Source: Sycon ciliatum | Taxonomy: Eukaryota > Porifera > Calcarea > Leucosolenida > Sycettidae | NCBI RefSeq assembly: GCF_964019385.1 | Contig: NC_088643.1 | Location: forward strand, 1,084,855 to 1,148,854 | Direction: 5' to 3' | DNA length: 64,000 bases | In this document: positions 1 to 64,000 of the stretch, one piece after another | Layout: every line of letters begins with the position of its first letter | Numbering within the stretch: the first letter of the stretch is position 1 | Notes under the pieces: model-generated | What the model was told of the DNA's origin: nothing | What the model saw: only the letters and a program-made list of their open reading frames with translations | The model's database searches: none | Made by a program: the position numbers and the translations under genes

Positions 1-245
<245 letters not shown>

Positions 246-360
246 TCTTTGACTTTGTTTAGTTTGCTGTACAAGCGCATGTACTACATGTAACACCGTT
301 GACCGCTGTGTGAAATCTCTTAAAGGCTTGCTCTCTGTTCTCTGCGTATTTTTATTGTAG

Positions 361-3300
361 GCGTGTATACCTTTCGTATCTGGACAGTGTCCATTTCTTC
401 CGGCCAAAGCAGTTGCGTACTCAAGTGTATTATGAGCTGCTTATCGCCTATAAGGACTATGTAGCAAAGCGAGGCTTTGTCGCTGTTAACCTTTGGGCAT
501 GCCCTCCTGGGAAAAACGAAGACTATATTTTCAACTGTCATCCACCTGGGCAAAGGATACTCACACAACAGCTTCTAATACCGTGGTACAAGACAATGCT
601 GGACAGTGCAGTTGCTCGAAAAGTTGTTATCAAGTTTCGCGTAAGTGCTCTAAATCAACTCATTTTCGCTGGCAATTTTATTTCGCTGATTCCGCCGCTT
701 GGTTGGCCAAAGTTAACCGCAGGCCGAAATTTGTCATCGAGGCAAATGATGCATAATTCAGCCATGGCTCCACGTGAGGGCAACAACTATTAAACGATCT
801 TTTCTAAATCGGCCAAAGTTTCTCACCGGCCAAAATTTGTTGATTTCCAGAGTAGCAAGAGTAGTTATCTGCCACCGATACCTCATCCAAAGGGTATCAA
901 ACAACATGGGAGTACATACAGATTTTCCCAGTGTAACGAAAGGGTATCCAACGCACACATGTATAAATGTACACTACATAGTACCTTCCGTTACAATTTG
1001 AATCAACTTCATGACAATTTGAATCAACTTCATGACATCTTTCTAATGCTTCTGATCTGTGAATCTATGTGAATGAGCATGCAGACATTTGTATGGATTA
1101 GTAGTAATTCCGCACGGTACATTTCAAACAAGGATATTGTACTATACTGTTCAAACTAGCTACACGCCGTACTGCTCTAGCTTATAGGTTGTACTCCGAT
1201 AAATCGACTGTTAGCGTTACAGTTAACCGTTAAGGTGAAAACCGTAGCCGTTTGATCCCTATTGTTATACTGGCAATCTAATGTTGTTTATCCTTTCTCA
1301 CTTTTTTGATCTTTCAGGATATTCACCAGTCTACACTTCAAGATCAAGTCAGCGTACCGACCGGTATGCCATACTTTGAGGGTGATTACTGGCCTAAAGT
1401 GTTTGAGAAGATCGCCCAGGAGGAAAAAGCGGAGAAGATCGCAGCTGAGGCCGAGGTATGCATTATCTTCTCTGTAGAGCAGGGCTGATGGTTTACATCT
1501 CTCTTTCTCGAATTCAACTCCATCTCAAACATTTTACCACTGGTTGGATGGCATTTGGGCACCGGCCGCTGTTCGTCTTATGGTTGTTGGCAATTTGTCT
1601 TTTTTCAATGCCGCTGAGATGATGGAGTGCATGGGATGAAGGTGACAAATTCGGCAATAATTATAAGAAAGTTCGTTGCTCTCAATGTTCGAACTTGAAC
1701 CTTTCCCACTTTTCCGTTCAGCGGATTCATTATGTTATTACGGAAAAGTGAGAAAGGTGCAAGCTCGAACATTGAGTGCAACGAACTTTCATATAAGTAT
1801 CGCCGAATTTGTTACTAAAAAATCTGTTTCTTATGTTATGCAAAAGAAAGAGGTGATGACAGCCTTTCCTCAAATTGCAATGCTCTGCACTCCAACGCCT
1901 TTGTATTATTACTCAACGGTCTTTCATCTTGATCAGATCCTAAAGGTTAGGACTAGATTAGCAGGAGGTTGCCTGAGGGTCAATACTTCCATTAAGGATA
2001 CAGTAGTGATTTTAAAATATTGGCCATTGAAATATTACCTTGTAAATAACATAGCAAGGGGTGCTACGCTGTTCTGGAACTGGGAAGATACCTTAGGTGT
2101 TCTCAGTGTTGGAACAAGACAAACCATACACTAGCTTAAAGCTTGGCGTATGCCAATCCTCCGCCAAGTAGTGAGAGCTCTATTTCATTAGCCAATGCCT
2201 TCCTGAAGCCGTAGAACCGTGACTTGTCAACGACTAGTAGTAATATATTTTTTCTTATCATCGGATGCCTCAACAGTGATATACACAACCCTTAAGAGGG
2301 CTGATAACGGGATAAGTGAAAAGGAAAAGAAAAGAAAACTAGACAATATTTGATTGAGAATGCAGTGATCCATGTGGATGGTTTTTGTTATTTGCCAGGT
2401 GTGTGAGGGGTATGATGACCGTGGTCTGTTGTTGTGTGCCTTTATTCCTATGATGTCAAGCAGAAGAATGGCAAGAAGGGATGCTCACAGCCGCAGTACG
2501 GCCGAAAGAAGAAGAGCAAGCCGGCACCGGCACGGAAGAGAAAAGATTTCGCTGCGCGTGTCCTGACCCGGCTGGAGGAGGATAACAGTGTAGGTCCATG
2601 GTTTCATTCTTTCTTTGCATTGCGTATACCTGTGTCTCGTGGAGTGCGACGACTGGTTTGATTGCAAATGCATGTTTTAGATTTGTTTCTAACTTGATTG
2701 TTTCTTCGAAGTTGAATATCATGAGCAAGAAATCAGTTTTAGTGCAGCCCTTCACAATCAAAATCAAGATGACAAGTTATGATATTCTTCTCAAAAGCCT
2801 TATTTAGCCATTTTACCCACAATGGCCCGCATGGGAAATTTTGTAATCAATAATTTGGTCGAAATACGCAATTGTGGGAGAATCATGCACCATTGGGAAG
2901 GGAAAGCCATGCATGAGACATGCTTTAGGATAGGGCTGAAATGAGTATCTCAACTATTCAAATATTCGTTAATTTAGCTTTGCAGAATGAACATTTGTGA
3001 GGTAACGAATATTAGAACTGAAATTTTTTTCCCAATATGCTCGACACAAATGTTTTACTACAATCAGCAAAATGCGAGAACAACAATCCCGATATGCTAC
3101 TCCTGTTGGTACCGGGAGTGTGTGAGTATAAACGCAGTTCGATGGCCACACACGCTTCTTGCCGAACTTGACACTTGACTGACTCACGATTGTAGCACCT
3201 TCCGCTCGGCAAACCTGAAAAAAGCACCACTGCCTGCTGAATACACAGTGTGTCAGTTCGGAAAGAAGTTTGTGCTCCTCGTTGGAGCAACCAACTTCAT

Positions 3301-4405
3301 CACTAGTACCGACGAAGTCGCAACTTCTAAGTTCATAATGGTTCTAGTTTGTAAAATTATTGCCTTTGGGTGTTACTCTTTCAGTGAAACCATTTCTTGT
3401 TGAACCTTCTACTAGTATCTTAGTTTATGCCCCAGCTGTTACGCTGTCATCACACTACGGTACAAGGGTGTATCTCCCACAGTCTGTTTCCAAGCGAACT
3501 TGTACGTGCGAATCTTCAATTTTTTTCAAAACGTGACCGCGTGTACTGGTCAAGAACTGTGCCTGTTTGATGACACGACAACCCGTTTTGGATTTTTCAC
3601 TGTGGACGCAGACGTAAGGGGAAGCCAGAGAACGAAGTGTGATGACGGCCTTACTAGCTCCTTGGGTGTTGCTGGTATTATCGCCTACCCTGATTTCTTG
3701 TATTCGTTGCTGCCAAAATTTCCTTACATTAGCTTTATTCTTGTTCCTTTTGGCCAGGCATTCTTCACCATCACGCTGATTTCTTCAGAAAAGGTTGCCA
3801 ACCTTAAACCCATGCAGGAGGATGTGGCCGAGCAGCAAAGCAGCAATGTGATGGAGAGTCGGGATTCAATTCTTGCGTACTTTCGTAAGAATCATCTCGA
3901 GTTTACAACTTTGTGGCACGCGCAGTACGCTACACTGTGCATGCTCATCGAGCTGCAAAGCCAGTGCAATGAAAATGTAATCGGCTACCGCTGCAATACA
4001 TGCATGGCTGAAATTATTGGAAGTCGTTTCCATTGCCCAGAGTGTAAGGTGAGTTTGCATATTCCTATTGGCCACTGCGTGTTTCCAGATTTTTGTTCGT
4101 ATTTCTTGTCTCAAGTTCTCTTAGTTCTTTTAGAGTAGACTATAAATGGAGGCAAACGATAGAATTTTTAATTCACATGACTGTAGCTTTGTCTGTACAA
4201 CATGCAACACTTGCAGAATGCAGGTTCTTTACTCGCCAGTAGCGTTCAGATCTGCCTCTATTCTGTATCTGATTGCTGTTTTGTACGTGTTTCTTGTCTT
4301 GTACGTGTTTGTGCCTCCTTATGCTAGGATTTTGACCTTGTGCTAAGTGCCATCAGGAACGCGGCCATGATCACCCGATGGAGCAACATGGTCGGCGGTG
4401 ATTAA
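361..4405 (+). CDS. CREBBP/EP300: CBP/p300-like histone acetyltransferase, partial (HAT core to ZZ finger, 5 exons)
   Basis: CBP/p300 is a nuclear transcriptional co-activator that acetylates histone lysines. I see five exons bounded by AG and GT: 361-640, 1318-1455, ~2464-2589, 3758-4048 and 4328-4405. Exon 1 encodes the HAT hallmarks SYLDSVHFFRP, WACPP and DYIFNCHPPGQ. Exon 2 encodes MPYFEGDYWP. Exon 3 is the lysine-rich HAT insert (GRKKKSKPAPARKRK). Exon 4 runs through KNHLEF to the first ZZ-finger cysteines (CNTC, CPEC). All these exons join in phase 0. Exon 5 starts DFDL as in known ZZ fingers, but then needs one extra base to read the expected C-x2-C and HDHPME; as written it leaves the ZZ frame and stops at 4405. 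No TAZ2 domain follows. Earlier exons lie left of the window. It may be a recently broken gene, a truncated duplicate, or a one-base assembly error. Confidence 0.88.
1642..1815. repeat. Fold-back (MITE-like) element in intron 2
   Basis: Two ~75-nt inverted arms, 1642-1716 and 1740-1815, match over most of their length (acaaattcggc..., gttcgttgc, caatgttcga, cacttttccgt) around a ~23-nt loop. It has no coding capacity. It lies between CBP/p300-like exons 2 and 3. Confidence 0.8.
2236..2343 (-). mobile_element. 5'-truncated LINE 3' end
   Basis: The reverse complement matches the 3' untranslated end of the LINE at 62.4-62.57 kb: a pyrimidine-rich stretch, then cacttatcccgttatc, the ccctcttaag segment and gttgaggcatccgatg, ending in a short TACTA-type tail. 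It is a short copy in a CBP/p300-like intron. Confidence 0.75.
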
Positions 4406-5039
4406 AGCTTTGAAGCCAGTGAAACAATAATATCAATGTTATATAATATATTGCTTTTGTGTCCAATTATTTATTTTGAGTTGATTTCCGCAATCACTTA
4501 AGTTTGATGATATGCATGTTGACTTGCCCGTACAAGTGTCTTTTTATACATGATGATTATACACGATGATTTTTTATGATGATGATGATTTTGATAAAAA
4601 CCATTCAAAGCCACTCAGTGATTTTGTAATACTTGAAGTATACATATAAGCGCAATCAGTAATACAAGCTGGATCGACATTTGTGTACACTTTATTCATG
4701 TAATGGAAAACTGTGGAGACAATGTGCAATAAAACGATGAAAATGTGAAGAAATGGTGTAGAGAAAATAAGGATTCGAACAAGTTTCCGTACAACACTCA
4801 TCAGGAATGTTCGTTGTACTAAAGGACACTGAAACAAAAATTGAACTATTATAGAAAACCTAAGTTAGAGAAATAACACTAAGAACAACAGCAGTGAAAT
4901 TTACAAGTGTGACTTTTAACAATGAAAGCGAGAGCAATAACGAATGCGTGTACTAACACTAAATTTGCAACTGAAAAATGAACAAAGAAGAGAAAGAAGG
5001 AAGGAAGGACAAAGTGATAACAAATAACAGCAGTACATT
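4406..5039. other. No gene seen; AT-rich, with LINE-tail-like ATG repeats
   Basis: No coding feature is supported. A short (ATG)n tract at ~4568-4590 is followed by a gattttgataaaaa...ttcaaagcc block that recurs at ~6115-6180 and ~7035-7085. These look like 3' ends or flanks of a dispersed repeat. Confidence 0.5.
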
Positions 5040-5945
5040 ACACCTAGAAATCCGCCAACGTCCTTCACAGCTGAGACTTTCAGCTCGTGCTTATCTTGGT
5101 TGCGCTCACCTTCCCCTCCTGATGTTATTTCTATAACTTAGAACCTAGTTGGAAGGCTGTTGGAGTGCGCATCCCAGATGTGCTAGAGCTGTTAGCCAGT
5201 TAGTTGTAGAACGTGAGTACCGTCGGTCAGTGGCGTGCAATGTTATCGCATTAGCTGATTGTTTAGTAACTGGTGGTGTTAGTGGACAGTATAGCGTAAC
5301 TTGTAGTTCCTTGGTCTTTCTCTTTGTATAAATTAAACCTTGGCTCTCCATCTGAGTCCATTCCTGCACACCTGCTGAGCCGTCTTTATCTATACGGCGA
5401 AACGATCTTCGTGTGAAACTGCTGCTTGTTACCGCTGCTTATTGTCCATCTAAATTGTCGTAGTCGAAGTACAGTGCTGTTTTACAGAGGCGTTCGGTTT
5501 TTGATGATTCTTGTTCGCATAGCTTCCCCTTTTATTGATCTTCGCATCTTTTGAGCCACACAATTTGTGTGGAATGTGGCTTTGCGTTCCTGAATCGTGG
5601 TTTGACCGTATTGTCCAATGGTCTTGCCAGTGTCGTCATCGACATGCATGAACATCCGCCAACGTCCTTCACAGCTGAGCCTTTCAGGTCGTACTTATCT
5701 TGGTTGCGCTCACCTTCCCCTCCTTATGTTATTTCTATAACTTAGAACCTTCCAAGTTGGAAGGCTGTTGGAGTGCCCTTCCAAGATGTGCAAGAGCTGT
5801 TAGCCAGTTTGTTGTAGAACGTCAGAACCGTCGGTCAGTGTCGTGCAATGTTATCGCATGAGCTGATTGTTTAGTAACTGGTGGTGTTATTGGACAGTAT
5901 AGCGTAACTTTTAGTTCCTTGGTCTTTCTCTTTGTATAAAATTAA
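5040..5945 (+). repeat. ~600-bp tandem repeat family, about 1.5 units
   Basis: The block from ccgccaacgtccttcacagctgag to ggtctttctctttgtataaa occurs at ~5050-5335 and again at ~5655-5940, separated by a linker that includes the cttgccagtgtcgtcatcgacatgc segment. Each unit carries the palindrome ttccaacttggaagg or a shortened form. The same family is present inverted at 11.15-12.53 kb, and its tail continues beyond the gypsy element at 33525-33590. No long ORF is seen; probably a non-coding dispersed repeat. Confidence 0.8.
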
Positions 5946-5959
5946 TATATACTTTCACA

Positions 5960-6240
5960 CAAAATAAGCTCGATGATGATGATGATGATGCACTTTGTGT
6001 TCATTTTCCTCTCCTTTCATTCTAATTGAATTTTGATGTACCGGTATTGCGTTTTTGCTTGCCCGTACAAGAGGCTGTTCTATGATGATGGTTATGATGA
6101 TTCTCACCTTCCAACCCGGCAAATATTTTGATTTTGATAAAAAACGATTCAAAGCCTCTCAATTATTTTGTAATACTTGATGTATAGATATAAGAATAAT
6201 AATAATGGTTACACTTTCACACAAAACAAGCTCGGTGCAG
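5960..6240 (+). repeat. LINE-type 3' tails with (ATG)n
   Basis: The block cactttgtgttcattttcct ... attgaattttgatg ... gcttgcccgtacaagaggctgttc followed by ATG repeats recurs at ~8440-8545 and ~8553-8640. It resembles the 3' untranslated end and microsatellite tail of the LINE fragments in this area. Confidence 0.6.
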
Positions 6241-6616
6241 CACCAATCACGGCAGGGGAACCCGACCCTCCACCATCGCCAACTCACGAAGCATGTGAAC
6301 TGGACGGTGACAGGCCGACCGAGCACCCCTGACACACAACACAGCGGAACGTAGCAGCGCGAAAGACACCCGACAACGATAATAACCCATCAACGACGAA
6401 TAGCTACCTCCCGAAGATTGAGATGTAAGGAGGCAAAGGCGCCTGAGGAAGGCCGTGGATGCCGGCGCAGCAGCCCCATTCACGGAAAACACCAGAGGTG
6501 CAAAGGCACCACGCTCAACATTGACTACTCTCTCCTGATATTGACGTCTCTTAGCGCCCTCATGTTGCCGGAAGAGCGCGTCCAGGCTTCTGGACGCATA
6601 GGAAGAAGCGTCAGGA

Positions 6617-7000
6617 TTAATCAGCCCTTACATCAAAAAATGCATCTTGCCCACGCGTCCAGAAGCCTCGAGCGCTCACATCAAGGCGAGCCTCGACAGA
6701 GGTGTTCGCTGACCTGGCCTGAAAAACCTCACCCTCGACAGGGGCGAGAGGTGGCTCCACAGACACACTGGAGCAAACCTCGGTCAAGGCAACAGCGAAC
6801 AGATCTCGTAGTTCATTGTGTCGAATAGTTGAGAATCCACCAAAAACACAATTCAAAGCATGGCTCGTGGAAAAACCCGCCCCACAAGCACATACAGCAG
6901 GGGTGTCACGCAGCGGCCAGTCATAGCGTAACGCAATGGCATCGCGAAAGTCTCCCTTGGATAATTTAAAACCATGCTCAGCAATGATGATGATGATGAT
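6617..7000 (-). pseudogene. LINE ORF2 C-terminal fragment
   Basis: On the minus strand a single frame encodes the C-terminal region seen in several non-LTR retrotransposons: CACGAGFSTSHAL (Cys/His zinc-binding), RHNELRDLFA, then ARLDVSARGFW and QDAFFDVR. It is preceded by an ATG repeat on the opposite strand. The RT core is absent, so this is a truncated remnant. Related fragments lie on the plus strand at 7750-8050, 8762-8999 and 9247-9682. Confidence 0.8.
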
Positions 7001-7087
7001 TTTTTTTTTTTGATCCCACCTTCCAACCCGGCAAATATTTAGATTTTGATAAAAACGATTCAAAGCCTCTCAATTATTTAGTAATTA

Positions 7088-7749
7088 TTATTATTATACG
7101 CATTCCCGCGTTGAAGTGTAGCAGCAGTATGCTGCGTCCACAGCTTCGCTTATGCAGAATGGCTTGGGTGAGAGGAGAGGGGAGAAAAAGCAACAAGGCA
7201 ACCAACATCTATGAAATTGGTCACAATAACATGAAGAGAACCAACCTACATATGCATGATTGCACAAGAATGGAGACGACCAAATATAATGGCTATAATC
7301 ATTGTGCCAGAAAACCGGTACACAGGAGATCTGACGACAATGTAACGAAACATAAAACTCAGTTACTCAATACAGGTTCCACTAAATTACAAGAGAACAA
7401 CGCTACAACGTTAGAATTGCCGCTAAATTATCGCAAGTGTAGAGAACGAGTCCAATAAAAAAATGAAAACCATGAACAGACTGTCCCGAAGTTATTTTGG
7501 GAACAAATTGTACTACATGACTGTACTTGCTGATACTGACGCTGACGGAACACGAATTAGAGTTGAATACTCACGAAGTCTTGTACATGCACATCATTAT
7601 GCGCCGGTGTTGTGGAGTAAGCAGGTACGTCAGTCACCAATCCAGCTTCAGCTCCACGCTCGCTTCAGCAGAATGTTGCCCGCGTTTGCTTTGCCTCCAC
7701 ACGGATAGACGACCAGCGCAGAGTCCCGCAGCTCCGTGGCCGTAAGGTC
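7088..7749. other. No gene seen
   Basis: Open frames here are short and match nothing I recognise. It lies between two LINE fragments. Confidence 0.4.
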
Positions 7750-8545
7750 TTGATATTCGCCGTTAGCGCCGAAGCTATTCAGGAAATACTACCAGATGTG
7801 GAGAAGGAGCCTCTTCTCAAGCCGTTCGAAGGAGAAACACTACCACATCGAACTGCGAACCGGTCTTTGGAGGCGCGTCTGGATATCAGGCCGCGGGCTT
7901 CTGGACCCGGCAGCAGGATGCCTTTTTTTATGTACGGGTAACACACCCGAAGGCAAGCCTGCTGTCGCGTACAGACGTCCTGCGTCAGCTGAAGACCCAT
8001 GAACAGGCCAAAAAGAGAGAATACTGCGCCCGTGTAAATATTGTATAGAGAGCATCATTTACACCGTTAGTTTTTTCAACTTCAGGCATGTGTGGGCCAG
8101 AGGGGTCTCGTTTTTTGAAAAATTTGGTATCGCTTGTTGTTGAGAAAAATCCTGAGTTACATTATTCTGTAGTCATGGGACAACTTCGATCTGTATTGTC
8201 GCTGTGTTTGCTCCGCTGGTGTATTACTTGCATACGTGGTTCGCGGGCATCATACAAGCGTCAGCGCCACACATTTTTAACAAGCTGCCATGCCCTTAGA
8301 GCACGTTGATGTGTACGGGTGTCTTAAGGTTTTTATGTTTGTTCTTTTATTCCATTTTGAGCCGGTCTTCTCCGATTGGTGGCCCCATGCTCATTGTGTT
8401 CAACTGCACTTTGCGTTCCTTTTTATATTGAGTTCCAGTGCACTTTGTGTTCATTTTCCTCTCTTTTTTTCATTCTAATTGAATTTTGATGTCTTGCGTT
8501 TTTGCTTGCCCGTACAAGAGGCTGTTCAAATGATGATGATGATGA
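7750..8545 (+). pseudogene. LINE C-terminal fragment plus 3' UTR and (ATG)n tail
   Basis: Split frames at 7750-8050 give pieces of the same C-terminal LINE domain (PDVEKEPLLKPFEGE, then LDIRPRASGPG and, in other frames, QDAFF-like and LSRTDVLRQLKTHEQAKK-like pieces). The sequence then continues into the AATTGAATTTTGATG/GCTTGCCCGTACAAGAGGCTG tail and ATG repeats at ~8530-8553. Frameshifted and dead. Confidence 0.7.
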
Positions 8546-8552
8546 TGATGAT

Positions 8553-8655
8553 GCACTTTGTGTTCATTTTCCTCTCTTTTCATTCTAATTGAATTTTGAT
8601 GAATTGCCTTTTGCTTGCCAAGAGGCTGTTCCAAATGATGATAATGATGATGATG
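8553..8655 (+). repeat. Second copy of LINE 3' tail
   Basis: Repeats the preceding ~90 bp (cactttgtgttcattttcct to aagaggctgttc) with small deletions, ending again in an ATG/ATA tract. It could be a tandem 3'-end duplication or an independent short insertion. Confidence 0.7.
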
Positions 8656-8761
8656 GAGAGCCTGGGACATGAGCAGCAATTCCTGATCGAAGTAGCTGCT
8701 GAAAAAGGGCCTATCGTCCTGGCTAACCGTAGCTCCTACTTGGCAAGATGGCACAATACTG

Positions 8762-9682
8762 AAAAAATCAGATTTCCGGGATGCTCTGTGCGTCCAGTAT
8801 GGTCGGAGACTGAGTGGATTGCCAGATTATTGCGTGTGTGGTGCTTCTCTCAGTCCGAGCCATGCGCTCGCGTGTGCCAATGGCGGGTACACAATCGCCC
8901 GGCACAATGAGGTACGGGACCTTGTGGCAAGCTTGCTGCGGGAGGCTGGCATAGTGGATGTGGAGACGGAGCCGAGGCTACTTCCCTGCAGCAACGAGGT
9001 CATAAGTTGTACTTCTGGTTTTTCCTGTCTCCACGTATTGCCGGCGATACATCAAGTAGTCTGAAAACCATTGCAAAGCAGTGCTAGTGAGACCCAGTTC
9101 AAAGAGGTCCTCAACCAGAATGCTATGTTTTACCTTGTCGAAAGCTTTAGACATGTCGACAAATGCTACTCCTGTTCTCTCTCACACCTCACATTTGCAC
9201 CAGCAAAACCACAGTGCAGGGCAGCCACATTGGTTAGGTGTACTACAGATTATTGCGTGTGTGGTGCTTCTCTCAGTCCGAGCCATGCGCTCACGTGTGC
9301 CAATGGCGGGTACACAATCGCCCGGCACAATGAGGTACGGGACCTTGTGGCAAGCTTGCTGCGGGAGGCTGGCATAGTGGATGTGGAGACGGAGCCGAGG
9401 CTACTTCCCTGCAGCAACGAGGACTTGCCGGGAGGGCGATCCCTTAAGAATGCGGAGGCTCGTCTGGATGTGCGAGCTCGGGGTTTTTGGTTGCCACACT
9501 GGGGCCGGAAACAAGACGCTTTTTTTGATGTGCGGATTACTCACCCCGCAGCGTTCGTGTTGTCTCGATCACAAGCCCTGAGCCAGCTCAAATCCCATGA
9601 GCAAGCGAAGAAAAATCAATATGCCAGTCGGGTTGTGAACGTTGATCGTGGCTCATTCCCACCACTGGTGTTTTTAACATAA
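8762..9682 (+). pseudogene. LINE C-terminal domain interrupted by a 247-bp insert with 176-bp duplication
   Basis: The frame starting at ~8762 reads FRDALCVQYG, DYCVCGASLSPSHAL and RHNEVRDLVASLL. At 8999 it breaks into an unrelated segment. The stretch 8824-8999 is then repeated at 9247-9422 with one substitution noticed, after which the domain continues as ARLDVRARGFW, KQDAFFDVRI and a C-terminal LKSHEQAKKNQY to ~9682. Known family: the C-terminal Cys/His domain of non-LTR retrotransposon ORF2. No RT core on this strand. Confidence 0.8.
9002..9195 (-). pseudogene. LINE reverse transcriptase fragment
   Basis: The minus strand encodes a typical non-LTR RT motif A region: GVAFVDMSKAFDKVKHSIL, then LFELGLTSTALQWFSDYL and RRQYV. 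It lies antisense inside the duplicated LINE C-terminus on the plus strand, so it is a separate insertion or rearrangement. Only about 65 codons remain. Confidence 0.85.
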
Positions 9683-10203
9683 TAATAATTATTGTTATTA
9701 TTATGGATTCAGTGGACCTGAGACCAATCAGTTTTTGAAGGCTTTGGCCTCACTTTTCGTAGAGCGCCATAATAATGATCTCGATTCTCGAATACCCCGT
9801 TGTCATGGGTATGCTGCGTACCCGATTATCAATTTGCCTTTTTGCGGTGGGCAATTACTTGCTTCCGTGGATGGCGTGGCTCGTATAACAAAACACGTTT
9901 GAATTCATTTGTTGCTCAGTGCCGTCAGGCTCGTTAGGCTCCTGCTTACCGGAACCTATGAGGGCCCTCCGGATCTGCATGGAGGGCTGGTGGACGGTGT
10001 GCATGCTGCGGGGGACTTGGCGAATGGCACTCGTGCCGCGTTATCACCTGGTTAGGTGTACTACATTGTACGTGTAGGCTGTGGTGGCACTGGTGGGGAC
10101 GTGAGTCACTTGACAGATGGCACTTGTGCAGCGTTGTGCTTTCACTCTTTGTTTTCGCTGCGTACATGTATACAATCATGTACATGTACCTGTGTCTCGT
10201 GGA
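9683..10203. other. No gene seen; probable LINE 3' flank
   Basis: Begins with a TAA/TTATT-rich stretch. No coding feature is supported. From ~10150 it shows sequence related to CBP/p300-like intron 3 (acctgtgtctcgtgga, also at ~2628). Confidence 0.4.
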
Positions 10204-10211
10204 TTGCGCGC

Positions 10212-10685
10212 TAGGCCTTGACAGACCATGCTAGCACAATTTTTCGCATAATTCCTACCAAAATCGAACAATCGCATAATTCGAGGCAAATTGCATACGA
10301 ATCGCATAAAATTGGAATAATCCTCCTGTCCGCATCAAATTCCATACACTTGTGCATGTTCTACAAGTACAAGTATTTGCATCAGGAAGTCGTAGGTTTA
10401 CGACTCCCTTGATAACATGTCCAATCCACTACAATCAGTGACGGTCGTAGCTAGGTCGGACGGTGCGTTGACCCCGTTGAACTTTTGCTACTACAGTACA
10501 ACGCCCTCTACAAAAAAAGTCCCCTGTTATTTTGCACAGAACCATTATACGTTAGCAGCATATGTGAGCATAATGCGGCATAATATGATAACTTTTAGCA
10601 TAAAAATAGCATAATTCTGCAATTTTTTCAGCAATGCGAAAAGCATAATTTCACGAAAAATATTAGCATAATCTGTCAAGGCCTA
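10212..10685. mobile_element. hAT-type MITE, copy A, with 8-bp target duplication
   Basis: A 474-bp element starts TAGGCCTTGACAGA and ends TCTGTCAAGGCCTA (14-bp perfect terminal inverted repeats), and is rich in GCATAATT motifs. It is flanked by an 8-bp direct repeat TTGCGCGC at 10204-10211 and 10686-10693. Eight-bp duplications are typical of hAT transposition. A second copy is at 57252-59888. Non-coding, so it would need a transposase in trans. Confidence 0.92.
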
Positions 10686-10693
10686 TTGCGCGC

Positions 10694-10865
10694 CGACTGC
10701 TTTGGTTGCAAATACATGTTTTAGATTTGATTCTAACTTGATTGTTTCTTCGGGGTTAAATAGTATCATAAGTATTCAAGAACAACAGTTTTAGTGCAGC
10801 CTTTGACAACCAAAATCATGATGGCAAATTGTGGTATTCTTCTCAAAACCTTATTAAGCCATGTA
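10694..10865 (+). repeat. Duplicate of CBP/p300-like intron 3 sequence
   Basis: Matches 2650-2815 closely (tgcaaatacatgttttagat..., ttctaacttgattgtttctt, ttttagtgcagcc, ttcttctcaaaa). Together with ~10185-10211, on the other side of the MITE, it forms one interrupted copy of that intron segment. It may be a dispersed repeat rather than a gene duplicate. Confidence 0.75.
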
Positions 10866-11160
10866 TTGACAGAGTTTAAGAACGTGAAACGTGAAATGCC
10901 ACCAACAACATCATCAAAAACAACGAGAACGACAGTAGGTAGAAAAATCATGTACCGGTAATCGCTGATTGACATGGTACTGTAACAGTGGCAACTTACA
11001 AATGTAGTTCTAAGATAGTTTCAAGTGAAAGGACAACCAAAACATCAGGCAAAACCTACCGCCTCAGTGAAACAGCACTGTACTTCAACTATGACAATTT
11101 AGATGGACAATAATTATCGGGAAAAGCAGCAATTTCACACGCGACGATCGTTTCGCTGTA
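10866..11160. other. No gene seen
   Basis: Low-complexity, A-rich plus strand with no supported coding or structural feature before the inverted ~600-bp repeat family starts. Confidence 0.4.
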
Positions 11161-11164
11161 GAGA

Positions 11165-12534
11165 TAAGGACGACTCATCCCGTGCACAAGAATGAACTCG
11201 GATGGAGAGCCAAGGATTAAATTAGAAAAAAATAAAAGGATCAAGGAGCTGCAAGTTACGCTATAATAGCCAATAAAACCACCAGTTACAAAACAATCAG
11301 CTCATGCAAACCATTGCACGAAACTGACGTTTTGCAACTAACTGGCTAACAGCTCTTGCACATATCGGATGCGCACTCCAACAGGAATTAAGTTAGAAAT
11401 GACATAAGGAGGGGACGGTGAGCTCAACCAAGATACGCAAGAGCTGAAAGTCTCAGCAGTGAAGGACATTTGGATGTTCATGTATGTCGATGATGATACT
11501 GGCAAGACCATTGGACAATACGGTCAAACCACGATCCAAGGACGCAAAGCAACATTCCACACAACTTGCGTGGCTGAAAAGATGCGATGATCAATAAAAG
11601 GGGAAGCTACGCGAACAAGAATCATGCAAAACCGAACGCCTCAGAAAAACAACACTGTACTTCGACTATGACAATTTAGATGGACAATAAGCAGCGGTAA
11701 CAAACAGCAGTTTCACATGATGATTGTATCGACGTATAGATAAGGACGGCTCATCAGGTGTGCAAGAATGGACTCGGATGGAGAGCCGAGGATTAATTTG
11801 AAAAAAAAAAGACCAAGGAACAACAAGTTACGCTATACTAGGGAGGTTTAGTTCCCACGTAACGGAAACGCGTACGTGGGTGATCCACGTAAAGTGGATG
11901 AAGGGCACCCACGTTGCAATGTTGTGTTTAGTCACACGGAACAAACAAAAGCATGAAGCGAAAGGCCAAAACCTGGTCAAAGACGAAGCTACCCCGGCCT
12001 AAGAAGCTCATCCAATATTTTGATTTCGTGCTTCGGAAACTTATTCAGCTGAGTACCCTCACAGCTCGCACAATGCGCTCCATTCTGATTTTCACCCACG
12101 TTCTGGCGGAACGTGGGTGAGCCTCCATACACGGTATGTCGTGAATCAGAAACGTCTGTACGTGGGTCACTGAGTATCACGTGGTGCACCCACGTAAAGT
12201 ACCCACGGATTACGTGGGACTAAACCTCCCTACTGTCCACTAACACCACCAGTTACTAAACAATCAGCTCATGCGATAACATTGCACGACACCGATCGAC
12301 AGTACTGACGTTCTACAGCTAACTGGCTAACAGCTCCTGCAAATCTTGGATGCGCAATCCAACAGCCTTCCAACTTGGAAGGTTCTAAGTTATAGAAATA
12401 ACACAAGGAGAGAAAGGTAAGCGCAACCAAGATACGCACGAGCTGAAAGTCTCAGCTGTGAAGGACGTTTGCGGATGTTCATGTATGTCGATGATGATAC
12501 AGGCTGGCAAGACCATTGGACAATACGGTAAAAG
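11165..12534 (-). repeat. ~600-bp tandem repeat family, inverted copies
   Basis: Antisense copies of the 5.0-5.9 kb repeat: gagccaaggattaaatt, caagttacgctata, accaccagttac, taactggctaacagctc, ctgaaagtctcagc and gatgttcatgtatgtcgatg recur at ~11205-11520 and ~11770-12500. The second unit is interrupted by a MITE at 11840-12231 and then by the gypsy element after 12534, beyond which its remainder continues at 33525-33590. Confidence 0.8.
11840..12231. mobile_element. MITE with long TIRs and 3-bp target duplication
   Basis: A 392-bp element begins AGGGAGGTTTAGTTCCCACG and ends CGTGGGACTAAACCTCCCT, with further internal CCCACGT copies. Comparison with the uninterrupted repeat at ~5295 (reverse complement reads gctatactgtcc) shows a 3-bp duplication (ACT, or its rotation TAC). 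Superfamily not certain; the 3-bp duplication is compatible with a PIF/Harbinger- or CACTA-like mechanism. Confidence 0.85.
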
Positions 12535-12885
12535 TGTAGTATCCCTGCCTGGCTGATACGGAAGTAATACGGAAGTAATACGGAAGCAATACGGAGCGAC
12601 CTTATGTATATTAATTTTAGTGTATCTTCGCATATAAGCGTACGGCGTTTGCTGCATAAAAGCAGCTGCGCTTTTTCTGTTTTATTTAGATTAGATTAGA
12701 TTGGATAGCAATGAAAGCTAACTCGAAGAATAAGGATTCAGCCTCTAGGTGAGCACCGGAGAGAAAGTTATTTATTTTGCCGCTTCTTCTTTCACTAACG
12801 ATTATATCTCAGGTGTGTACCTGAAAGTAGAATAAAAGTAATTATTGTTGATTTCACCGCGCCTACCACTCGGCTACCCATTACA
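12535..12885 (+). repeat. Gypsy 5' LTR
   Basis: Starts TGTAGTATCCCTGCC and ends CGGCTACCCATTACA. Same length as the 3' LTR at 33174-33524. Contains three short tandem copies of ggaagtaatac-type sequence near its start, and TATATAAG-like AT-rich sequence is absent. Differences noticed from the 3' LTR: ttttattt versus ttttaatt, and gcttcttc versus gcttctcc. Confidence 0.95.
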
Positions 12886-12903
12886 TTGGTGGCAGCGGTG
12901 GTT
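12886..12903 (+). other. Gypsy primer-binding site
   Basis: Immediately after the LTR end, TTGGTGGCAGCGGTGG starts with the TGG complement of a tRNA CCA end. I did not identify the tRNA. Confidence 0.65.
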
Positions 12904-12986
12904 CAATCAAATTTGTCAGATTCGAACTCACCTGTTTACGGAACTCGTCTTGTAACCCGCCTGGCCCTTAGTCAATCGTTGACGTG

Positions 12987-13856
12987 ATGGCTCAACCAGC
13001 TGCTGTACCAGCCGCCGCTGCTGTACCAGCCGCCGCTGCTCCGGCACCCGCCCGCCACGTGCACCACTGGGCCACCCCGGCCAAATACGCAGGTCGGCTA
13101 GATGACAACTGGTCGGCATGGTATGCCCAGTTTGAACAGGTTGCTGCGGTGAACCAGTGGACGCCGGCCGAGCAAACTCAATTCCTGGGGTTGTCCCTCA
13201 CCGGGGACGCCCAGCTATTCTACCTGAGTCTCCCACAGGCGACCCGTCAAGGCGCTATCGCTAACCTCGCTCAGGCCCTAGAAGACCGTTTCGCTCCCGC
13301 TCAGCGTGCGGAACTACACCGGGCCGCCTTCAAAGCGTTGCGACAGGAGAAGGGACAGTCGGCCAGCGCTTACTGTGAGAAAGTAAGGGCGGCTGTCGCC
13401 CAATCCTATCCCAACATGGCCGCTGCGGACAGGGATGTCCTTGCAAAGGACCAGTTTCTTGCTGGTCTCGACTCCAGGTCGATTCGTGTCAGGGTCCGGG
13501 AACTAGCTCCGAATACCCTGGATGCTGCCCTACTCGCCGCCCTTCACCAACATTCCATCCTGCAGGCTGAAGAGCAGGAAACACCACCTCTTCCCGTGTG
13601 CGGAGTCGCACAGGAAACGCAGCTAGAGGCAGTCGCTAAATCGCTGGAAGCCATCAGCGTTCGACTGGCTCGCCTCGAACAACGTGACGCCGGTCCAACC
13701 GCACAACCTCTCCACCAGCCACAACGCAGCCAGCTGCAACGCAGCCAGCCGAGGAGACCCATTACATGCTTCAATTGCGGTCGCTCTGGCCACTATGCCT
13801 CTGAGTGCCGCCAGCCCCGTCAGCCATCGGGAAACAGCCGTCCACAGCAGTCCTGA
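12987..13856 (+). CDS. gag: Gypsy Gag polyprotein
   Basis: 289 aa from the first ATG (12987). An Ala/Pro-rich N-terminus (~1-22) precedes a Retrotrans_gag-like capsid domain (WSAWYAQFEQVAAVNQW, then FLGLSLTGDAQLFYLSL, residues ~40-170) and a C-terminal CCHC zinc knuckle (CFNCGRSGHYASEC, ~254-267) of the type that binds genomic RNA. It overlaps the pol frame by about 50 nt in the -1 frame, so pol is probably made by ribosomal frameshifting. Intact. Confidence 0.93.
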   Translation: MAQPAAVPAAAAVPAAAAPAPARHVHHWATPAKYAGRLDDNWSAWYAQFEQVAAVNQWTPAEQTQFLGLSLTGDAQLFYLSLPQATRQGAIANLAQALEDRFAPAQRAELHRAAFKALRQEKGQSASAYCEKVRAAVAQSYPNMAAADRDVLAKDQFLAGLDSRSIRVRVRELAPNTLDAALLAALHQHSILQAEEQETPPLPVCGVAQETQLEAVAKSLEAISVRLARLEQRDAGPTAQPLHQPQRSQLQRSQPRRPITCFNCGRSGHYASECRQPRQPSGNSRPQQS

Positions 13857-14989
13857 GTCCAACTGCTGTGCGTGATGCGCTTCGGACTCACCAGCCGGTT
13901 AGTTTACCAATAGGAGCCTATTTGCTCATTTGTATTCTCGCCATAGTGGGTTTACCCCCTGTCATTCATGCTGTTAGACGTATTGCTATGTTCGCTTGTA
14001 TTGGGGTGCCAGTCCTAGCAGTTGCTTACCTACTCTTCTTAACACCATCGTTTGATGGTCTGAAGTCCCACATTGCTACATTCTTTCACCGCTCCTCCGT
14101 ACACCGTCCATTCACAGTACCAGTTACTATTCAATCCATGCAGTTCAACGCTTTGCTTGACACGGGCTCGGCAGTGACATTAGTGAGCAACAAAGTTTGG
14201 TCAAGCTTGCCTGGGCGTACACCTCTAGTTAAACAGTCACTACCGGATTTGGCTACAATTGATGGGTCATCTATTCCTTTGCATGGATCTGCATGTTTAA
14301 CTTTTTCCATTGATGATCGGCAAGTTTCTCACAATGTTCTGGTTGGTGATGTTCAGCCTGATGTTTTGTTGGGAGTTGATTTTTTCAGAACCCATGGTTG
14401 CGTTCTCAAACCTGCGGACAATTCACTCAAGTTCCCTACCAACTCTCCACCTCGTGTTGATGCCTGTAATAATGATACCAAGAGTGTTCACCACCAAGTT
14501 TGTCATGTCCAATTGACAACACCTGTCGCAATACCGCCGTTCAGCCAAGTACTTCTGCCTGGCAAGCTCCAATTCTCTCCAGCTCCGGGTGATTATCTTC
14601 TGGAAGCATCTGGTAAGCTGCCCGAGCGTTATGACCTCCTCTGTCAAGATGCTGCCATTCACGTGCAAGCGGATAATGATGATGCCCCTTCTGCTACGGT
14701 TGGCTATCCAGTTTTCAATTTCTCCGACCAGCCGATCACACTACCACAGGGTGTGCGGATTGGCTCCATCATGCCATGTATTCCGGTCGACGACGATGAT
14801 ACCTCTGCGATATGTGCTGCTACTACACTTGCAGACGATGGCTCTCGAGAACCGCAGTTCGATCTCAGTCACCTGGATAGTGCCGATCGCCGTTCCGTTC
14901 AAGACCTGATGAGTGAGTATGCTGACTGTGTTTCCACCGGCCCGTTTGACACTGGCCACACAGAGTTCGTCACGCACACCATCGAAGTA
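13805..14989 (+). CDS. pol: Gypsy Pol, 5' part: two hydrophobic segments then aspartic protease (interrupted)
   Basis: The open frame begins inside the end of gag in the -1 frame with no ATG, consistent with frameshifting. The first ~80 residues hold two strongly hydrophobic stretches (LLICILAIVGLPPVI and IAMFACIGVPVLAVAYLLF), unusual for gypsy pol and suggestive of membrane helices. A retropepsin-like domain follows with LLDTGSAVTLVS at ~118 and the flap/ILG-like region LLGVDFF. The frame is broken at 14989 by the palindromic insertion and resumes in frame at 30215. Confidence 0.9.
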
Positions 14990-15450
14990 GTTAGTGCGGG
15001 GCAGGTTCTGGCCCACTTTTTGACCTTTGACCTTTGGGCCAAATAAGGCACACTGTGTTGGTCGTGCTGGGTCTGGCCCCGGGACCCCCCAGAGTTTGAC
15101 CTTTGACCCCTGCCATGCCATAAATGTGCCATAAAGGTTCTTTTCCGTGGCGAACGTGCACTTGTGCACGTTCGGTGCATTCGCACCGTGGAGTAGTAAA
15201 ATACGTACTATTCCCTGATTTGCACATCGTAGATGTGCATTGCATGCAGTGACATATTGCGCATGCGTGCATACGCACGCGGAGCGTGTGACCTTCAGTG
15301 GCCCTGCGTGTGGAAAAGACGCAGTGCAACACAAGGTGTACTAGTACACGTGTCATTATACTACTCCCTGATTCGCACTTCGTAGATGTGCAGCAAACAA
15401 GTTCACGCTCCTTGCATTTGTTTTATTCACACATCGTAGATGTGCACTGA
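14990..15450. repeat. Left terminal region with subterminal palindromes
   Basis: Contains a perfect 11-bp inverted repeat around TT (CGAACGTGCAC/GTGCACGTTCG, 15151-15174), three related short palindromes of the form TGCACATC-GTA-GATGTGCA (15221-15239; variants at 15374-15392 and ~15429-15447), two of them preceded by CCCTGATT, and repeated tttgaccttt blocks at 15019-15035 and 15095-15108. Such repeats near an end are typical protein-binding sites for an element's recombinase or replication protein; that role is inferred. Confidence 0.75.
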
Positions 15451-16436
15451 TTGACAAGTTGCCCATACAGAGCATGTCTAATCGGCTTTTCGATCGGTAA
15501 GAGAATGTTCAAATTCGGCCATATTATGAGCCCCAAGATCAGAATTCGGCTCAACGTAGTACTTGAACCCACCGGTCCTATTACGTCATGTACATTTAGT
15601 CATTTACACACACTCTGTGAAGCACTGAAACATCGGTTTTCGGCGAATTCAACATGCGAAATTTGAAAATTCGGCAAAAAGATGGGTAATTTCTTCAAAA
15701 CCACTGTTTTCGGCGAATTTTTCGCCCGGCCGATTTGGGAAATGCCAACTATCCATGCATGTACATTAGATGCATATTTCTATTTTAATCGGGATACAGT
15801 AAGAATCAACCGGCTACGCCCGGAGTATCATGCATTAAAACAATTATTGAAGGGGTGTCACAGTGAAGCAGTGTTGCTACGCACCACAAATCCCCTCTGC
15901 ACTGTACCGAATCTATACTGGAGAATCCAGAGTGGCCAGCAAAGAGTCACAACCCGCGGGTATCCAGTCACACTAAGGCATGTCCACCATTCCCCACATA
16001 TTCACCATAACAAAACACAATACTGTTTACTATAATACACTTTTATTTAAATAATTGACTTGGATGAGTCTGTAGTAGAGAACACAATGCACGCACACGC
16101 ACGCATGCGCGGACACACACACGCACACACGCACACACACACATCTAGGTTATAGTGCTATACACGTATCTAGGGTTTAGGAAGCACGAGAATATGTCGA
16201 AGCACCCACACATACCCCTTCATGCAGTGTACTTCAGTAGCCCAACACGTTACGACTGCTCAGGACCATCACAAAACACATTACGACCGCTCAGGACCAT
16301 CACAAAACACCACACACTGTTACTACACTGCATACACAGTTACTACACTACGCCTGTTACAAGTACTTACAAATAATTTTGAAAACAAATGGCACATCCC
16401 GAAGACGGCAGCTAGCTCCAGACCTTCATACATACG
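15451..16436. other. No supported gene; TTCGGC repeats and (AC)n tract
   Basis: Several TTCGGC(C/G)AATT-like repeats lie at ~15510-15725. A CA/CG-rich microsatellite is at 16086-16143. At 16255-16330 the phrase caggaccatcacaaaacac occurs twice. An open frame at 15682-16035 shows no recognisable domain. Confidence 0.5.
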
Positions 16437-17017
16437 TCATCTGTAAAACCAAGCATGAGCGCACACAAACACTATTAGTGTCACGAATACGGAAGCAGGG
16501 TAAGACAAGAGGATACGAAACAAGTAAGTATCGCTATAACGAGGGGGTAAGTATACATGTAGACAGAGCAGTGCTTACTTACAGGGTCCGGATACGCTCC
16601 ATGGCGTCCCGGTAGTCGGACTGCAACAGCAGCCCGACTTGCCGGCCCTCCCAGTAACGGGCCCGATGGGCCGCACCCGCCAGGTGTGCGGCCACGGCCT
16701 GGCCTCCCACCAGCCTTTCTCCACTGTAAAAACGAAAGAAACCGCAGAAAGCACAGTGTCATAGAGCTCTTTTGTTGGGGGAGAGAGCTAGGAGCACTGC
16801 ACACTTACCATTTATCGCAATATATGATTAGAAAGAGGCGGCGCTTGACGCACCGCCTCAGGTGTTGAAACAGGGGTACTACCCCTGTAAGGCGAACGCC
16901 ACAGTGACACGTGAACCTCATTTGGGCTGTTTTCAGGATAATGATACTGAAGTGAAGGTGTGAACCGCAAAGCAAGACCTTTACCTTCTTCCTGTCAAAT
17001 TCGCTCCCCAGCTGCAT
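16437..17017 (-). CDS. Spliced two-zinc-finger protein, left-arm copy
   Basis: Minus-strand gene in three exons: 17017-16809 (start MQLGSEF; an inner Met at 16921 begins MRFTCHCG), 16723-16583 and 16439-16437 (the last bases only complete the stop). Introns have consensus GTAAGT donors and pyrimidine-tract CAG acceptors. Exon 1 encodes a Cys2-His-Cys finger (C-H-C, x12, H-x3-C). A second finger, C-x2-C-x12-H-x5-H, is built across the splice junction. The C-terminal tail ends RIRTL and stops 2 nt into the last exon. Finger pairs of this size usually bind DNA or RNA. I do not recognise the family. Confidence 0.65.
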
Positions 17018-17192
17018 ACCGACATCATCCGCTAAAACCCAATCATACCAAGTAACGCAAAGGTCATCAGTTGACCTTTTGGACTTTTCAACTCTTATCC
17101 AAAACCACCAAGAGGAAAAAACCAGGATGAAGAAGACGTCAGTTGTAGAAGCGTTTGTGGAGGAGTTGTTACATTATTCTCAGTAAATAGAT

Positions 17193-18242
17193 ATGGCTGA
17201 TACATTCGGTGTAGACTTGGACGACCGGTCGTGGTCTCTCACCACGGGTCCTTTACTAATAGAAAGGCGGACGCCAATAAGAACAGTTGTGGAGTTGGCA
17301 GATCAAAACGCGCAGCAAGAAATTTGGCACGTCGATGGTAGACTCCATCGGGAGGACGGACCAGCTCTTGTTGATAGTAGGGGAGTGTCCGCCTGGTGCT
17401 ATGGAGGTCGCCTTCATCGCGTTAATGAACCGGCTTGGATAGGACGGGGTAGCATAGAGTACTACCTCAACGGCGCCCGTCATAGAGCCGGCGGTCCTGC
17501 AGTCAGTTATTATGACGCCACATGCGGTATTCTACGGTGGTATCACCACGGAAGACTCCACAGGTATGATGGCCCTGCAGTGGAAACATTTTCAGACCTT
17601 GGTGAAGACTCTGAGGGGTTCTACCGACACCGCGAAGAGTGGTATTGGAATGGCGTCAGACAAAGGATCGGCGACGGCCCTGCTCTGACGGAGAGATTTG
17701 ATGGCGCCTATTTGCTGGAAGCCTGGTATGTCCAAGGGCGTCTACACAGAGTAGACGGACCAGCCAGGATCACTCGGAGTGATGATGGTATCACCATCCA
17801 GTGGTATTATCACGACCGGCTCCACAGGGAGAATGCGCCAGCCGTGATACGCAGGGAAGGTAACAACCGTGTACGGGAGTGGTACCGATACAACCTTCGG
17901 CATAGGGAAGATGGGCCTGCTTTCATCTCTCAGGAGGAGGGTATCTATCAGTGGTACCTCAACGGGGTGTATTACGGTGACCACCATCAAGACCAGGCAA
18001 TACACCCCATGGAGCTGCAGTACATCAATGTAGTGCCTACTAAGGTAGACTCGTCAGCAATAAGTCATGAGCCCATTTGTGTGATTTGTCAGGATACCCT
18101 GAACCGTCCTCTATCCAAGTTGGAGTGTGGTCATGAATTTCACTTCCACTGTATCAAGGAGTGGATCAGTTCTGCCTCCAGCCCAACTTGCCCAACCTGC
18201 CGCTACTCCATGACTGCTGAGGACTTGGTTGAGTTCTTGTAG
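17193..18242 (+). CDS. RING-H2 protein with HREDGPA-type repeats, left-arm copy
   Basis: 349 aa, intronless, from ATG 17193. Residues ~45-260 are about eight degenerate repeats of roughly 25 aa with the core W-Y-x-x-G-R-L-H-R-x-D-G-P-A (e.g. GRLHREDGPA, GRLHRYDGPA, RLHRENAPA); this MORN-like repeat is known from bacterial, protist and large-DNA-virus proteins. Residues 296-336 form a complete C3H2C3 RING-H2 finger (C296, C299, C312, H314, H317, C320, C333, C336). RING-H2 domains usually recruit an E2 enzyme as ubiquitin ligases, so the repeats may choose the substrate. A viral host-interaction role is possible but inferred. The C-terminus is short after the RING. Confidence 0.9.
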   Translation: MADTFGVDLDDRSWSLTTGPLLIERRTPIRTVVELADQNAQQEIWHVDGRLHREDGPALVDSRGVSAWCYGGRLHRVNEPAWIGRGSIEYYLNGARHRAGGPAVSYYDATCGILRWYHHGRLHRYDGPAVETFSDLGEDSEGFYRHREEWYWNGVRQRIGDGPALTERFDGAYLLEAWYVQGRLHRVDGPARITRSDDGITIQWYYHDRLHRENAPAVIRREGNNRVREWYRYNLRHREDGPAFISQEEGIYQWYLNGVYYGDHHQDQAIHPMELQYINVVPTKVDSSAISHEPICVICQDTLNRPLSKLECGHEFHFHCIKEWISSASSPTCPTCRYSMTAEDLVEFL

Positions 18243-18328
18243 TAATACATGACACCGCTGCGTGTAGGCGACTACGAATGACCAGTCATGTGCTACAGAT
18301 GGACACGGACACGCCACCCTAAGTAGCC

Positions 18329-18574
18329 ATGAGCGGCTATTTGGACAAGGACAACAAAGCACCTCGTGGGTGGCCAAGGTTGACACTAGCCACAAGTCTG
18401 GTCGCTCAGTTGAATAAGCTGGGTGTGCCCATGAAGACCATGCAGAGGACAAGACAGACTGGAAGAAACTGTGCAGCTCGACACTCGAGGACAAATCAGT
18501 ATCAGCAGCTACTACACCTTGCTGATGATGCTCACAAGACAGAAGTGGGGAAAAAACTGAATTTCTTTATTTAG
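18329..18574 (+). CDS. Small basic ORF, left-arm copy
   Basis: 81 aa starting MSGYLDKDNK with ATG in good context (agccATGa), 87 nt after the RING gene on the same strand. It is rich in Arg, Lys, Gln and Thr (MQRTRQTGRNCAARHSR). No domain recognised. It could be 3' UTR of the RING transcript rather than a gene. Confidence 0.35.
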   Translation: MSGYLDKDNKAPRGWPRLTLATSLVAQLNKLGVPMKTMQRTRQTGRNCAARHSRTNQYQQLLHLADDAHKTEVGKKLNFFI

Positions 18575-18659
18575 TGCTCAACTACGCGAAATGTGTTATT
18601 ATTATTATACATGTTCAACTGTAATCAGTCTGGCTGACTGCCATTCTCTACCACACATT

Positions 18660-19805
18660 ACCGGACACTGTTGTGGTTGTCGTCGTTATCGTCGTCGTTG
18701 TTGATGTTGTAGTCGGTTGTTGTCGTCGTTATCGTCGTCGTTGTTGATGTTGTTATTGGTTGTTGTTGTCGGTTGTTGCCGGTTGTTGTCGTCGTTTGTT
18801 GTTGGTTGTTGTTGGTTGTTGTTGATGTTGTAGTCGGTTGTCGTCGTCGTTATCGTCGTCGTTGTTGATGTTGTTATTGGTTGTTGTTGGTTGTTGTTGT
18901 GTGTTGTTGTCGGTTGTTGTTGGCTGTTGGATGTTGTTGTCGGTTGTTGCTGGTTATTGTTGGTTGTTGTTGGTTGTTGTTGTTGTCGGTTGTTGTCGGT
19001 TGTTGGGTGTTGTTGTCGGCTGTTGGGTGTTCTTGTTGGTTGGTGTTGGTTGTTGTTGGTTGTTGTCGGTTGTTGTCCGTTGTTGTCGGCTGTTGCTAGT
19101 TGTTGCTGGTTGTTGTTGTTGGCTGTTGTTGGTTGTTGTTGGATGTTGTTGTCGGTTGTTGTCGATTGCTAGTTGTTGGTTGTAGTTGGTTGTTGTCGGT
19201 TGTTGTTGGTTGTTGTCGGTTGTTTTCGGCCGTTGTCGGTTGTTGTTGTTTATTGTTGGCTGTTGTTGGTTGTTGTTGGGTGTTGTTTGGTATTGTTGTC
19301 GGTTGTTGCCGGTTGTCGTTTGCTGTTGTTGGTTGTTGTTGCCGGTTGTTGTCGGTTGTTGGGTGTTGTTGTCGGTTGTTGGGTGTTGTTGTTGTCGGTT
19401 GTTGGGTGGTGTTGTTGGTTGTTGTTGGTTGTTGTTGGTTGTTGCCGGATGTTGTCGGTTGTTGTTGGTTGTTGTTGTCGGTTGTTGTCGGTTGTTGTCA
19501 GTTGTTATTGGTTGTTGTTGGTTGTTGTTGGTTGTTGTTGGTTGTTGTTGGCTGTTGTTGGCTGTTGTTGTCGGTTGTTGTTGGTTGTTGTTGGTAGTTG
19601 TTGTCGGTTGCTGTCGGTTGTTGTCGGTTGTTGTCGGTTGTTGTTGTTTGTTGTTGGTTGTTGTTGGTTGTTGTTGGTTGTTGTTGGTTGTTGTTGGCTG
19701 TTGTTGTTGTTTGTTGTTGGTTGTTGTTGTCGGTTGTTGTCGGTTGTTGGGTGTTGTTGTTGGTTATTGTCGGTTGTTGTCGGTTGTTGTCGGTTGTTGT
19801 GTTTT
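18660..19805. repeat. TTG-based minisatellite, left-arm copy
   Basis: About 1.15 kb of tandem GTTGTTG/GTTGTCG units (decamers such as ttgttgtcgg and hexamers ttgttg/ttgttgg). All forward frames stay open only because of composition, so these are not genes. Mirrored at 25396-26541. Confidence 0.95.
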
Positions 19806-20298
19806 AACCCTTTGCGGTGCATCAGTCATTAACGACTGATATTGTGTACATACCGTAAAACTGTCGTAACTCCATCGATTTTAGTCCTGTTGCACATATC
19901 GAAATATGTAGATTAATCGTTATTTTGTTCATTATCCAGGAGGATGTTGCTATGATTCAGTACCATTTTTTCGCATAATGAGACGAGTTTGTGTAACGTT
20001 AGTGTGACGTGGGTATGCTGATTGGATGCGAGGTGGTGAGAGTATGCTGATTGGCCGATAACAATTAGTGGAAGGGATAAAGTAATGCGCTGCTTGTGCA
20101 GCGTAACCAAACACATGGTCTGTGGGAAACACCCTAGTAAAATAAATAAAATAATAATAACATGAATTGCCACCGGCACTTGAGAGACTCGAGCCCCGCC
20201 ACCTTGTTCAAATCGGACTTGGTAGCTTCGTATTGGAACTTAATCTTCTTCTTTTTGAGGTATGACCGTACAAAACGCGCTTGGAGTTTTCATTTATT
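19806..20298. other. No supported gene
   Basis: Between the minisatellite and the 246-aa gene cluster. Contains AT-rich stretches and paired inverted CCAAT-like attgg boxes at ~20032 and ~20050. Open frames lack an ATG start. Confidence 0.4.
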
Positions 20299-20505
20299 TT
20301 ATTTTTTCATTGCAACTTTTTTAGCAGATGTCCACTCGTGAAACAACGGTGAATCTGGAACGAATAAATGGTCCATGCCAAAGGCATGACGAGTCTCGAA
20401 GTCTTCACATTCATGATGGAACCTTGTCATGATTGACGCATTCCTTGATGGTGCGCACATGAAATCAACCTGGCTCATCTTTTCCAATTCCATTCCTTTC
20501 ACATC
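20299..20505 (-). CDS. Possible 3' exon of the 246-aa gene, left-arm copy
   Basis: About 68 codons ending in a Lys-rich tail (AKKVAMKK) before a stop. The reading starts directly after a good acceptor (gggttgcag) at 20506, and the first Met is five codons in. The 246-aa gene holds a consensus donor (AAG/GTACGT) at 20908/20907 in the same phase, so a spliced isoform would swap the last ~60 residues for this segment. In this arm the fourth codon is Gly (GGA); in the other it is Arg (AGA). No domain recognised. Confidence 0.4.
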   Translation of the reverse strand, partial: DVKGMELEKMSQVDFMCAPSRNASIMTRFHHECEDFETRHAFGMDHLFVPDSPLFHEWTSAKKVAMKK

Positions 20506-20727
20506 CTGCAACCCATACCCTACTAGTATCAGTGGGGACGCTAGAATCAGAAGAGGCAAGGCAGCACTCTTCCGTGGATGTATTACTCGACACAACACCA
20601 CCCATACTTGTTTTCTAGAAGTTTTGAATATAATGATATATTGCAGTAGGAAGTAGTATACAGTCAAATAGGATAGGATAAGAATGAATGATCAGCTGTC
20701 TGATAAAGAATGCAGTTCATTAAAGAC

Positions 20728-21468
20728 TTATTGGAAGCTCTCTACCAGCTGATCGTCTTGTTGAACGACGACACTGCATAATGATATGAAGCTCTCAGTT
20801 AGCTGTTTCAGTTCCGTGGTAGAAAGTGTCATGTGCGCGTCCAGAGCACGATGAAAACATCTGGGCTCCACGTGGATGCAGACGATTGGAGCAACAGTAA
20901 GACGTACCTTCAACGCCTGCTCGTCAAGGTCGAAGGAGACTGCCCCGGGGTAGATGAAAACATCTTGTTCCACATCCAGTTCGAACGAGCTGGTCGGGAC
21001 TAGCTTGCTTTCACCGTTGATGTATACCCGACATTGACCGTCGGACGAACGTGATGGGTAGAAGTTGGTCTTGATCTTCTCCACACGTCCTCTTCGGAGA
21101 GTGTCACGGAGCGATGGACAAGTCTTGATCAAGTTCGTAATGATGAACTCAGTGGACTCATTCAGGTCGATGTAAACCTGTCCTTGAGCATCTTTGCGAG
21201 CTGTTGCCGTACTACCACAGGCTGGTAGAGCTCCTGAAGGGAAGTACATCTTATAACCAGGCTTGTAGAAGGATCTACCTGATGACTTGTAGGACAGTTG
21301 CATGTCCTCCTGAAACCCATCCACCACAATCTCTTTGTGGAGCTTGGTAGGAGCAGGTGGCACATAGCGACGCTTAGCCGGTACTGCGTTCGAAGAGAGC
21401 ACAACTTGAGGAGGGTCAGCAGGAAGAGCGGAATTCTTCCTCACCCGTCGCTCGTAAAGGGAATCCAT
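20728..21468 (-). CDS. Unknown 246-aa protein, left-arm copy
   Basis: Start chosen at MDSLYERR (21468, strong context gaagATGg); an upstream ATG at 21498 has weaker context and adds ten residues. The N-terminus is Pro/Arg/Lys-rich (KRRYVPPAPTKLHKE), followed by a globular-looking region with alternating hydrophobics, and there is no signal peptide or membrane segment. No family recognised; it could be a structural or nucleic-acid-binding protein. A TATA box (21548-21555) lies ~80 bp upstream, below 33-bp repeats with CCAAT boxes. A possible intron donor is inside the C-terminal third. Confidence 0.75.
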   Translation of the reverse strand: MDSLYERRVRKNSALPADPPQVVLSSNAVPAKRRYVPPAPTKLHKEIVVDGFQEDMQLSYKSSGRSFYKPGYKMYFPSGALPACGSTATARKDAQGQVYIDLNESTEFIITNLIKTCPSLRDTLRRGRVEKIKTNFYPSRSSDGQCRVYINGESKLVPTSSFELDVEQDVFIYPGAVSFDLDEQALKVRLTVAPIVCIHVEPRCFHRALDAHMTLSTTELKQLTESFISLCSVVVQQDDQLVESFQ

Positions 21469-21547
21469 CTTCCAGGAAGCGAAGGCAGAACAACTCATCA
21501 GCACTGTATTCGATGAACGAATGACTCAACTACAGGACAACCATCTG

Positions 21548-21731
21548 TATTTATACAAGTCAGAGACGGGGGCGGATTGAAATGTTAAAATATGTGTCAA
21601 CTAGATCAACCAATCACCATCAAGCCCGACACAAACATTTGCCCAATCAGCATTGAGCCCGCCAAAAACATTTGACCAACCAGCATCAAACCCACCAAAA
21701 ACATTTTGTCCAGTCAGCGGCATGCCCACCA
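21548..21731 (-). promoter_or_regulatory. TATA box and four 33-bp CCAAT-box repeats, left-arm copy
   Basis: Mirror of 23471-23653: four units of 33-34 bp, three carrying attgg or gttgg (inverted CCAAT), end ~50 bp upstream of TATAAATA on the minus strand. This layout is a eukaryotic RNA polymerase II promoter driving the 246-aa gene; NF-Y binding is inferred. Confidence 0.75.
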
Positions 21732-21741
21732 AATAATTATC

Positions 21742-22470
21742 TCATCTTAAAGATTCCTTACATGATACAGCCACTTTAGTGAACTGATACAGTATGGAAA
21801 TAAGATCAAAGTCAAACGTGTGCAAGTTCTGAATCACGTGATCAAGTGAATAGGTTTCCCAACAATAGGCATCAATCAATGATGTCATAAGAGATGTATC
21901 AGATGGAGATAAAATCAGCAAATTCGTACGCAACGTGGACAGTTGAGATGATGACACCATCCTGGTCGACTCCATGAGATGCAGTACATATAGGAGTGGA
22001 AAATGCTGAGGAAGAGGTTTCATGATTCGACTGAACCTCAACCACGATACATTGCTACGAGGTAAGTAGGAACGCAGTTTACGTAGTACATCCACATTCG
22101 TATCGTATACTATGCAGGATAATGCTATAGCATAGTTTAAACTCTTGTACAAACAGGATTTTTTCATCGCAAGTAACTGCTCCCGAAGAGGGTGTACGCA
22201 AAGCTGATCGGATAAGAGTTCAGTTTTCGAAAGAAAATGCAAAAGATGACGATCCACACCGCATAACCGCTCATGTACAGCGTAACGCTTCTTCATCAAA
22301 CTACATCTCCTATGCACATCATCTTCAGGGAAGTAAATCACCGCCATGACAAGTCCACACGAAGAACACACGTATCTTCCTTCATGTAAAACATGATCAA
22401 GATGTTGACACTGTTTTTCCTCCCCGTATTGCTCTTTTTCTTCTTCTTTCTTCTTAAATTCAGAATCCAT
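21742..22470 (-). CDS. Zinc-ribbon TFIIB-like protein, left-arm copy
   Basis: 242 aa from MDSEFKKK (22470, gaagATGg context). An acidic/lysine-rich N-terminus precedes a zinc ribbon, C21-x-H23 ... C35-x2-C38-G-L-V, spaced like the ribbon of TFIIB and of TFIIB-like and late transcription factors of large DNA viruses. The remaining ~190 residues are helix-rich and could hold a very divergent cyclin-like fold, but I cannot show that. If the assignment is right it would recruit RNA polymerase II or act as the element's own initiation factor. Single exon, TATA box ~55 bp upstream, divergent from its twin across the palindrome centre. Confidence 0.7.
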   Translation of the reverse strand: MDSEFKKKEEEKEQYGEEKQCQHLDHVLHEGRYVCSSCGLVMAVIYFPEDDVHRRCSLMKKRYAVHERLCGVDRHLLHFLSKTELLSDQLCVHPLREQLLAMKKSCLYKSLNYAIALSCIVYDTNVDVLRKLRSYLPRSNVSWLRFSRIMKPLPQHFPLLYVLHLMESTRMVSSSQLSTLRTNLLILSPSDTSLMTSLIDAYCWETYSLDHVIQNLHTFDFDLISILYQFTKVAVSCKESLR

Positions 22471-22730
22471 CTTCACTCCTCACCAACATCCTCATTATGA
22501 CACTATATCCAGCATGATATCTACTTTATATAACCAATCCTATCCAGGGCAATTATCAGGTACAACCATGGGGGTAGATGACCTCATACCCTCGCCGACG
22601 TGTTGGCGAGGGTATGAGGTCATCTACCCCCATGGTTGTACCTGATAATTGCCCTGGATAGGATTGGTTATATAAAGTAGATATCATGCTGGATATAGTG
22701 TCATAATGAGGATGTTGGTGAGGAGTGAAG
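22471..22730. promoter_or_regulatory. Palindrome centre: bidirectional TATA promoters and hairpin loop
   Basis: Two outward-facing TATA boxes (TTATATAAAG at 22668-22677 on plus; mirror at 22524-22533 on minus), each ~55 bp from the ATG of a TFIIB-like gene. At the very centre, arms ending in CTCGCC and GGCGAG enclose the 8-nt loop GACGTGTT (22597-22604). It could extrude as a cruciform or represent a fused hairpin end. Confidence 0.85.
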
Positions 22731-23459
22731 ATGGATTCTGAATTTAAGAAGAAAGAAGAAGAAAAAGAGCAATACGGGGAGGAAAAACAGTGTCAACATC
22801 TTGATCATGTTTTACATGAAGGAAGATACGTGTGTTCTTCGTGTGGACTTGTCATGGCGGTGATTTACTTCCCTGAAGATGATGTGCATAGGAGATGTAG
22901 TTTGATGAAGAAGCGTTACGCTGTACATGAGCGGTTATGCGGTGTGGATCGTCATCTTTTGCATTTTCTTTCGAAAACTGAACTCTTATCCGATCAGCTT
23001 TGCGTACACCCTCTTCGGGAGCAGTTACTTGCGATGAAAAAATCCTGTTTGTACAAGAGTTTAAACTATGCTATAGCATTATCCTGCATAGTATACGATA
23101 CGAATGTGGATGTACTACGTAAACTGCGTTCCTACTTACCTCGTAGCAATGTATCGTGGTTGAGGTTCAGTCGAATCATGAAACCTCTTCCTCAGCATTT
23201 TCCACTCCTATATGTACTGCATCTCATGGAGTCGACCAGGATGGTGTCATCATCTCAACTGTCCACGTTGCGTACGAATTTGCTGATTTTATCTCCATCT
23301 GATACATCTCTTATGACATCATTGATTGATGCCTATTGTTGGGAAACCTATTCACTTGATCACGTGATTCAGAACTTGCACACGTTTGACTTTGATCTTA
23401 TTTCCATACTGTATCAGTTCACTAAAGTGGCTGTATCATGTAAGGAATCTTTAAGATGA
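22731..23459 (+). CDS. Zinc-ribbon TFIIB-like protein, right-arm copy
   Basis: Same 242-aa protein as the left-arm copy, with no amino-acid difference seen. ATG at 22731 follows the TATA box at 22668-22677. The stop is 12 nt before the CCAAT-repeat promoter of the next gene, so the two genes lie head to tail with almost no spacer, as in compact viral genomes. Confidence 0.7.
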   Translation: MDSEFKKKEEEKEQYGEEKQCQHLDHVLHEGRYVCSSCGLVMAVIYFPEDDVHRRCSLMKKRYAVHERLCGVDRHLLHFLSKTELLSDQLCVHPLREQLLAMKKSCLYKSLNYAIALSCIVYDTNVDVLRKLRSYLPRSNVSWLRFSRIMKPLPQHFPLLYVLHLMESTRMVSSSQLSTLRTNLLILSPSDTSLMTSLIDAYCWETYSLDHVIQNLHTFDFDLISILYQFTKVAVSCKESLR

Positions 23460-23470
23460 GATAATTATTT

Positions 23471-23653
23471 GGTGGGCATGCCGCTGACTGGACAAAATGT
23501 TTTTGGTGGGTTTGATGCTGGTTGGTCAAATGTTTTTGGCGGGCTCAATGCTGATTGGGCAAATGTTTGTGTCGGGCTTGATGGTGATTGGTTGATCTAG
23601 TTGACACATATTTTAACATTTCAATCCGCCCCCGTCTCTGACTTGTATAAATA
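23471..23653 (+). promoter_or_regulatory. Four 33-bp CCAAT-box repeats and TATA box, right-arm copy
   Basis: Repeat units begin with GGTGGG/GGCGGG/GTCGGG at 23471, 23505, 23538 and 23571, and share the form gatgctg-ttgg-caaatgtttttgg with an inverted CCAAT (attgg, gttgg) in three of them. TATAAATA follows at 23646-23653, ~80 bp before the preferred ATG at 23733. Confidence 0.78.
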
Positions 23654-23732
23654 CAGATGGTTGTCCTGTAGTTGAGTCATTCGTTCATCGAATACAGTGC
23701 TGATGAGTTGTTCTGCCTTCGCTTCCTGGAAG

Positions 23733-24473
23733 ATGGATTCCCTTTACGAGCGACGGGTGAGGAAGAATTCCGCTCTTCCTGCTGACCCTCCTCAAGTTGT
23801 GCTCTCTTCGAACGCAGTACCGGCTAAGCGTCGCTATGTGCCACCTGCTCCTACCAAGCTCCACAAAGAGATTGTGGTGGATGGGTTTCAGGAGGACATG
23901 CAACTGTCCTACAAGTCATCAGGTAGATCCTTCTACAAGCCTGGTTATAAGATGTACTTCCCTTCAGGAGCTCTACCAGCCTGTGGTAGTACGGCAACAG
24001 CTCGCAAAGATGCTCAAGGACAGGTTTACATCGACCTGAATGAGTCCACTGAGTTCATCATTACGAACTTGATCAAGACTTGTCCATCGCTCCGTGACAC
24101 TCTCCGAAGAGGACGTGTGGAGAAGATCAAGACCAACTTCTACCCATCACGTTCGTCCGACGGTCAATGTCGGGTATACATCAACGGTGAAAGCAAGCTA
24201 GTCCCGACCAGCTCGTTCGAACTGGATGTGGAACAAGATGTTTTCATCTACCCCGGGGCAGTCTCCTTCGACCTTGACGAGCAGGCGTTGAAGGTACGTC
24301 TTACTGTTGCTCCAATCGTCTGCATCCACGTGGAGCCCAGATGTTTTCATCGTGCTCTGGACGCGCACATGACACTTTCTACCACGGAACTGAAACAGCT
24401 AACTGAGAGCTTCATATCATTATGCAGTGTCGTCGTTCAACAAGACGATCAGCTGGTAGAGAGCTTCCAATAA
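23733..24473 (+). CDS. Unknown 246-aa protein, right-arm copy
   Basis: Identical in translation to the left-arm copy. A consensus donor AAG/GTACGT at 24293/24294 and the acceptor at 24695 would allow in-phase splicing to the exon at 24696-24902; the unspliced reading ends at 24473. No family recognised. Confidence 0.75.
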   Translation: MDSLYERRVRKNSALPADPPQVVLSSNAVPAKRRYVPPAPTKLHKEIVVDGFQEDMQLSYKSSGRSFYKPGYKMYFPSGALPACGSTATARKDAQGQVYIDLNESTEFIITNLIKTCPSLRDTLRRGRVEKIKTNFYPSRSSDGQCRVYINGESKLVPTSSFELDVEQDVFIYPGAVSFDLDEQALKVRLTVAPIVCIHVEPRCFHRALDAHMTLSTTELKQLTESFISLCSVVVQQDDQLVESFQ

Positions 24474-24695
24474 GTCTTTAATGAACTGCATTCTTTATCA
24501 GACAGCTGATCATTCATTCTTATCCTATCCTATTTGACTGTATACTACTTCCTACTGCAATATATCATTATATTCAAAACTTCTAGAAAACAAGTATGGG
24601 TGGTGTTGTGTCGAGTAATACATCCACGGAAGAGTGCTGCCTTGCCTCTTCTGATTCTAGCGTCCCCACTGATACTAGTAGGGTATGGGTTGCAG

Positions 24696-24902
24696 GATGT
24701 GAAAAGAATGGAATTGGAAAAGATGAGCCAGGTTGATTTCATGTGCGCACCATCAAGGAATGCGTCAATCATGACAAGGTTCCATCATGAATGTGAAGAC
24801 TTCGAGACTCGTCATGCCTTTGGCATGGACCATTTATTCGTTCCAGATTCACCGTTGTTTCACGAGTGGACATCTGCTAAAAAAGTTGCAATGAAAAAAT
24901 AA
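24696..24902 (+). CDS. Possible 3' exon of the 246-aa gene, right-arm copy
   Basis: Mirror of 20299-20505. The only substitution I noticed between the palindrome arms falls here (A at 24705), changing the fourth codon to Arg. Exon status depends on use of the 24294-24695 intron. Confidence 0.4.
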   Translation, partial: DVKRMELEKMSQVDFMCAPSRNASIMTRFHHECEDFETRHAFGMDHLFVPDSPLFHEWTSAKKVAMKK

Positions 24903-25395
24903 AATAAATGAAAACTCCAAGCGCGTTTTGTACGGTCATACCTCAAAAAGAAGAAGATTAAGTTCCAATACGAAGCTACCAAGTCCGATTTGAACAAGGT
25001 GGCGGGGCTCGAGTCTCTCAAGTGCCGGTGGCAATTCATGTTATTATTATTTTATTTATTTTACTAGGGTGTTTCCCACAGACCATGTGTTTGGTTACGC
25101 TGCACAAGCAGCGCATTACTTTATCCCTTCCACTAATTGTTATCGGCCAATCAGCATACTCTCACCACCTCGCATCCAATCAGCATACCCACGTCACACT
25201 AACGTTACACAAACTCGTCTCATTATGCGAAAAAATGGTACTGAATCATAGCAACATCCTCCTGGATAATGAACAAAATAACGATTAATCTACATATTTC
25301 GATATGTGCAACAGGACTAAAATCGATGGAGTTACGACAGTTTTACGGTATGTACACAATATCAGTCGTTAATGACTGATGCACCGCAAAGGGTT
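24903..25395. other. No supported gene
   Basis: Mirror of 19806-20298. AT-rich with ccaat boxes at ~25147 and ~25176. No coding feature supported. Confidence 0.4.
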
Positions 25396-26541
25396 AAAAC
25401 ACAACAACCGACAACAACCGACAACAACCGACAATAACCAACAACAACACCCAACAACCGACAACAACCGACAACAACAACCAACAACAAACAACAACAA
25501 CAGCCAACAACAACCAACAACAACCAACAACAACCAACAACAACCAACAACAAACAACAACAACCGACAACAACCGACAACAACCGACAGCAACCGACAA
25601 CAACTACCAACAACAACCAACAACAACCGACAACAACAGCCAACAACAGCCAACAACAACCAACAACAACCAACAACAACCAACAACAACCAATAACAAC
25701 TGACAACAACCGACAACAACCGACAACAACAACCAACAACAACCGACAACATCCGGCAACAACCAACAACAACCAACAACAACCAACAACACCACCCAAC
25801 AACCGACAACAACAACACCCAACAACCGACAACAACACCCAACAACCGACAACAACCGGCAACAACAACCAACAACAGCAAACGACAACCGGCAACAACC
25901 GACAACAATACCAAACAACACCCAACAACAACCAACAACAGCCAACAATAAACAACAACAACCGACAACGGCCGAAAACAACCGACAACAACCAACAACA
26001 ACCGACAACAACCAACTACAACCAACAACTAGCAATCGACAACAACCGACAACAACATCCAACAACAACCAACAACAGCCAACAACAACAACCAGCAACA
26101 ACTAGCAACAGCCGACAACAACGGACAACAACCGACAACAACCAACAACAACCAACACCAACCAACAAGAACACCCAACAGCCGACAACAACACCCAACA
26201 ACCGACAACAACCGACAACAACAACAACCAACAACAACCAACAATAACCAGCAACAACCGACAACAACATCCAACAGCCAACAACAACCGACAACAACAC
26301 ACAACAACAACCAACAACAACCAATAACAACATCAACAACGACGACGATAACGACGACGACAACCGACTACAACATCAACAACAACCAACAACAACCAAC
26401 AACAAACGACGACAACAACCGGCAACAACCGACAACAACAACCAATAACAACATCAACAACGACGACGATAACGACGACAACAACCGACTACAACATCAA
26501 CAACGACGACGATAACGACGACAACCACAACAGTGTCCGGT
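25396..26541. repeat. CAA-based minisatellite, right-arm copy
   Basis: Reverse complement of the left-arm minisatellite (caaccgacaa/caacaac units). Its unit order appears preserved in mirror image along its whole length, which is striking for a class of repeat that mutates quickly. Confidence 0.95.
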
Positions 26542-26626
26542 AATGTGTGGTAGAGAATGGCAGTCAGCCAGACTGATTACAGTTGAACATGTATAATAAT
26601 AATAACACATTTCGCGTAGTTGAGCA

Positions 26627-26872
26627 CTAAATAAAGAAATTCAGTTTTTTCCCCACTTCTGTCTTGTGAGCATCATCAGCAAGGTGTAGTAGCTGCTGAT
26701 ACTGATTTGTCCTCGAGTGTCGAGCTGCACAGTTTCTTCCAGTCTGTCTTGTCCTCTGCATGGTCTTCATGGGCACACCCAGCTTATTCAACTGAGCGAC
26801 CAGACTTGTGGCTAGTGTCAACCTTGGCCACCCACGAGGTGCTTTGTTGTCCTTGTCCAAATAGCCGCTCAT
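26627..26872 (-). CDS. Small basic ORF, right-arm copy
   Basis: Mirror of the 81-aa ORF at 18329-18574, with no change seen. Same doubts about being a real gene. Confidence 0.35.
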   Translation of the reverse strand: MSGYLDKDNKAPRGWPRLTLATSLVAQLNKLGVPMKTMQRTRQTGRNCAARHSRTNQYQQLLHLADDAHKTEVGKKLNFFI

Positions 26873-26958
26873 GGCTACTTAGGGTGGCGTGTCCGTGTCC
26901 ATCTGTAGCACATGACTGGTCATTCGTAGTCGCCTACACGCAGCGGTGTCATGTATTA

Positions 26959-28008
26959 CTACAAGAACTCAACCAAGTCCTCAGCAGTCATGGAGTAGCG
27001 GCAGGTTGGGCAAGTTGGGCTGGAGGCAGAACTGATCCACTCCTTGATACAGTGGAAGTGAAATTCATGACCACACTCCAACTTGGATAGAGGACGGTTC
27101 AGGGTATCCTGACAAATCACACAAATGGGCTCATGACTTATTGCTGACGAGTCTACCTTAGTAGGCACTACATTGATGTACTGCAGCTCCATGGGGTGTA
27201 TTGCCTGGTCTTGATGGTGGTCACCGTAATACACCCCGTTGAGGTACCACTGATAGATACCCTCCTCCTGAGAGATGAAAGCAGGCCCATCTTCCCTATG
27301 CCGAAGGTTGTATCGGTACCACTCCCGTACACGGTTGTTACCTTCCCTGCGTATCACGGCTGGCGCATTCTCCCTGTGGAGCCGGTCGTGATAATACCAC
27401 TGGATGGTGATACCATCATCACTCCGAGTGATCCTGGCTGGTCCGTCTACTCTGTGTAGACGCCCTTGGACATACCAGGCTTCCAGCAAATAGGCGCCAT
27501 CAAATCTCTCCGTCAGAGCAGGGCCGTCGCCGATCCTTTGTCTGACGCCATTCCAATACCACTCTTCGCGGTGTCGGTAGAACCCCTCAGAGTCTTCACC
27601 AAGGTCTGAAAATGTTTCCACTGCAGGGCCATCATACCTGTGGAGTCTTCCGTGGTGATACCACCGTAGAATACCGCATGTGGCGTCATAATAACTGACT
27701 GCAGGACCGCCGGCTCTATGACGGGCGCCGTTGAGGTAGTACTCTATGCTACCCCGTCCTATCCAAGCCGGTTCATTAACGCGATGAAGGCGACCTCCAT
27801 AGCACCAGGCGGACACTCCCCTACTATCAACAAGAGCTGGTCCGTCCTCCCGATGGAGTCTACCATCGACGTGCCAAATTTCTTGCTGCGCGTTTTGATC
27901 TGCCAACTCCACAACTGTTCTTATTGGCGTCCGCCTTTCTATTAGTAAAGGACCCGTGGTGAGAGACCACGACCGGTCGTCCAAGTCTACACCGAATGTA
28001 TCAGCCAT
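26959..28008 (-). CDS. RING-H2 protein with HREDGPA-type repeats, right-arm copy
   Basis: Identical in translation to the left-arm 349-aa protein: about eight MORN-like repeats, then the C3H2C3 RING-H2 finger at residues 296-336. Transcribed toward the palindrome centre, like its twin. Confidence 0.9.
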   Translation of the reverse strand: MADTFGVDLDDRSWSLTTGPLLIERRTPIRTVVELADQNAQQEIWHVDGRLHREDGPALVDSRGVSAWCYGGRLHRVNEPAWIGRGSIEYYLNGARHRAGGPAVSYYDATCGILRWYHHGRLHRYDGPAVETFSDLGEDSEGFYRHREEWYWNGVRQRIGDGPALTERFDGAYLLEAWYVQGRLHRVDGPARITRSDDGITIQWYYHDRLHRENAPAVIRREGNNRVREWYRYNLRHREDGPAFISQEEGIYQWYLNGVYYGDHHQDQAIHPMELQYINVVPTKVDSSAISHEPICVICQDTLNRPLSKLECGHEFHFHCIKEWISSASSPTCPTCRYSMTAEDLVEFL

Positions 28009-28183
28009 ATCTATTTACTGAGAATAATGTAACAACTCCTCCACAAACGCTTCTACAACTGACGTCTTCTTCATCCTGGTTTTTTCCTCTTGGTGGTTTT
28101 GGATAAGAGTTGAAAAGTCCAAAAGGTCAACTGATGACCTTTGCGTTACTTGGTATGATTGGGTTTTAGCGGATGATGTCGGT

Positions 28184-28765
28184 ATGCAGCTGGGGAGCGA
28201 ATTTGACAGGAAGAAGGTAAAGGTCTTGCTTTGCGGTTCACACCTTCACTTCAGTATCATTATCCTGAAAACAGCCCAAATGAGGTTCACGTGTCACTGT
28301 GGCGTTCGCCTTACAGGGGTAGTACCCCTGTTTCAACACCTGAGGCGGTGCGTCAAGCGCCGCCTCTTTCTAATCATATATTGCGATAAATGGTAAGTGT
28401 GCAGTGCTCCTAGCTCTCTCCCCCAACAAAAGAGCTCTATGACACTGTGCTTTCTGCGGTTTCTTTCGTTTTTACAGTGGAGAAAGGCTGGTGGGAGGCC
28501 AGGCCGTGGCCGCACACCTGGCGGGTGCGGCCCATCGGGCCCGTTACTGGGAGGGCCGGCAAGTCGGGCTGCTGTTGCAGTCCGACTACCGGGACGCCAT
28601 GGAGCGTATCCGGACCCTGTAAGTAAGCACTGCTCTGTCTACATGTATACTTACCCCCCTCGTTATAGCGATACTTACTTGTTTCGTATCCTCTTGTCTT
28701 ACCCTGCTTCCGTATTCGTGACACTAATAGTGTTTGTGTGCGCTCATGCTTGGTTTTACAGATGA
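28184..28765 (+). CDS. Spliced two-zinc-finger protein, right-arm copy
   Basis: Exons 28184-28392, 28478-28618 and 28762-28765, with introns GTAAGT...TTTTACAG and GTAAGT...TTTTACAG. The inner start MRFTCHCG is at 28280. The second intron holds the single-base length difference between the arms, so the protein is unaffected. The second finger (C-x2-C-x12-H-x5-H) is completed only after splicing, which supports both the gene and its introns. Confidence 0.65.
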
Positions 28766-29751
28766 CGTATGTATGAAGGTCTGGAGCTAGCTGCCGTCTT
28801 CGGGATGTGCCATTTGTTTTCAAAATTATTTGTAAGTACTTGTAACAGGCGTAGTGTAGTAACTGTGTATGCAGTGTAGTAACAGTGTGTGGTGTTTTGT
28901 GATGGTCCTGAGCGGTCGTAATGTGTTTTGTGATGGTCCTGAGCAGTCGTAACGTGTTGGGCTACTGAAGTACACTGCATGAAGGGGTATGTGTGGGTGC
29001 TTCGACATATTCTCGTGCTTCCTAAACCCTAGATACGTGTATAGCACTATAACCTAGATGTGTGTGTGTGCGTGTGTGCGTGTGTGTGTCCGCGCATGCG
29101 TGCGTGTGCGTGCATTGTGTTCTCTACTACAGACTCATCCAAGTCAATTATTTAAATAAAAGTGTATTATAGTAAACAGTATTGTGTTTTGTTATGGTGA
29201 ATATGTGGGGAATGGTGGACATGCCTTAGTGTGACTGGATACCCGCGGGTTGTGACTCTTTGCTGGCCACTCTGGATTCTCCAGTATAGATTCGGTACAG
29301 TGCAGAGGGGATTTGTGGTGCGTAGCAACACTGCTTCACTGTGACACCCCTTCAATAATTGTTTTAATGCATGATACTCCGGGCGTAGCCGGTTGATTCT
29401 TACTGTATCCCGATTAAAATAGAAATATGCATCTAATGTACATGCATGGATAGTTGGCATTTCCCAAATCGGCCGGGCGAAAAATTCGCCGAAAACAGTG
29501 GTTTTGAAGAAATTACCCATCTTTTTGCCGAATTTTCAAATTTCGCATGTTGAATTCGCCGAAAACCGATGTTTCAGTGCTTCACAGAGTGTGTGTAAAT
29601 GACTAAATGTACATGACGTAATAGGACCGGTGGGTTCAAGTACTACGTTGAGCCGAATTCTGATCTTGGGGCTCATAATATGGCCGAATTTGAACATTCT
29701 CTTACCGATCGAAAAGCCGATTAGACATGCTCTGTATGGGCAACTTGTCAA
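28766..29751. other. No supported gene; mirror of 15451-16436
   Basis: Contains the (GT)n tract at 29059-29116, the TTCGCCGAAAA repeats at ~29470-29570 and the same unassigned open frame on the minus strand (29167-29520). Confidence 0.5.
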
Positions 29752-30212
29752 TCAGTGCACATCTACGATGTGTGAATAAAACAAATGCAAGGAGCGTGAA
29801 CTTGTTTGCTGCACATCTACGAAGTGCGAATCAGGGAGTAGTATAATGACACGTGTACTAGTACACCTTGTGTTGCACTGCGTCTTTTCCACACGCAGGG
29901 CCACTGAAGGTCACACGCTCCGCGTGCGTATGCACGCATGCGCAATATGTCACTGCATGCAATGCACATCTACGATGTGCAAATCAGGGAATAGTACGTA
30001 TTTTACTACTCCACGGTGCGAATGCACCGAACGTGCACAAGTGCACGTTCGCCACGGAAAAGAACCTTTATGGCACATTTATGGCATGGCAGGGGTCAAA
30101 GGTCAAACTCTGGGGGGTCCCGGGGCCAGACCCAGCACGACCAACACAGTGTGCCTTATTTGGCCCAAAGGTCAAAGGTCAAAAAGTGGGCCAGAACCTG
30201 CCCCGCACTAAC
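29752..30212. repeat. Right terminal region with subterminal palindromes
   Basis: Mirror of the left terminal region: TGCACATCTACGATGTG-type palindromes at ~29755-29773, ~29810-29828 and ~29963-29981, and the 11-bp inverted repeat around AA at ~30028-30051. Ends ...CCCCGCACTAAC followed by TA. Confidence 0.75.
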
Positions 30213-30214
30213 TA

Positions 30215-33136
30215 CTCATCGACACCTCTGGCGCACCTCCTGTACGCATAGCACCGCGTCGTCTACCAATCCACCAGCAACAAGAGGTCAGGGAGCACAT
30301 TGATAAGCTGCGTGATCATCACATTATCCGTCCGTCGAACAGTCCCTGGTCTGCACCTATTGTCGTTGTCCGGAAGCCTGACAACTCCATTCGCCTATGT
30401 GTGGACTACGGTCAGCTTAACAAGATCACGGTAAAAGACGCCTTTCCAATGCCGCGTATTGATGATGCCATTGACGCCATGAGTGGTGCCCGCTACTTCA
30501 CAACTATTGACCTCGCTTCTGGCTACTGGCAAGTCGGCATGGATAAAGATGCCCGGCGTAAGTCTGCCTTCGTCACTCCATTTGGCTTCTATGAGTGGAC
30601 CTGCATGCCTTTCGGCTTATGCAATGCACCTGCTACGTTTCAGCGCCTGATGAATGCTGTTCTGGGAGATCTTATTCCATCCACGTGTCTTGTATATCTG
30701 GATGATATCATTGTCTTCTCCAGGACGTTCAAGGAACACCTCCAACGGTTACGTTCTGTCCTCGACCGTCTCCGTGAGGCCCGCCTCAAAGTGAAGCCGT
30801 CTAAATGCTCTCTAGTCAACTCATCTGTTGGATATCTTGGTCATGTGTTCTCTGCTGATGGTGTTCGCCCTGATCTCGCCAAAATTAAGGCTGTTTCCAC
30901 CTGGAAGCAACCTACGTCCATCACGGGTGTGCGCCAGTTCCTCGGCTTTGCATCATACTACAGGAGATTCATCCATGACTTTGCTAAGATTGCGACACCT
31001 CTGCATGCGCTAACAAGGAAGCACTCAACATTCGCCTGGCCACCCGAGGCACAGAATGCCTTCGATCAGCTCCGCCAACACCTCAGCTCAGCACCCGTCC
31101 TTGCCTATCCTGATGCCAATAAGTCCTTCATTCTGGATACAGATGCTAGTGATCATGCCATTGGTGCGGTCCTTTCACAAATCGGCTCCGATGGTGCAGA
31201 ACATCCCATCGCCTATGCAAGTAAGACACTGTCCTCTGGTCAACGTAATTACACAACGACAAAGCGTGAGTTACTGGCTGTTATTGAATTCACTCACTAT
31301 TTCCGTCACTACTTGCTCGGCGCCACATTCCTACTCCGCACTGATCACAAAGCCCTCCTTTGGCTATCTTCATTCAAGAATCCGGATGGCATTGTTGCAC
31401 GCTGGATAGAACGGTTATCAGCGTTTGACTATGAAACTCGGCATCGCCCTGGCTCTCAGCATGTCAACGCCGATAGTTTGTCAAGATTGTGTGGACATGT
31501 GTGTTCTTCCCCTGCTGCCAAGAGTATGTGTCTGCCGCCTGCTGCATCTGCTGCTGTGAGTTCATGCGGTGTCTCTCTGTCCACAGGCGAGCTCGACCAA
31601 TGCACTCGTGAGCCTGCTCCGTCAGCGTCCTGGCTACCGTCTACCTCCCTCCGCACTAGCCAAGCTGTGGATCCCTCGATTTCTCTAGTGATGAAGTGGG
31701 TGAGGTCACAGCAACGACCACCTAAGGGATCAGATGAGTTAGCTGCTGTTCATCCTGATGTGCACCGACTCTGGACGCAGTTCAATCGTCTCATTGTCCA
31801 AGATGGTGTTCTCTACCGAAGGTATGAGTCGACTGATGATCTGTCCTCGTATCTTCAATTGGTCCTGCCTGCGTCACAACGTCCTACTGTTGTCAGATCG
31901 CTGCATGCCGGTATTGGATCGGGTCATCTTGGCGTCAACCGCACCATCGACAAGGCCCGTACACGGTTCTACTGGCCCCACATGGCTGATGACATCGAAC
32001 AGTGTGTTAGAACCTGCCCGGAGTGCCAAAAACGGAAAGCACCTCAGCCCAAACCGAAAGCACCTCTGCAATCGCAAACATCATCCTATCCAAGCCAGCG
32101 TGTCGCCATGGACATCATGGGCCCCCTTCCTATCACTGATCGAGGAAATCGGTACGTATTAGTCATAATGGATTACTTCTCCAAGTGGGTTGAGATTTTC
32201 CCCATGCCCAACATGCTCGCCTCTACTGTCGCTGGTTTGTTCTTCAATGGTTGGATCTGTCGCTATGGTGCACCCGCTGCCTTGCACACTGATCAAGGTT
32301 CCCAGTTTGAGAGTCGCTTGTTTCAAAGCCTATGCACTATGCTTGATATCACCAAGATCAGAACCACACCCTACCACCCACAAAGTGATGGCATGGTTGA
32401 AAGATTCAACCGGACACTAGAAGCTATGATTGCAACATCCATCTCTGATCACCGAGACTGGGACTTGCATCTCCAACCCACGGCGCTAGCATACCGCACT
32501 AGTGTACATGCATCGACTGGCTATTCTCCATTCCGCCTCCAGTTTGGTTATGATCCGGTTCTGCCTCTCGATGTGATGTATGGTTTACCCCGTAACTCAC
32601 CACCACCATCTTACCCTGAATTCGTCTCTTCTATTCGTACTTCAACTGAGGCTGCCTTTGAGCGTGCCCGCCAGCACGGCCTTAAATCACACCAGCACCA
32701 GAAGAAGGGTTACGATGGTACATCTCGCCCGCCACCGAAGTTCACGAAGGATCAGCTTGTTCTCCTACATTCACCAGTGGTCCCTCAGAATGAGTCCCCC
32801 AAGTTTCACCGATTCTGGACAGGACCATATGTCATCCAGAAGGTGATCGATGATGTCACAGTCCGCATTCGTTCATTGTCGGATCGCCAGAGGCTTTCAA
32901 TTGTTCACGTAAATCGCCTGAAGCCATATCATCAAGTAACCGACGTAGATTTACGTCCTGCAACACCACCGACATACGATCCCGAGATACACACCACCCC
33001 GGCACATACACCACTACCGCAACTCCCAACCCCCGCTCCGCCTCCTCCTCAACTCCAACCCCCCGCTCCGCCTCCTCCTGCACTTCCGTACAATCTCCGG
33101 CCCAGACAGAACATTCACCCACCTGCCTACTTTTGA
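30215..33136 (+). CDS. pol: Gypsy Pol, 3' part: RT, RNase H, integrase
   Basis: Continues the pol frame on the far side of the palindromic insertion; the first Met is at 30401 but the frame is open from 30215. RT has FTTIDLASGYWQV, GLCNAPATFQRLM and the YLDD catalytic box at ~30690. RNase H has TDASDHAIGAVLSQ. Integrase has an HHCC zinc domain (HLGVNRT...CPECQKRK) and a DDE core (MDIMGPL, LHTDQGSQFES, DGMVERFNRTLE). A GPY/F-type module (WTGPYVI) follows, then a Pro-rich tail, with no chromodomain. The frame is intact; the element is inactivated only by the insertion. Confidence 0.95.
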   Translation, partial: LIDTSGAPPVRIAPRRLPIHQQQEVREHIDKLRDHHIIRPSNSPWSAPIVVVRKPDNSIRLCVDYGQLNKITVKDAFPMPRIDDAIDAMSGARYFTTIDLASGYWQVGMDKDARRKSAFVTPFGFYEWTCMPFGLCNAPATFQRLMNAVLGDLIPSTCLVYLDDIIVFSRTFKEHLQRLRSVLDRLREARLKVKPSKCSLVNSSVGYLGHVFSADGVRPDLAKIKAVSTWKQPTSITGVRQFLGFASYYRRFIHDFAKIATPLHALTRKHSTFAWPPEAQNAFDQLRQHLSSAPVLAYPDANKSFILDTDASDHAIGAVLSQIGSDGAEHPIAYASKTLSSGQRNYTTTKRELLAVIEFTHYFRHYLLGATFLLRTDHKALLWLSSFKNPDGIVARWIERLSAFDYETRHRPGSQHVNADSLSRLCGHVCSSPAAKSMCLPPAASAAVSSCGVSLSTGELDQCTREPAPSASWLPSTSLRTSQAVDPSISLVMKWVRSQQRPPKGSDELAAVHPDVHRLWTQFNRLIVQDGVLYRRYESTDDLSSYLQLVLPASQRPTVVRSLHAGIGSGHLGVNRTIDKARTRFYWPHMADDIEQCVRTCPECQKRKAPQPKPKAPLQSQTSSYPSQRVAMDIMGPLPITDRGNRYVLVIMDYFSKWVEIFPMPNMLASTVAGLFFNGWICRYGAPAALHTDQGSQFESRLFQSLCTMLDITKIRTTPYHPQSDGMVERFNRTLEAMIATSISDHRDWDLHLQPTALAYRTSVHASTGYSPFRLQFGYDPVLPLDVMYGLPRNSPPPSYPEFVSSIRTSTEAAFERARQHGLKSHQHQKKGYDGTSRPPPKFTKDQLVLLHSPVVPQNESPKFHRFWTGPYVIQKVIDDVTVRIRSLSDRQRLSIVHVNRLKPYHQVTDVDLRPATPPTYDPEIHTTPAHTPLPQLPTPAPPPPQLQPPAPPPPALPYNLRPRQNIHPPAYF

Positions 33137-33160
33137 AAATCACGAGGGCGTGATTATCTG

Positions 33161-33173
33161 TAGGAAGGGAGGG
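33161..33173 (+). other. Gypsy polypurine tract
   Basis: TAGGAAGGGAGGG directly before the 3' LTR, the usual primer for plus-strand DNA synthesis. Confidence 0.85.
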
Positions 33174-33524
33174 TGTAGTATCCCTGCCTGGCTGATACGG
33201 AAGTAATACGGAAGTAATACGGAAGCAATACGGAGCGACCTTATGTATATTAATTTTAGTGTATCTTCGCATATAAGCGTACGGCGTTTGCTGCATAAAA
33301 GCAGCTGCGCTTTTTCTGTTTTAATTAGATTAGATTAGATTGGATAGCAATGAAAGCTAACTCGAAGAATAAGGATTCAGCCTCTAGGTGAGCACCGGAG
33401 AGAAAGTTATTTATTTTGCCGCTTCTCCTTTCACTAACGATTATATCTCAGGTGTGTACCTGAAAGTAGAATAAAAGTAATTATTGTTGATTTCACCGCG
33501 CCTACCACTCGGCTACCCATTACA
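33174..33524 (+). repeat. Gypsy 3' LTR
   Basis: 351 bp, TG...CA, near-identical to the 5' LTR. Followed by AAAG, the target-site duplication, and then by the remainder of the ~600-bp repeat into which the element inserted. Confidence 0.95.
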
Positions 33525-33590
33525 AAAGCAAGATCCAAGGACGCAAAGCAACATTCCACACAACTTGCGTGGCTGAAAAGATGCGATGAT

Positions 33591-34080
33591 CTAACCTTAT
33601 TCATAGCCTTGCTTAACACATGTACTGTAGATTTTCTACTCGGAGATAAAAGTATGCATTTTGCTGCCTCCCGCCTTGCTACTGATTTTTCACAGCTGTA
33701 GAAGCTGGGGTTTCTGCCATCATGATCTGCTTAGTTCATTCTCTATCATCAACCAGAAGAAGTCACTGTTGAATTCTGGAGAAAAGCGTTTCTGTCAAAA
33801 CGAATCGGTGTTCACTGGTTGTAGATTGGTTGTGTTTCTATCAATAATTATACAGTAAAATTTAATCAGTCGGCGTGGAGAAAGCAATTTTAGGAGTGCA
33901 ATAAAGAGTACAATAGATGCAGACATGGCCAGACAACAAGTTTATGGAATTTTAAAGGATTTTTATGTTATTCAAAATCGATTTTCGTGTGCCGCTCATC
34001 AGTGAATAGTATCGGAACTGAGAGTACTATGTACAAAAAGAACCTTTTTTGAAAAAGAACCTTTTATGTTCACACGTTTA
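33591..34080. other. No gene seen
   Basis: AT-rich sequence, presumably intron or 5' flank of the second CBP/p300-like locus. Short duplicated phrase agaacctttt at ~34038 and ~34058. Confidence 0.4.
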
Positions 34081-34257
34081 ATTATACTTGAATTGTTTGC
34101 AGGCAACCTGCCTACACACAAGAGAGCACTGCATTTCACACAAATCCATTGGTACCGTTACAACGTTTCGGTCTTTATGACCATCATCATCCTGAGAGCA
34201 CTGCTGCAGTGCTCTCTTGAGTGTAGGCAGGTTGCCTGCAAACAATTCAAGTATAAT
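34081..34257. repeat. Fold-back (MITE-like) element
   Basis: Arms attatacttgaattgtttgc...agcactgca (34081-34133) and the near-perfect complement (34205-34257), one base longer by a small indel, around a ~70-nt loop. Sits ~75 bp upstream of a CBP/p300-like exon. Confidence 0.85.
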
Positions 34258-34333
34258 GAAGCTGCGTGAAGCGTCCTTCAACATTTTGAAACGTTTAATT
34301 ATGCTGGTATAAAATGTTCTTTTCTGTATACAG

Positions 34334-34450
34334 TTTCCTTATGTAGCAAAGTCTGTGTTTGCTTTTGTGAAAATTGATGGCAAGGACGTGTGCTTCTTTG
34401 GCATGATCGTGCATGAGTTTGATTCGGACTGTCCCGAGCCTAAAAAGGCG
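34334..34450 (+). pseudogene. CREBBP/EP300: CBP/p300-like exon (HAT N-terminal part), second locus
   Basis: 39 codons between a tatacag acceptor and a GTAAGA donor encode FPYVAKSVFAFVKIDGKDV then CFFGMIVHEFDSDCPEPKK, matching the CBP/p300 segment just before VYxSYLDSVHFF. The donor is one base too late to join the next exon (39419) in frame, and that exon is damaged, so I treat this locus as a pseudogene. It is the exon that would precede the one at 361 in the first locus. Confidence 0.82.
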
Positions 34451-34484
34451 GTAAGATCTATATCTATCTTGTGCTCCTGCTCTC

Positions 34485-34525
34485 TTTTTCTCTCCTTTTC
34501 TCTCTCTCCCTCCCCCGTCTCTCTT

Positions 34526-34617
<92 letters not shown>

Positions 34618-34625
34618 TCTTTCTC
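34485..34625. repeat. (CT)n microsatellite
   Basis: Regular tttctctctctc units. It and the tract at 38971-39303 are the two halves of one intron microsatellite region separated by the R2-like insertion and its target duplication. Confidence 0.9.
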
Positions 34626-34717
34626 TCATGCACCTGCTTTCAGGCGTAAAAACCCTGTTGTAGAGGTCTCAGTCCTCATTTGTTAGACTTACCTGTCTTT
34701 ATAAATGTAACTTACTC
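34626..34717 (+). repeat. 92-bp target-site duplication, left copy
   Basis: tcatgcacctgctttcaggc ... cttactc, present without a difference that I can see at 38879-38970. Brackets the R2-like element exactly. Confidence 0.9.
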
Positions 34718-34801
34718 CAGTTCCAAAAAATTACGCCTCGGCGTTTTCACAGGCTTTTGAGATTAGCTCTCTCCTGAGTCTTTTAAATTGCTTCAAGTTC
34801 A

Positions 34802-35050
34802 AATAGGAAAAATGCCACCCATGGGCTCCGAAAGGGGGAGGAGGATGAAGCCCTAGACTCTACGCACGCACCACACGAACACTCTGTGTCCCTGGACGAT
34901 TCTGCTGTGCCATATGACGATCCGTTGGGTTTGACCTCAAGCCAGCGGAAGCACTCCAGTACACGGCATGACACAGGTGAACATCATACATGTCCGAAAT
35001 GTTACACCACCATCAAACAAGAACATAACCTTGCACGACATATGCGGACT
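34802..35050 (+). pseudogene. R2-like element N-terminus in a shifted frame (first zinc finger)
   Basis: The frame reads an acidic segment and then CPKCYTTIKQEHNLARHM, a C-x2-C-x12-H finger whose last Cys appears only in the frame of the main ORF (NCKT at ~35056). A net frameshift near 35050-35058 therefore separates it from the 3.5-kb ORF. Real mutation or a base-calling error. Confidence 0.65.
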
Positions 35051-35052
35051 AA

Positions 35053-38000
35053 CAAAATTGCAAAACATTGGCTGCATCGCAGGCTGGAGCTGTGTCAGCA
35101 GTCTCTGCATCACCACCACACGAGACTCCAATGACTTTCGAGGCAAGTACACCAACCATTACACCATCAGACCGGGAAACAACATGTCCACACTGTTTGA
35201 GAAAACTCAAATGGAAACAAAACTTGCCACGACATCTACAGACCTGCCCGGTCTACAAATCACTTTCAACCACCTCAGCCAAAGCAGACGGCAGTAGCGG
35301 GGATGGTCGGACGACTTCCATGATTGATTCAATGCACTTCAGCCCATCTGTAGGTCAGACAATGACTCCTGGAGATGAATTGCGAACAATCCCGCACGAA
35401 TCCACTCCCTGTCATAATGAGTCTTTACTTCATGTCCTGAATCAACGGGACATGGACAAGGTAGAAGTCCGGCAGTCCCTACTGCTACCGTCAGCCAAAA
35501 ACACCAAGGCATGGCACACAATAAACGCTCAGTTGAAGATCCATCTTACTCAACATTTCCCAACCTCATACCTCAAAAACACTAACATCGAAGAGACTCT
35601 GGACAAACTAGAGAACTTTATTCACTGGTTTTTCGACCAGAAACCACCACCACCTCCACCAAAACACAAGAATGCAAATAAAAACCGTGCAGTGGAAAAA
35701 CTCCGGGCTCACAGGCGTGATTTAAAGCGCCAATTTCGTAAGATCAAAAACCCGGACGAAGTACCTGCAGCGCTCAGAAATGAGTATTTTTCAATTGGAA
35801 AACAAATCAAGCGTCTTTTGAAACAACAAAAGATGTACGACGATCGATCCCGGAACAAGAGGGACCAGGATGCCTTTCTCAAGGACCCATATGCCTTCGG
35901 AAAGAAATTGTTTCAACCAACCAACCATGTCAAACCCACTTTCTCTGACACTACCTGCTTTGAGTACTTCCAACACACATATGCAGACCAGGATCGTGCC
36001 ACTTCGTACGAATCCTGCCCCAGTGCAGGGAAGCCCCGGGATTGCACCCACCCAGTCGATGAGGGGACCCCTACATGGACTGAATTTCAGAATGTTTTGA
36101 AGAAGTGTCGCAACACCTCTGCACCGGGTCCTGACAAGATACCTTACATAGTTTGGAAGCTTTGTCCCTCCCTTCAATCCATTCTTTTCACCATCTTTGG
36201 GCGGGTTTGGGAGAGCAAGATCATTCCAAGGCAGTGGCAGGTAGCGTGTATCACACTCCTGACCAAGGGGGAGGTGTCTGATGATCCTTCGAAATTCCGA
36301 CCGATTGCTCTAGCAAACACGTCCGGGAAGATCTTTTTCACCTTAGTTGCAAAGCGCCTCTTGAAACATATGCTAGGCAATAAGTTCTTCGATGGTGACA
36401 ACCAGAAAGGATTTATGCCTGCAAAGGCTGGGTGCTTAGAGCATACATCACTTTGTTATGAGGCGATGCGTGATGCAAAGACGGCAAAACGCCAAATTTG
36501 CATTGCGTGGATAGATTTGAAGAATGCATTTGGTTCAGTGCGCCACAATCTGATACAGTATGCTCTAACCCACTACAGCCTTCCTTTGCAATTCAGGAAA
36601 TTAATTTTTTCCTACTACGACAGTCTTTGCGCTTTCGTCGTACAACCACACACTCCCACCTTTAATTACAACATTGGTGTTTTCCAGGGGTGCCCCTTGT
36701 CCCCGGTCCTTTTCAATATTTGTTTCCAGCTTCTGCTGGACTCACTTGCAGCCCCTGAATTAAGTTGCCTCTCCTATGATTTTAAATCTGCCCCTTTGCA
36801 AGTGTCCCAAACAGCTTTTGCTGATGACTTAGGCCTCTATAGCAAATCTAGTGCAGGTTGTCAAAAACTCATTGCGGTCACGGAGGACTTTCTCTCGTGG
36901 ACCCAATGTATGCAGGCGGCGCCGCACAAATGCAAAAGCAGTGCAGCAAAGCTTGTAGATGGCCGGTACAAACCTTACGATCCCTGCCTGACGATGTCAG
37001 GGAGGAAGATCGCTTTCATTGACACTGCAGAGTTCAAGTTCCTGGGGCGAAGGCTGCATGCTGATTGCTCTGAGCAGACCCAGCGGGAAGACATCCGTCA
37101 ACTCGCTGTATCTCTCATGCAAAAAGTAGATGGCTCTTGGCTTCAAGACCACCACAAGCTATGGCTTTACCACCATCTTGTAGTGCCCAAGCTTTCTTGG
37201 TCTTTCCAGGTTCTTGAACTCACACAAGGTTTTGTACGTGAACTGCACTTTATGTGTTTACCATTTCTGAAGAAATGGTCAGGCCTACCTCGATGCGCAA
37301 ACTCTGCCATTCTTTTTATTGGCAGTCGCAAACGCTTTGGCTTACGCCTCCACTACCTTCCTACGGTGTGGAAAAAGTGCCAGTCCATCAAATGGCACAT
37401 TCTTCGATCGAGTGGGGACGCGCGCATGAGGGCGCTGTACACTCTGCGTCAGAGTAAGGATGCGAAGCTGACAAAGCGATATGCGGCGACAATAGAGCTG
37501 GAGTGTGCAGAGGCATCAGTAGGTTCAGGGACTCTCCGTCCACCGTCATCTTCAAGTCATCGTGCAGGGTTGGGTGCTCGTGCTCCGAAGCAGCATTCCA
37601 AACCCCCGAGGAAGGATCTCCTTCAAACGTTTGAGGAGATCAACGCGCAGGAGCAGATTTTGAGGCTGAAGACTCTTCAGGTGCAAGGCAAGTGGTTGGA
37701 GTGGACATCGGTGATGTGGCAGGACCTCTCGTGGAAATCCCTTTTGTATGGTGGTACTGGTAAGGATTTGAAATTTCTTCTCGCATCAACCCTCGACGTG
37801 CTACCTTCTCCGACGAACCTACGCCGTTGGGGAAACACCGTAGTGGATCCGTACTGTAGTTTGTGCCGTGCCTGGGCCTGTACTACGCGCCACGTGCTTG
37901 GCGCTTGTCGCGTAGCACTGGACCAGGGACGTTACACCTGGAGGCACGACAACGTACTCGGGGTCATCGTCAGGAACATGCGTGAGGAGATTCGAATCCG

Positions 38001-38559
38001 CACTGCTGCAAACACCGTACAAACCGAAAATTCAAATGAACTTGACTTCATCTCGTTTTGCAAGGCGGGAGAGAAGCCAGTTCGCGCTCAGCCCAGACGG
38101 AAGTTGGTTACGACTGATCTCCTGTCAGCGGCCTCAGACTGGAAACTTCTTGTCGACTCAGTTAATGCAAAGATTTCTTTCCCTAGCTGTGTTGCACTTA
38201 CCACCCTAAGACCAGATATAGTTCTGTACTCTACGAGTCGTAGGATTGTATTCTGGATGGAGTTGACAGTTTGTGCTGAGGACAGATTCAGTGTCAGTAA
38301 CTCGCGGAAGGACAGGCGGTATGCGGATCTGGCCGATCAATGCCGAGCAAACGGGTGGCAGGTCGTTTCTTTTTCGGTTGAGGTAGGTGTGCGTGGTTTC
38401 ATCCCGGACTCTCTTCGGAGGGCTCTGCAAGCGCTTGGGTTTTCTAATCGAAGAATAAAATTTATTTGTAATTTGTGCAGTAAGACGTCTCTGCGAAGCA
38501 GCTACATCATCTGGTTGCGACGTCAACAAAAACACTGGTCGGAAGATCCACTTTTCTGA
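35053..38559 (+). CDS. R2-like ORF: zinc finger, reverse transcriptase, CCHC, restriction-like endonuclease
   Basis: About 1168 codons with no ATG near the start; the true start probably lies in the shifted upstream frame. Visible in order: C2HC finger CPHCLRKLKWKQ...HLQTC (~35185-35250); Lys/Arg-rich linker; RT with CIAWIDLKNAFGSVRHNLI (motif A), GVFQGCPLSPVLFN (motif B) and FADDLGLYS (catalytic FADD, ~36815); CSLCRAWACTTRHVLGAC (C-x2-C-x7-H-x4-C, ~37855); and the endonuclease signature RPDIVLY...FWMELTV (PD-(D/E)xK type, ~38210-38265). Known mechanism: target-primed reverse transcription from a nick made by the endonuclease. The main frame has no internal stop. Confidence 0.92.
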   Translation, partial: QNCKTLAASQAGAVSAVSASPPHETPMTFEASTPTITPSDRETTCPHCLRKLKWKQNLPRHLQTCPVYKSLSTTSAKADGSSGDGRTTSMIDSMHFSPSVGQTMTPGDELRTIPHESTPCHNESLLHVLNQRDMDKVEVRQSLLLPSAKNTKAWHTINAQLKIHLTQHFPTSYLKNTNIEETLDKLENFIHWFFDQKPPPPPPKHKNANKNRAVEKLRAHRRDLKRQFRKIKNPDEVPAALRNEYFSIGKQIKRLLKQQKMYDDRSRNKRDQDAFLKDPYAFGKKLFQPTNHVKPTFSDTTCFEYFQHTYADQDRATSYESCPSAGKPRDCTHPVDEGTPTWTEFQNVLKKCRNTSAPGPDKIPYIVWKLCPSLQSILFTIFGRVWESKIIPRQWQVACITLLTKGEVSDDPSKFRPIALANTSGKIFFTLVAKRLLKHMLGNKFFDGDNQKGFMPAKAGCLEHTSLCYEAMRDAKTAKRQICIAWIDLKNAFGSVRHNLIQYALTHYSLPLQFRKLIFSYYDSLCAFVVQPHTPTFNYNIGVFQGCPLSPVLFNICFQLLLDSLAAPELSCLSYDFKSAPLQVSQTAFADDLGLYSKSSAGCQKLIAVTEDFLSWTQCMQAAPHKCKSSAAKLVDGRYKPYDPCLTMSGRKIAFIDTAEFKFLGRRLHADCSEQTQREDIRQLAVSLMQKVDGSWLQDHHKLWLYHHLVVPKLSWSFQVLELTQGFVRELHFMCLPFLKKWSGLPRCANSAILFIGSRKRFGLRLHYLPTVWKKCQSIKWHILRSSGDARMRALYTLRQSKDAKLTKRYAATIELECAEASVGSGTLRPPSSSSHRAGLGARAPKQHSKPPRKDLLQTFEEINAQEQILRLKTLQVQGKWLEWTSVMWQDLSWKSLLYGGTGKDLKFLLASTLDVLPSPTNLRRWGNTVVDPYCSLCRAWACTTRHVLGACRVALDQGRYTWRHDNVLGVIVRNMREEIRIRTAANTVQTENSNELDFISFCKAGEKPVRAQPRRKLVTTDLLSAASDWKLLVDSVNAKISFPSCVALTTLRPDIVLYSTSRRIVFWMELTVCAEDRFSVSNSRKDRRYADLADQCRANGWQVVSFSVEVGVRGFIPDSLRRALQALGFSNRRIKFICNLCSKTSLRSSYIIWLRRQQKHWSEDPLF

Positions 38560-38878
38560 GGTACTGTATGTGGGGCTCCGTTTATTGAGGTGCGTTGAAA
38601 TTTATTCTCTTTATCTTATTATTTCTTTTCTATAATTTCCCCATATGAGTTCCTATCAGTTGCTGTGAACACCTTGAGTGGAGAGCGCTTGCTCGAGCGT
38701 TGAACCGGGTTCTTAATCCACCATACCCAGTTCGCAAGGCCGGGCGGGGTTGTGAGCAGGCTTTCATTTCATCTTTTCTTATTATTTCTTATTATTTCTG
38801 CTTTTCATCTCATTACAAAAATTCTGCGCTTTTTCTCCATCTGCGCATAAAATCTGGACTGACAACCTGCTTGTTAAA

Positions 38879-38970
38879 TCATGCACCTGCTTTCAGGCGT
38901 AAAAACCCTGTTGTAGAGGTCTCAGTCCTCATTTGTTAGACTTACCTGTCTTTATAAATGTAACTTACTC
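38879..38970 (+). repeat. 92-bp target-site duplication, right copy
   Basis: Second copy of 34626-34717, followed directly by the CT tract that continues the original intron. Confidence 0.9.
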
Positions 38971-39303
38971 TCTTTCTCTCTCTCTTTCTCTCTCTCGCTC
39001 TCTCTCTTTCTCTCTCTCTCGCTCTCTCTCTCGCTCTCTCTCTCGCTCTCTCTCTCGCTCTCTCTCTCGCTCTCTCTCTCGCTCTCTCTCTCGCTCTCTC
39101 TCGCTCTCTCTTTCGCTCTCTCTCTCGCTCTCTCTCTCGCTCTCTCGCTCTCTCGCTCTCTCTCTCGCTCTCTCTCTCGCTCTCTCTCGCTCTCGCTCGC
39201 TCTCGCTCTCGCTCTCGCTCTCGATCTATCTCTCTATCTATCTCTCTATCTATCTATCTATCTCTCTATCTATCTATCTCTCTCTGTCTCTCTCTCTCTC
39301 TCT
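38971..39303. repeat. CT/GCTC/TATC microsatellite
   Basis: ctctctctcg units grading into gctctc and tatctatc, then cgtctttgactttgtttagt as at 245. Confidence 0.95.
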
Positions 39304-39418
39304 CGTCTTTGACTTTGTTTAGTTTCCTGTACAAGTGCATGTACTACATGTAACACCGTTGACTGCTGAGTGAAATCTCTTCAAGACTTGCTCTGTTCTC
39401 TGCGTATTTCTATCGTAG

Positions 39419-39593
39419 GCGTGTATACCTTTCATATCTGGAAAGGGTGTCCATTTCTTCCGCTAAAGCAGTTGCGTACTCAAACGTATTATGAGCTGCT
39501 TATCGCCTATAAGGACTATAAAGCAAAGCGAGGCTTTGTCGCTGTTAACCTTTGGGCATGCCCTCCTGGGAAAAACGAAGACTATATTTTCAA
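39419..39593 (+). pseudogene. CREBBP/EP300: CBP/p300-like HAT exon, damaged, second locus
   Basis: Begins after tatcgtag like the exon at 361. One extra base within ggaaagggtgtcc shifts the frame in the SYLDSVHFF segment. The later part still reads [20 protein letters not shown] and [13 protein letters not shown], and is then truncated at 39593 by a deletion that joins it to intron sequence (caccggcc). Non-functional. Confidence 0.85.
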
Positions 39594-40260
39594 CACCGGC
39601 CAAAATTTGTTGATTTCCAGAGTAGCAAGATTAGCTATGTGCCACCGATACCTCATCCAAAGGGTATCCAACAACATGGGAGTACATACAGATTATCCCA
39701 GTGTAGCGTCAGTGATCTACGTATTGAATTTATGACAGTACGAGGTGATTTGTAAAAAATTTACATGGCATATTATTTTACAAATCGAGTAAAATATCAT
39801 TGTTGAGGGCGATTGCATTCTTCCCATGAAGTGTTTTTGTTAGTTCGACAGACAAGTGAGTTGCCATTATTATTGTAGGTTGTAAGCATCAGCAGCGTTT
39901 AGCGGAATTGTCTTCTTCCACGGCCTTGTGAGATATCAATCATGGATCGAAATTCGTGAATTTGTGGTCAATGAGGTAAAATATCCCTCAATGGATGCTT
40001 GAAGGACGTCCAAGAGCCAGCGAGCATATTCTACGGCAGGTCGAAACCCTAGGCGTGTCACCGATGCCAGCAATGAGTCTGTCACACCGTCAAAGTAGCA
40101 GGGCTGAAGAAGAGATTAGCCAAAATGGTGAAGGTCAGAAACTGCAATTTTGACAAAATGTGTCTCTCACTCAACTATCATGAAAGATGATTCAAATCCA
40201 AGTCCGAAGCTGCTGATGCTTATGGCATACAGGTAAATAATTACCTATTCAGTCGATCTA
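39594..40260 (+). repeat. CBP/p300-derived module M1 (3' part)
   Basis: Starts caccggccaaaatttgttga and continues through tatcccagtgtagcgtcagt, gtaaaatatcattgttgagg and atggatcgaaattcgtgaat to the PLE junction at cagtcgatcta. Matches parts of 42840-43505, 43940-44607, 47180-47850 and 48280-49370. The start (to ~39690) matches CBP/p300-like intron 1 at ~825-935. Confidence 0.85.
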
Positions 40261-42435
40261 CATAAGTGGGTATACCCAGGTTTCAACAGTGCTAAACACC
40301 ACAGGGGCGGAGCGTAACAACAAAGGTCAAAAAGAATGGTTTCACCAATTATAGAAACATACGTTGTAACGCTGCTTTTCATGCACGTAGCTAAATGCTA
40401 AGGCAATCATCAGACAACTAATGCTTTTGTCGCGGGATAGCTTGTTCTTATTGTGGGGGATACGCATGGGCATGTAGAGGAGGTGTGAGCTATCAATGCA
40501 GGGCATGCATGGGAAGAGCGAGTGATTATAATTACATCACTGGATGGGCATGCGCAGTAGGCGCGAACTATGCATGAAGCGTGCAGAGGCGGAGAAACCA
40601 CCAGGCAGGACAAGGGTAAGCCATGGGGGCACTGGGCAGGGGGTGTGGTGTGTGGCGGTGGAAGCACACTGTGGTGTCCACATTCAACAGCCGCGGGTAT
40701 TCAGAGGATGTGGCGGTGATAGTGGTAGCACGCGGTGGCTATGTCACGGCAGAGTAGGTGGAGAGGTAGAACTTGTTTTGGTGTCTGCACTTTGATACCA
40801 ACTCCGACCTCTTGTTGAGCAGAGTGTGAGGCGTCTTGAAGATGCGCAACTTTTCTGCTAAACACAAGCAGCACCTTTTGGATCTGTTGCTGTAGGACTT
40901 GGCCCGATCTATGACTGCCCATTTGATGCTGTATTCCTCACCTTGGTCAGCCAGCGCCCATGTGTGCTTGGATAGCTCGGTCTTGGTACGGTACTTTTCA
41001 TGCCGCATGCTGGTTAGATGGTTGCCATAGCGCACCTTGAAGGGCGTCTCGCACAGGCCGATGTATTGCCTTTCCTCGCCGGTGCTTGGGGTTGTGACGG
41101 AGGCCTGGTACACCACTTCCTCCTCCAAGCATCCGCCGCCCAAAGGGCATGATGGCTTGGCTCGGCAGTTGCACCCTGCCGCAGATCTCTCTTCACCAGG
41201 CGTTAGTACCTTTTGGTTATGCCCCTTCATCAGGTAGGACATGTTGGGCATGCAGGAGTAGCTCAGCTTCAAAGTGTTTCTGTTGAAGATCTTGTGTAGT
41301 GGCGACGCGGCAGGGAAATGTTTGCTGACTAGTTTGAAAAACCTCTGGCCGATATTGGTGGATACAGATTTGCTGTATGGTGGGTTGTACCATGTTATGT
41401 TTCTCCTCCGCTTGTTCTTCTTCTTGGTAGGCCCACCGCCGTCGAACACCATGGCCTCCGGAAATCCGCTGGCAGATAGCGCAGCTCTGTATGCGGGTGC
41501 CGCGTTGGTGAATGCCTCCTCGTCGCACGAGATGTCGGACACCCGCCTATTGATCATTGCAGGTAGATTCCGGAGTATGTTCGGCGGGTGATTCGACTTG
41601 GTGTGTATGTATCTGGGTGCGTCATTGGGTTTGCGGTATGGGTGGTAGCGGCCGCTGGCTAGATCAAAGGTGACGTCGAGCAAGTCCACTGTCCTTTGGT
41701 TGGTACTGATGGTTATTCGTAGGCCAACGTCTTTGAATAGCTTCGTGATTGCCTTGCGGATGGAGTCCGCCTCGTGTCCCGTAGTAGTCCTGAGCACGGC
41801 CAGTCCGTCGTCGCGGTACAGCCCGACACTAGCCGGATCATACATATCCGCGAGTCGTTTGGTCAGGAACGCTCCCACTAGTTGGCACACCTCTGCCCCA
41901 TCAAAACTTCCCATCGTCACATCGAATAGGCTCTGCCTGTCTTTCTTGGCCCACACCTTGCCATTGGCAAATAGCAGCGACTTTCGTGCGTGGAGAATTA
42001 CGTCGATGTCGCACTGGGGAATGGGAGTGAATTGGGCGGCGAACTCGAGAGCTGTTTTCAGTAGCTGCTCCGAGATGGACGGGTAAAACTCGACTATGTC
42101 GAAGCAGACAAACGAGTAATGCTCTTTGTCCTGTATTCCCTTGAACCACTGGATCACCTCGGCAGAGTTTTTCCACAGGTTGGTCTTGGTGTGGCTCTGA
42201 ACTGCCCGGATGATGCGGTCGAGAATCGCCTTGCTGATGACGCCAACCTCTGTTTTAGCGGGGTTTATGAGCCGGCATGGGAGGGCTTGAGTGAAATTCT
42301 CTTTGTGGTCCTTGAGTGTGAGAAATGCACCTGACTTTGCGAGGACATCCATCCTGTCTGCGACGTCTCGGTCTGTGGCGATTTCTCTGGCCTCCGTGTT
42401 TATTTCATTGTAGGCTCCCTCTGGTGCTGATTGGA
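40261..42435 (-). mobile_element. Penelope-like element, 5'-truncated, copy 1
   Basis: Inserted between gatcta and tgtatgaaac of the module (junctions deduced from empty modules at 43510 and 47850). Carries an RT plus GIY-YIG ORF on the minus strand. The RT N-terminus is missing: the frame runs open to the junction with no ATG above 42352, so the 5' end was lost at insertion, as is common in PLEs. The 478 bp below the ORF has no recognised feature. Confidence 0.88.
40739..42352 (-). CDS. Penelope-like reverse transcriptase with GIY-YIG endonuclease, copy 1
   Basis: 537 aa from the first Met; the frame is open further upstream. RT blocks: LTLKDHKENF (~12-21), CRLINPAKTEVGVISK (~26-41), FDIVEFYPSI (motif A, ~84-93) and GLYRDDGLAV (catalytic YRDD, 179-182). 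A basic linker (KKKNKRRRN, ~311) and the PLE Cys/His signature CNCRAKPSCPLGGGC (~394-408) lead into the GIY-YIG nuclease: VVYQASV, QYIGLCETPF (429-438), KVRYGNH (439-445). Known family: PLE proteins with related telomerase-like RT. No internal stop, but the N-terminus is truncated. Confidence 0.92.
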   Translation of the reverse strand: MDVLAKSGAFLTLKDHKENFTQALPCRLINPAKTEVGVISKAILDRIIRAVQSHTKTNLWKNSAEVIQWFKGIQDKEHYSFVCFDIVEFYPSISEQLLKTALEFAAQFTPIPQCDIDVILHARKSLLFANGKVWAKKDRQSLFDVTMGSFDGAEVCQLVGAFLTKRLADMYDPASVGLYRDDGLAVLRTTTGHEADSIRKAITKLFKDVGLRITISTNQRTVDLLDVTFDLASGRYHPYRKPNDAPRYIHTKSNHPPNILRNLPAMINRRVSDISCDEEAFTNAAPAYRAALSASGFPEAMVFDGGGPTKKKNKRRRNITWYNPPYSKSVSTNIGQRFFKLVSKHFPAASPLHKIFNRNTLKLSYSCMPNMSYLMKGHNQKVLTPGEERSAAGCNCRAKPSCPLGGGCLEEEVVYQASVTTPSTGEERQYIGLCETPFKVRYGNHLTSMRHEKYRTKTELSKHTWALADQGEEYSIKWAVIDRAKSYSNRSKRCCLCLAEKLRIFKTPHTLLNKRSELVSKCRHQNKFYLSTYSAVT

Positions 42436-43510
42436 TGTATGAAACTCAGCTTGCTACCTCAGAAGTGCTGGTAGAGATTCACGATGGCAAAGTGCAAATG
42501 CAGGAAATGCGGCATGAATGTATGTTGGGTGTATAAGGACTATATAGCAAAGCGAGGCTTTGTCGCTGTTAACCTTTGGGCATGCCCTCCTGGGAAAGAC
42601 GAAGACTATATTTTCAACTGTCGTCCACCAGACAATGCTGGACAGTGCAGTTGCTCGAAAAGTTGTTATCGAGTTTCGGGTAAGTGCTCTAAATCAACTC
42701 ATTTTCGCTGATTTCGCCGTTTGGTGCCGATTGGCCAATATTAACCGCAGGCCAAAGTTTGTCATCGAGGCAAATGATGCATAATTCAGCCATGGCTGCA
42801 CGTGAGGACAACAACTATTAAACGATCTTTTCTAAATCAGCCAAAGTTTCTCACCGGACAAAATTTGTTGATTTCCAGAGTAGCAAGATTAGCTATGTGC
42901 CACCGATACCTCATCCAAAGGGTATCCAACAACATGGGAGTACATACAGATTATCCCAGTGTAGCGTCAGTGATCTACGTATTGAATTTATGACAGTACG
43001 AGGTGATTTGTAAAAATTTTACATGACATAATATTTTACAAATCGAGTAAAATATCATTGTTGAGGGCGATTGCATTCTTCCCATGAAGTGTTTTGTTAG
43101 TTCGACAGACAAGTGAGTTGCCATTATTATTGTAGTTTGTAAGCATCAGCAGCGTTTAGCGGAATTGTCTTCTTCCACGGCCTTGTGAGATATCAATCAT
43201 GGATCGAAATTCGAGAATTTGTGGTCAATGAGGTAAAATATCCCTCAATGGATGCTTGAAGGACGTCCAAGAGCCAGCGAGCATATTCTACGGCAGGTCG
43301 AAACCCTAGGCTGGTCACCGATGCCAGCAATGAGTCTGTCACACCGTCAAAGTAGCAGGGCTGAAGAAGAGATTAGCCAAAAAGGTGAAGGTCAGAAACT
43401 GCAATTTTGACAAAAGGTGTCTCTCACTCAACTATCATGAAAGATGATTCAAATCCAAGTTCGAAGCTGCTGATGCTTATGGCATACAGGTAAATAATTA
43501 CCTATTCAGT
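42436..43510 (+). repeat. CBP/p300-derived module M2 with broken HAT exon
   Basis: Begins tgtatgaaactcagcttgct with a short coding-like stretch (LATSEVLVEIHDGKVQMQ), then jumps at ~42531 into the HAT exon from [21 protein letters not shown], ending in the exon's GTAAGTGC donor (~42680). An internal deletion removes the segment between CRPP and the DNAGQ position. The downstream intron and M-type sequence follow. Confidence 0.82.
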
Positions 43511-44607
43511 AGATCTATGTATGAAACTCAGCTTGCTACCTCAGAAGAGGAAATGCGGCATGAATGTATGTTGGGTGTATAAGGACTATATAGCAAAGCG
43601 AGGCTTTGTCGCTGTTAACCTTTGGGCATGCCCTCCTGGGAAAAACGAAGACTATATTTTCAACTGTCATCCACCTGGGCAAAGGATACTCACACAACAG
43701 CTTCTAATACCGTGGTACAAGACAATGCTGGACAGTGCAGTTGCTCGAAAAGTTGTTATCGAGTTTCGGGTAAGTGCTCTAAATCAACTCATTTTCGCTG
43801 ATTTCGCCGCTTGGTGCGGATTGGCCAATGTTAACCGCAGGCCAAATTTTGTCATCGAGGCAAATGATGCATAATTCAGCCATGGCTGCACGTGAGGACA
43901 ACAACTATTAAACGATCTTTTCTAAATCAGCCAAAGTTTCTCACCGGCCAAAATTTGTTGATTTCCAAAGTAGCAAGATTCGCTATGTGCCACCGATACC
44001 TCATCCAAAGGGTATCCAACAACATGGGAGTACATACAGATTATCCCAGTGTAGCGTCAGTGATCTACGTATTGAATTTATGACAGTACGAGGTGATTTG
44101 TAAAAAATTTACATGGCATATTATTTTACAAATCGAGTAAAATATCATTGTTGAGGGCGATTGCATTCTTCCCATGAAGTGTTTTGTTAGTTCGACAGAC
44201 AAGTGAGTTGCCATTATTATTGTAGTTTGTAAGCATCAGCAGCGTTTAGCGGAGTTGTCTTCTTCCACGGCCTTGTGAGATATCAATCATGGATCGAAAT
44301 TCGTGAATTTGTGGTCAATGAGGTAAAATATCCCTCAATGGATGCTTGAAGGACGTCCAAGAGCCAGCGAGCATATTCTACGGCAGGTCGAAACCCTAGG
44401 CGTGTCACCGATGCCAGCAATGAGTCTGTCACACCGTCAAAGTAGCAGGGCTGAAGAAGAGATTAGCCAAAATGGTGAAGGTCAGAAACTGCAATTTTGA
44501 CAAAATGTGTCTCTCACTCAACTATCATGAAAGATGATTCAAATCCAAGTCCGAAGCTGCTGATGCTTATGGCATACAGGTAAATAATTACCTATTCAGT
44601 CGATCTA
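43511..44607 (+). repeat. CBP/p300-derived module M3 with fuller HAT exon
   Basis: Has a shorter leader and then the HAT exon from [12 protein letters not shown] through DYIFNCHPPGQRI, WYKTMLDSAVARKVV and EFR to the GTAAGTGC donor at 43768. This exon piece has no stop or frameshift, although its first ~30 codons are replaced. Ends at the second PLE junction. Confidence 0.85.
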
Positions 44608-46775
44608 CATAAGTGGGTATACCCAGGTTTCAACAGTGCTAAACACCACAGGGGCGGAGCGTAACCACAAAGGTCAAAAAGAATGGTTTCACCAATTATA
44701 GAAACATACGTTGTAACGCTGCTTTTCATGCACGTAGCTAAATGCTAAGGCAATCATCAGACAACTAATGCTTTTGTCGCGGGATAGCTTGTTCTTATTG
44801 TGGGGGATACGCATGGGCATGTAGAGGAGGTGTGAGCTATCAATGCAGGGCATGCATGGGAAGAGCGAGTGATTATAATTACATCACTGGATGGGCATGC
44901 GCAGTAGGCGCGAACTATGCATGAAGCGTGCAGAGGCGGAGAAACCACCAGGCAGGACAAGGGTAAGCCATGGGGGCAGGGGGTGTGGTGTGTGGCGGTG
45001 GAAGCACACTGTGGTGTCCACATTCAACAGCCGCGGGTATTCAGAGGATGTGGCGGTGATAGTGGTAGCACGCGGTGGCTATGTCACGGCAGAGTAGGTG
45101 GAGAGGTAGAACTTGTTTTGGTGTCTGCACTTTGATACCAACTCCGACCTCTTGTTGAGCAGAGTGTGAGGCGTCTTGAAGATGCGCAACTTTTCTGCTA
45201 AACACAAGCAGCACCTTTTGGATCTGTTGCTGTAGGACTTGGCCCGATCTATGACTGCCCATTTGATGCTGTATTCCTCACCTTGGTCAGCCAGCGCCCA
45301 TGTGTGCTTGGATAGCTCGGTCTTGGTACGGTACTTTTCATGCCGCATGCTGGTTAGATGGTTGCCATAGCGCACCTTGAAGGGCGTCTCGCACAGGCCG
45401 ATGTATTGCCTTTCCTCGCCGGTGCTTGGGGTTGTGACGGAGGCCTGGTACACCACTTCCTCCTCCAAGCATCCGCCGCCCAAAGGGCATGATGGCTTGG
45501 CTCGGCAGTTGCACCCTGCCGCAGATCTCTCTTCACCAGGCGTTAGTACCTTTTGGTTATGCCCCTTCATCAGGTAGGACATGTTGGGCATGCAGGAGTA
45601 GCTCAGCTTCAAAGTGTTTCTGTTGAAGATCTTGTGTAGTGGCGACGCGGCAGGGAAATGTTTGCTGACTAGTTTGAAAAACCTCTGGCCGATATTGGTG
45701 GATACAGATTTGCTGTATGGTGGGTTGTACCATGTTATGTTTCTCCTCCGCTTGTTCTTCTTCTTGGTAGGCCCACCGCCGTCGAACACCATGGCCTCCG
45801 GAAATCCGCTGGCAGATAGCGCAGCTCTGTATGCGGGTGCCGCGTTGGTGAATGCCTCCTCGTCGCACGAGATGTCGGACACCCGCCTATTGATCATTGC
45901 AGGTAGATTCCGGAGTATGTTCGGCGGGTGATTCGACTTGGTGTGTATGTATCTGGGTGCGTCATTGGGTTTGCGGTATGGGTGGTAGCGGCCGCTGGCT
46001 AGATCAAAGGTGACGTCGAGCAAGTCCACTGTCCTTTGGTTGGTACTGATGGTTATTCGTAGGCCAACGTCTTTGAATAGCTTCGTGATTGCCTTGCGGA
46101 TGGAGTCCGCCTCGTGTCCCGTAGTAGTCCTGAGCACGGCCAGTCCGTCGTCGCGGTACAGCCCGACACTAGCCGGATCATACATATCCGCGAGTCGTTT
46201 GGTCAGGAACGCTCCCACTAGTTGGCACACCTCTGCCCCATCAAAACTTCCCATCGTCACATCGAATAGGCTCTGCCTGTCTTTCTTGGCCCACACCTTG
46301 CCATTGGCAAATAGCAGCGACTTTCGTGCGTGGAGAATTACGTCGATGTCGCACTGGGGAATGGGAGTGAATTGGGCGGCGAACTCGAGAGCTGTTTTCA
46401 GTAGCTGCTCCGAGATGGACGGGTAAAACTCGACTATGTCGAAGCAGACAAACGAGTAATGCTCTTTGTCCTGTATTCCCTTGAACCACTGGATCACCTC
46501 GGCAGAGTTTTTCCACAGGTTGGTCTTGGTGTGGCTCTGAACTGCCCGGATGATGCGGTCGAGAATCGCCTTGCTGATGACGCCAACCTCTGTTTTAGCG
46601 GGGTTTATGAGCCGGCATGGGAGGGCTTGAGTGAAATTCTCTTTGTGGTCCTTGAGTGTGAGAAATGCACCTGACTTTGCGAGGACATCCATCCTGTCTG
46701 CGACGTCTCGGTCTGTGGCGATTTCTCTGGCCTCCGTGTTTATTTCATTGTAGGCTCCCTCTGGTGCTGATTGGA
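44608..46775 (-). mobile_element. Penelope-like element, copy 2
   Basis: Duplicate of 40261-42435 with the same truncation point and the same flanks, so it arose by segmental duplication rather than a second insertion. Differs by a 7-bp deletion near 44974. Confidence 0.88.
45079..46692 (-). CDS. Penelope-like RT with GIY-YIG endonuclease, copy 2
   Basis: Same 537-aa translation as copy 1 with no difference seen, including YRDD at 179-182 and QYIG at 429-432. The sequence identity points to a recent duplication or conversion. Confidence 0.92.
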   Translation of the reverse strand: MDVLAKSGAFLTLKDHKENFTQALPCRLINPAKTEVGVISKAILDRIIRAVQSHTKTNLWKNSAEVIQWFKGIQDKEHYSFVCFDIVEFYPSISEQLLKTALEFAAQFTPIPQCDIDVILHARKSLLFANGKVWAKKDRQSLFDVTMGSFDGAEVCQLVGAFLTKRLADMYDPASVGLYRDDGLAVLRTTTGHEADSIRKAITKLFKDVGLRITISTNQRTVDLLDVTFDLASGRYHPYRKPNDAPRYIHTKSNHPPNILRNLPAMINRRVSDISCDEEAFTNAAPAYRAALSASGFPEAMVFDGGGPTKKKNKRRRNITWYNPPYSKSVSTNIGQRFFKLVSKHFPAASPLHKIFNRNTLKLSYSCMPNMSYLMKGHNQKVLTPGEERSAAGCNCRAKPSCPLGGGCLEEEVVYQASVTTPSTGEERQYIGLCETPFKVRYGNHLTSMRHEKYRTKTELSKHTWALADQGEEYSIKWAVIDRAKSYSNRSKRCCLCLAEKLRIFKTPHTLLNKRSELVSKCRHQNKFYLSTYSAVT

Positions 46776-47860
46776 TGTATGAAACTCAGCTTGCTACCTC
46801 AGAAGTGCTGGTAGAGATTCACGATGGCAAAGTGCAAATGCAGGAAATGCGGCATGAATGTATGTTGGGTGTATAAGGACTATATAGCAAAGCGAGGCTT
46901 TGTCGCTGTTAACCTTTGGGCATGCCCTCCTGGGAAAGACGAAGACTATATTTTCAACTGTCGTCCACCAGACAATGCTGGACAGTGCAGTTGCTCGAAA
47001 AGTTGTTATCGAGTTTCGGGTAAGTGCTCTAAATCAACTCATTTTCGCTGATTTCGCCGTTTGGTGCCGATTGGCCAATATTAACCGCAGGCCAAAGTTT
47101 GTCATCGAGGCAAATGATGCATAATTCAGCCATGGCTGCACGTGAGGACAACAACTATTAAACGATCTTTTCTAAATCAGCCAAAGTTTCTCACCGGACA
47201 AAATTTGTTGATTTCCAGAGTAGCAAGATTAGCTATGTGCCACCGATACCTCATCCAAAGGGTATCCAACAACATGGGAGTACATACAGATTATCCCAGT
47301 GTAGCGTCAGTGATCTACGTATTGAATTTATGACAGTACGAGGTGATTTGTAAAAATTTTACATGACATAATATTTTACAAATCGAGTAAAATATCATTG
47401 TTGAGGGCGATTGCATTCTTCCCATGAAGTGTTTTTGTTAGTTCGACAGACAAGTGAGTTGCCATTATTATTGTAGTTTGTAAGCATCAGCAGCGTTTAG
47501 CGGAATTGTCTTCTTCCACGGCCTTGTGAGATATCAATCATGGATCGAAATTCGAGAATTTGTGGTCAATGAGGTAAAATATCCCTCAATGGATGCTTGA
47601 AGGACGTCCAAGAGCCAGCGAGCATATTCTACGGCAGGTCGAAACCCTAGGCTGGTCACCGATGCCAGCAATGAGTCTGTCACACCGTCAAAGTAGCAGG
47701 GCTGAAGAAGAGATTAGCCAAAAAGGTGAAGGTCAGAAACTGCAATTTTGACAAAAGGTGTCTCTCACTCAACTATCATGAAAGATGATTCAAATCCAAG
47801 TTCGAAGCTGCTGATGCTTATGGCATACAGGTAAATAATTACCTATTCAGTAGATCTATG
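46776..47860 (+). repeat. CBP/p300-derived module M4
   Basis: Duplicate of module M2, with the same deletion in the HAT exon (46877-47020). Confidence 0.85.
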
Positions 47861-49369
47861 TATGAAACTCAGCTTGCTACCTCAGAAGAGGAAATGCGGC
47901 ATGAATGTATGTTGGGTGTATAAGGACTATATAGCAAAGCGAGGCTTTGTCGCTGTTAACCTTTGGGCATGCCCTCCTGGGAAAAACGAAGACTATATTT
48001 TCAACTGTCATCCACCTGGGCAAAGGATACTCACACAACAGCTTCTAATACCGTGGTACAAGACAATGCTGGACAGTGCAGTTGCTCGAAAAGTTGTTAT
48101 CGAGTTTCGGGTAAGTGCTCTAAATCAACTCATTTTCGCTGATTTCGCCGCTTGGTGCGGATTGGCCAATGTTAACCGCAGGCCAAATTTTGTCATCGAG
48201 GCAAATGATGCATAATTCAGCCATTGCTGCACGTGAGGACAACAACTATTGAACGATCTTTTCTAAATCAGCCAAAGTTTCTCACCGGCCAAAATTTGTT
48301 GATTTCCAAAGTAGCAAGATTCGCTATGTGCCACCGATACCTCATCCAAAGGGTATCCAACAACATGGGAGTACATACAGATTATCCCAGTGTAGCGTCA
48401 GTGATCTACGTATAGAATTTATGACAGTACGAGGTGATTCGTAAAAAATTTTACATGGCATATTATTTTACAAATCGAGTAAAATATCATTGTTGAGGGC
48501 GATTGCATTCTTCCCATGAAGTGTTTTGTTAGTTCGACAGACAAGTGAGTTGCCATTATTATTGTAGTTTGTAAGCATCAGCAGCGTTTAGCGGAGTTGT
48601 CTTCTTCCACGGCCTTGTGAGATATCAATCATGGATCGAAATTCGTGAATTTGTGGTCAATGAGGTAAAATATCCCTCAATGGATGCTTGAAGGACGTCC
48701 AAGAGCCAGCGAGCATATTCTACGGCAGGTCGAAACTAGGGGTGAAACGGTTCGGGTAAGGAACCGGTTTTGGAACCGCCAGCTGAAAAGATTCGGGTAC
48801 CCGTTCCGTCAAATTTCGAACCGAAGCCCGAAAAATCTCTTTCTTGTACAAATACATGTACACGTCAAGTCTACTCAAGATTTTTAATGTCTTACCTTAC
48901 GATCCCCACTCTTCCAAAGAGTTCTCTGGTCATCATGGTCATTATCTTCTTCGCACTTGGACTCTCCGACGCGATGTCTCATTCTTACTCGTAAAAATGT
49001 TTTTTTTTCTAAAAAATAATTGTCGCGAACGCATTTTGTCGGTCTGGAGAAAAGAGTGCATGGAACCGATACCCGAACCGTGGGAAACAATGTTGGCATT
49101 CGGGTACCCGAACATGAAAAACATAGAACCGTTTCACCCCTAGTCGAAACCCTAGGCTGGTCACCGATGCCAGCAATGAGTCTGTCACACCGTCAAAGTA
49201 GCAGGGCTGAAGAAGAGATAAGCCAAAAAGGTGAAGGTCAGAAACTGCAATTTTGACAAAAGGTGTCTCTCACTCAACTATCATGAAAGATGATTCAAGT
49301 CCAAGTCCGAAGCTGCTGATGCTTATGGCATACAGGTAAATAATAATTTATTACCTATTCAGTAGATCT
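47861..49369 (+). repeat. CBP/p300-derived module M5, interrupted by a hAT MITE
   Basis: Duplicate of M3 up to ~48728 with some private substitutions (e.g. attgctgcacg for atggctgcacg, tatagaattt for tattgaattt). A MITE then interrupts the phrase gtcgaaaccctagg, and the module resumes at 49143 to gtaaataat. Confidence 0.85.
48737..49142. mobile_element. hAT-type MITE with 8-bp target duplication
   Basis: 406 bp, starts TAGGGGTGAAACGGTTCGGG and ends GAACCGTTTCACCCCTA, with internal gaaccg/cgggtaccc repeats. Flanked by GTCGAAAC at 48729-48736 and 49143-49150; the empty site in the other modules (ggtcgaaaccctagg) confirms the duplication. Confidence 0.94.
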
Positions 49370-49600
49370 ATGTATGAAACTCGGCTTGCTACCTCAGAAG
49401 TGCTGGTAGAGATTCACTATGGCAAAGTGCAAATGCAGGAAATGCGGCATGAATGTATGTTGGGTGTTGACGGCGGAGCACTCATTGAGGGTGGTCTGCA
49501 GTCTTCTTCCAACACAGAAGTATATGAATCAGTTGAAGGAGTCACTGCACTTGTCTTGAAGAGTATGGAAGCCCCGACATCGTCAGTATGTGCCGGTTAA
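49370..49600 (+). CDS. Unknown 76-aa ORF (possible host exon)
   Basis: MYETRLATSEVLVEIHYGKV... The first ~30 codons occur in modules M2 and M4; here they continue as a new, acidic segment (VDGGALIEGGLQSS) to a stop at 49600. No domain recognised. It might be an exon of the gene whose fragments seed the modules. Confidence 0.35.
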   Translation: MYETRLATSEVLVEIHYGKVQMQEMRHECMLGVDGGALIEGGLQSSSNTEVYESVEGVTALVLKSMEAPTSSVCAG

Positions 49601-49853
49601 ATGCACTGTGGCCCAGATGCACGAAGGCACCCTGTCGTGGCTGGCGCGCATCATGGATGGTATCTTCGCTTAATGTGGTTATTTCAAGCATGAGGATGCA
49701 CTGAAAGTTGAAAGAAATGGAGCAGCAAGATAAGGTCTGCGTGCTCATAATCTACAATGGCGGCAGGCGGTCAAAGATATCCTACCGTTTTGAACCACAG
49801 TTGACGACTTACGAAACCAATACGAAACTCGGGTATTGAGCCAATAATAAATG

Positions 49854-49916
49854 TAGAAAGGAAAAGGACATATGGAAACGAGTTAAGAGTAACTCTCCAC
49901 CACTGTAACTAGATAC
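49854..49916. repeat. 63-bp inverted repeat, left copy
   Basis: tagaaaggaaaaggacatat ... gtaactagatac is the complement of 56925-56986 with a 1-2 base indel. The pair brackets the fold-back element and the BEL/Pao element. Confidence 0.8.
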
Positions 49917-50675
49917 TATATACAGTCAGAAAGTGCAGCAACTAGGCACAAAACTGACAGAGTACTGAGACATTCGACGTCCTGACACCTAGCTTCAACA
50001 CATCTCCGTAGCGCTAACCGACAGCCTTCCAACTTGGAAGGTTCAAGGTTATGGAAAGACCAAAGAGGGGAAGGCAAGCGCAACGAAAACTAGCACAAGC
50101 TACAGTCCCAACGGAACAAAGAATGTCGATTGTCACTGGACGATGACGTTCTCGCAAAGCTTCCCCCTTCTTAACTTATCTTTGTTATTTTTGACCCACC
50201 CAAGTTGGGTGGTGTGCTGCTTTGCTGCTTCGAATTGTAGTTAGACCGCTTTGTCAAATCGCCTACTGGTCTCGTCATCGTCCAGTGACAATCGACATTC
50301 TTTGTTCCGTTGGGACTGTAGCTTGTGCTCGTTTTCGTTGCGCTTGCCTTCCCCTCTTTGGTCTTTCCATAACCTTGAACCTTCCAAGTTGGAAGGCAGT
50401 CGGTTAGCACTACGGAGATGTGTTGAAGCTAGGTGTCAGGACTTCGAATGTCTCAGTACTCTGTCAGTTTTGTGCCTAGTTGTTGCACTTTCTGACTGTA
50501 CGAAGTAGTGGTTGCGACTTCGGCGATGATTTGTAAGAAAAGGTTTGCTCCCCACACCGGAGCTCGCGCTACTCCGCCGACTTTTCTTGACAGTTGACTG
50601 ACTCACGACTGCCATCCAGAGCACACGAGCTCCGGTGTGGGGAGCAAACCTTTTCTTACTTTCTGACTGTATATA
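49917..50675. mobile_element. Composite fold-back element
   Basis: Ends TATATACAGTCAGAAAGT / ACTTTCTGACTGTATATA. Inside, 49917-50148 and 50273-50500 are ~230-bp inverted arms, including the palindrome ccttccaacttggaagg, and a second inverted pair of 34 nt lies at 50533-50566 and 50626-50659 (gtaagaaaaggtttgctccc). TA flanks suggest a Tc1/mariner-like mechanism, but the structure looks like an element that captured an extra copy of its own end. Non-coding. Confidence 0.8.
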
Positions 50676-50941
50676 TTTTATTTTTTTATTTTTTTACTAA
50701 GTACACAACCTACTCGTCAGAAGGGGAGAAGACAACAGAGTATACAATGACAAAACAGCAGGGAGAGTAGGGGCTGCAAAGCAAGCCTGTGCTGGTGAGG
50801 CAAGCCCACAACACCGACCTATGGTCTCGGCGTTAACATGAGCTTGCGCACCATAGCCTAAAAGAAGGGGGTGATTTAGTGCGATAAAGACAAGAGAAGG
50901 TGAGAGAGAGAGAGAGAGAGAGAGTGAGAGTCAGAGGGGGG
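50676..50941. other. No gene seen; (GA)n and G-run
   Basis: A-rich spacer with a (GA)n tract at ~50900-50925, ending in a G-run that serves as the BEL/Pao target. Confidence 0.5.
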
Positions 50942-51615
50942 TAGTTTGGAGTTGACAGGAGGGCATGCACATCGAAACCACGCCTTGTCAACGACCCGTT
51001 CTTGCTCAGTTTTAACGACCACACTCAGCAAAGAACAAAACAACAACGAAGCACAACGACACACCAACGCTGATGTGGCATCGCAAATCCCGTACCGTGC
51101 ACGCAGGCACTGGGTTGCAACAGAAGAAAGACGCGCTGCAAGCGTGCCAAGCAGCGAGTGAGTACTCAACGCTGTACTTATGCCAGTCATGGCAACGGGA
51201 GATAAATAATTATGCATGGAGATCGATCCGCGCATGGTTCGATCGAGAGCAGAGTACGAAAAAAGCACACATTCAAAGTTAGTTCAAACTGTGCAACAGA
51301 AGCAGAAGAGGAAAACGAAAATGAACACTTGTCGTGAAGTGAAGTGCTTCTGTCCAAGGGTGCTTGCACCCGACGGGGTGACAGCGCCCCTAGTCAGACA
51401 ATACAAGTCAAACGAAATAGAAATTAGCTGAGTCATAGCGCGGGACTCCGAAACGAAAACCGGTGAGTATGTAAATATATTATTGTTCGTACCTGCTGTA
51501 CAACGTAACAATTGCTCAAATTCGTAACGTATTTTCAAACTAGCACTCATAGAATTGTAGTGCGAATGTGCCACTCGATTATAGTAACAACGACAAAGAG
51601 ATACTCTTCTAAACA
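50942..51615 (-). repeat. BEL/Pao 3' LTR
   Basis: Downstream LTR of the minus-strand element, 674 bp. On the minus strand it is preceded by the purine tract GAGAAGGGAGAGAAA (51616-51630), the likely polypurine tract. Confidence 0.92.
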
Positions 51616-51700
51616 TTTCTCTCCCTTCTCACTGTGCCGAAATTCACAGTGACCAAACAATTCGAAATTGATTATTGTTCTGAAATAGGCAAACAAGGAG

Positions 51701-53140
51701 CTACTCACAGAACAGCTTACAAAGACGCACGATTGGGCGGGTGTAGGTCTTGTCGCCCACCTTGACCTTCACAACTTGCACGTGTCCGTCTGGACCAGGG
51801 TGCACTTCGGTGACGCGACCCATTGGCCAAGTGCCCCGTGGGTTGTCTTGGGATGTCACTAGAACGATGTCGTCGACCTTGAGGTCTGTCTCGGCCGTCC
51901 TCCACTTGAGTCGCCGGTTCAGCTCTGGCACGACTTCCTGCATCCATCTCCGCCAAAAGTGCAGCACGAGTTCTTGCACTACACGCCAGCGTTGCCGAGG
52001 GTTGAACTCGCTCTCGTCCACTCCTGCAGGTGCGAACCGAGTACCGATTTGGCCATACATGAAATGATTGGGCGTTAGCGGAGTTGGGTCACGACCATCT
52101 GCCGACACGTAGGACAGTGGCCGTGAGTTCATGAGCGCCTCCGCGCCGACGATTGCAGACAATAGCTTCTGGTCTGTGACCTCCGCGTTCTTCAGAATCG
52201 CCGAGATAGCACGCTTTGCCGATTTTACTAACGCCTCATGCACTCCGCCGAAATGTGGTGCTGCTGGAGGGTTGAAACGCCAGCTAGTCTGCTGATCCGC
52301 TGTCTGCCGCTGAATCGCCTCTGCATCAAGCTGCTTGACTAGCTGAGCAAGCTCATTGGTGGCGCCGACAAAATTCGTGCCATTGTCGGAGATGACGTCA
52401 ATCGGTACTCCCCGTCGATTGGTGAAGCGTACGTACGCCTGCAGGAACGAGTCCGTTGTCAACGCGTATGACAGCTCGAGATGCACTGCTCTCGTCTGCA
52501 AGCAGGTGAACAAGCACAGGTACCGCTTGTGTTGTGTCTTGCCGCGACCCTGCTTCGTCATAAACGGTCCGGCGTAGTCTACAGAGACTCGGCCGAATGC
52601 GAGTAGCGGCAGGCTGACTCGGACCTTAGGTAGTGGCGCCATCACCTGCATTGCCGGCTTCGTACGGCTCCGGGCGCACCTCGCACACTTGGCTTCCCAA
52701 GCTCGCACCTCTTCGCGGCCAGCGACGATCCAGTAGCGCGACGAGAGTTCGGCTAGCGTATGGCTGACACCGAACGCGTGATATCCTCGTTCGTGACATG
52801 CCTTGACAATCAGCTGTGTCACATGATCCCCTCGTGGTAGGACGATCGGAATGCGTTGTTCTGCAGTCAAGAAGTCGGCATGCTGTAGTCGACCTCCGAC
52901 GCGTAGCAGGCCGGCGTCGTCAATCATCGGCTTGAGCGAGACTAGCTTGCTGGTTCCAGGGATAGGCTTGCCTGCCTTAACTGCAGCATACTCTGGTAGC
53001 GACTGTTGCTGCGCTCGCTTGATGTAGAACTCCTCAGAGTCTCGGATCGCTTGTGGCGATAATTCATCAAACTCTCGCTGTGCGGGTGGTACTGAGCAAT
53101 TCGTAGCAAATCGCACACACCAAGCATGAACACGGCACAT
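51701..53140 (-). CDS. pol: BEL/Pao integrase and C-terminal domain (pol fragment)
   Basis: 479 codons from the first Met, which is not a natural start: the sequence begins in the post-RNase H region (RVHAWCVRFATNC). An HHCC-like zinc domain (HERGYHAFGVSHTLAELSSRYWIVAG...CARCARSR) is followed by the integrase core with Asp in VDYAGPF, Asp in VISDNGTNFVGA and Glu in FGGVHEALVKSAK, then the BEL-typical C-terminal domain (WRVVQELVLHFWRRWMQEVV, DIVLVTSQDNPRGTWPMGRV). The frame is intact from here to the stop, but no RT precedes it. Confidence 0.92.
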   Translation of the reverse strand: MCRVHAWCVRFATNCSVPPAQREFDELSPQAIRDSEEFYIKRAQQQSLPEYAAVKAGKPIPGTSKLVSLKPMIDDAGLLRVGGRLQHADFLTAEQRIPIVLPRGDHVTQLIVKACHERGYHAFGVSHTLAELSSRYWIVAGREEVRAWEAKCARCARSRTKPAMQVMAPLPKVRVSLPLLAFGRVSVDYAGPFMTKQGRGKTQHKRYLCLFTCLQTRAVHLELSYALTTDSFLQAYVRFTNRRGVPIDVISDNGTNFVGATNELAQLVKQLDAEAIQRQTADQQTSWRFNPPAAPHFGGVHEALVKSAKRAISAILKNAEVTDQKLLSAIVGAEALMNSRPLSYVSADGRDPTPLTPNHFMYGQIGTRFAPAGVDESEFNPRQRWRVVQELVLHFWRRWMQEVVPELNRRLKWRTAETDLKVDDIVLVTSQDNPRGTWPMGRVTEVHPGPDGHVQVVKVKVGDKTYTRPIVRLCKLFCE

Positions 53141-53146
53141 TCGTAC

Positions 53147-55897
53147 CTAGTCGGAATAGAGGCTTGGCTCAAGACGATTCAGCTCGCTGTGGCATTGGTC
53201 GACGGTCACCGCAGTCAGCTCGATGGACTCGTCCGTTGGTTGGTTGACTGGGCCGATGCAGGTCCAACCTAATGCCGTCCGACGCGCCACGGGCTCATGG
53301 CTGTTACCCGAGCGCTCTTCATACGCCATGTGAAGCTCCGGATAGTCGGCACCGATAAGCACGTCAATGTGGCGTTTCGACGGTAGCGGCGGAAACTCAA
53401 CATTGGCTAGATGTGCGTACTGCTTTCCCAGGTGGTGCCAGTCTACAACTTCCATGTTGCCTGTCGGCTGCTCGATTGTGCACGCATGGAGAGTCGTCGA
53501 CGTGGCTCCGTCAACACTTCGCAGAGTGCACGATACTGGGACAGTGTGAATGGTCTCTTGCTGTCCATTCAGCTTGCTGATGGTCAGCGACATGCTTGAT
53601 CCAATCAGGCCGAGTTCTGCCGTAACATTGCTCGCTATGTACGAGCGCGTGCTGGCGTCGTCCAGCAGCGCGTTAACAGTTAGCGACCGCTTGCCGTTGG
53701 ATAGCTGAACGGGAACTGTCCGAATCGACGTCACCGTCCGTACTCTATTCTCCTCTCCCTTCGTGCTGTTTCCGAGGGAGACAGCACTGAAGTTCTCCGG
53801 CTGCATGGCTCCAGTCTCTCCGGAGGCGTGGGTTGACGACGCTGGAGGCGGTTGACGGGGCTCACTGTGCAGCAGGCGATGGTGATGCTGCGTGCACCCG
53901 TCGATACCGCACTCCCGGTCCCGTGGGCAATCCTTGCCGCTATGTCCAGTCGCAAGGCATCTATAGCATGACTTGCTTCGCTTCGCTGCTGCCCAGCGCT
54001 GGCTTACAGTTTGTTTCTCAAACTCTGGGCAATGCCAGATCGGGTGCCCGCCACCATTGCAGCATTGGCATGTGGACCTTGCGGTCGGCGCGGTGCCAGC
54101 GGTGTTTGTAGCTGTCACGAACGTGGTCGTGCGCGGTTGCACAGCGTCGTGAGCCGTTGCCGTCCGAGTCGGCTGATTTCGACTTGTCCCGCTGGTTGAC
54201 AATTGGCTTCTGACGTGATGCTGCTGGCTGATGCCTTCGATAGTTTCCGTGGCGGCAGCAAGAACTTCTGCCTCGGCATTCAGCCACTCCAGCAGCACCT
54301 CGACCGATTCGTCCTTTTGGTGGTGTACTATCCAGCGGCGATACTGGGCCAACAAGTTCGCCGGCAGCTTCTGCTGGATCCGCTGGTAGAGAATGCCGGT
54401 ACCTAGCTCGGTGTGCATACCGGCATCCTTTAACGTCACCACTGCCATGTCGAGCACATCGGTAAAGCGCTCCAGGTCCTGGGCTCTACCGGATCGAATA
54501 GGTGGAGATCGTTCCAGCTCTTCCATCCGAACCGCAAGGCGCCGGCGACTCCCACCGAAGCGTCGCTCCAGCCGCCGCAGAGCAGCATCGTATGCTGCTG
54601 CCGAGTAGCCGAGACTCTCGATGGCATCCAGTGCGTCACCCGCCACGTACTGTCGGAGCTGCAGCAGCTTGAATTCAGCGGAGAGCGGCTGCTGGTCCAC
54701 ACAAACAATGAAAGCGGATTTCCAGCGCTCGTATTTTCGCTTCTCTCCGGTGAACACGGCAATTTCGATCCGCTTCAACTTGCTGGCGATGTTGATCTGT
54801 GCAGCTGCCGCTGGAGCAGTCCGTGGCGCAGGTCGAGCTGCGGTGCCTCCGACATATGTCGGAGCTGGGGCGAATACTGCGGTCCGGGGTGCTTGCATGC
54901 CAGCGCTGGGTCTCGCACCGTACTGTGACGCTCCGGCAGAGATGGTGTGCGACGGTCCAGTAGGCACAGGTGAGTTGTACACGACTGCACTATTGCTCGC
55001 ACTCCACTGCGGTTGCAGTTGTTGTTGTTGGTACATGTATGCCTGCTGCGGCCTAGCACTATTGTTGCCATACGTTGCATACATCATACTTGGTGTTTGA
55101 TCAGCAGGATCGTGGATCAGGAAGGCAGAGCCTTGTTCCTGATTTATAGCAGGATCGTTGCTGCCCGTGGTCATAGTTGCAAATGACGCTGGCAGCACTG
55201 AACTACGTGGCTGGTACTCAGCGGCTGCTGCAGATAAAGCGGTGCATGCATTGCTGTTGATCATATCCGTTTGCGGTGGCGCGTGTGCTGACGCGGTTGC
55301 CATGGCAACGGTCGGGAAGGGTTCGGCAGGTTCCCCCACACGCTGACCACTGAACATTACAACACGACTGTCCGGCTCTACTTTCACCCGTTCTCCATAG
55401 TCTGCAGCCCTGGGCAACATCACCCGCGCATCGTGCTGGCGACCAAGAAACGGTGCATCTTGGAGCGCCGCACGCAGATCTAGAATTTCTCTGCTTTCCT
55501 CTCGTACTGACGCCAGTAAAGGCGTTGCCCCTCTCAGTGGCGATTGCTTGGGACTGGGAGTCTGCCTGGTCGACGCTGCCAGGCTCGCTCTGCTGCTCCT
55601 GATGAGCACACTCCTGGCCAATTCCATGGCATCGGAATACTGGCCTTCCAGCTGCTTGTACTGCTTCTGGAGACCAGCATGTCTCCTAGAGTCAGTGTCC
55701 ACCACCGCTTCCATGTACTCCATGATGACCTTCTTGGTCTCGTCATACACTGTCGTCAAGTGGCTTCTCCATGCCTTTACGTCATCCTGGTTCGGCACCT
55801 CATTCGTTGACTCCACTGTCAAATTTCTCCTCGTATTTGTGAAATCCGTTTTCAGCTCTCGCTTTTTCCGTGCGAGGTCTTCTAGTTTTACCTCCAT
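53147..55897 (-). CDS. gag: BEL/Pao Gag-protease, truncated before RT
   Basis: 916 aa from MEVKLEDLARKK (55897), 15 nt inside the PBS; the frame is also open upstream into the LTR. Order: coiled-coil-like N-terminus (KKRELKTDFTNTRR), Gln/Ala/Pro-rich linker, the BEL gag core (KRIEIAVFTGEKRKYERWKS, LLQLRQYVAGDALDAI), two zinc knuckles (CQCCNGGGHPIWHC and CYRCLATGHSGKDC), then an aspartic protease with LLDDASTRSYI in place of the usual DSG/DTG triad wording, and HIDVLIGADYPEL. The ORF ends at LYSD soon after the protease, where the deletion begins. Confidence 0.9.
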   Translation of the reverse strand: MEVKLEDLARKKRELKTDFTNTRRNLTVESTNEVPNQDDVKAWRSHLTTVYDETKKVIMEYMEAVVDTDSRRHAGLQKQYKQLEGQYSDAMELARSVLIRSSRASLAASTRQTPSPKQSPLRGATPLLASVREESREILDLRAALQDAPFLGRQHDARVMLPRAADYGERVKVEPDSRVVMFSGQRVGEPAEPFPTVAMATASAHAPPQTDMINSNACTALSAAAAEYQPRSSVLPASFATMTTGSNDPAINQEQGSAFLIHDPADQTPSMMYATYGNNSARPQQAYMYQQQQLQPQWSASNSAVVYNSPVPTGPSHTISAGASQYGARPSAGMQAPRTAVFAPAPTYVGGTAARPAPRTAPAAAAQINIASKLKRIEIAVFTGEKRKYERWKSAFIVCVDQQPLSAEFKLLQLRQYVAGDALDAIESLGYSAAAYDAALRRLERRFGGSRRRLAVRMEELERSPPIRSGRAQDLERFTDVLDMAVVTLKDAGMHTELGTGILYQRIQQKLPANLLAQYRRWIVHHQKDESVEVLLEWLNAEAEVLAAATETIEGISQQHHVRSQLSTSGTSRNQPTRTATAHDAVQPRTTTFVTATNTAGTAPTARSTCQCCNGGGHPIWHCPEFEKQTVSQRWAAAKRSKSCYRCLATGHSGKDCPRDRECGIDGCTQHHHRLLHSEPRQPPPASSTHASGETGAMQPENFSAVSLGNSTKGEENRVRTVTSIRTVPVQLSNGKRSLTVNALLDDASTRSYIASNVTAELGLIGSSMSLTISKLNGQQETIHTVPVSCTLRSVDGATSTTLHACTIEQPTGNMEVVDWHHLGKQYAHLANVEFPPLPSKRHIDVLIGADYPELHMAYEERSGNSHEPVARRTALGWTCIGPVNQPTDESIELTAVTVDQCHSELNRLEPSLYSD

Positions 55898-55911
55898 AAT
55901 GGCTCCGTGAT

Positions 55912-55929
55912 AACCATCCTCTGCTACCA
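55912..55929 (-). other. BEL/Pao primer-binding site, initiator tRNA-Met type
   Basis: On the minus strand TGGTAGCAGAGGATGGTT lies one base after the LTR. It is the complement of the conserved 3' end of animal initiator tRNA-Met (…CCATCCTCTGCTA plus CCA), recalled from general knowledge. Confidence 0.8.
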
Positions 55930-55930
55930 A

Positions 55931-56604
55931 TAGTTTGGAGTTGACAGGAGGGCATGCACATCGAAACCACGCCTTGTCAACGACCCGTTCTTGCTCAGTT
56001 TTAACGACCACACTCAGCAAAGAACAAAACAACAACGAAGCACAACGACACACCAACGCTGATGTGGCATCGCAAATCCCGTACCGTGCACGCAGGCACT
56101 GGGTTGCAACAGAAGAAAGACGCGCTGCAAGCGTGCCAAGCAGCGAGTGAGTACTCAACGCTGTACTTATGCCAGTCATGGCAACGGGAGATAAATAATT
56201 ATGCATGGAGATCGATCCGCGCATGGTTCGATCGAGAGCAGAGTACGAAAAAAGCACACATTCAAAGTTAGTTCAAACTGTGCAACAGAAGCAGAAGAGG
56301 AAAACGAAAATGAACACTTGTCGTGAAGTGAAGTGCTTCTGTCCAAGGGTGCTTGCACCCGACGGGGTGACAGCGCCCCTAGTCAGACAATACAAGTCAA
56401 ACGAAATAGAAATTAGCTGAGTCATAGCGCGGGACTCCGAAACGAAAACCGGTGAGTATGTAAATATATTATTGTTCGTACCTGCTGTACAACGTAACAA
56501 TTGCTCAAATTCGTAACGTATTTTCAAACTAGCACTCATAGAATTGTAGTGCGAATGTGCCACTCGATTATAGTAACAACGACAAAGAGATACTCTTCTA
56601 AACA
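55931..56604 (-). repeat. BEL/Pao 5' LTR
   Basis: Upstream LTR for the minus-strand element. No difference from the 3' LTR noticed over 674 bp. Confidence 0.92.
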
Positions 56605-57243
56605 GGGGGGGGGGTGGAGAGAGAACAAGAAGAGAGAAAAATAGATTCAAAGGCGGATCCGATGCAGTGAACATCATGCAATGCTTGGGGGAGGGGGGAG
56701 CTTCAGGATGGAAATAGTTCTGAACTGTTAGAGGGAGTCTGTGGCCCAAAGCCACTGGCTTCGGCGAAGATGGTAGTGGACGTTCGCTTTGAAGGATTGT
56801 AGGCCCTTAGGAGATGGTGGTTTGGTGAAGAGGGAGGATGGCAGCGCGTTCCAGGTGTTGATGATGATGTATGGAAAGGCGCGTCTTAGGTAGTTAAGAG
56901 CGCCTGGAGGGAGAACATTTTCCAGTATCTAGTTACAGTGGTGGAGAGTTCTCTTAACTCGTTTCCATATGTCCTTTTCCTTTCTAGAAAATACGTTGGG
57001 CAACCTGCAAAACCTGTCTGCTTTCTCTGCATGTGACTTGCTTCAGATGTATCTTGATTTCCCATTGCAAGCTTATTGACAAATTTAGGTCATATTTTGT
57101 TGATGTTAGACCCTATTTTACCCACTTGTAAAATTTTGTACACACTTTTTCTGGCTGAAAAAATGCATGCAAGGCAACCCCACACTGTGTCTCTCATGTT
57201 TGTGGTGTTCGATCAAGAAGTCCATACGTGGATAGAGGACATA
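56605..57243. other. No gene seen; includes right copy of 63-bp inverted repeat
   Basis: A G-run at 56605-56614, then purine-rich sequence. 56925-56986 is the inverted partner of 49854-49916. No coding support. Confidence 0.5.
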
Positions 57244-57626
57244 CAGAGTTAGGCCTTGACAGATAATGCTAGCATAATTTTTCGCATAATTCCTACCAAA
57301 ATCGAATAATCGCATAATTCGAGGCAAATTGCATACGAATCGTATAAAATTGGAATAATCCGCCTGTTCGCATCAAATTCCATACAGTTGTACATGTTCT
57401 ACAAGTAGACCTACAAGTAGATGCACCAGGAAGTCGTAGGTTTACGACTCCCTTGAGAACATGTCCAGTCCATTACAATCAGTGACGGTCGTAGCTAGGT
57501 CGGACCATGCGTTGACCCCGTTGAACTTTTGCTACTACAGTACAACGCCCTCTACAAAAAAGTCCCCTGTTATTTTGCACAGAACCATTATACATTAGGA
57601 GCATATGTAAGCACAATGCGGCATAA

Positions 57627-59784
57627 GGCCACCTAGAATTAATTCGTTGTTTCGGGTCACTTCACTCATCCGTACCAGGGTCGGTCGGTCGGGTTTATTT
57701 TTTATTTATTTTTATTTTTTATTTTGGCCATGTGCATACATGTACATGCACATCGAATAGCTTTTGTCCATCTACAGTGGCAGTCGATCAAATCTGACTG
57801 TAGTGTAGACAATCCAGCGCAGTCACCATGGTCATTGTCCCATCAGATCCAGGTCCCTCCAGGACCAGATCTTGGCCTCGCTGGCAAACGAGTCTGACGA
57901 GCAGCTTGAAGTAAACAATCATAGAGTTCTGGCAGGACTTTATGGCTGAATCAAGGCCGAGTGCATACGGCCAAGGGCGCAGGCCAAGGCGCGTAGCGCC
58001 GAGGCCTGCGCCCGCGGCCGTGCGCACGAGGCCTTGATGAAGGCGGAAAGTCCTGCCAGAACTCTATGATCGTGTTTCAGGTTTCCACTTACATCCTTTG
58101 AACCGCGTAGACGGTGCGATACCACATAGCCGGGTGGAGGTTGGGGACGTGGTGGCTAGACCTGTTGCCTCTTTTCTTTGCTCAATGCTCAAGAACAAGT
58201 AGGTTGGTCGGGGACGTGGTGGCTACACTATCACTCCTTTGCTGACACGCGATGATCTTATCAATTATTTTCGCTTACATCAGTACATGAAGGCTTCGTG
58301 CGTAGATCTACTGTGCTACGCGCCTTGGCCAGCGCCCGGGTCTTGGGTCTGCCTGGCCGTACGCTCATCGGAGTCATGGTCATGTTTTCACTGGCATTCT
58401 TTGAAACTGTATATAACATTATAAGCACGATACCACCTAGGGGTGGAGGTCAGGGACGTGGTGGCCGGATCTATCGCTTTTTGAAAGAAGTAGTTGCAGA
58501 ATTGGCCTTGATTCATGGTCAGGTTTCACTTGCGAACTGTATATAAGCGCGACACTACCTAGGGGTGGAGGTCGGGGACGTGGTGGACGGATCCCTTGCC
58601 ATTTTTTCCAATTATTTACTCCTCAGGTTAAGTCGTCCTTTTATGCTCGTACTCGTAGACTGTATATAAGCGCGATACCACCTAGTTTGATGCTCGTACT
58701 CGTAGACTGTATATAAGCGCTGCGCGATACCACCTAGGGGTGGAGGTCGGGGACGTGGTGGCAAGAACTCTTGCCATTTTTCCCTTGGCCTTGAAGAAGA
58801 AGAATGTTTTGAATTGTTTTCAGGTTGTAGCTGTTTAGTTTGGACAGGCATGTCCAATTATTTACTCCTCAGGTTAAGTCGTCCTTTGATGCTCGTACTC
58901 GTAGACTGTATATAAGCGCGATACCACCTAGTTTGATGCTCGTACTCGTAGACTGTATATAAGCGCGATACCACCTAGGGGTGGAGGTCGGGGACGTGGT
59001 AGCAAGAACTCTTGCCATTTTTCCCTTGGCCTTGAAGAAGAAGAATGTTTTGAATTGTTTTCAGGTTGTAGCTGTTTAGTTTTGTCACTCTTTTACTGAC
59101 ACGCGTACAAACCTGTTGTCAACATCGCCATTAGCTTGTAGAATACTGGATTGCTTACTACAGGTAGCCACCTTTGCTACCTTACATCATAGTACTTGTA
59201 TGTTTATTACATCAATGAACAGAACTGGGCATGAGGTCATGTCTACAGGCATGCCCAATCTACATGATTGTAGACCTGGTTTCAACCATGTAGTTACTCT
59301 ACTCTCCTCTAGCTCTAAAGCCAAGGACGGCAAGGTCCTGAGATGAACTGAGATGGCAACGGAAAACTGACGCAGACCCCTGCACTGTAGATCTAGGCTG
59401 ACAGCGTGCGGGCCTTTATCGGCTCATCAAGGCCACCGCGGAAACGTCGCTCATTGGCTACAACCATGGAAACGGCACTGTAAAAACCTGAAAACTTCTG
59501 TAAATAGCGACAAGGTGGCGGAGCTGATGCTGTTTCAGGACCGATTGCGGATGATCGGAGATACATGTAGAAGACAACGTCGTCACATCCTGTCATTTGG
59601 CTAGCCATGGCTGCTTCTGAGGTCGATATCTGGATTGCTAGTATTAATTTTATTTGGGTCGTGTGTGTACATAGTCTACGTAGTCTGTACATTTGCATGC
59701 ATTATTAAAAAAAACATTTTGCGGTCGGGTGAAAAAAGACGGTCGGTCGGGTGACCCGAAACAACGAATTAATTCTGGATGGCC
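57627..59784. mobile_element. PIF/Harbinger-type non-autonomous element with TAA duplication
   Basis: Termini GGCCACCTAGAATTAATTCG / CGAATTAATTCTGGATGGCC give ~34-bp imperfect TIRs (continuing through ttgtttcgggtcac). TAA flanks both ends (57624-57626, 59785-59787), and MITE copy A shows a single TAA at the empty site. The TWA duplication is the Harbinger hallmark. No transposase ORF; the interior is mostly tandem repeats. Confidence 0.9.
58095..59090 (+). repeat. Nested tandem repeats with TATATAAGCGCGATACCACC motif
   Basis: gataccacctaggggtggag followed by gtcggggacgtggtggc occurs about six times (from ~58118). A larger ~243-bp unit is duplicated in tandem (58611-58853 and 58854-59090; aattatttactcctcaggtt ... 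ttttcaggttgtagctg). The phrase gatgctcgtactcgtagact plus gtatataagcg is repeated within each. Confidence 0.85.
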
Positions 59785-59896
59785 TAATATCATAACTTTT
59801 AGCATAAAAATAGCATAATTCTGCAATTTTTTCAGCAATGCGAAAAGCATAATTTCACGAAAATATTAGCATAATCTGTCAAGGCCTATACAGAGT

Positions 59897-60086
59897 GACA
59901 GAATGAGACCATGCACACTTCAAAACTCGCCAGGGTAACGAAATGATAGCCTTTTTTACTTTCAGGTAAAATTATTACAAATCACCTCGTAGTGCACGTT
60001 CTTTGTGAGGATATACTTTAGTCCGATTAACCGGTTTAGAACCGGTTTGAAAAGATAGGTACGCCTCAACGCGACCAGGCCCAGTC
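59897..60086. other. No feature seen
   Basis: Short spacer between the MITE and a LINE fragment. ttaaccggtttagaaccggtt at ~60028 is a small repeat. Confidence 0.3.
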
Positions 60087-60350
60087 AGCATTACCTGTCG
60101 CAGACGTTGGCTGCTCTGGCTGGGCCATGTTGTTCGCGAAGGACGTAACTCAGCGTCCTACCAAGCACTGGAGATGGCAATTAATACCCGGGACATCAAG
60201 CGCCCACGTGGCCGACACCATCTCAGATGGATTGACAATATTAAAAATGATCTAAAGCACGCCAATATTGATATTTCTGACTGTTTTGAACTGGCTCTAG
60301 ACAAGAAAAAATGGCTGATGCTTGTGGAAAAATGTGCTGCGCTTGCGTAG
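60087..60350 (+). pseudogene. LINE ORF2 C-terminal fragment (RTE/Jockey-like end)
   Basis: A single frame ending at TAG 60350 reads RRRWLLWLGHVVRE, then YQALEM, RPRGRHHLRWIDNIK and a C-terminal EKCAALA. The LGHV...RPRGR...W-D motif is the usual end of many non-LTR retrotransposon ORF2 proteins. 5'-truncated, about 87 codons left. Confidence 0.82.
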
Positions 60351-60857
60351 TTGATCTTACTGCGATACGTTCTACCAATAATGAGATGCCTTTTGTTGGC
60401 TCTTCTGCCTGGATTTCGTTGACAGATGTGTTAAGCCCTTGGATCCTTCCATGAGTGACATGCGAACTGTAATTATCATTATTATTCCCGTAGCTATGCA
60501 GAAGACGTTACTTCAGTAACGTCTGGCGCTAGCCAGGGTCCACACAGCTTTAATTTGGTGTTAATGTGTTTGTGTGTTTGTGTCACGCCTGGCGCTATCC
60601 CGTATCTGTCCCGTACCGTACCGTACCATCAAACACAGCTGGCCACAAACAGCTGGCCGCAATATTCAAATAGGGCTTTCAAACGCAAGATCATAACGTG
60701 AAGCAACTTGGTAGAATGAATATGAATGCGAATTGTATGGGGGAATGCATGTAGGGCGATAGTGCGGGTTCTAATCCCAGGTTATGCTAAAAATAGGAGA
60801 ATTGAAAAATTTATAACATCTCTATGCTTTTTTTGCCTAGGTCATCAAAGCAGAATT
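60351..60857. other. No gene seen
   Basis: Contains tgtgtttgtgtgtttgtg and ccgtaccgtaccgtacc short repeats, and a small inverted repeat around acgttacttcagtaacgt (60506-60524). No coding support. Confidence 0.4.
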
Positions 60858-62363
60858 ATGCCTTTTTTGCTAAAGGTATCGAAAGACGTAGTCGCCCTTT
60901 CACTTACCATTTTGTACAACACTTCCCTCTCTTCTGGACACTTTCCATCCCGGTTCAAAATTGCCCACATCACCCCGATATTGAAGTCAAAACAGGGCCC
61001 CCGTAATTGCCCTTCCAATCACCGCCCGGTGTCTCTAACATCTATTCTCGCCAAACTCCTTGAGCAGCTCGTGTTCTCTCGTCTCCAGGGGTTTTTCCAA
61101 GAACGTTGCCCGTTCCATGAAGATCAATTTGGTTTCCGGAAGCACCGGTCGACCAAGCAACTCCTCACGAAGGTAACGAATGATTGGCTGCTAGCCCGCG
61201 AAGCGGGTCTGCATACAGCTGTTGTTTGCGTTGACCTGAAGAAGGCGTTTGATACCGTGCAACACCAGCAACTTCTCATCGCAATCGCGGCCGTGGGTAT
61301 TTCTGGCATAGCCCTGGCTTGGTTGCAGTCATACCTCCGTGGACGGCAGCAGCGCGTGGTTACCTACATCGGAACGTCTCCTCTGGTACCAGTTACTAGT
61401 GGCGTACCTCAAGGCACCGTTCTGGGCCCTGTGCTCTTCAATTTAAATGTGCGGAAGCTGCCGCTCACAGCTGATGCTCTTTCCTGCAAGCTGCCGATGT
61501 TCGCGGATGACATGACGCTGTATGCCAGTAGAAGGTCGCCAAATGAAGCTGTCGGTGCCGTCAACAAGGTACTTTCAGCGCTTGCTCTAGATCTTGCGGA
61601 CCTAGGGTTGTCAGTCAACTCTGCCAAAACTGTCGCCATGTTCATTTCCAAACTCCCCCTGCACCTGTCTTTTCCTGTGATACTCAACGATCAGGTATTG
61701 ACCCGCGTTACCAGCACCCGAATCCTGGGGGTCATCATTGATGACCGCCTAACGTGGTCGCCTCACATTGACTTTGTAATTCGCAAGACATGTGCTAAGA
61801 TTGGCGCTCTTCGTCGGTCCTTTCGGCAATTGAGCAGGAAGGCCAGGAGGCAATTTATTGTATCAGTCATTCTACCTGATCTTTTGTACTGTTGTTCGTG
61901 TTTTGTAACGAAGCTGTCCGCTAAGGACCGCCAAAGGCTCTCTACTGTGTTCCGCCGTGCTGTGCGAGCTGCCTGTGGTGCTAAGTCACAGGACGACATC
62001 ACGCCATTATTGACCACATTGGCGATTTATCCATTTGAACACTATATGATTCTCAACTTTGCCCAGTTTATTCATAGAAATCATGTCATCATCTCACTGC
62101 CTACCCTAACGGAATTATTTCCACCCATCACTACAGGCCTTAGAACTAGAAGCCACTCTAATGCTTCCATTGCCATATCTAAGCACCGGACAACTGATGG
62201 AGTAAATTCTTTTTCTAATCGTGCCGCAATTTTCATTAATACACTACCTGCCGAGTGGCGCAGACACCACCGTACCTCTACATTTGCAAACCAACTCAGG
62301 GATCTTTTTAAAGACCCAGTGGCGTTTAAGAAGTATTTTGACCTTCTTTTTGGAATCTGTTGA
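60858..62363 (+). pseudogene. CR1/Jockey-type LINE reverse transcriptase, 5'-truncated
   Basis: The frame is open from ~60726, but recognisable LINE sequence starts at MPFLLKVSKDVV (60858). RT motifs: HRPVSLTSILAKLLEQLV, FRKHRSTKQLL, VVCVDLKKAFDTVQHQQLL (A), SGVPQGTVLGPVLFN (B), LPMFADDMTLYAS (catalytic FADD, ~61500) and ILGVIIDDRLTWSPHI, followed by the ORF2 C-terminus to a TGA at 62363. The endonuclease and N-terminal RT are absent, so the copy is dead on arrival although the remaining frame has no stops, which suggests a fairly recent insertion. Confidence 0.9.
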
Positions 62364-62570
62364 GTTTCTCGATGATCTTGATAGTTCTTGTACTAAGATT
62401 GAAGTTGACTTGGTGTTTGATTACTGTACTGCTTGATGTCTGAATTCCAAATTTTTCTATTTTTTCTTTTCCTTTCCTTTCCACTTATCCCGTTATCGGC
62501 CCTCTTAAGAGTTGTGTGTATCACTGTTGAGGCATCCGATGGTAAATAAAATAAATACTACTACTACTAA
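62364..62570 (+). mobile_element. LINE 3' UTR and (TAC)n tail
   Basis: ttgaggcatccgatggtaaa plus taaaataaatactactacta ends the element. The same 3' end is found antisense at 2236-2343. Confidence 0.82.
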
Positions 62571-62631
62571 GGCCAAACGGGCAATGGTGCCCAATTCTAT
62601 GGAAGCGAATTTCAAATGGGAGAGAGCAACG

Positions 62632-62632
<1 letters not shown>

Positions 62633-62686
<54 letters not shown>

Positions 62687-62707
62687 AGGGGGAGGGAGGG
62701 AGGGAGA
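62633..62707. repeat. (GA)n / G-rich microsatellite
   Basis: gagaga repeat grading into ggggagggggagggagggag. Confidence 0.95.
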
Positions 62708-64000
62708 TGATAAGCAATTGCAGTGTCAATAGAGCGATCCAAGCACATTTCAAGCCGTCTTACTCACAGCAAGGTGATGTAACCACTGAAACTGACTGAT
62801 TTGGCTACTGGGGGCGGAGTTACAACTTGTGGCGAAGTAAAAGTCACCCCTGCATACGACATTAGTGGGTTGCTATGCACCCACCTACTGAGGCAATAGC
62901 AAAATCACACCTTAGTGGATCCAAAATAGAAATCTGATGTCAACTTAGTACTCCCTGGCCGTTTTGACGTCATCACTTTCGAGCCCTATTATCTGCGAAA
63001 GGTGGCTGCGACTTTAGAGCTGAATTTCCACCTTTTACAGAAATTTTCAGCCGATTCTGCCCGCGGAACCTCGCGCCACGAATTTGTAGTGTGGAACAGA
63101 GGGGCTTCGCGTCAGCATGCGTTTCTGACTCACGCAACGCGGACGCGAGCCGCAGTGGAACCCGGCCCTTAGTTAGTGCCCAGGTGTACAGCGAAAGACT
63201 TGCTGCTCCCTAAGCTGGCTGGGTGAGGGCCCTGGTGCGGATGAGGTTGTGAATCCATGGCCGCCAGACTTTTGTAGGTAACCAGTGCCTGCTCCAGCGC
63301 CGGGTGAGCCGGGTAATCCACCCGGTTGGGCGGCGCTTGGACCCGGTTGAAAATATAGTACCGGGTCACCTGTGACCCGGTTGGTACTTTACACTTTCGA
63401 ACTTTGAAAGGACTGACCACATGGCTTGTATGTGTCAGATACTTCTTCTTCTTTCGTAATTTTCTAATTCCTGCCCTCTCTTTTCTAAATGCGGCTTATC
63501 CATTCGCCTTTATGTCATTGGACCTAGTTCCCGTTTATTGTCCGAATTAAAATAAACCAACCAACCAGTTAAAGCATGTGCCTCGGCTGGTGAGACAGCG
63601 CCAGGTACATGTGTACCCGGTTACGACCCGGTTGAAATGGTTGCGCCAGGTACACGAGTACTCGGCTGTCCTACATACAATCCTAGAGCAGACACTGGTA
63701 ACGTCTCTGAAACCATCGAAGCAATCGTGGAGCGCAAGGTCTCCGGTCTTATAGCTGACGTTGGTGACGCAGACGTCGCCAATGACTCGCGTTCTCTGCT
63801 TCCTGCTCCGCTCGCCGCGCTCGGGGTAGAATGGCAGGATTCAGCGTGGTGAAGTACACTGAAACAGGCGATCGGCGAGGGCAGCTTTCCTGCCCGAATT
63901 ATTCAAACTGAAGAGCGAGAGTTCGCTGCGGAGACGCAGAACCGTCATGGCGCGAATTTCACTGACAGTAAAGGCAGCCATGGCTCGCGACAACAAGGAT
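62708..64000. other. No supported gene; GGTCACCTGTGACC-type palindromes
   Basis: accgggtcacctgtgacccggt (63361-63382) is a near-palindrome, and acccggttg(a/g) recurs at ~63320, 63350, 63380, 63617 and 63628, suggesting a repeat element. aaataaaccaaccaaccag at ~63550 looks like a retrotransposon tail. An open frame at 63637-63852 and the sequence running off the right edge match nothing I recognise. Confidence 0.4.

Follow-up and report, generated by a model that had tools for sequence, protein, structure and literature searches.

Structure of a palindromic element within a gypsy pol gene

The window analyzed here, a 64,000-nucleotide stretch of the Sycon ciliatum genome, contains a near-perfect palindrome of 15,231 bp (14986–30216) sited within the pol gene of a gypsy retrotransposon. 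The left arm (14986..22596, plus strand) runs inward from AGTAGTTAGTGCGGGGC to an 8-nt central spacer, GACGTGTT (22597..22604), beyond which the right arm (22605..30216, minus strand) is its mirror. Re-alignment of the arms, 7.6 kb each, leaves two differences between them: one substitution (20496/24705) and one 1-bp indel (16542/28659). An earlier note on this DNA had described a near-perfect palindrome in gypsy pol with ~7.6-kb arms and an 8-nt loop, which the re-alignment bears out; the span that it gave (14990..30212) is too short, the palindrome reaching 14986 and 30216.

The host gypsy element has left (12534..12885) and right (33173..33524) LTRs, both on the plus strand and with 2/352 differences between them, and its RT/RNase H/integrase region (30401..33136, plus strand) continues the pol frame broken by the insertion. 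The palindrome is flanked by a 6-bp target-site duplication, CATCGA (left copy 14980..14985, right copy 30217..30222), which is present as a single copy in the empty site. When the element is deleted together with one copy of the duplication, the pol frame stays open across the junction (180 bases joined per side); the earlier claim that the host frame is open once the insert is removed thus holds, with one 6-bp copy kept. The joined 32-nt empty site has 21 matches in the genome (0 for the reversed control), of which 18 are exact and the others carry ≤3 mismatches. These are the empty sites that the note had proposed looking for, with a single CATCGA rather than TA. We therefore reject the TA duplication it had put forward: the flanks are the 6-bp CATCGA, and the TA belongs to the conserved element end, AGTAGTTAGT.

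Among the open reading frames of each arm are ORF1, ORF2 and ORF3. ORF1 (349 aa; 17193..18242, plus strand; mirror 26959–28008, minus strand) combines weak DUF6745-like repeats with a C-terminal RING finger. ORF2 (258 aa; 20728..21504, minus strand; mirror 23697–24473, plus strand) is full length in 20/22 arms examined; Pfam and PHROGs scans found no known domain in it, and its predicted model is poor. ORF3 (244 aa; 21742..22476, minus strand; mirror 22725–23459, plus strand) is tentatively TFIIB-like, on the strength of a sub-threshold zinc ribbon. A degenerate GTTGTTGTCG-type tandem array occupies 18670..19800 on the plus strand (mirror about 25401–26532). Among 17/68 left-arm frames (≥50 aa) scanned against Pfam, three of them also against PHROGs, no polymerase (protein-primed PolB included), integrase or transposase domain was recognized, in agreement with the earlier note.

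Polinton/Maverick-type ends and palindromic copies across the genome

The element ends read AGTAGTTAGT...ACTAACTACT (with a variant, AGTAGTAAGT, in some copies), such that the AGTAGT...ACTACT termini at 14986 and 30216 form the (AGT)2//(ACT)2 motif of Maverick type. The vertebrate Maverick signature, as set out in PMC8097293, comprises (AGT)2//(ACT)2 or (AG)3//(CT)3 ends with a 6-bp duplication; the window element displays both (AGT)2-type ends and a duplication of this length.

This end pattern occurs 324 times in the genome, a count that mixes palindromic and asymmetric elements (both share the pattern); a control count of 0 rejects a chance origin. Pairing of 100 listed ends among the 324, in plus-then-minus order only, gives a median separation of 15.4 kb, palindromic and asymmetric elements pooled, and leaves 22 ends single (including three extra minus ends beside a pair). 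Where both ends were read, 19/21 elements have equal 6-bp duplications and 2/21 do not (cross-pair control, 0/420), and the ends are mirror images in 20/21, the remaining one being asymmetric. The other genome copies that the note had proposed searching for are thus many, and in all 11 elements for which both halves were read, the one in the window among them, the arms are 99.2–99.96% alike (best aligned stretch, 6.1–7.7 kb). A 1-kb arm probe gave the same orientation throughout, with 15/15 neighboring pairs convergent among 40 scored places (11/51 rows left out as short secondary pieces).

Comparison of the terminal 1.5 kb places an element's own two ends nearest each other, relative to all other elements, in 15/21 cases; the six exceptions are one tie, three near-twins, one interrupted element and one asymmetric element. 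In a tree of a 1.8-kb region nearer the center, both arms of the same element pair in 5/11 only, because recent elements are separated by very few changes. The center is identical apart from the spacer in 9/11 copies (the remaining two were not found in the sequence slice), with the spacer being GACGTGTT, its reverse complement, or absent (0 or 8 nt, 9/11 copies). From this shared center it follows that the window lineage was inherited as a palindrome rather than remade every time.

An asymmetric relative and palindromes formed from either of its ends

An asymmetric, Polinton-like element of 15.5 kb on C2 (32810204–32825684, hereafter C2:32.81 Mb) shares the end sequences and is flanked by an equal duplication; beyond about 430 bp, however, its two sides differ. 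It therefore has the Polinton arrangement of terminal inverted repeats (~430 bp) around unique coding sequence, whereas in the window element the repeat fills all but 8 nt. The terminal region common to both elements (14986..15468 in the window, plus strand) is about 94% identical over the first 123 bp and 89% over positions 34–483. One side of C2:32.81 Mb, its left end, carries a TFIIB-like gene homologous to ORF3 (hhalign E 2.4e-24 versus the ORF3 family), and the opposite side a PolB N-terminus (BLASTP E 4e-29 versus a PolB ORF). Window ORF3 is 37% identical to its homologue, the gene order is unlike between the two, and they have in common just the terminal region, short stretches and the ORF3 homologue; the window lineage does not correspond simply to one half of the known asymmetric element. 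The reading of C2:32.81 Mb, which covered its ends, revealed no integrase, no capsid gene and no PolB core, and PF00665 matches in the genome are dominated by LTR elements.

Two probes from the ends of this asymmetric element hit 79 places, 64 of which fall into 32 pairs (19/58 rows for one probe and none of 40 for the other were left out as short secondary pieces). These 32 elements resolve into 23 asymmetric forms, 7 right–right palindromes and 2 left–left palindromes; non-convergent neighboring pairs within 25 kb number two, both joining sides of different elements. The right–right palindromes span 9.7–14.3 kb between outer probe edges, and in 6/7 the probe bit score is identical on both arms. 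A two-ended, parent-like genome thus coexists with palindromes from either of its ends, and the window element and its copies are likewise inverted dimers, each built from a single genome end and bounded on both sides by the same terminal repeat, as a snap-back origin would predict.

Further PolB lineages show the same geometry: with a PolB-core probe, 10/10 neighboring pairs within 30 kb are convergent, with none tandem and none divergent (15/81 rows left out as short secondary pieces; the pair at C13:23.35 Mb was assigned by shape to the 58–59% two-exon group). The 32 probe-defined elements and the 1 kb around them contain none of the 52 PF03175 places (91/166 candidates scored) and none of the 66 PolB-core places (66/763 candidates scored), so PolB is recognized in those elements through N-terminal homology alone.

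Comparison with known systems

The window element resembles Polintons/Mavericks in its ends, duplication, near-15-kb length and terminal inverted repeats, and in having a relative with a PolB N-terminus in the same genome; it differs in being wholly terminal inverted repeat and in that no polymerase or integrase gene was recognized among the 17/68 left-arm frames scanned. In Foldback transposons, too, long inverted repeats enclose a short middle segment, but the ends, 6-bp duplication, gene content and Polinton-like relative of the window element suggest a different affinity. The palindromic defective genomes described for adenovirus, which replicates by protein priming and has inverted terminal repeats, are likewise inverted duplications of one end. 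Adenovirus, however, is not known to have an integrase, and its palindromic genomes arise on passage, not as integrated families. The snapback genomes of adeno-associated virus (AAV), according to PMC8235507, duplicate one genome end as self-complementary inverted dimers, can arise from either end, as here, and are regarded as satellite or defective interfering particles. AAV is, however, a small ssDNA virus, whereas the Sycon elements are integrated, 15 kb long and bounded by Polinton ends, and the window lineage carries its own genes. The literature searched (few subscription papers, no bioRxiv) yielded nothing on palindromic Polintons, which is weak evidence of absence; as far as we could find, the snap-back form is known from some small viruses and apparently unreported as a genomic mobile element.

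Origin of the palindromic lineage

The window element is probably a snap-back (inverted-dimer) genome of the Polinton/Maverick kind that became integrated; the palindromic lineage to which it belongs has been amplified and has no recognized replication or integration genes. The palindrome, its 6-bp duplication and Polinton-type ends, the copies, the coexisting asymmetric elements and the palindromes of both ends are all observed; from them we infer that replication proceeds by snap-back, that the DNA is packaged and that a helper is required. In the course of protein-primed replication by strand displacement, the polymerase would reverse near mid-genome to give a hairpin with one terminal repeat, and copying around this hairpin would yield an inverted dimer with an identical terminal repeat at each end, which a Polinton integrase could then insert, making the 6-bp duplication. 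A displaced palindrome strand would self-fold and be copied from a single origin, and arm similarity may be maintained by such fold-back copying or by mismatch repair within the hairpin, although chromosomal gene conversion could be an alternative source. The window lineage, with its RING protein, ORF2 and TFIIB-like protein, would be a satellite that obtains polymerase, integrase and perhaps capsid in trans; the 15.4-kb median between paired ends would suit a size limit on packaging or replication.

An unlikely alternative is a single inverted duplication, now a non-autonomous element whose terminal inverted repeats are very long; a Polinton integrase would move it, and chromosomal gene conversion would keep its arms alike. 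Such conversion would give similar arms without any snap-back step, and the common center in 9/11 copies does mark the window lineage as clonal. The 7 right–right and 2 left–left palindromes and the 10 convergent pairs of further PolB lineages nevertheless call for a recurrent source, and the equal bit scores of both arms in 6/7 right–right elements also weigh against this account. Considerably less probable is a native form of 7.6 kb, a linear virus or plasmid closed at one end by a covalent hairpin that a dedicated enzyme resolves at the central palindrome, the 15-kb form being its replication dimer: the center, where 0 or 8 nt separate the inverted arms (9/11 copies), does resemble a hairpin end, but no resolvase-like gene was recognized in the 17 left-arm frames scanned, and the related right–right palindromes differ in span (9.7–14.3 kb). 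We give very little credence to a new class of transposon, unrelated to Polintons, that would encode an unrecognized transposase; ORF2, with no known domain and a poor model, leaves room for one, but the ends and 6-bp duplication match the Maverick signature and the terminal repeat is common to an element carrying a PolB N-terminus. The earlier suggestion of a new class of giant inverted-dimer transposon accordingly survives as regards a mobile, gene-bearing inverted dimer but is not supported as regards a stand-alone class, given the Polinton ends, the 6-bp duplications and the asymmetric relative; its other suggestion, an integrated virus, is upheld in virus-like character and placed with Polintons/Mavericks as a palindromic, non-autonomous form. 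Large palindromes are known to trouble genome assembly, but an assembly or read fold-back artefact, which the note too had discounted, is rejected as highly improbable by arm differences private to one side, the equal duplications at both junctions in 19/21 elements and the empty sites elsewhere in the genome.

Returning to the snap-back reading, a bolder form of it, which we hold tentatively and at slightly less than even weight, is a palindromic virus that sustains itself as a satellite of Polintons. The inverted dimer would be its sole replicating and integrating form; the virus would carry its own genes, restore near-identical arms each cycle and borrow polymerase, integrase and capsid from a helper. 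Its source would be snap-back forms recurring in several Polinton lineages, in a germline that tolerates tens of long near-perfect palindromes.

Implications

Long near-perfect palindromes are considered unstable, yet many copies exist here, which makes palindrome tolerance and arm homogenization testable. Palindromes of both ends would be the genomic footprint of protein-primed Polinton replication turning back, and would make the replication mode testable as well. Polintons/Mavericks are viewed, in PMC8097293, as integrated virus-like elements whose particles had not been observed; should the window lineage prove to be a satellite, Polintons would carry parasites of their own.

Insertion of the palindrome into a repeated target

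In the window, which occupies C1:1084855-1148854, the element is a 15,231-bp palindrome (positions 14986-30216) with an 8-nt central spacer and a single substitution plus a single 1-bp indel between its arms, bearing out the earlier note's description of a palindrome with an 8-nt loop in a gypsy element. The LTRs of this host lie at 12534-12885 and 33173-33524 and differ at 2 of 352 positions. As had also been claimed, the host pol frame stays open once the element is removed (over 180 bases joined from each side, with one CATCGA taken out as the duplicate); the TA duplication proposed in that note gives way to this 6-bp CATCGA, the TA belonging to the end sequence AGTAGTTAGT. The search for empty sites that it proposed, run over 538 Mb in 313 contigs with the 32 nt of the joined flanks, returned 21 matches at ≤3 mismatches, 18 of them exact (reversed control, 0). 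Because the empty site recurs and the pol frame is restored, the element inserted cleanly into a target that is itself repeated, duplicating 6 bp of it.

A family of mirror-image elements

Genome-wide, the end pattern gave 161 + 163 matches (≤3 mismatches; control, 0), a count that takes in asymmetric elements having the same ends as the palindromic type. Among the 100 of these 324 ends that were listed, 78 form 39 plus-minus pairs, 12.8-24.7 kb long with a median of 15.4 kb, and 22 are unpaired. For a 1-kb arm probe, scoring 40 of the 983 first-look candidates yielded 40 primary places, among which 15 of 15 neighbouring pairs within 30 kb are convergent, and the search for other copies, likewise proposed earlier, led to ten further palindromic elements being read. 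In all 11 elements (these ten, read as halves, and the window element) the arms mirror each other, with a likeness of 99.2-99.96% along the stretch that aligns best; for two of the 11, C13c and C8a, no centre was seen within the slice examined.

Both ends were read in 21 elements: 20 have mirror-image ends (in one case along just 920 bp), the remaining one is asymmetric, and equal 6-bp duplications flank 19, against 0/420 in the cross-pair control. Equal duplications are absent from C13a and from the element at C2:3.74 Mb (C2:3740159-3757443), palindromes that are perhaps recombinants between elements. At C7:34376094-34395932 and C9:29011137-29030866, extra minus-strand ends lie ~1-2.4 kb past the paired end (with a 1,013-bp spacing on C9), suggesting repeated or extended termini.

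Likeness of the two arms

Over the terminal 1.5 kb, an element's own two ends are each other's closest in 15 of 21 elements, with one further tie; the other five comprise three near-twins, one interrupted element and one asymmetric element. A tree of 22 arms, drawn from a 1.8-kb region nearer the centre, groups the arms of one element in only 5 of 11 cases, since recent elements may differ by as few as 0-3 changes. C11b, the most divergent copy in this region, has 2 differences in 1,843 sites between its own arms, as against 49 in 1,584 to whichever other arm is nearest in raw count; near its ends the figures are 1.34% between its own arms versus 2.44% to the nearest other. The arms thus become alike at or after insertion, though arm likeness alone does not tell copying from gene conversion.

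Genes of the window lineage

ORF1 encodes a RING finger (Pfam scan, E 9.5e-10), with a weak DUF6745 match under the curated cut-off (E 5.8e-4); it has 1461 metagenome relatives at E ≤ 0.001, and nine of 22 arms keep it intact. ORF2 retains its full length in 20 of these arms. Its dN/dS is 0.30-0.46 between elements (pairs with any synonymous change), but 0.61-0.83 against C11b, from just 2-8 synonymous changes, so that selection on ORF2 is at most suggested. The ORF2 homologue P0003 bears an 'scpid/scgid' name, a style used for Sycon ciliatum, which makes a calcareous sponge the probable host. Another homologue, P0005 (52%), has its record under a Bacteroidota MAG, from a contig of 2.3 kb, and is perhaps animal DNA binned with bacteria. 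ORF3 carries a sub-threshold TFIIB zinc ribbon, found likewise in 5/5 relatives scanned; the result of its fold search is no more than suggestive. The 17 of 68 left-arm frames scanned contained no recognisable polymerase or integrase domain, in agreement with the earlier note, which had noticed neither.

An asymmetric relative and palindromes of either side

The element at C2:32810204-32825684 has ends like those of the window element and an equal duplication, but a terminal repeat of only ~430 bp. Its left side encodes a protein homologous to window ORF3 (hhalign E 2.4e-24, 37% identity), and its right side, reading inward, has a stretch homologous to the N-terminus of a PolB ORF from another place in the genome (38% over 157 aa, E 4e-29), with frames broken or spliced in this stretch. 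Its genes are ordered otherwise than in the window lineage, so that no direct parent of that lineage was found.

Probes from its two sides (39 and 40 primary places) define 32 paired elements, 23 of them left+right, seven right-right and two left-left, with 15 of the 79 places unpaired. Of the 23 left+right elements, 18 have a span of 14.4-14.6 kb. Non-convergent neighbours less than 25 kb apart occur just twice, each time as sides of different elements. Both arms of the right-right elements have equal probe bit scores in six of seven (1798 versus 1784 in the seventh); of the left-left elements, the one at C12:9.68 Mb is 100% identical to the probe (rounded) on both sides and the other 87-88%. 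The 52 PF03175 places and the 66 PolB-core places all lie outside these 32 probe-defined elements.

Further PolB lineages

With the PolB core at C1:6.02 Mb (DNA_pol_B_2, E 7.2e-23) as probe, scoring 66 of 763 candidates yielded 66 primary places, and by probe-match orientation all ten neighbouring pairs within 30 kb are convergent, none being tandem or divergent. The query's own lineage accounts for five of these pairs and 16 single places, and a two-exon lineage, 55-59% identical to the query, for five pairs and four single places; a third (53-56% identical) has 26 places, all single. Judged by the limits of its matches, the C1:6.02 Mb element begins AGTAGAAAGT following GTCGAT, and its right arm extends to the expected distance. 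Adjoining it, the block at C1:6020500-6021763 is repeated many times over ~C1:5.87-7.55 Mb, in a local segmental or satellite-like array. Six third-lineage copies, all on the plus strand, lie within 0.3 Mb at C1:32546003-32846010, suggesting a local cluster.

Other elements in the window

Positions 39594-48736 hold a ~4.3-kb unit in tandem duplicate (99.6% identical over 4.8 kb), each copy with a 537-aa minus-strand ORF (40739-42352 and 45079-46692); the one of the two copies scanned had no Pfam match at E ≤ 1e-5. A young LTR element at 50942-56604, which we take to be Pao-like, has two 674-bp LTRs with 0 differences and, between them, ORFs with DUF5641 and DUF1759.

A proposed snap-back origin

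Polintons combine a protein-primed PolB with a retrovirus-like integrase, as PMC5718144 describes. In AAV, self-complementary snapback genomes arise from either end, according to PMC8235507; here, likewise, there are palindromes of either side of the asymmetric relative. We infer fold-back copying as their source, whereas that paper on AAV proposes end joining. Snap-back replication of a Polinton-type genome would yield a dimer of one end, which would then integrate by Polinton-type insertion. The genome holds an asymmetric form that resembles a parent as well as dimers of each of its ends, similar in size and with Polinton-type insertion, and this is the simplest account of them.

The window lineage would then be an amplified dimer with its centre retained. 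The centre is common to 9 of 11 copies, with the 8-nt spacer in either orientation or missing; as both arms are alike, the two orientations need mean only insertion in either direction. The finding that the earlier note offered as a possible new transposon class or integrated virus is real and surprising, and is reinterpreted: the window lineage is best read as Polinton relatives that are palindromic and probably depend on a helper.
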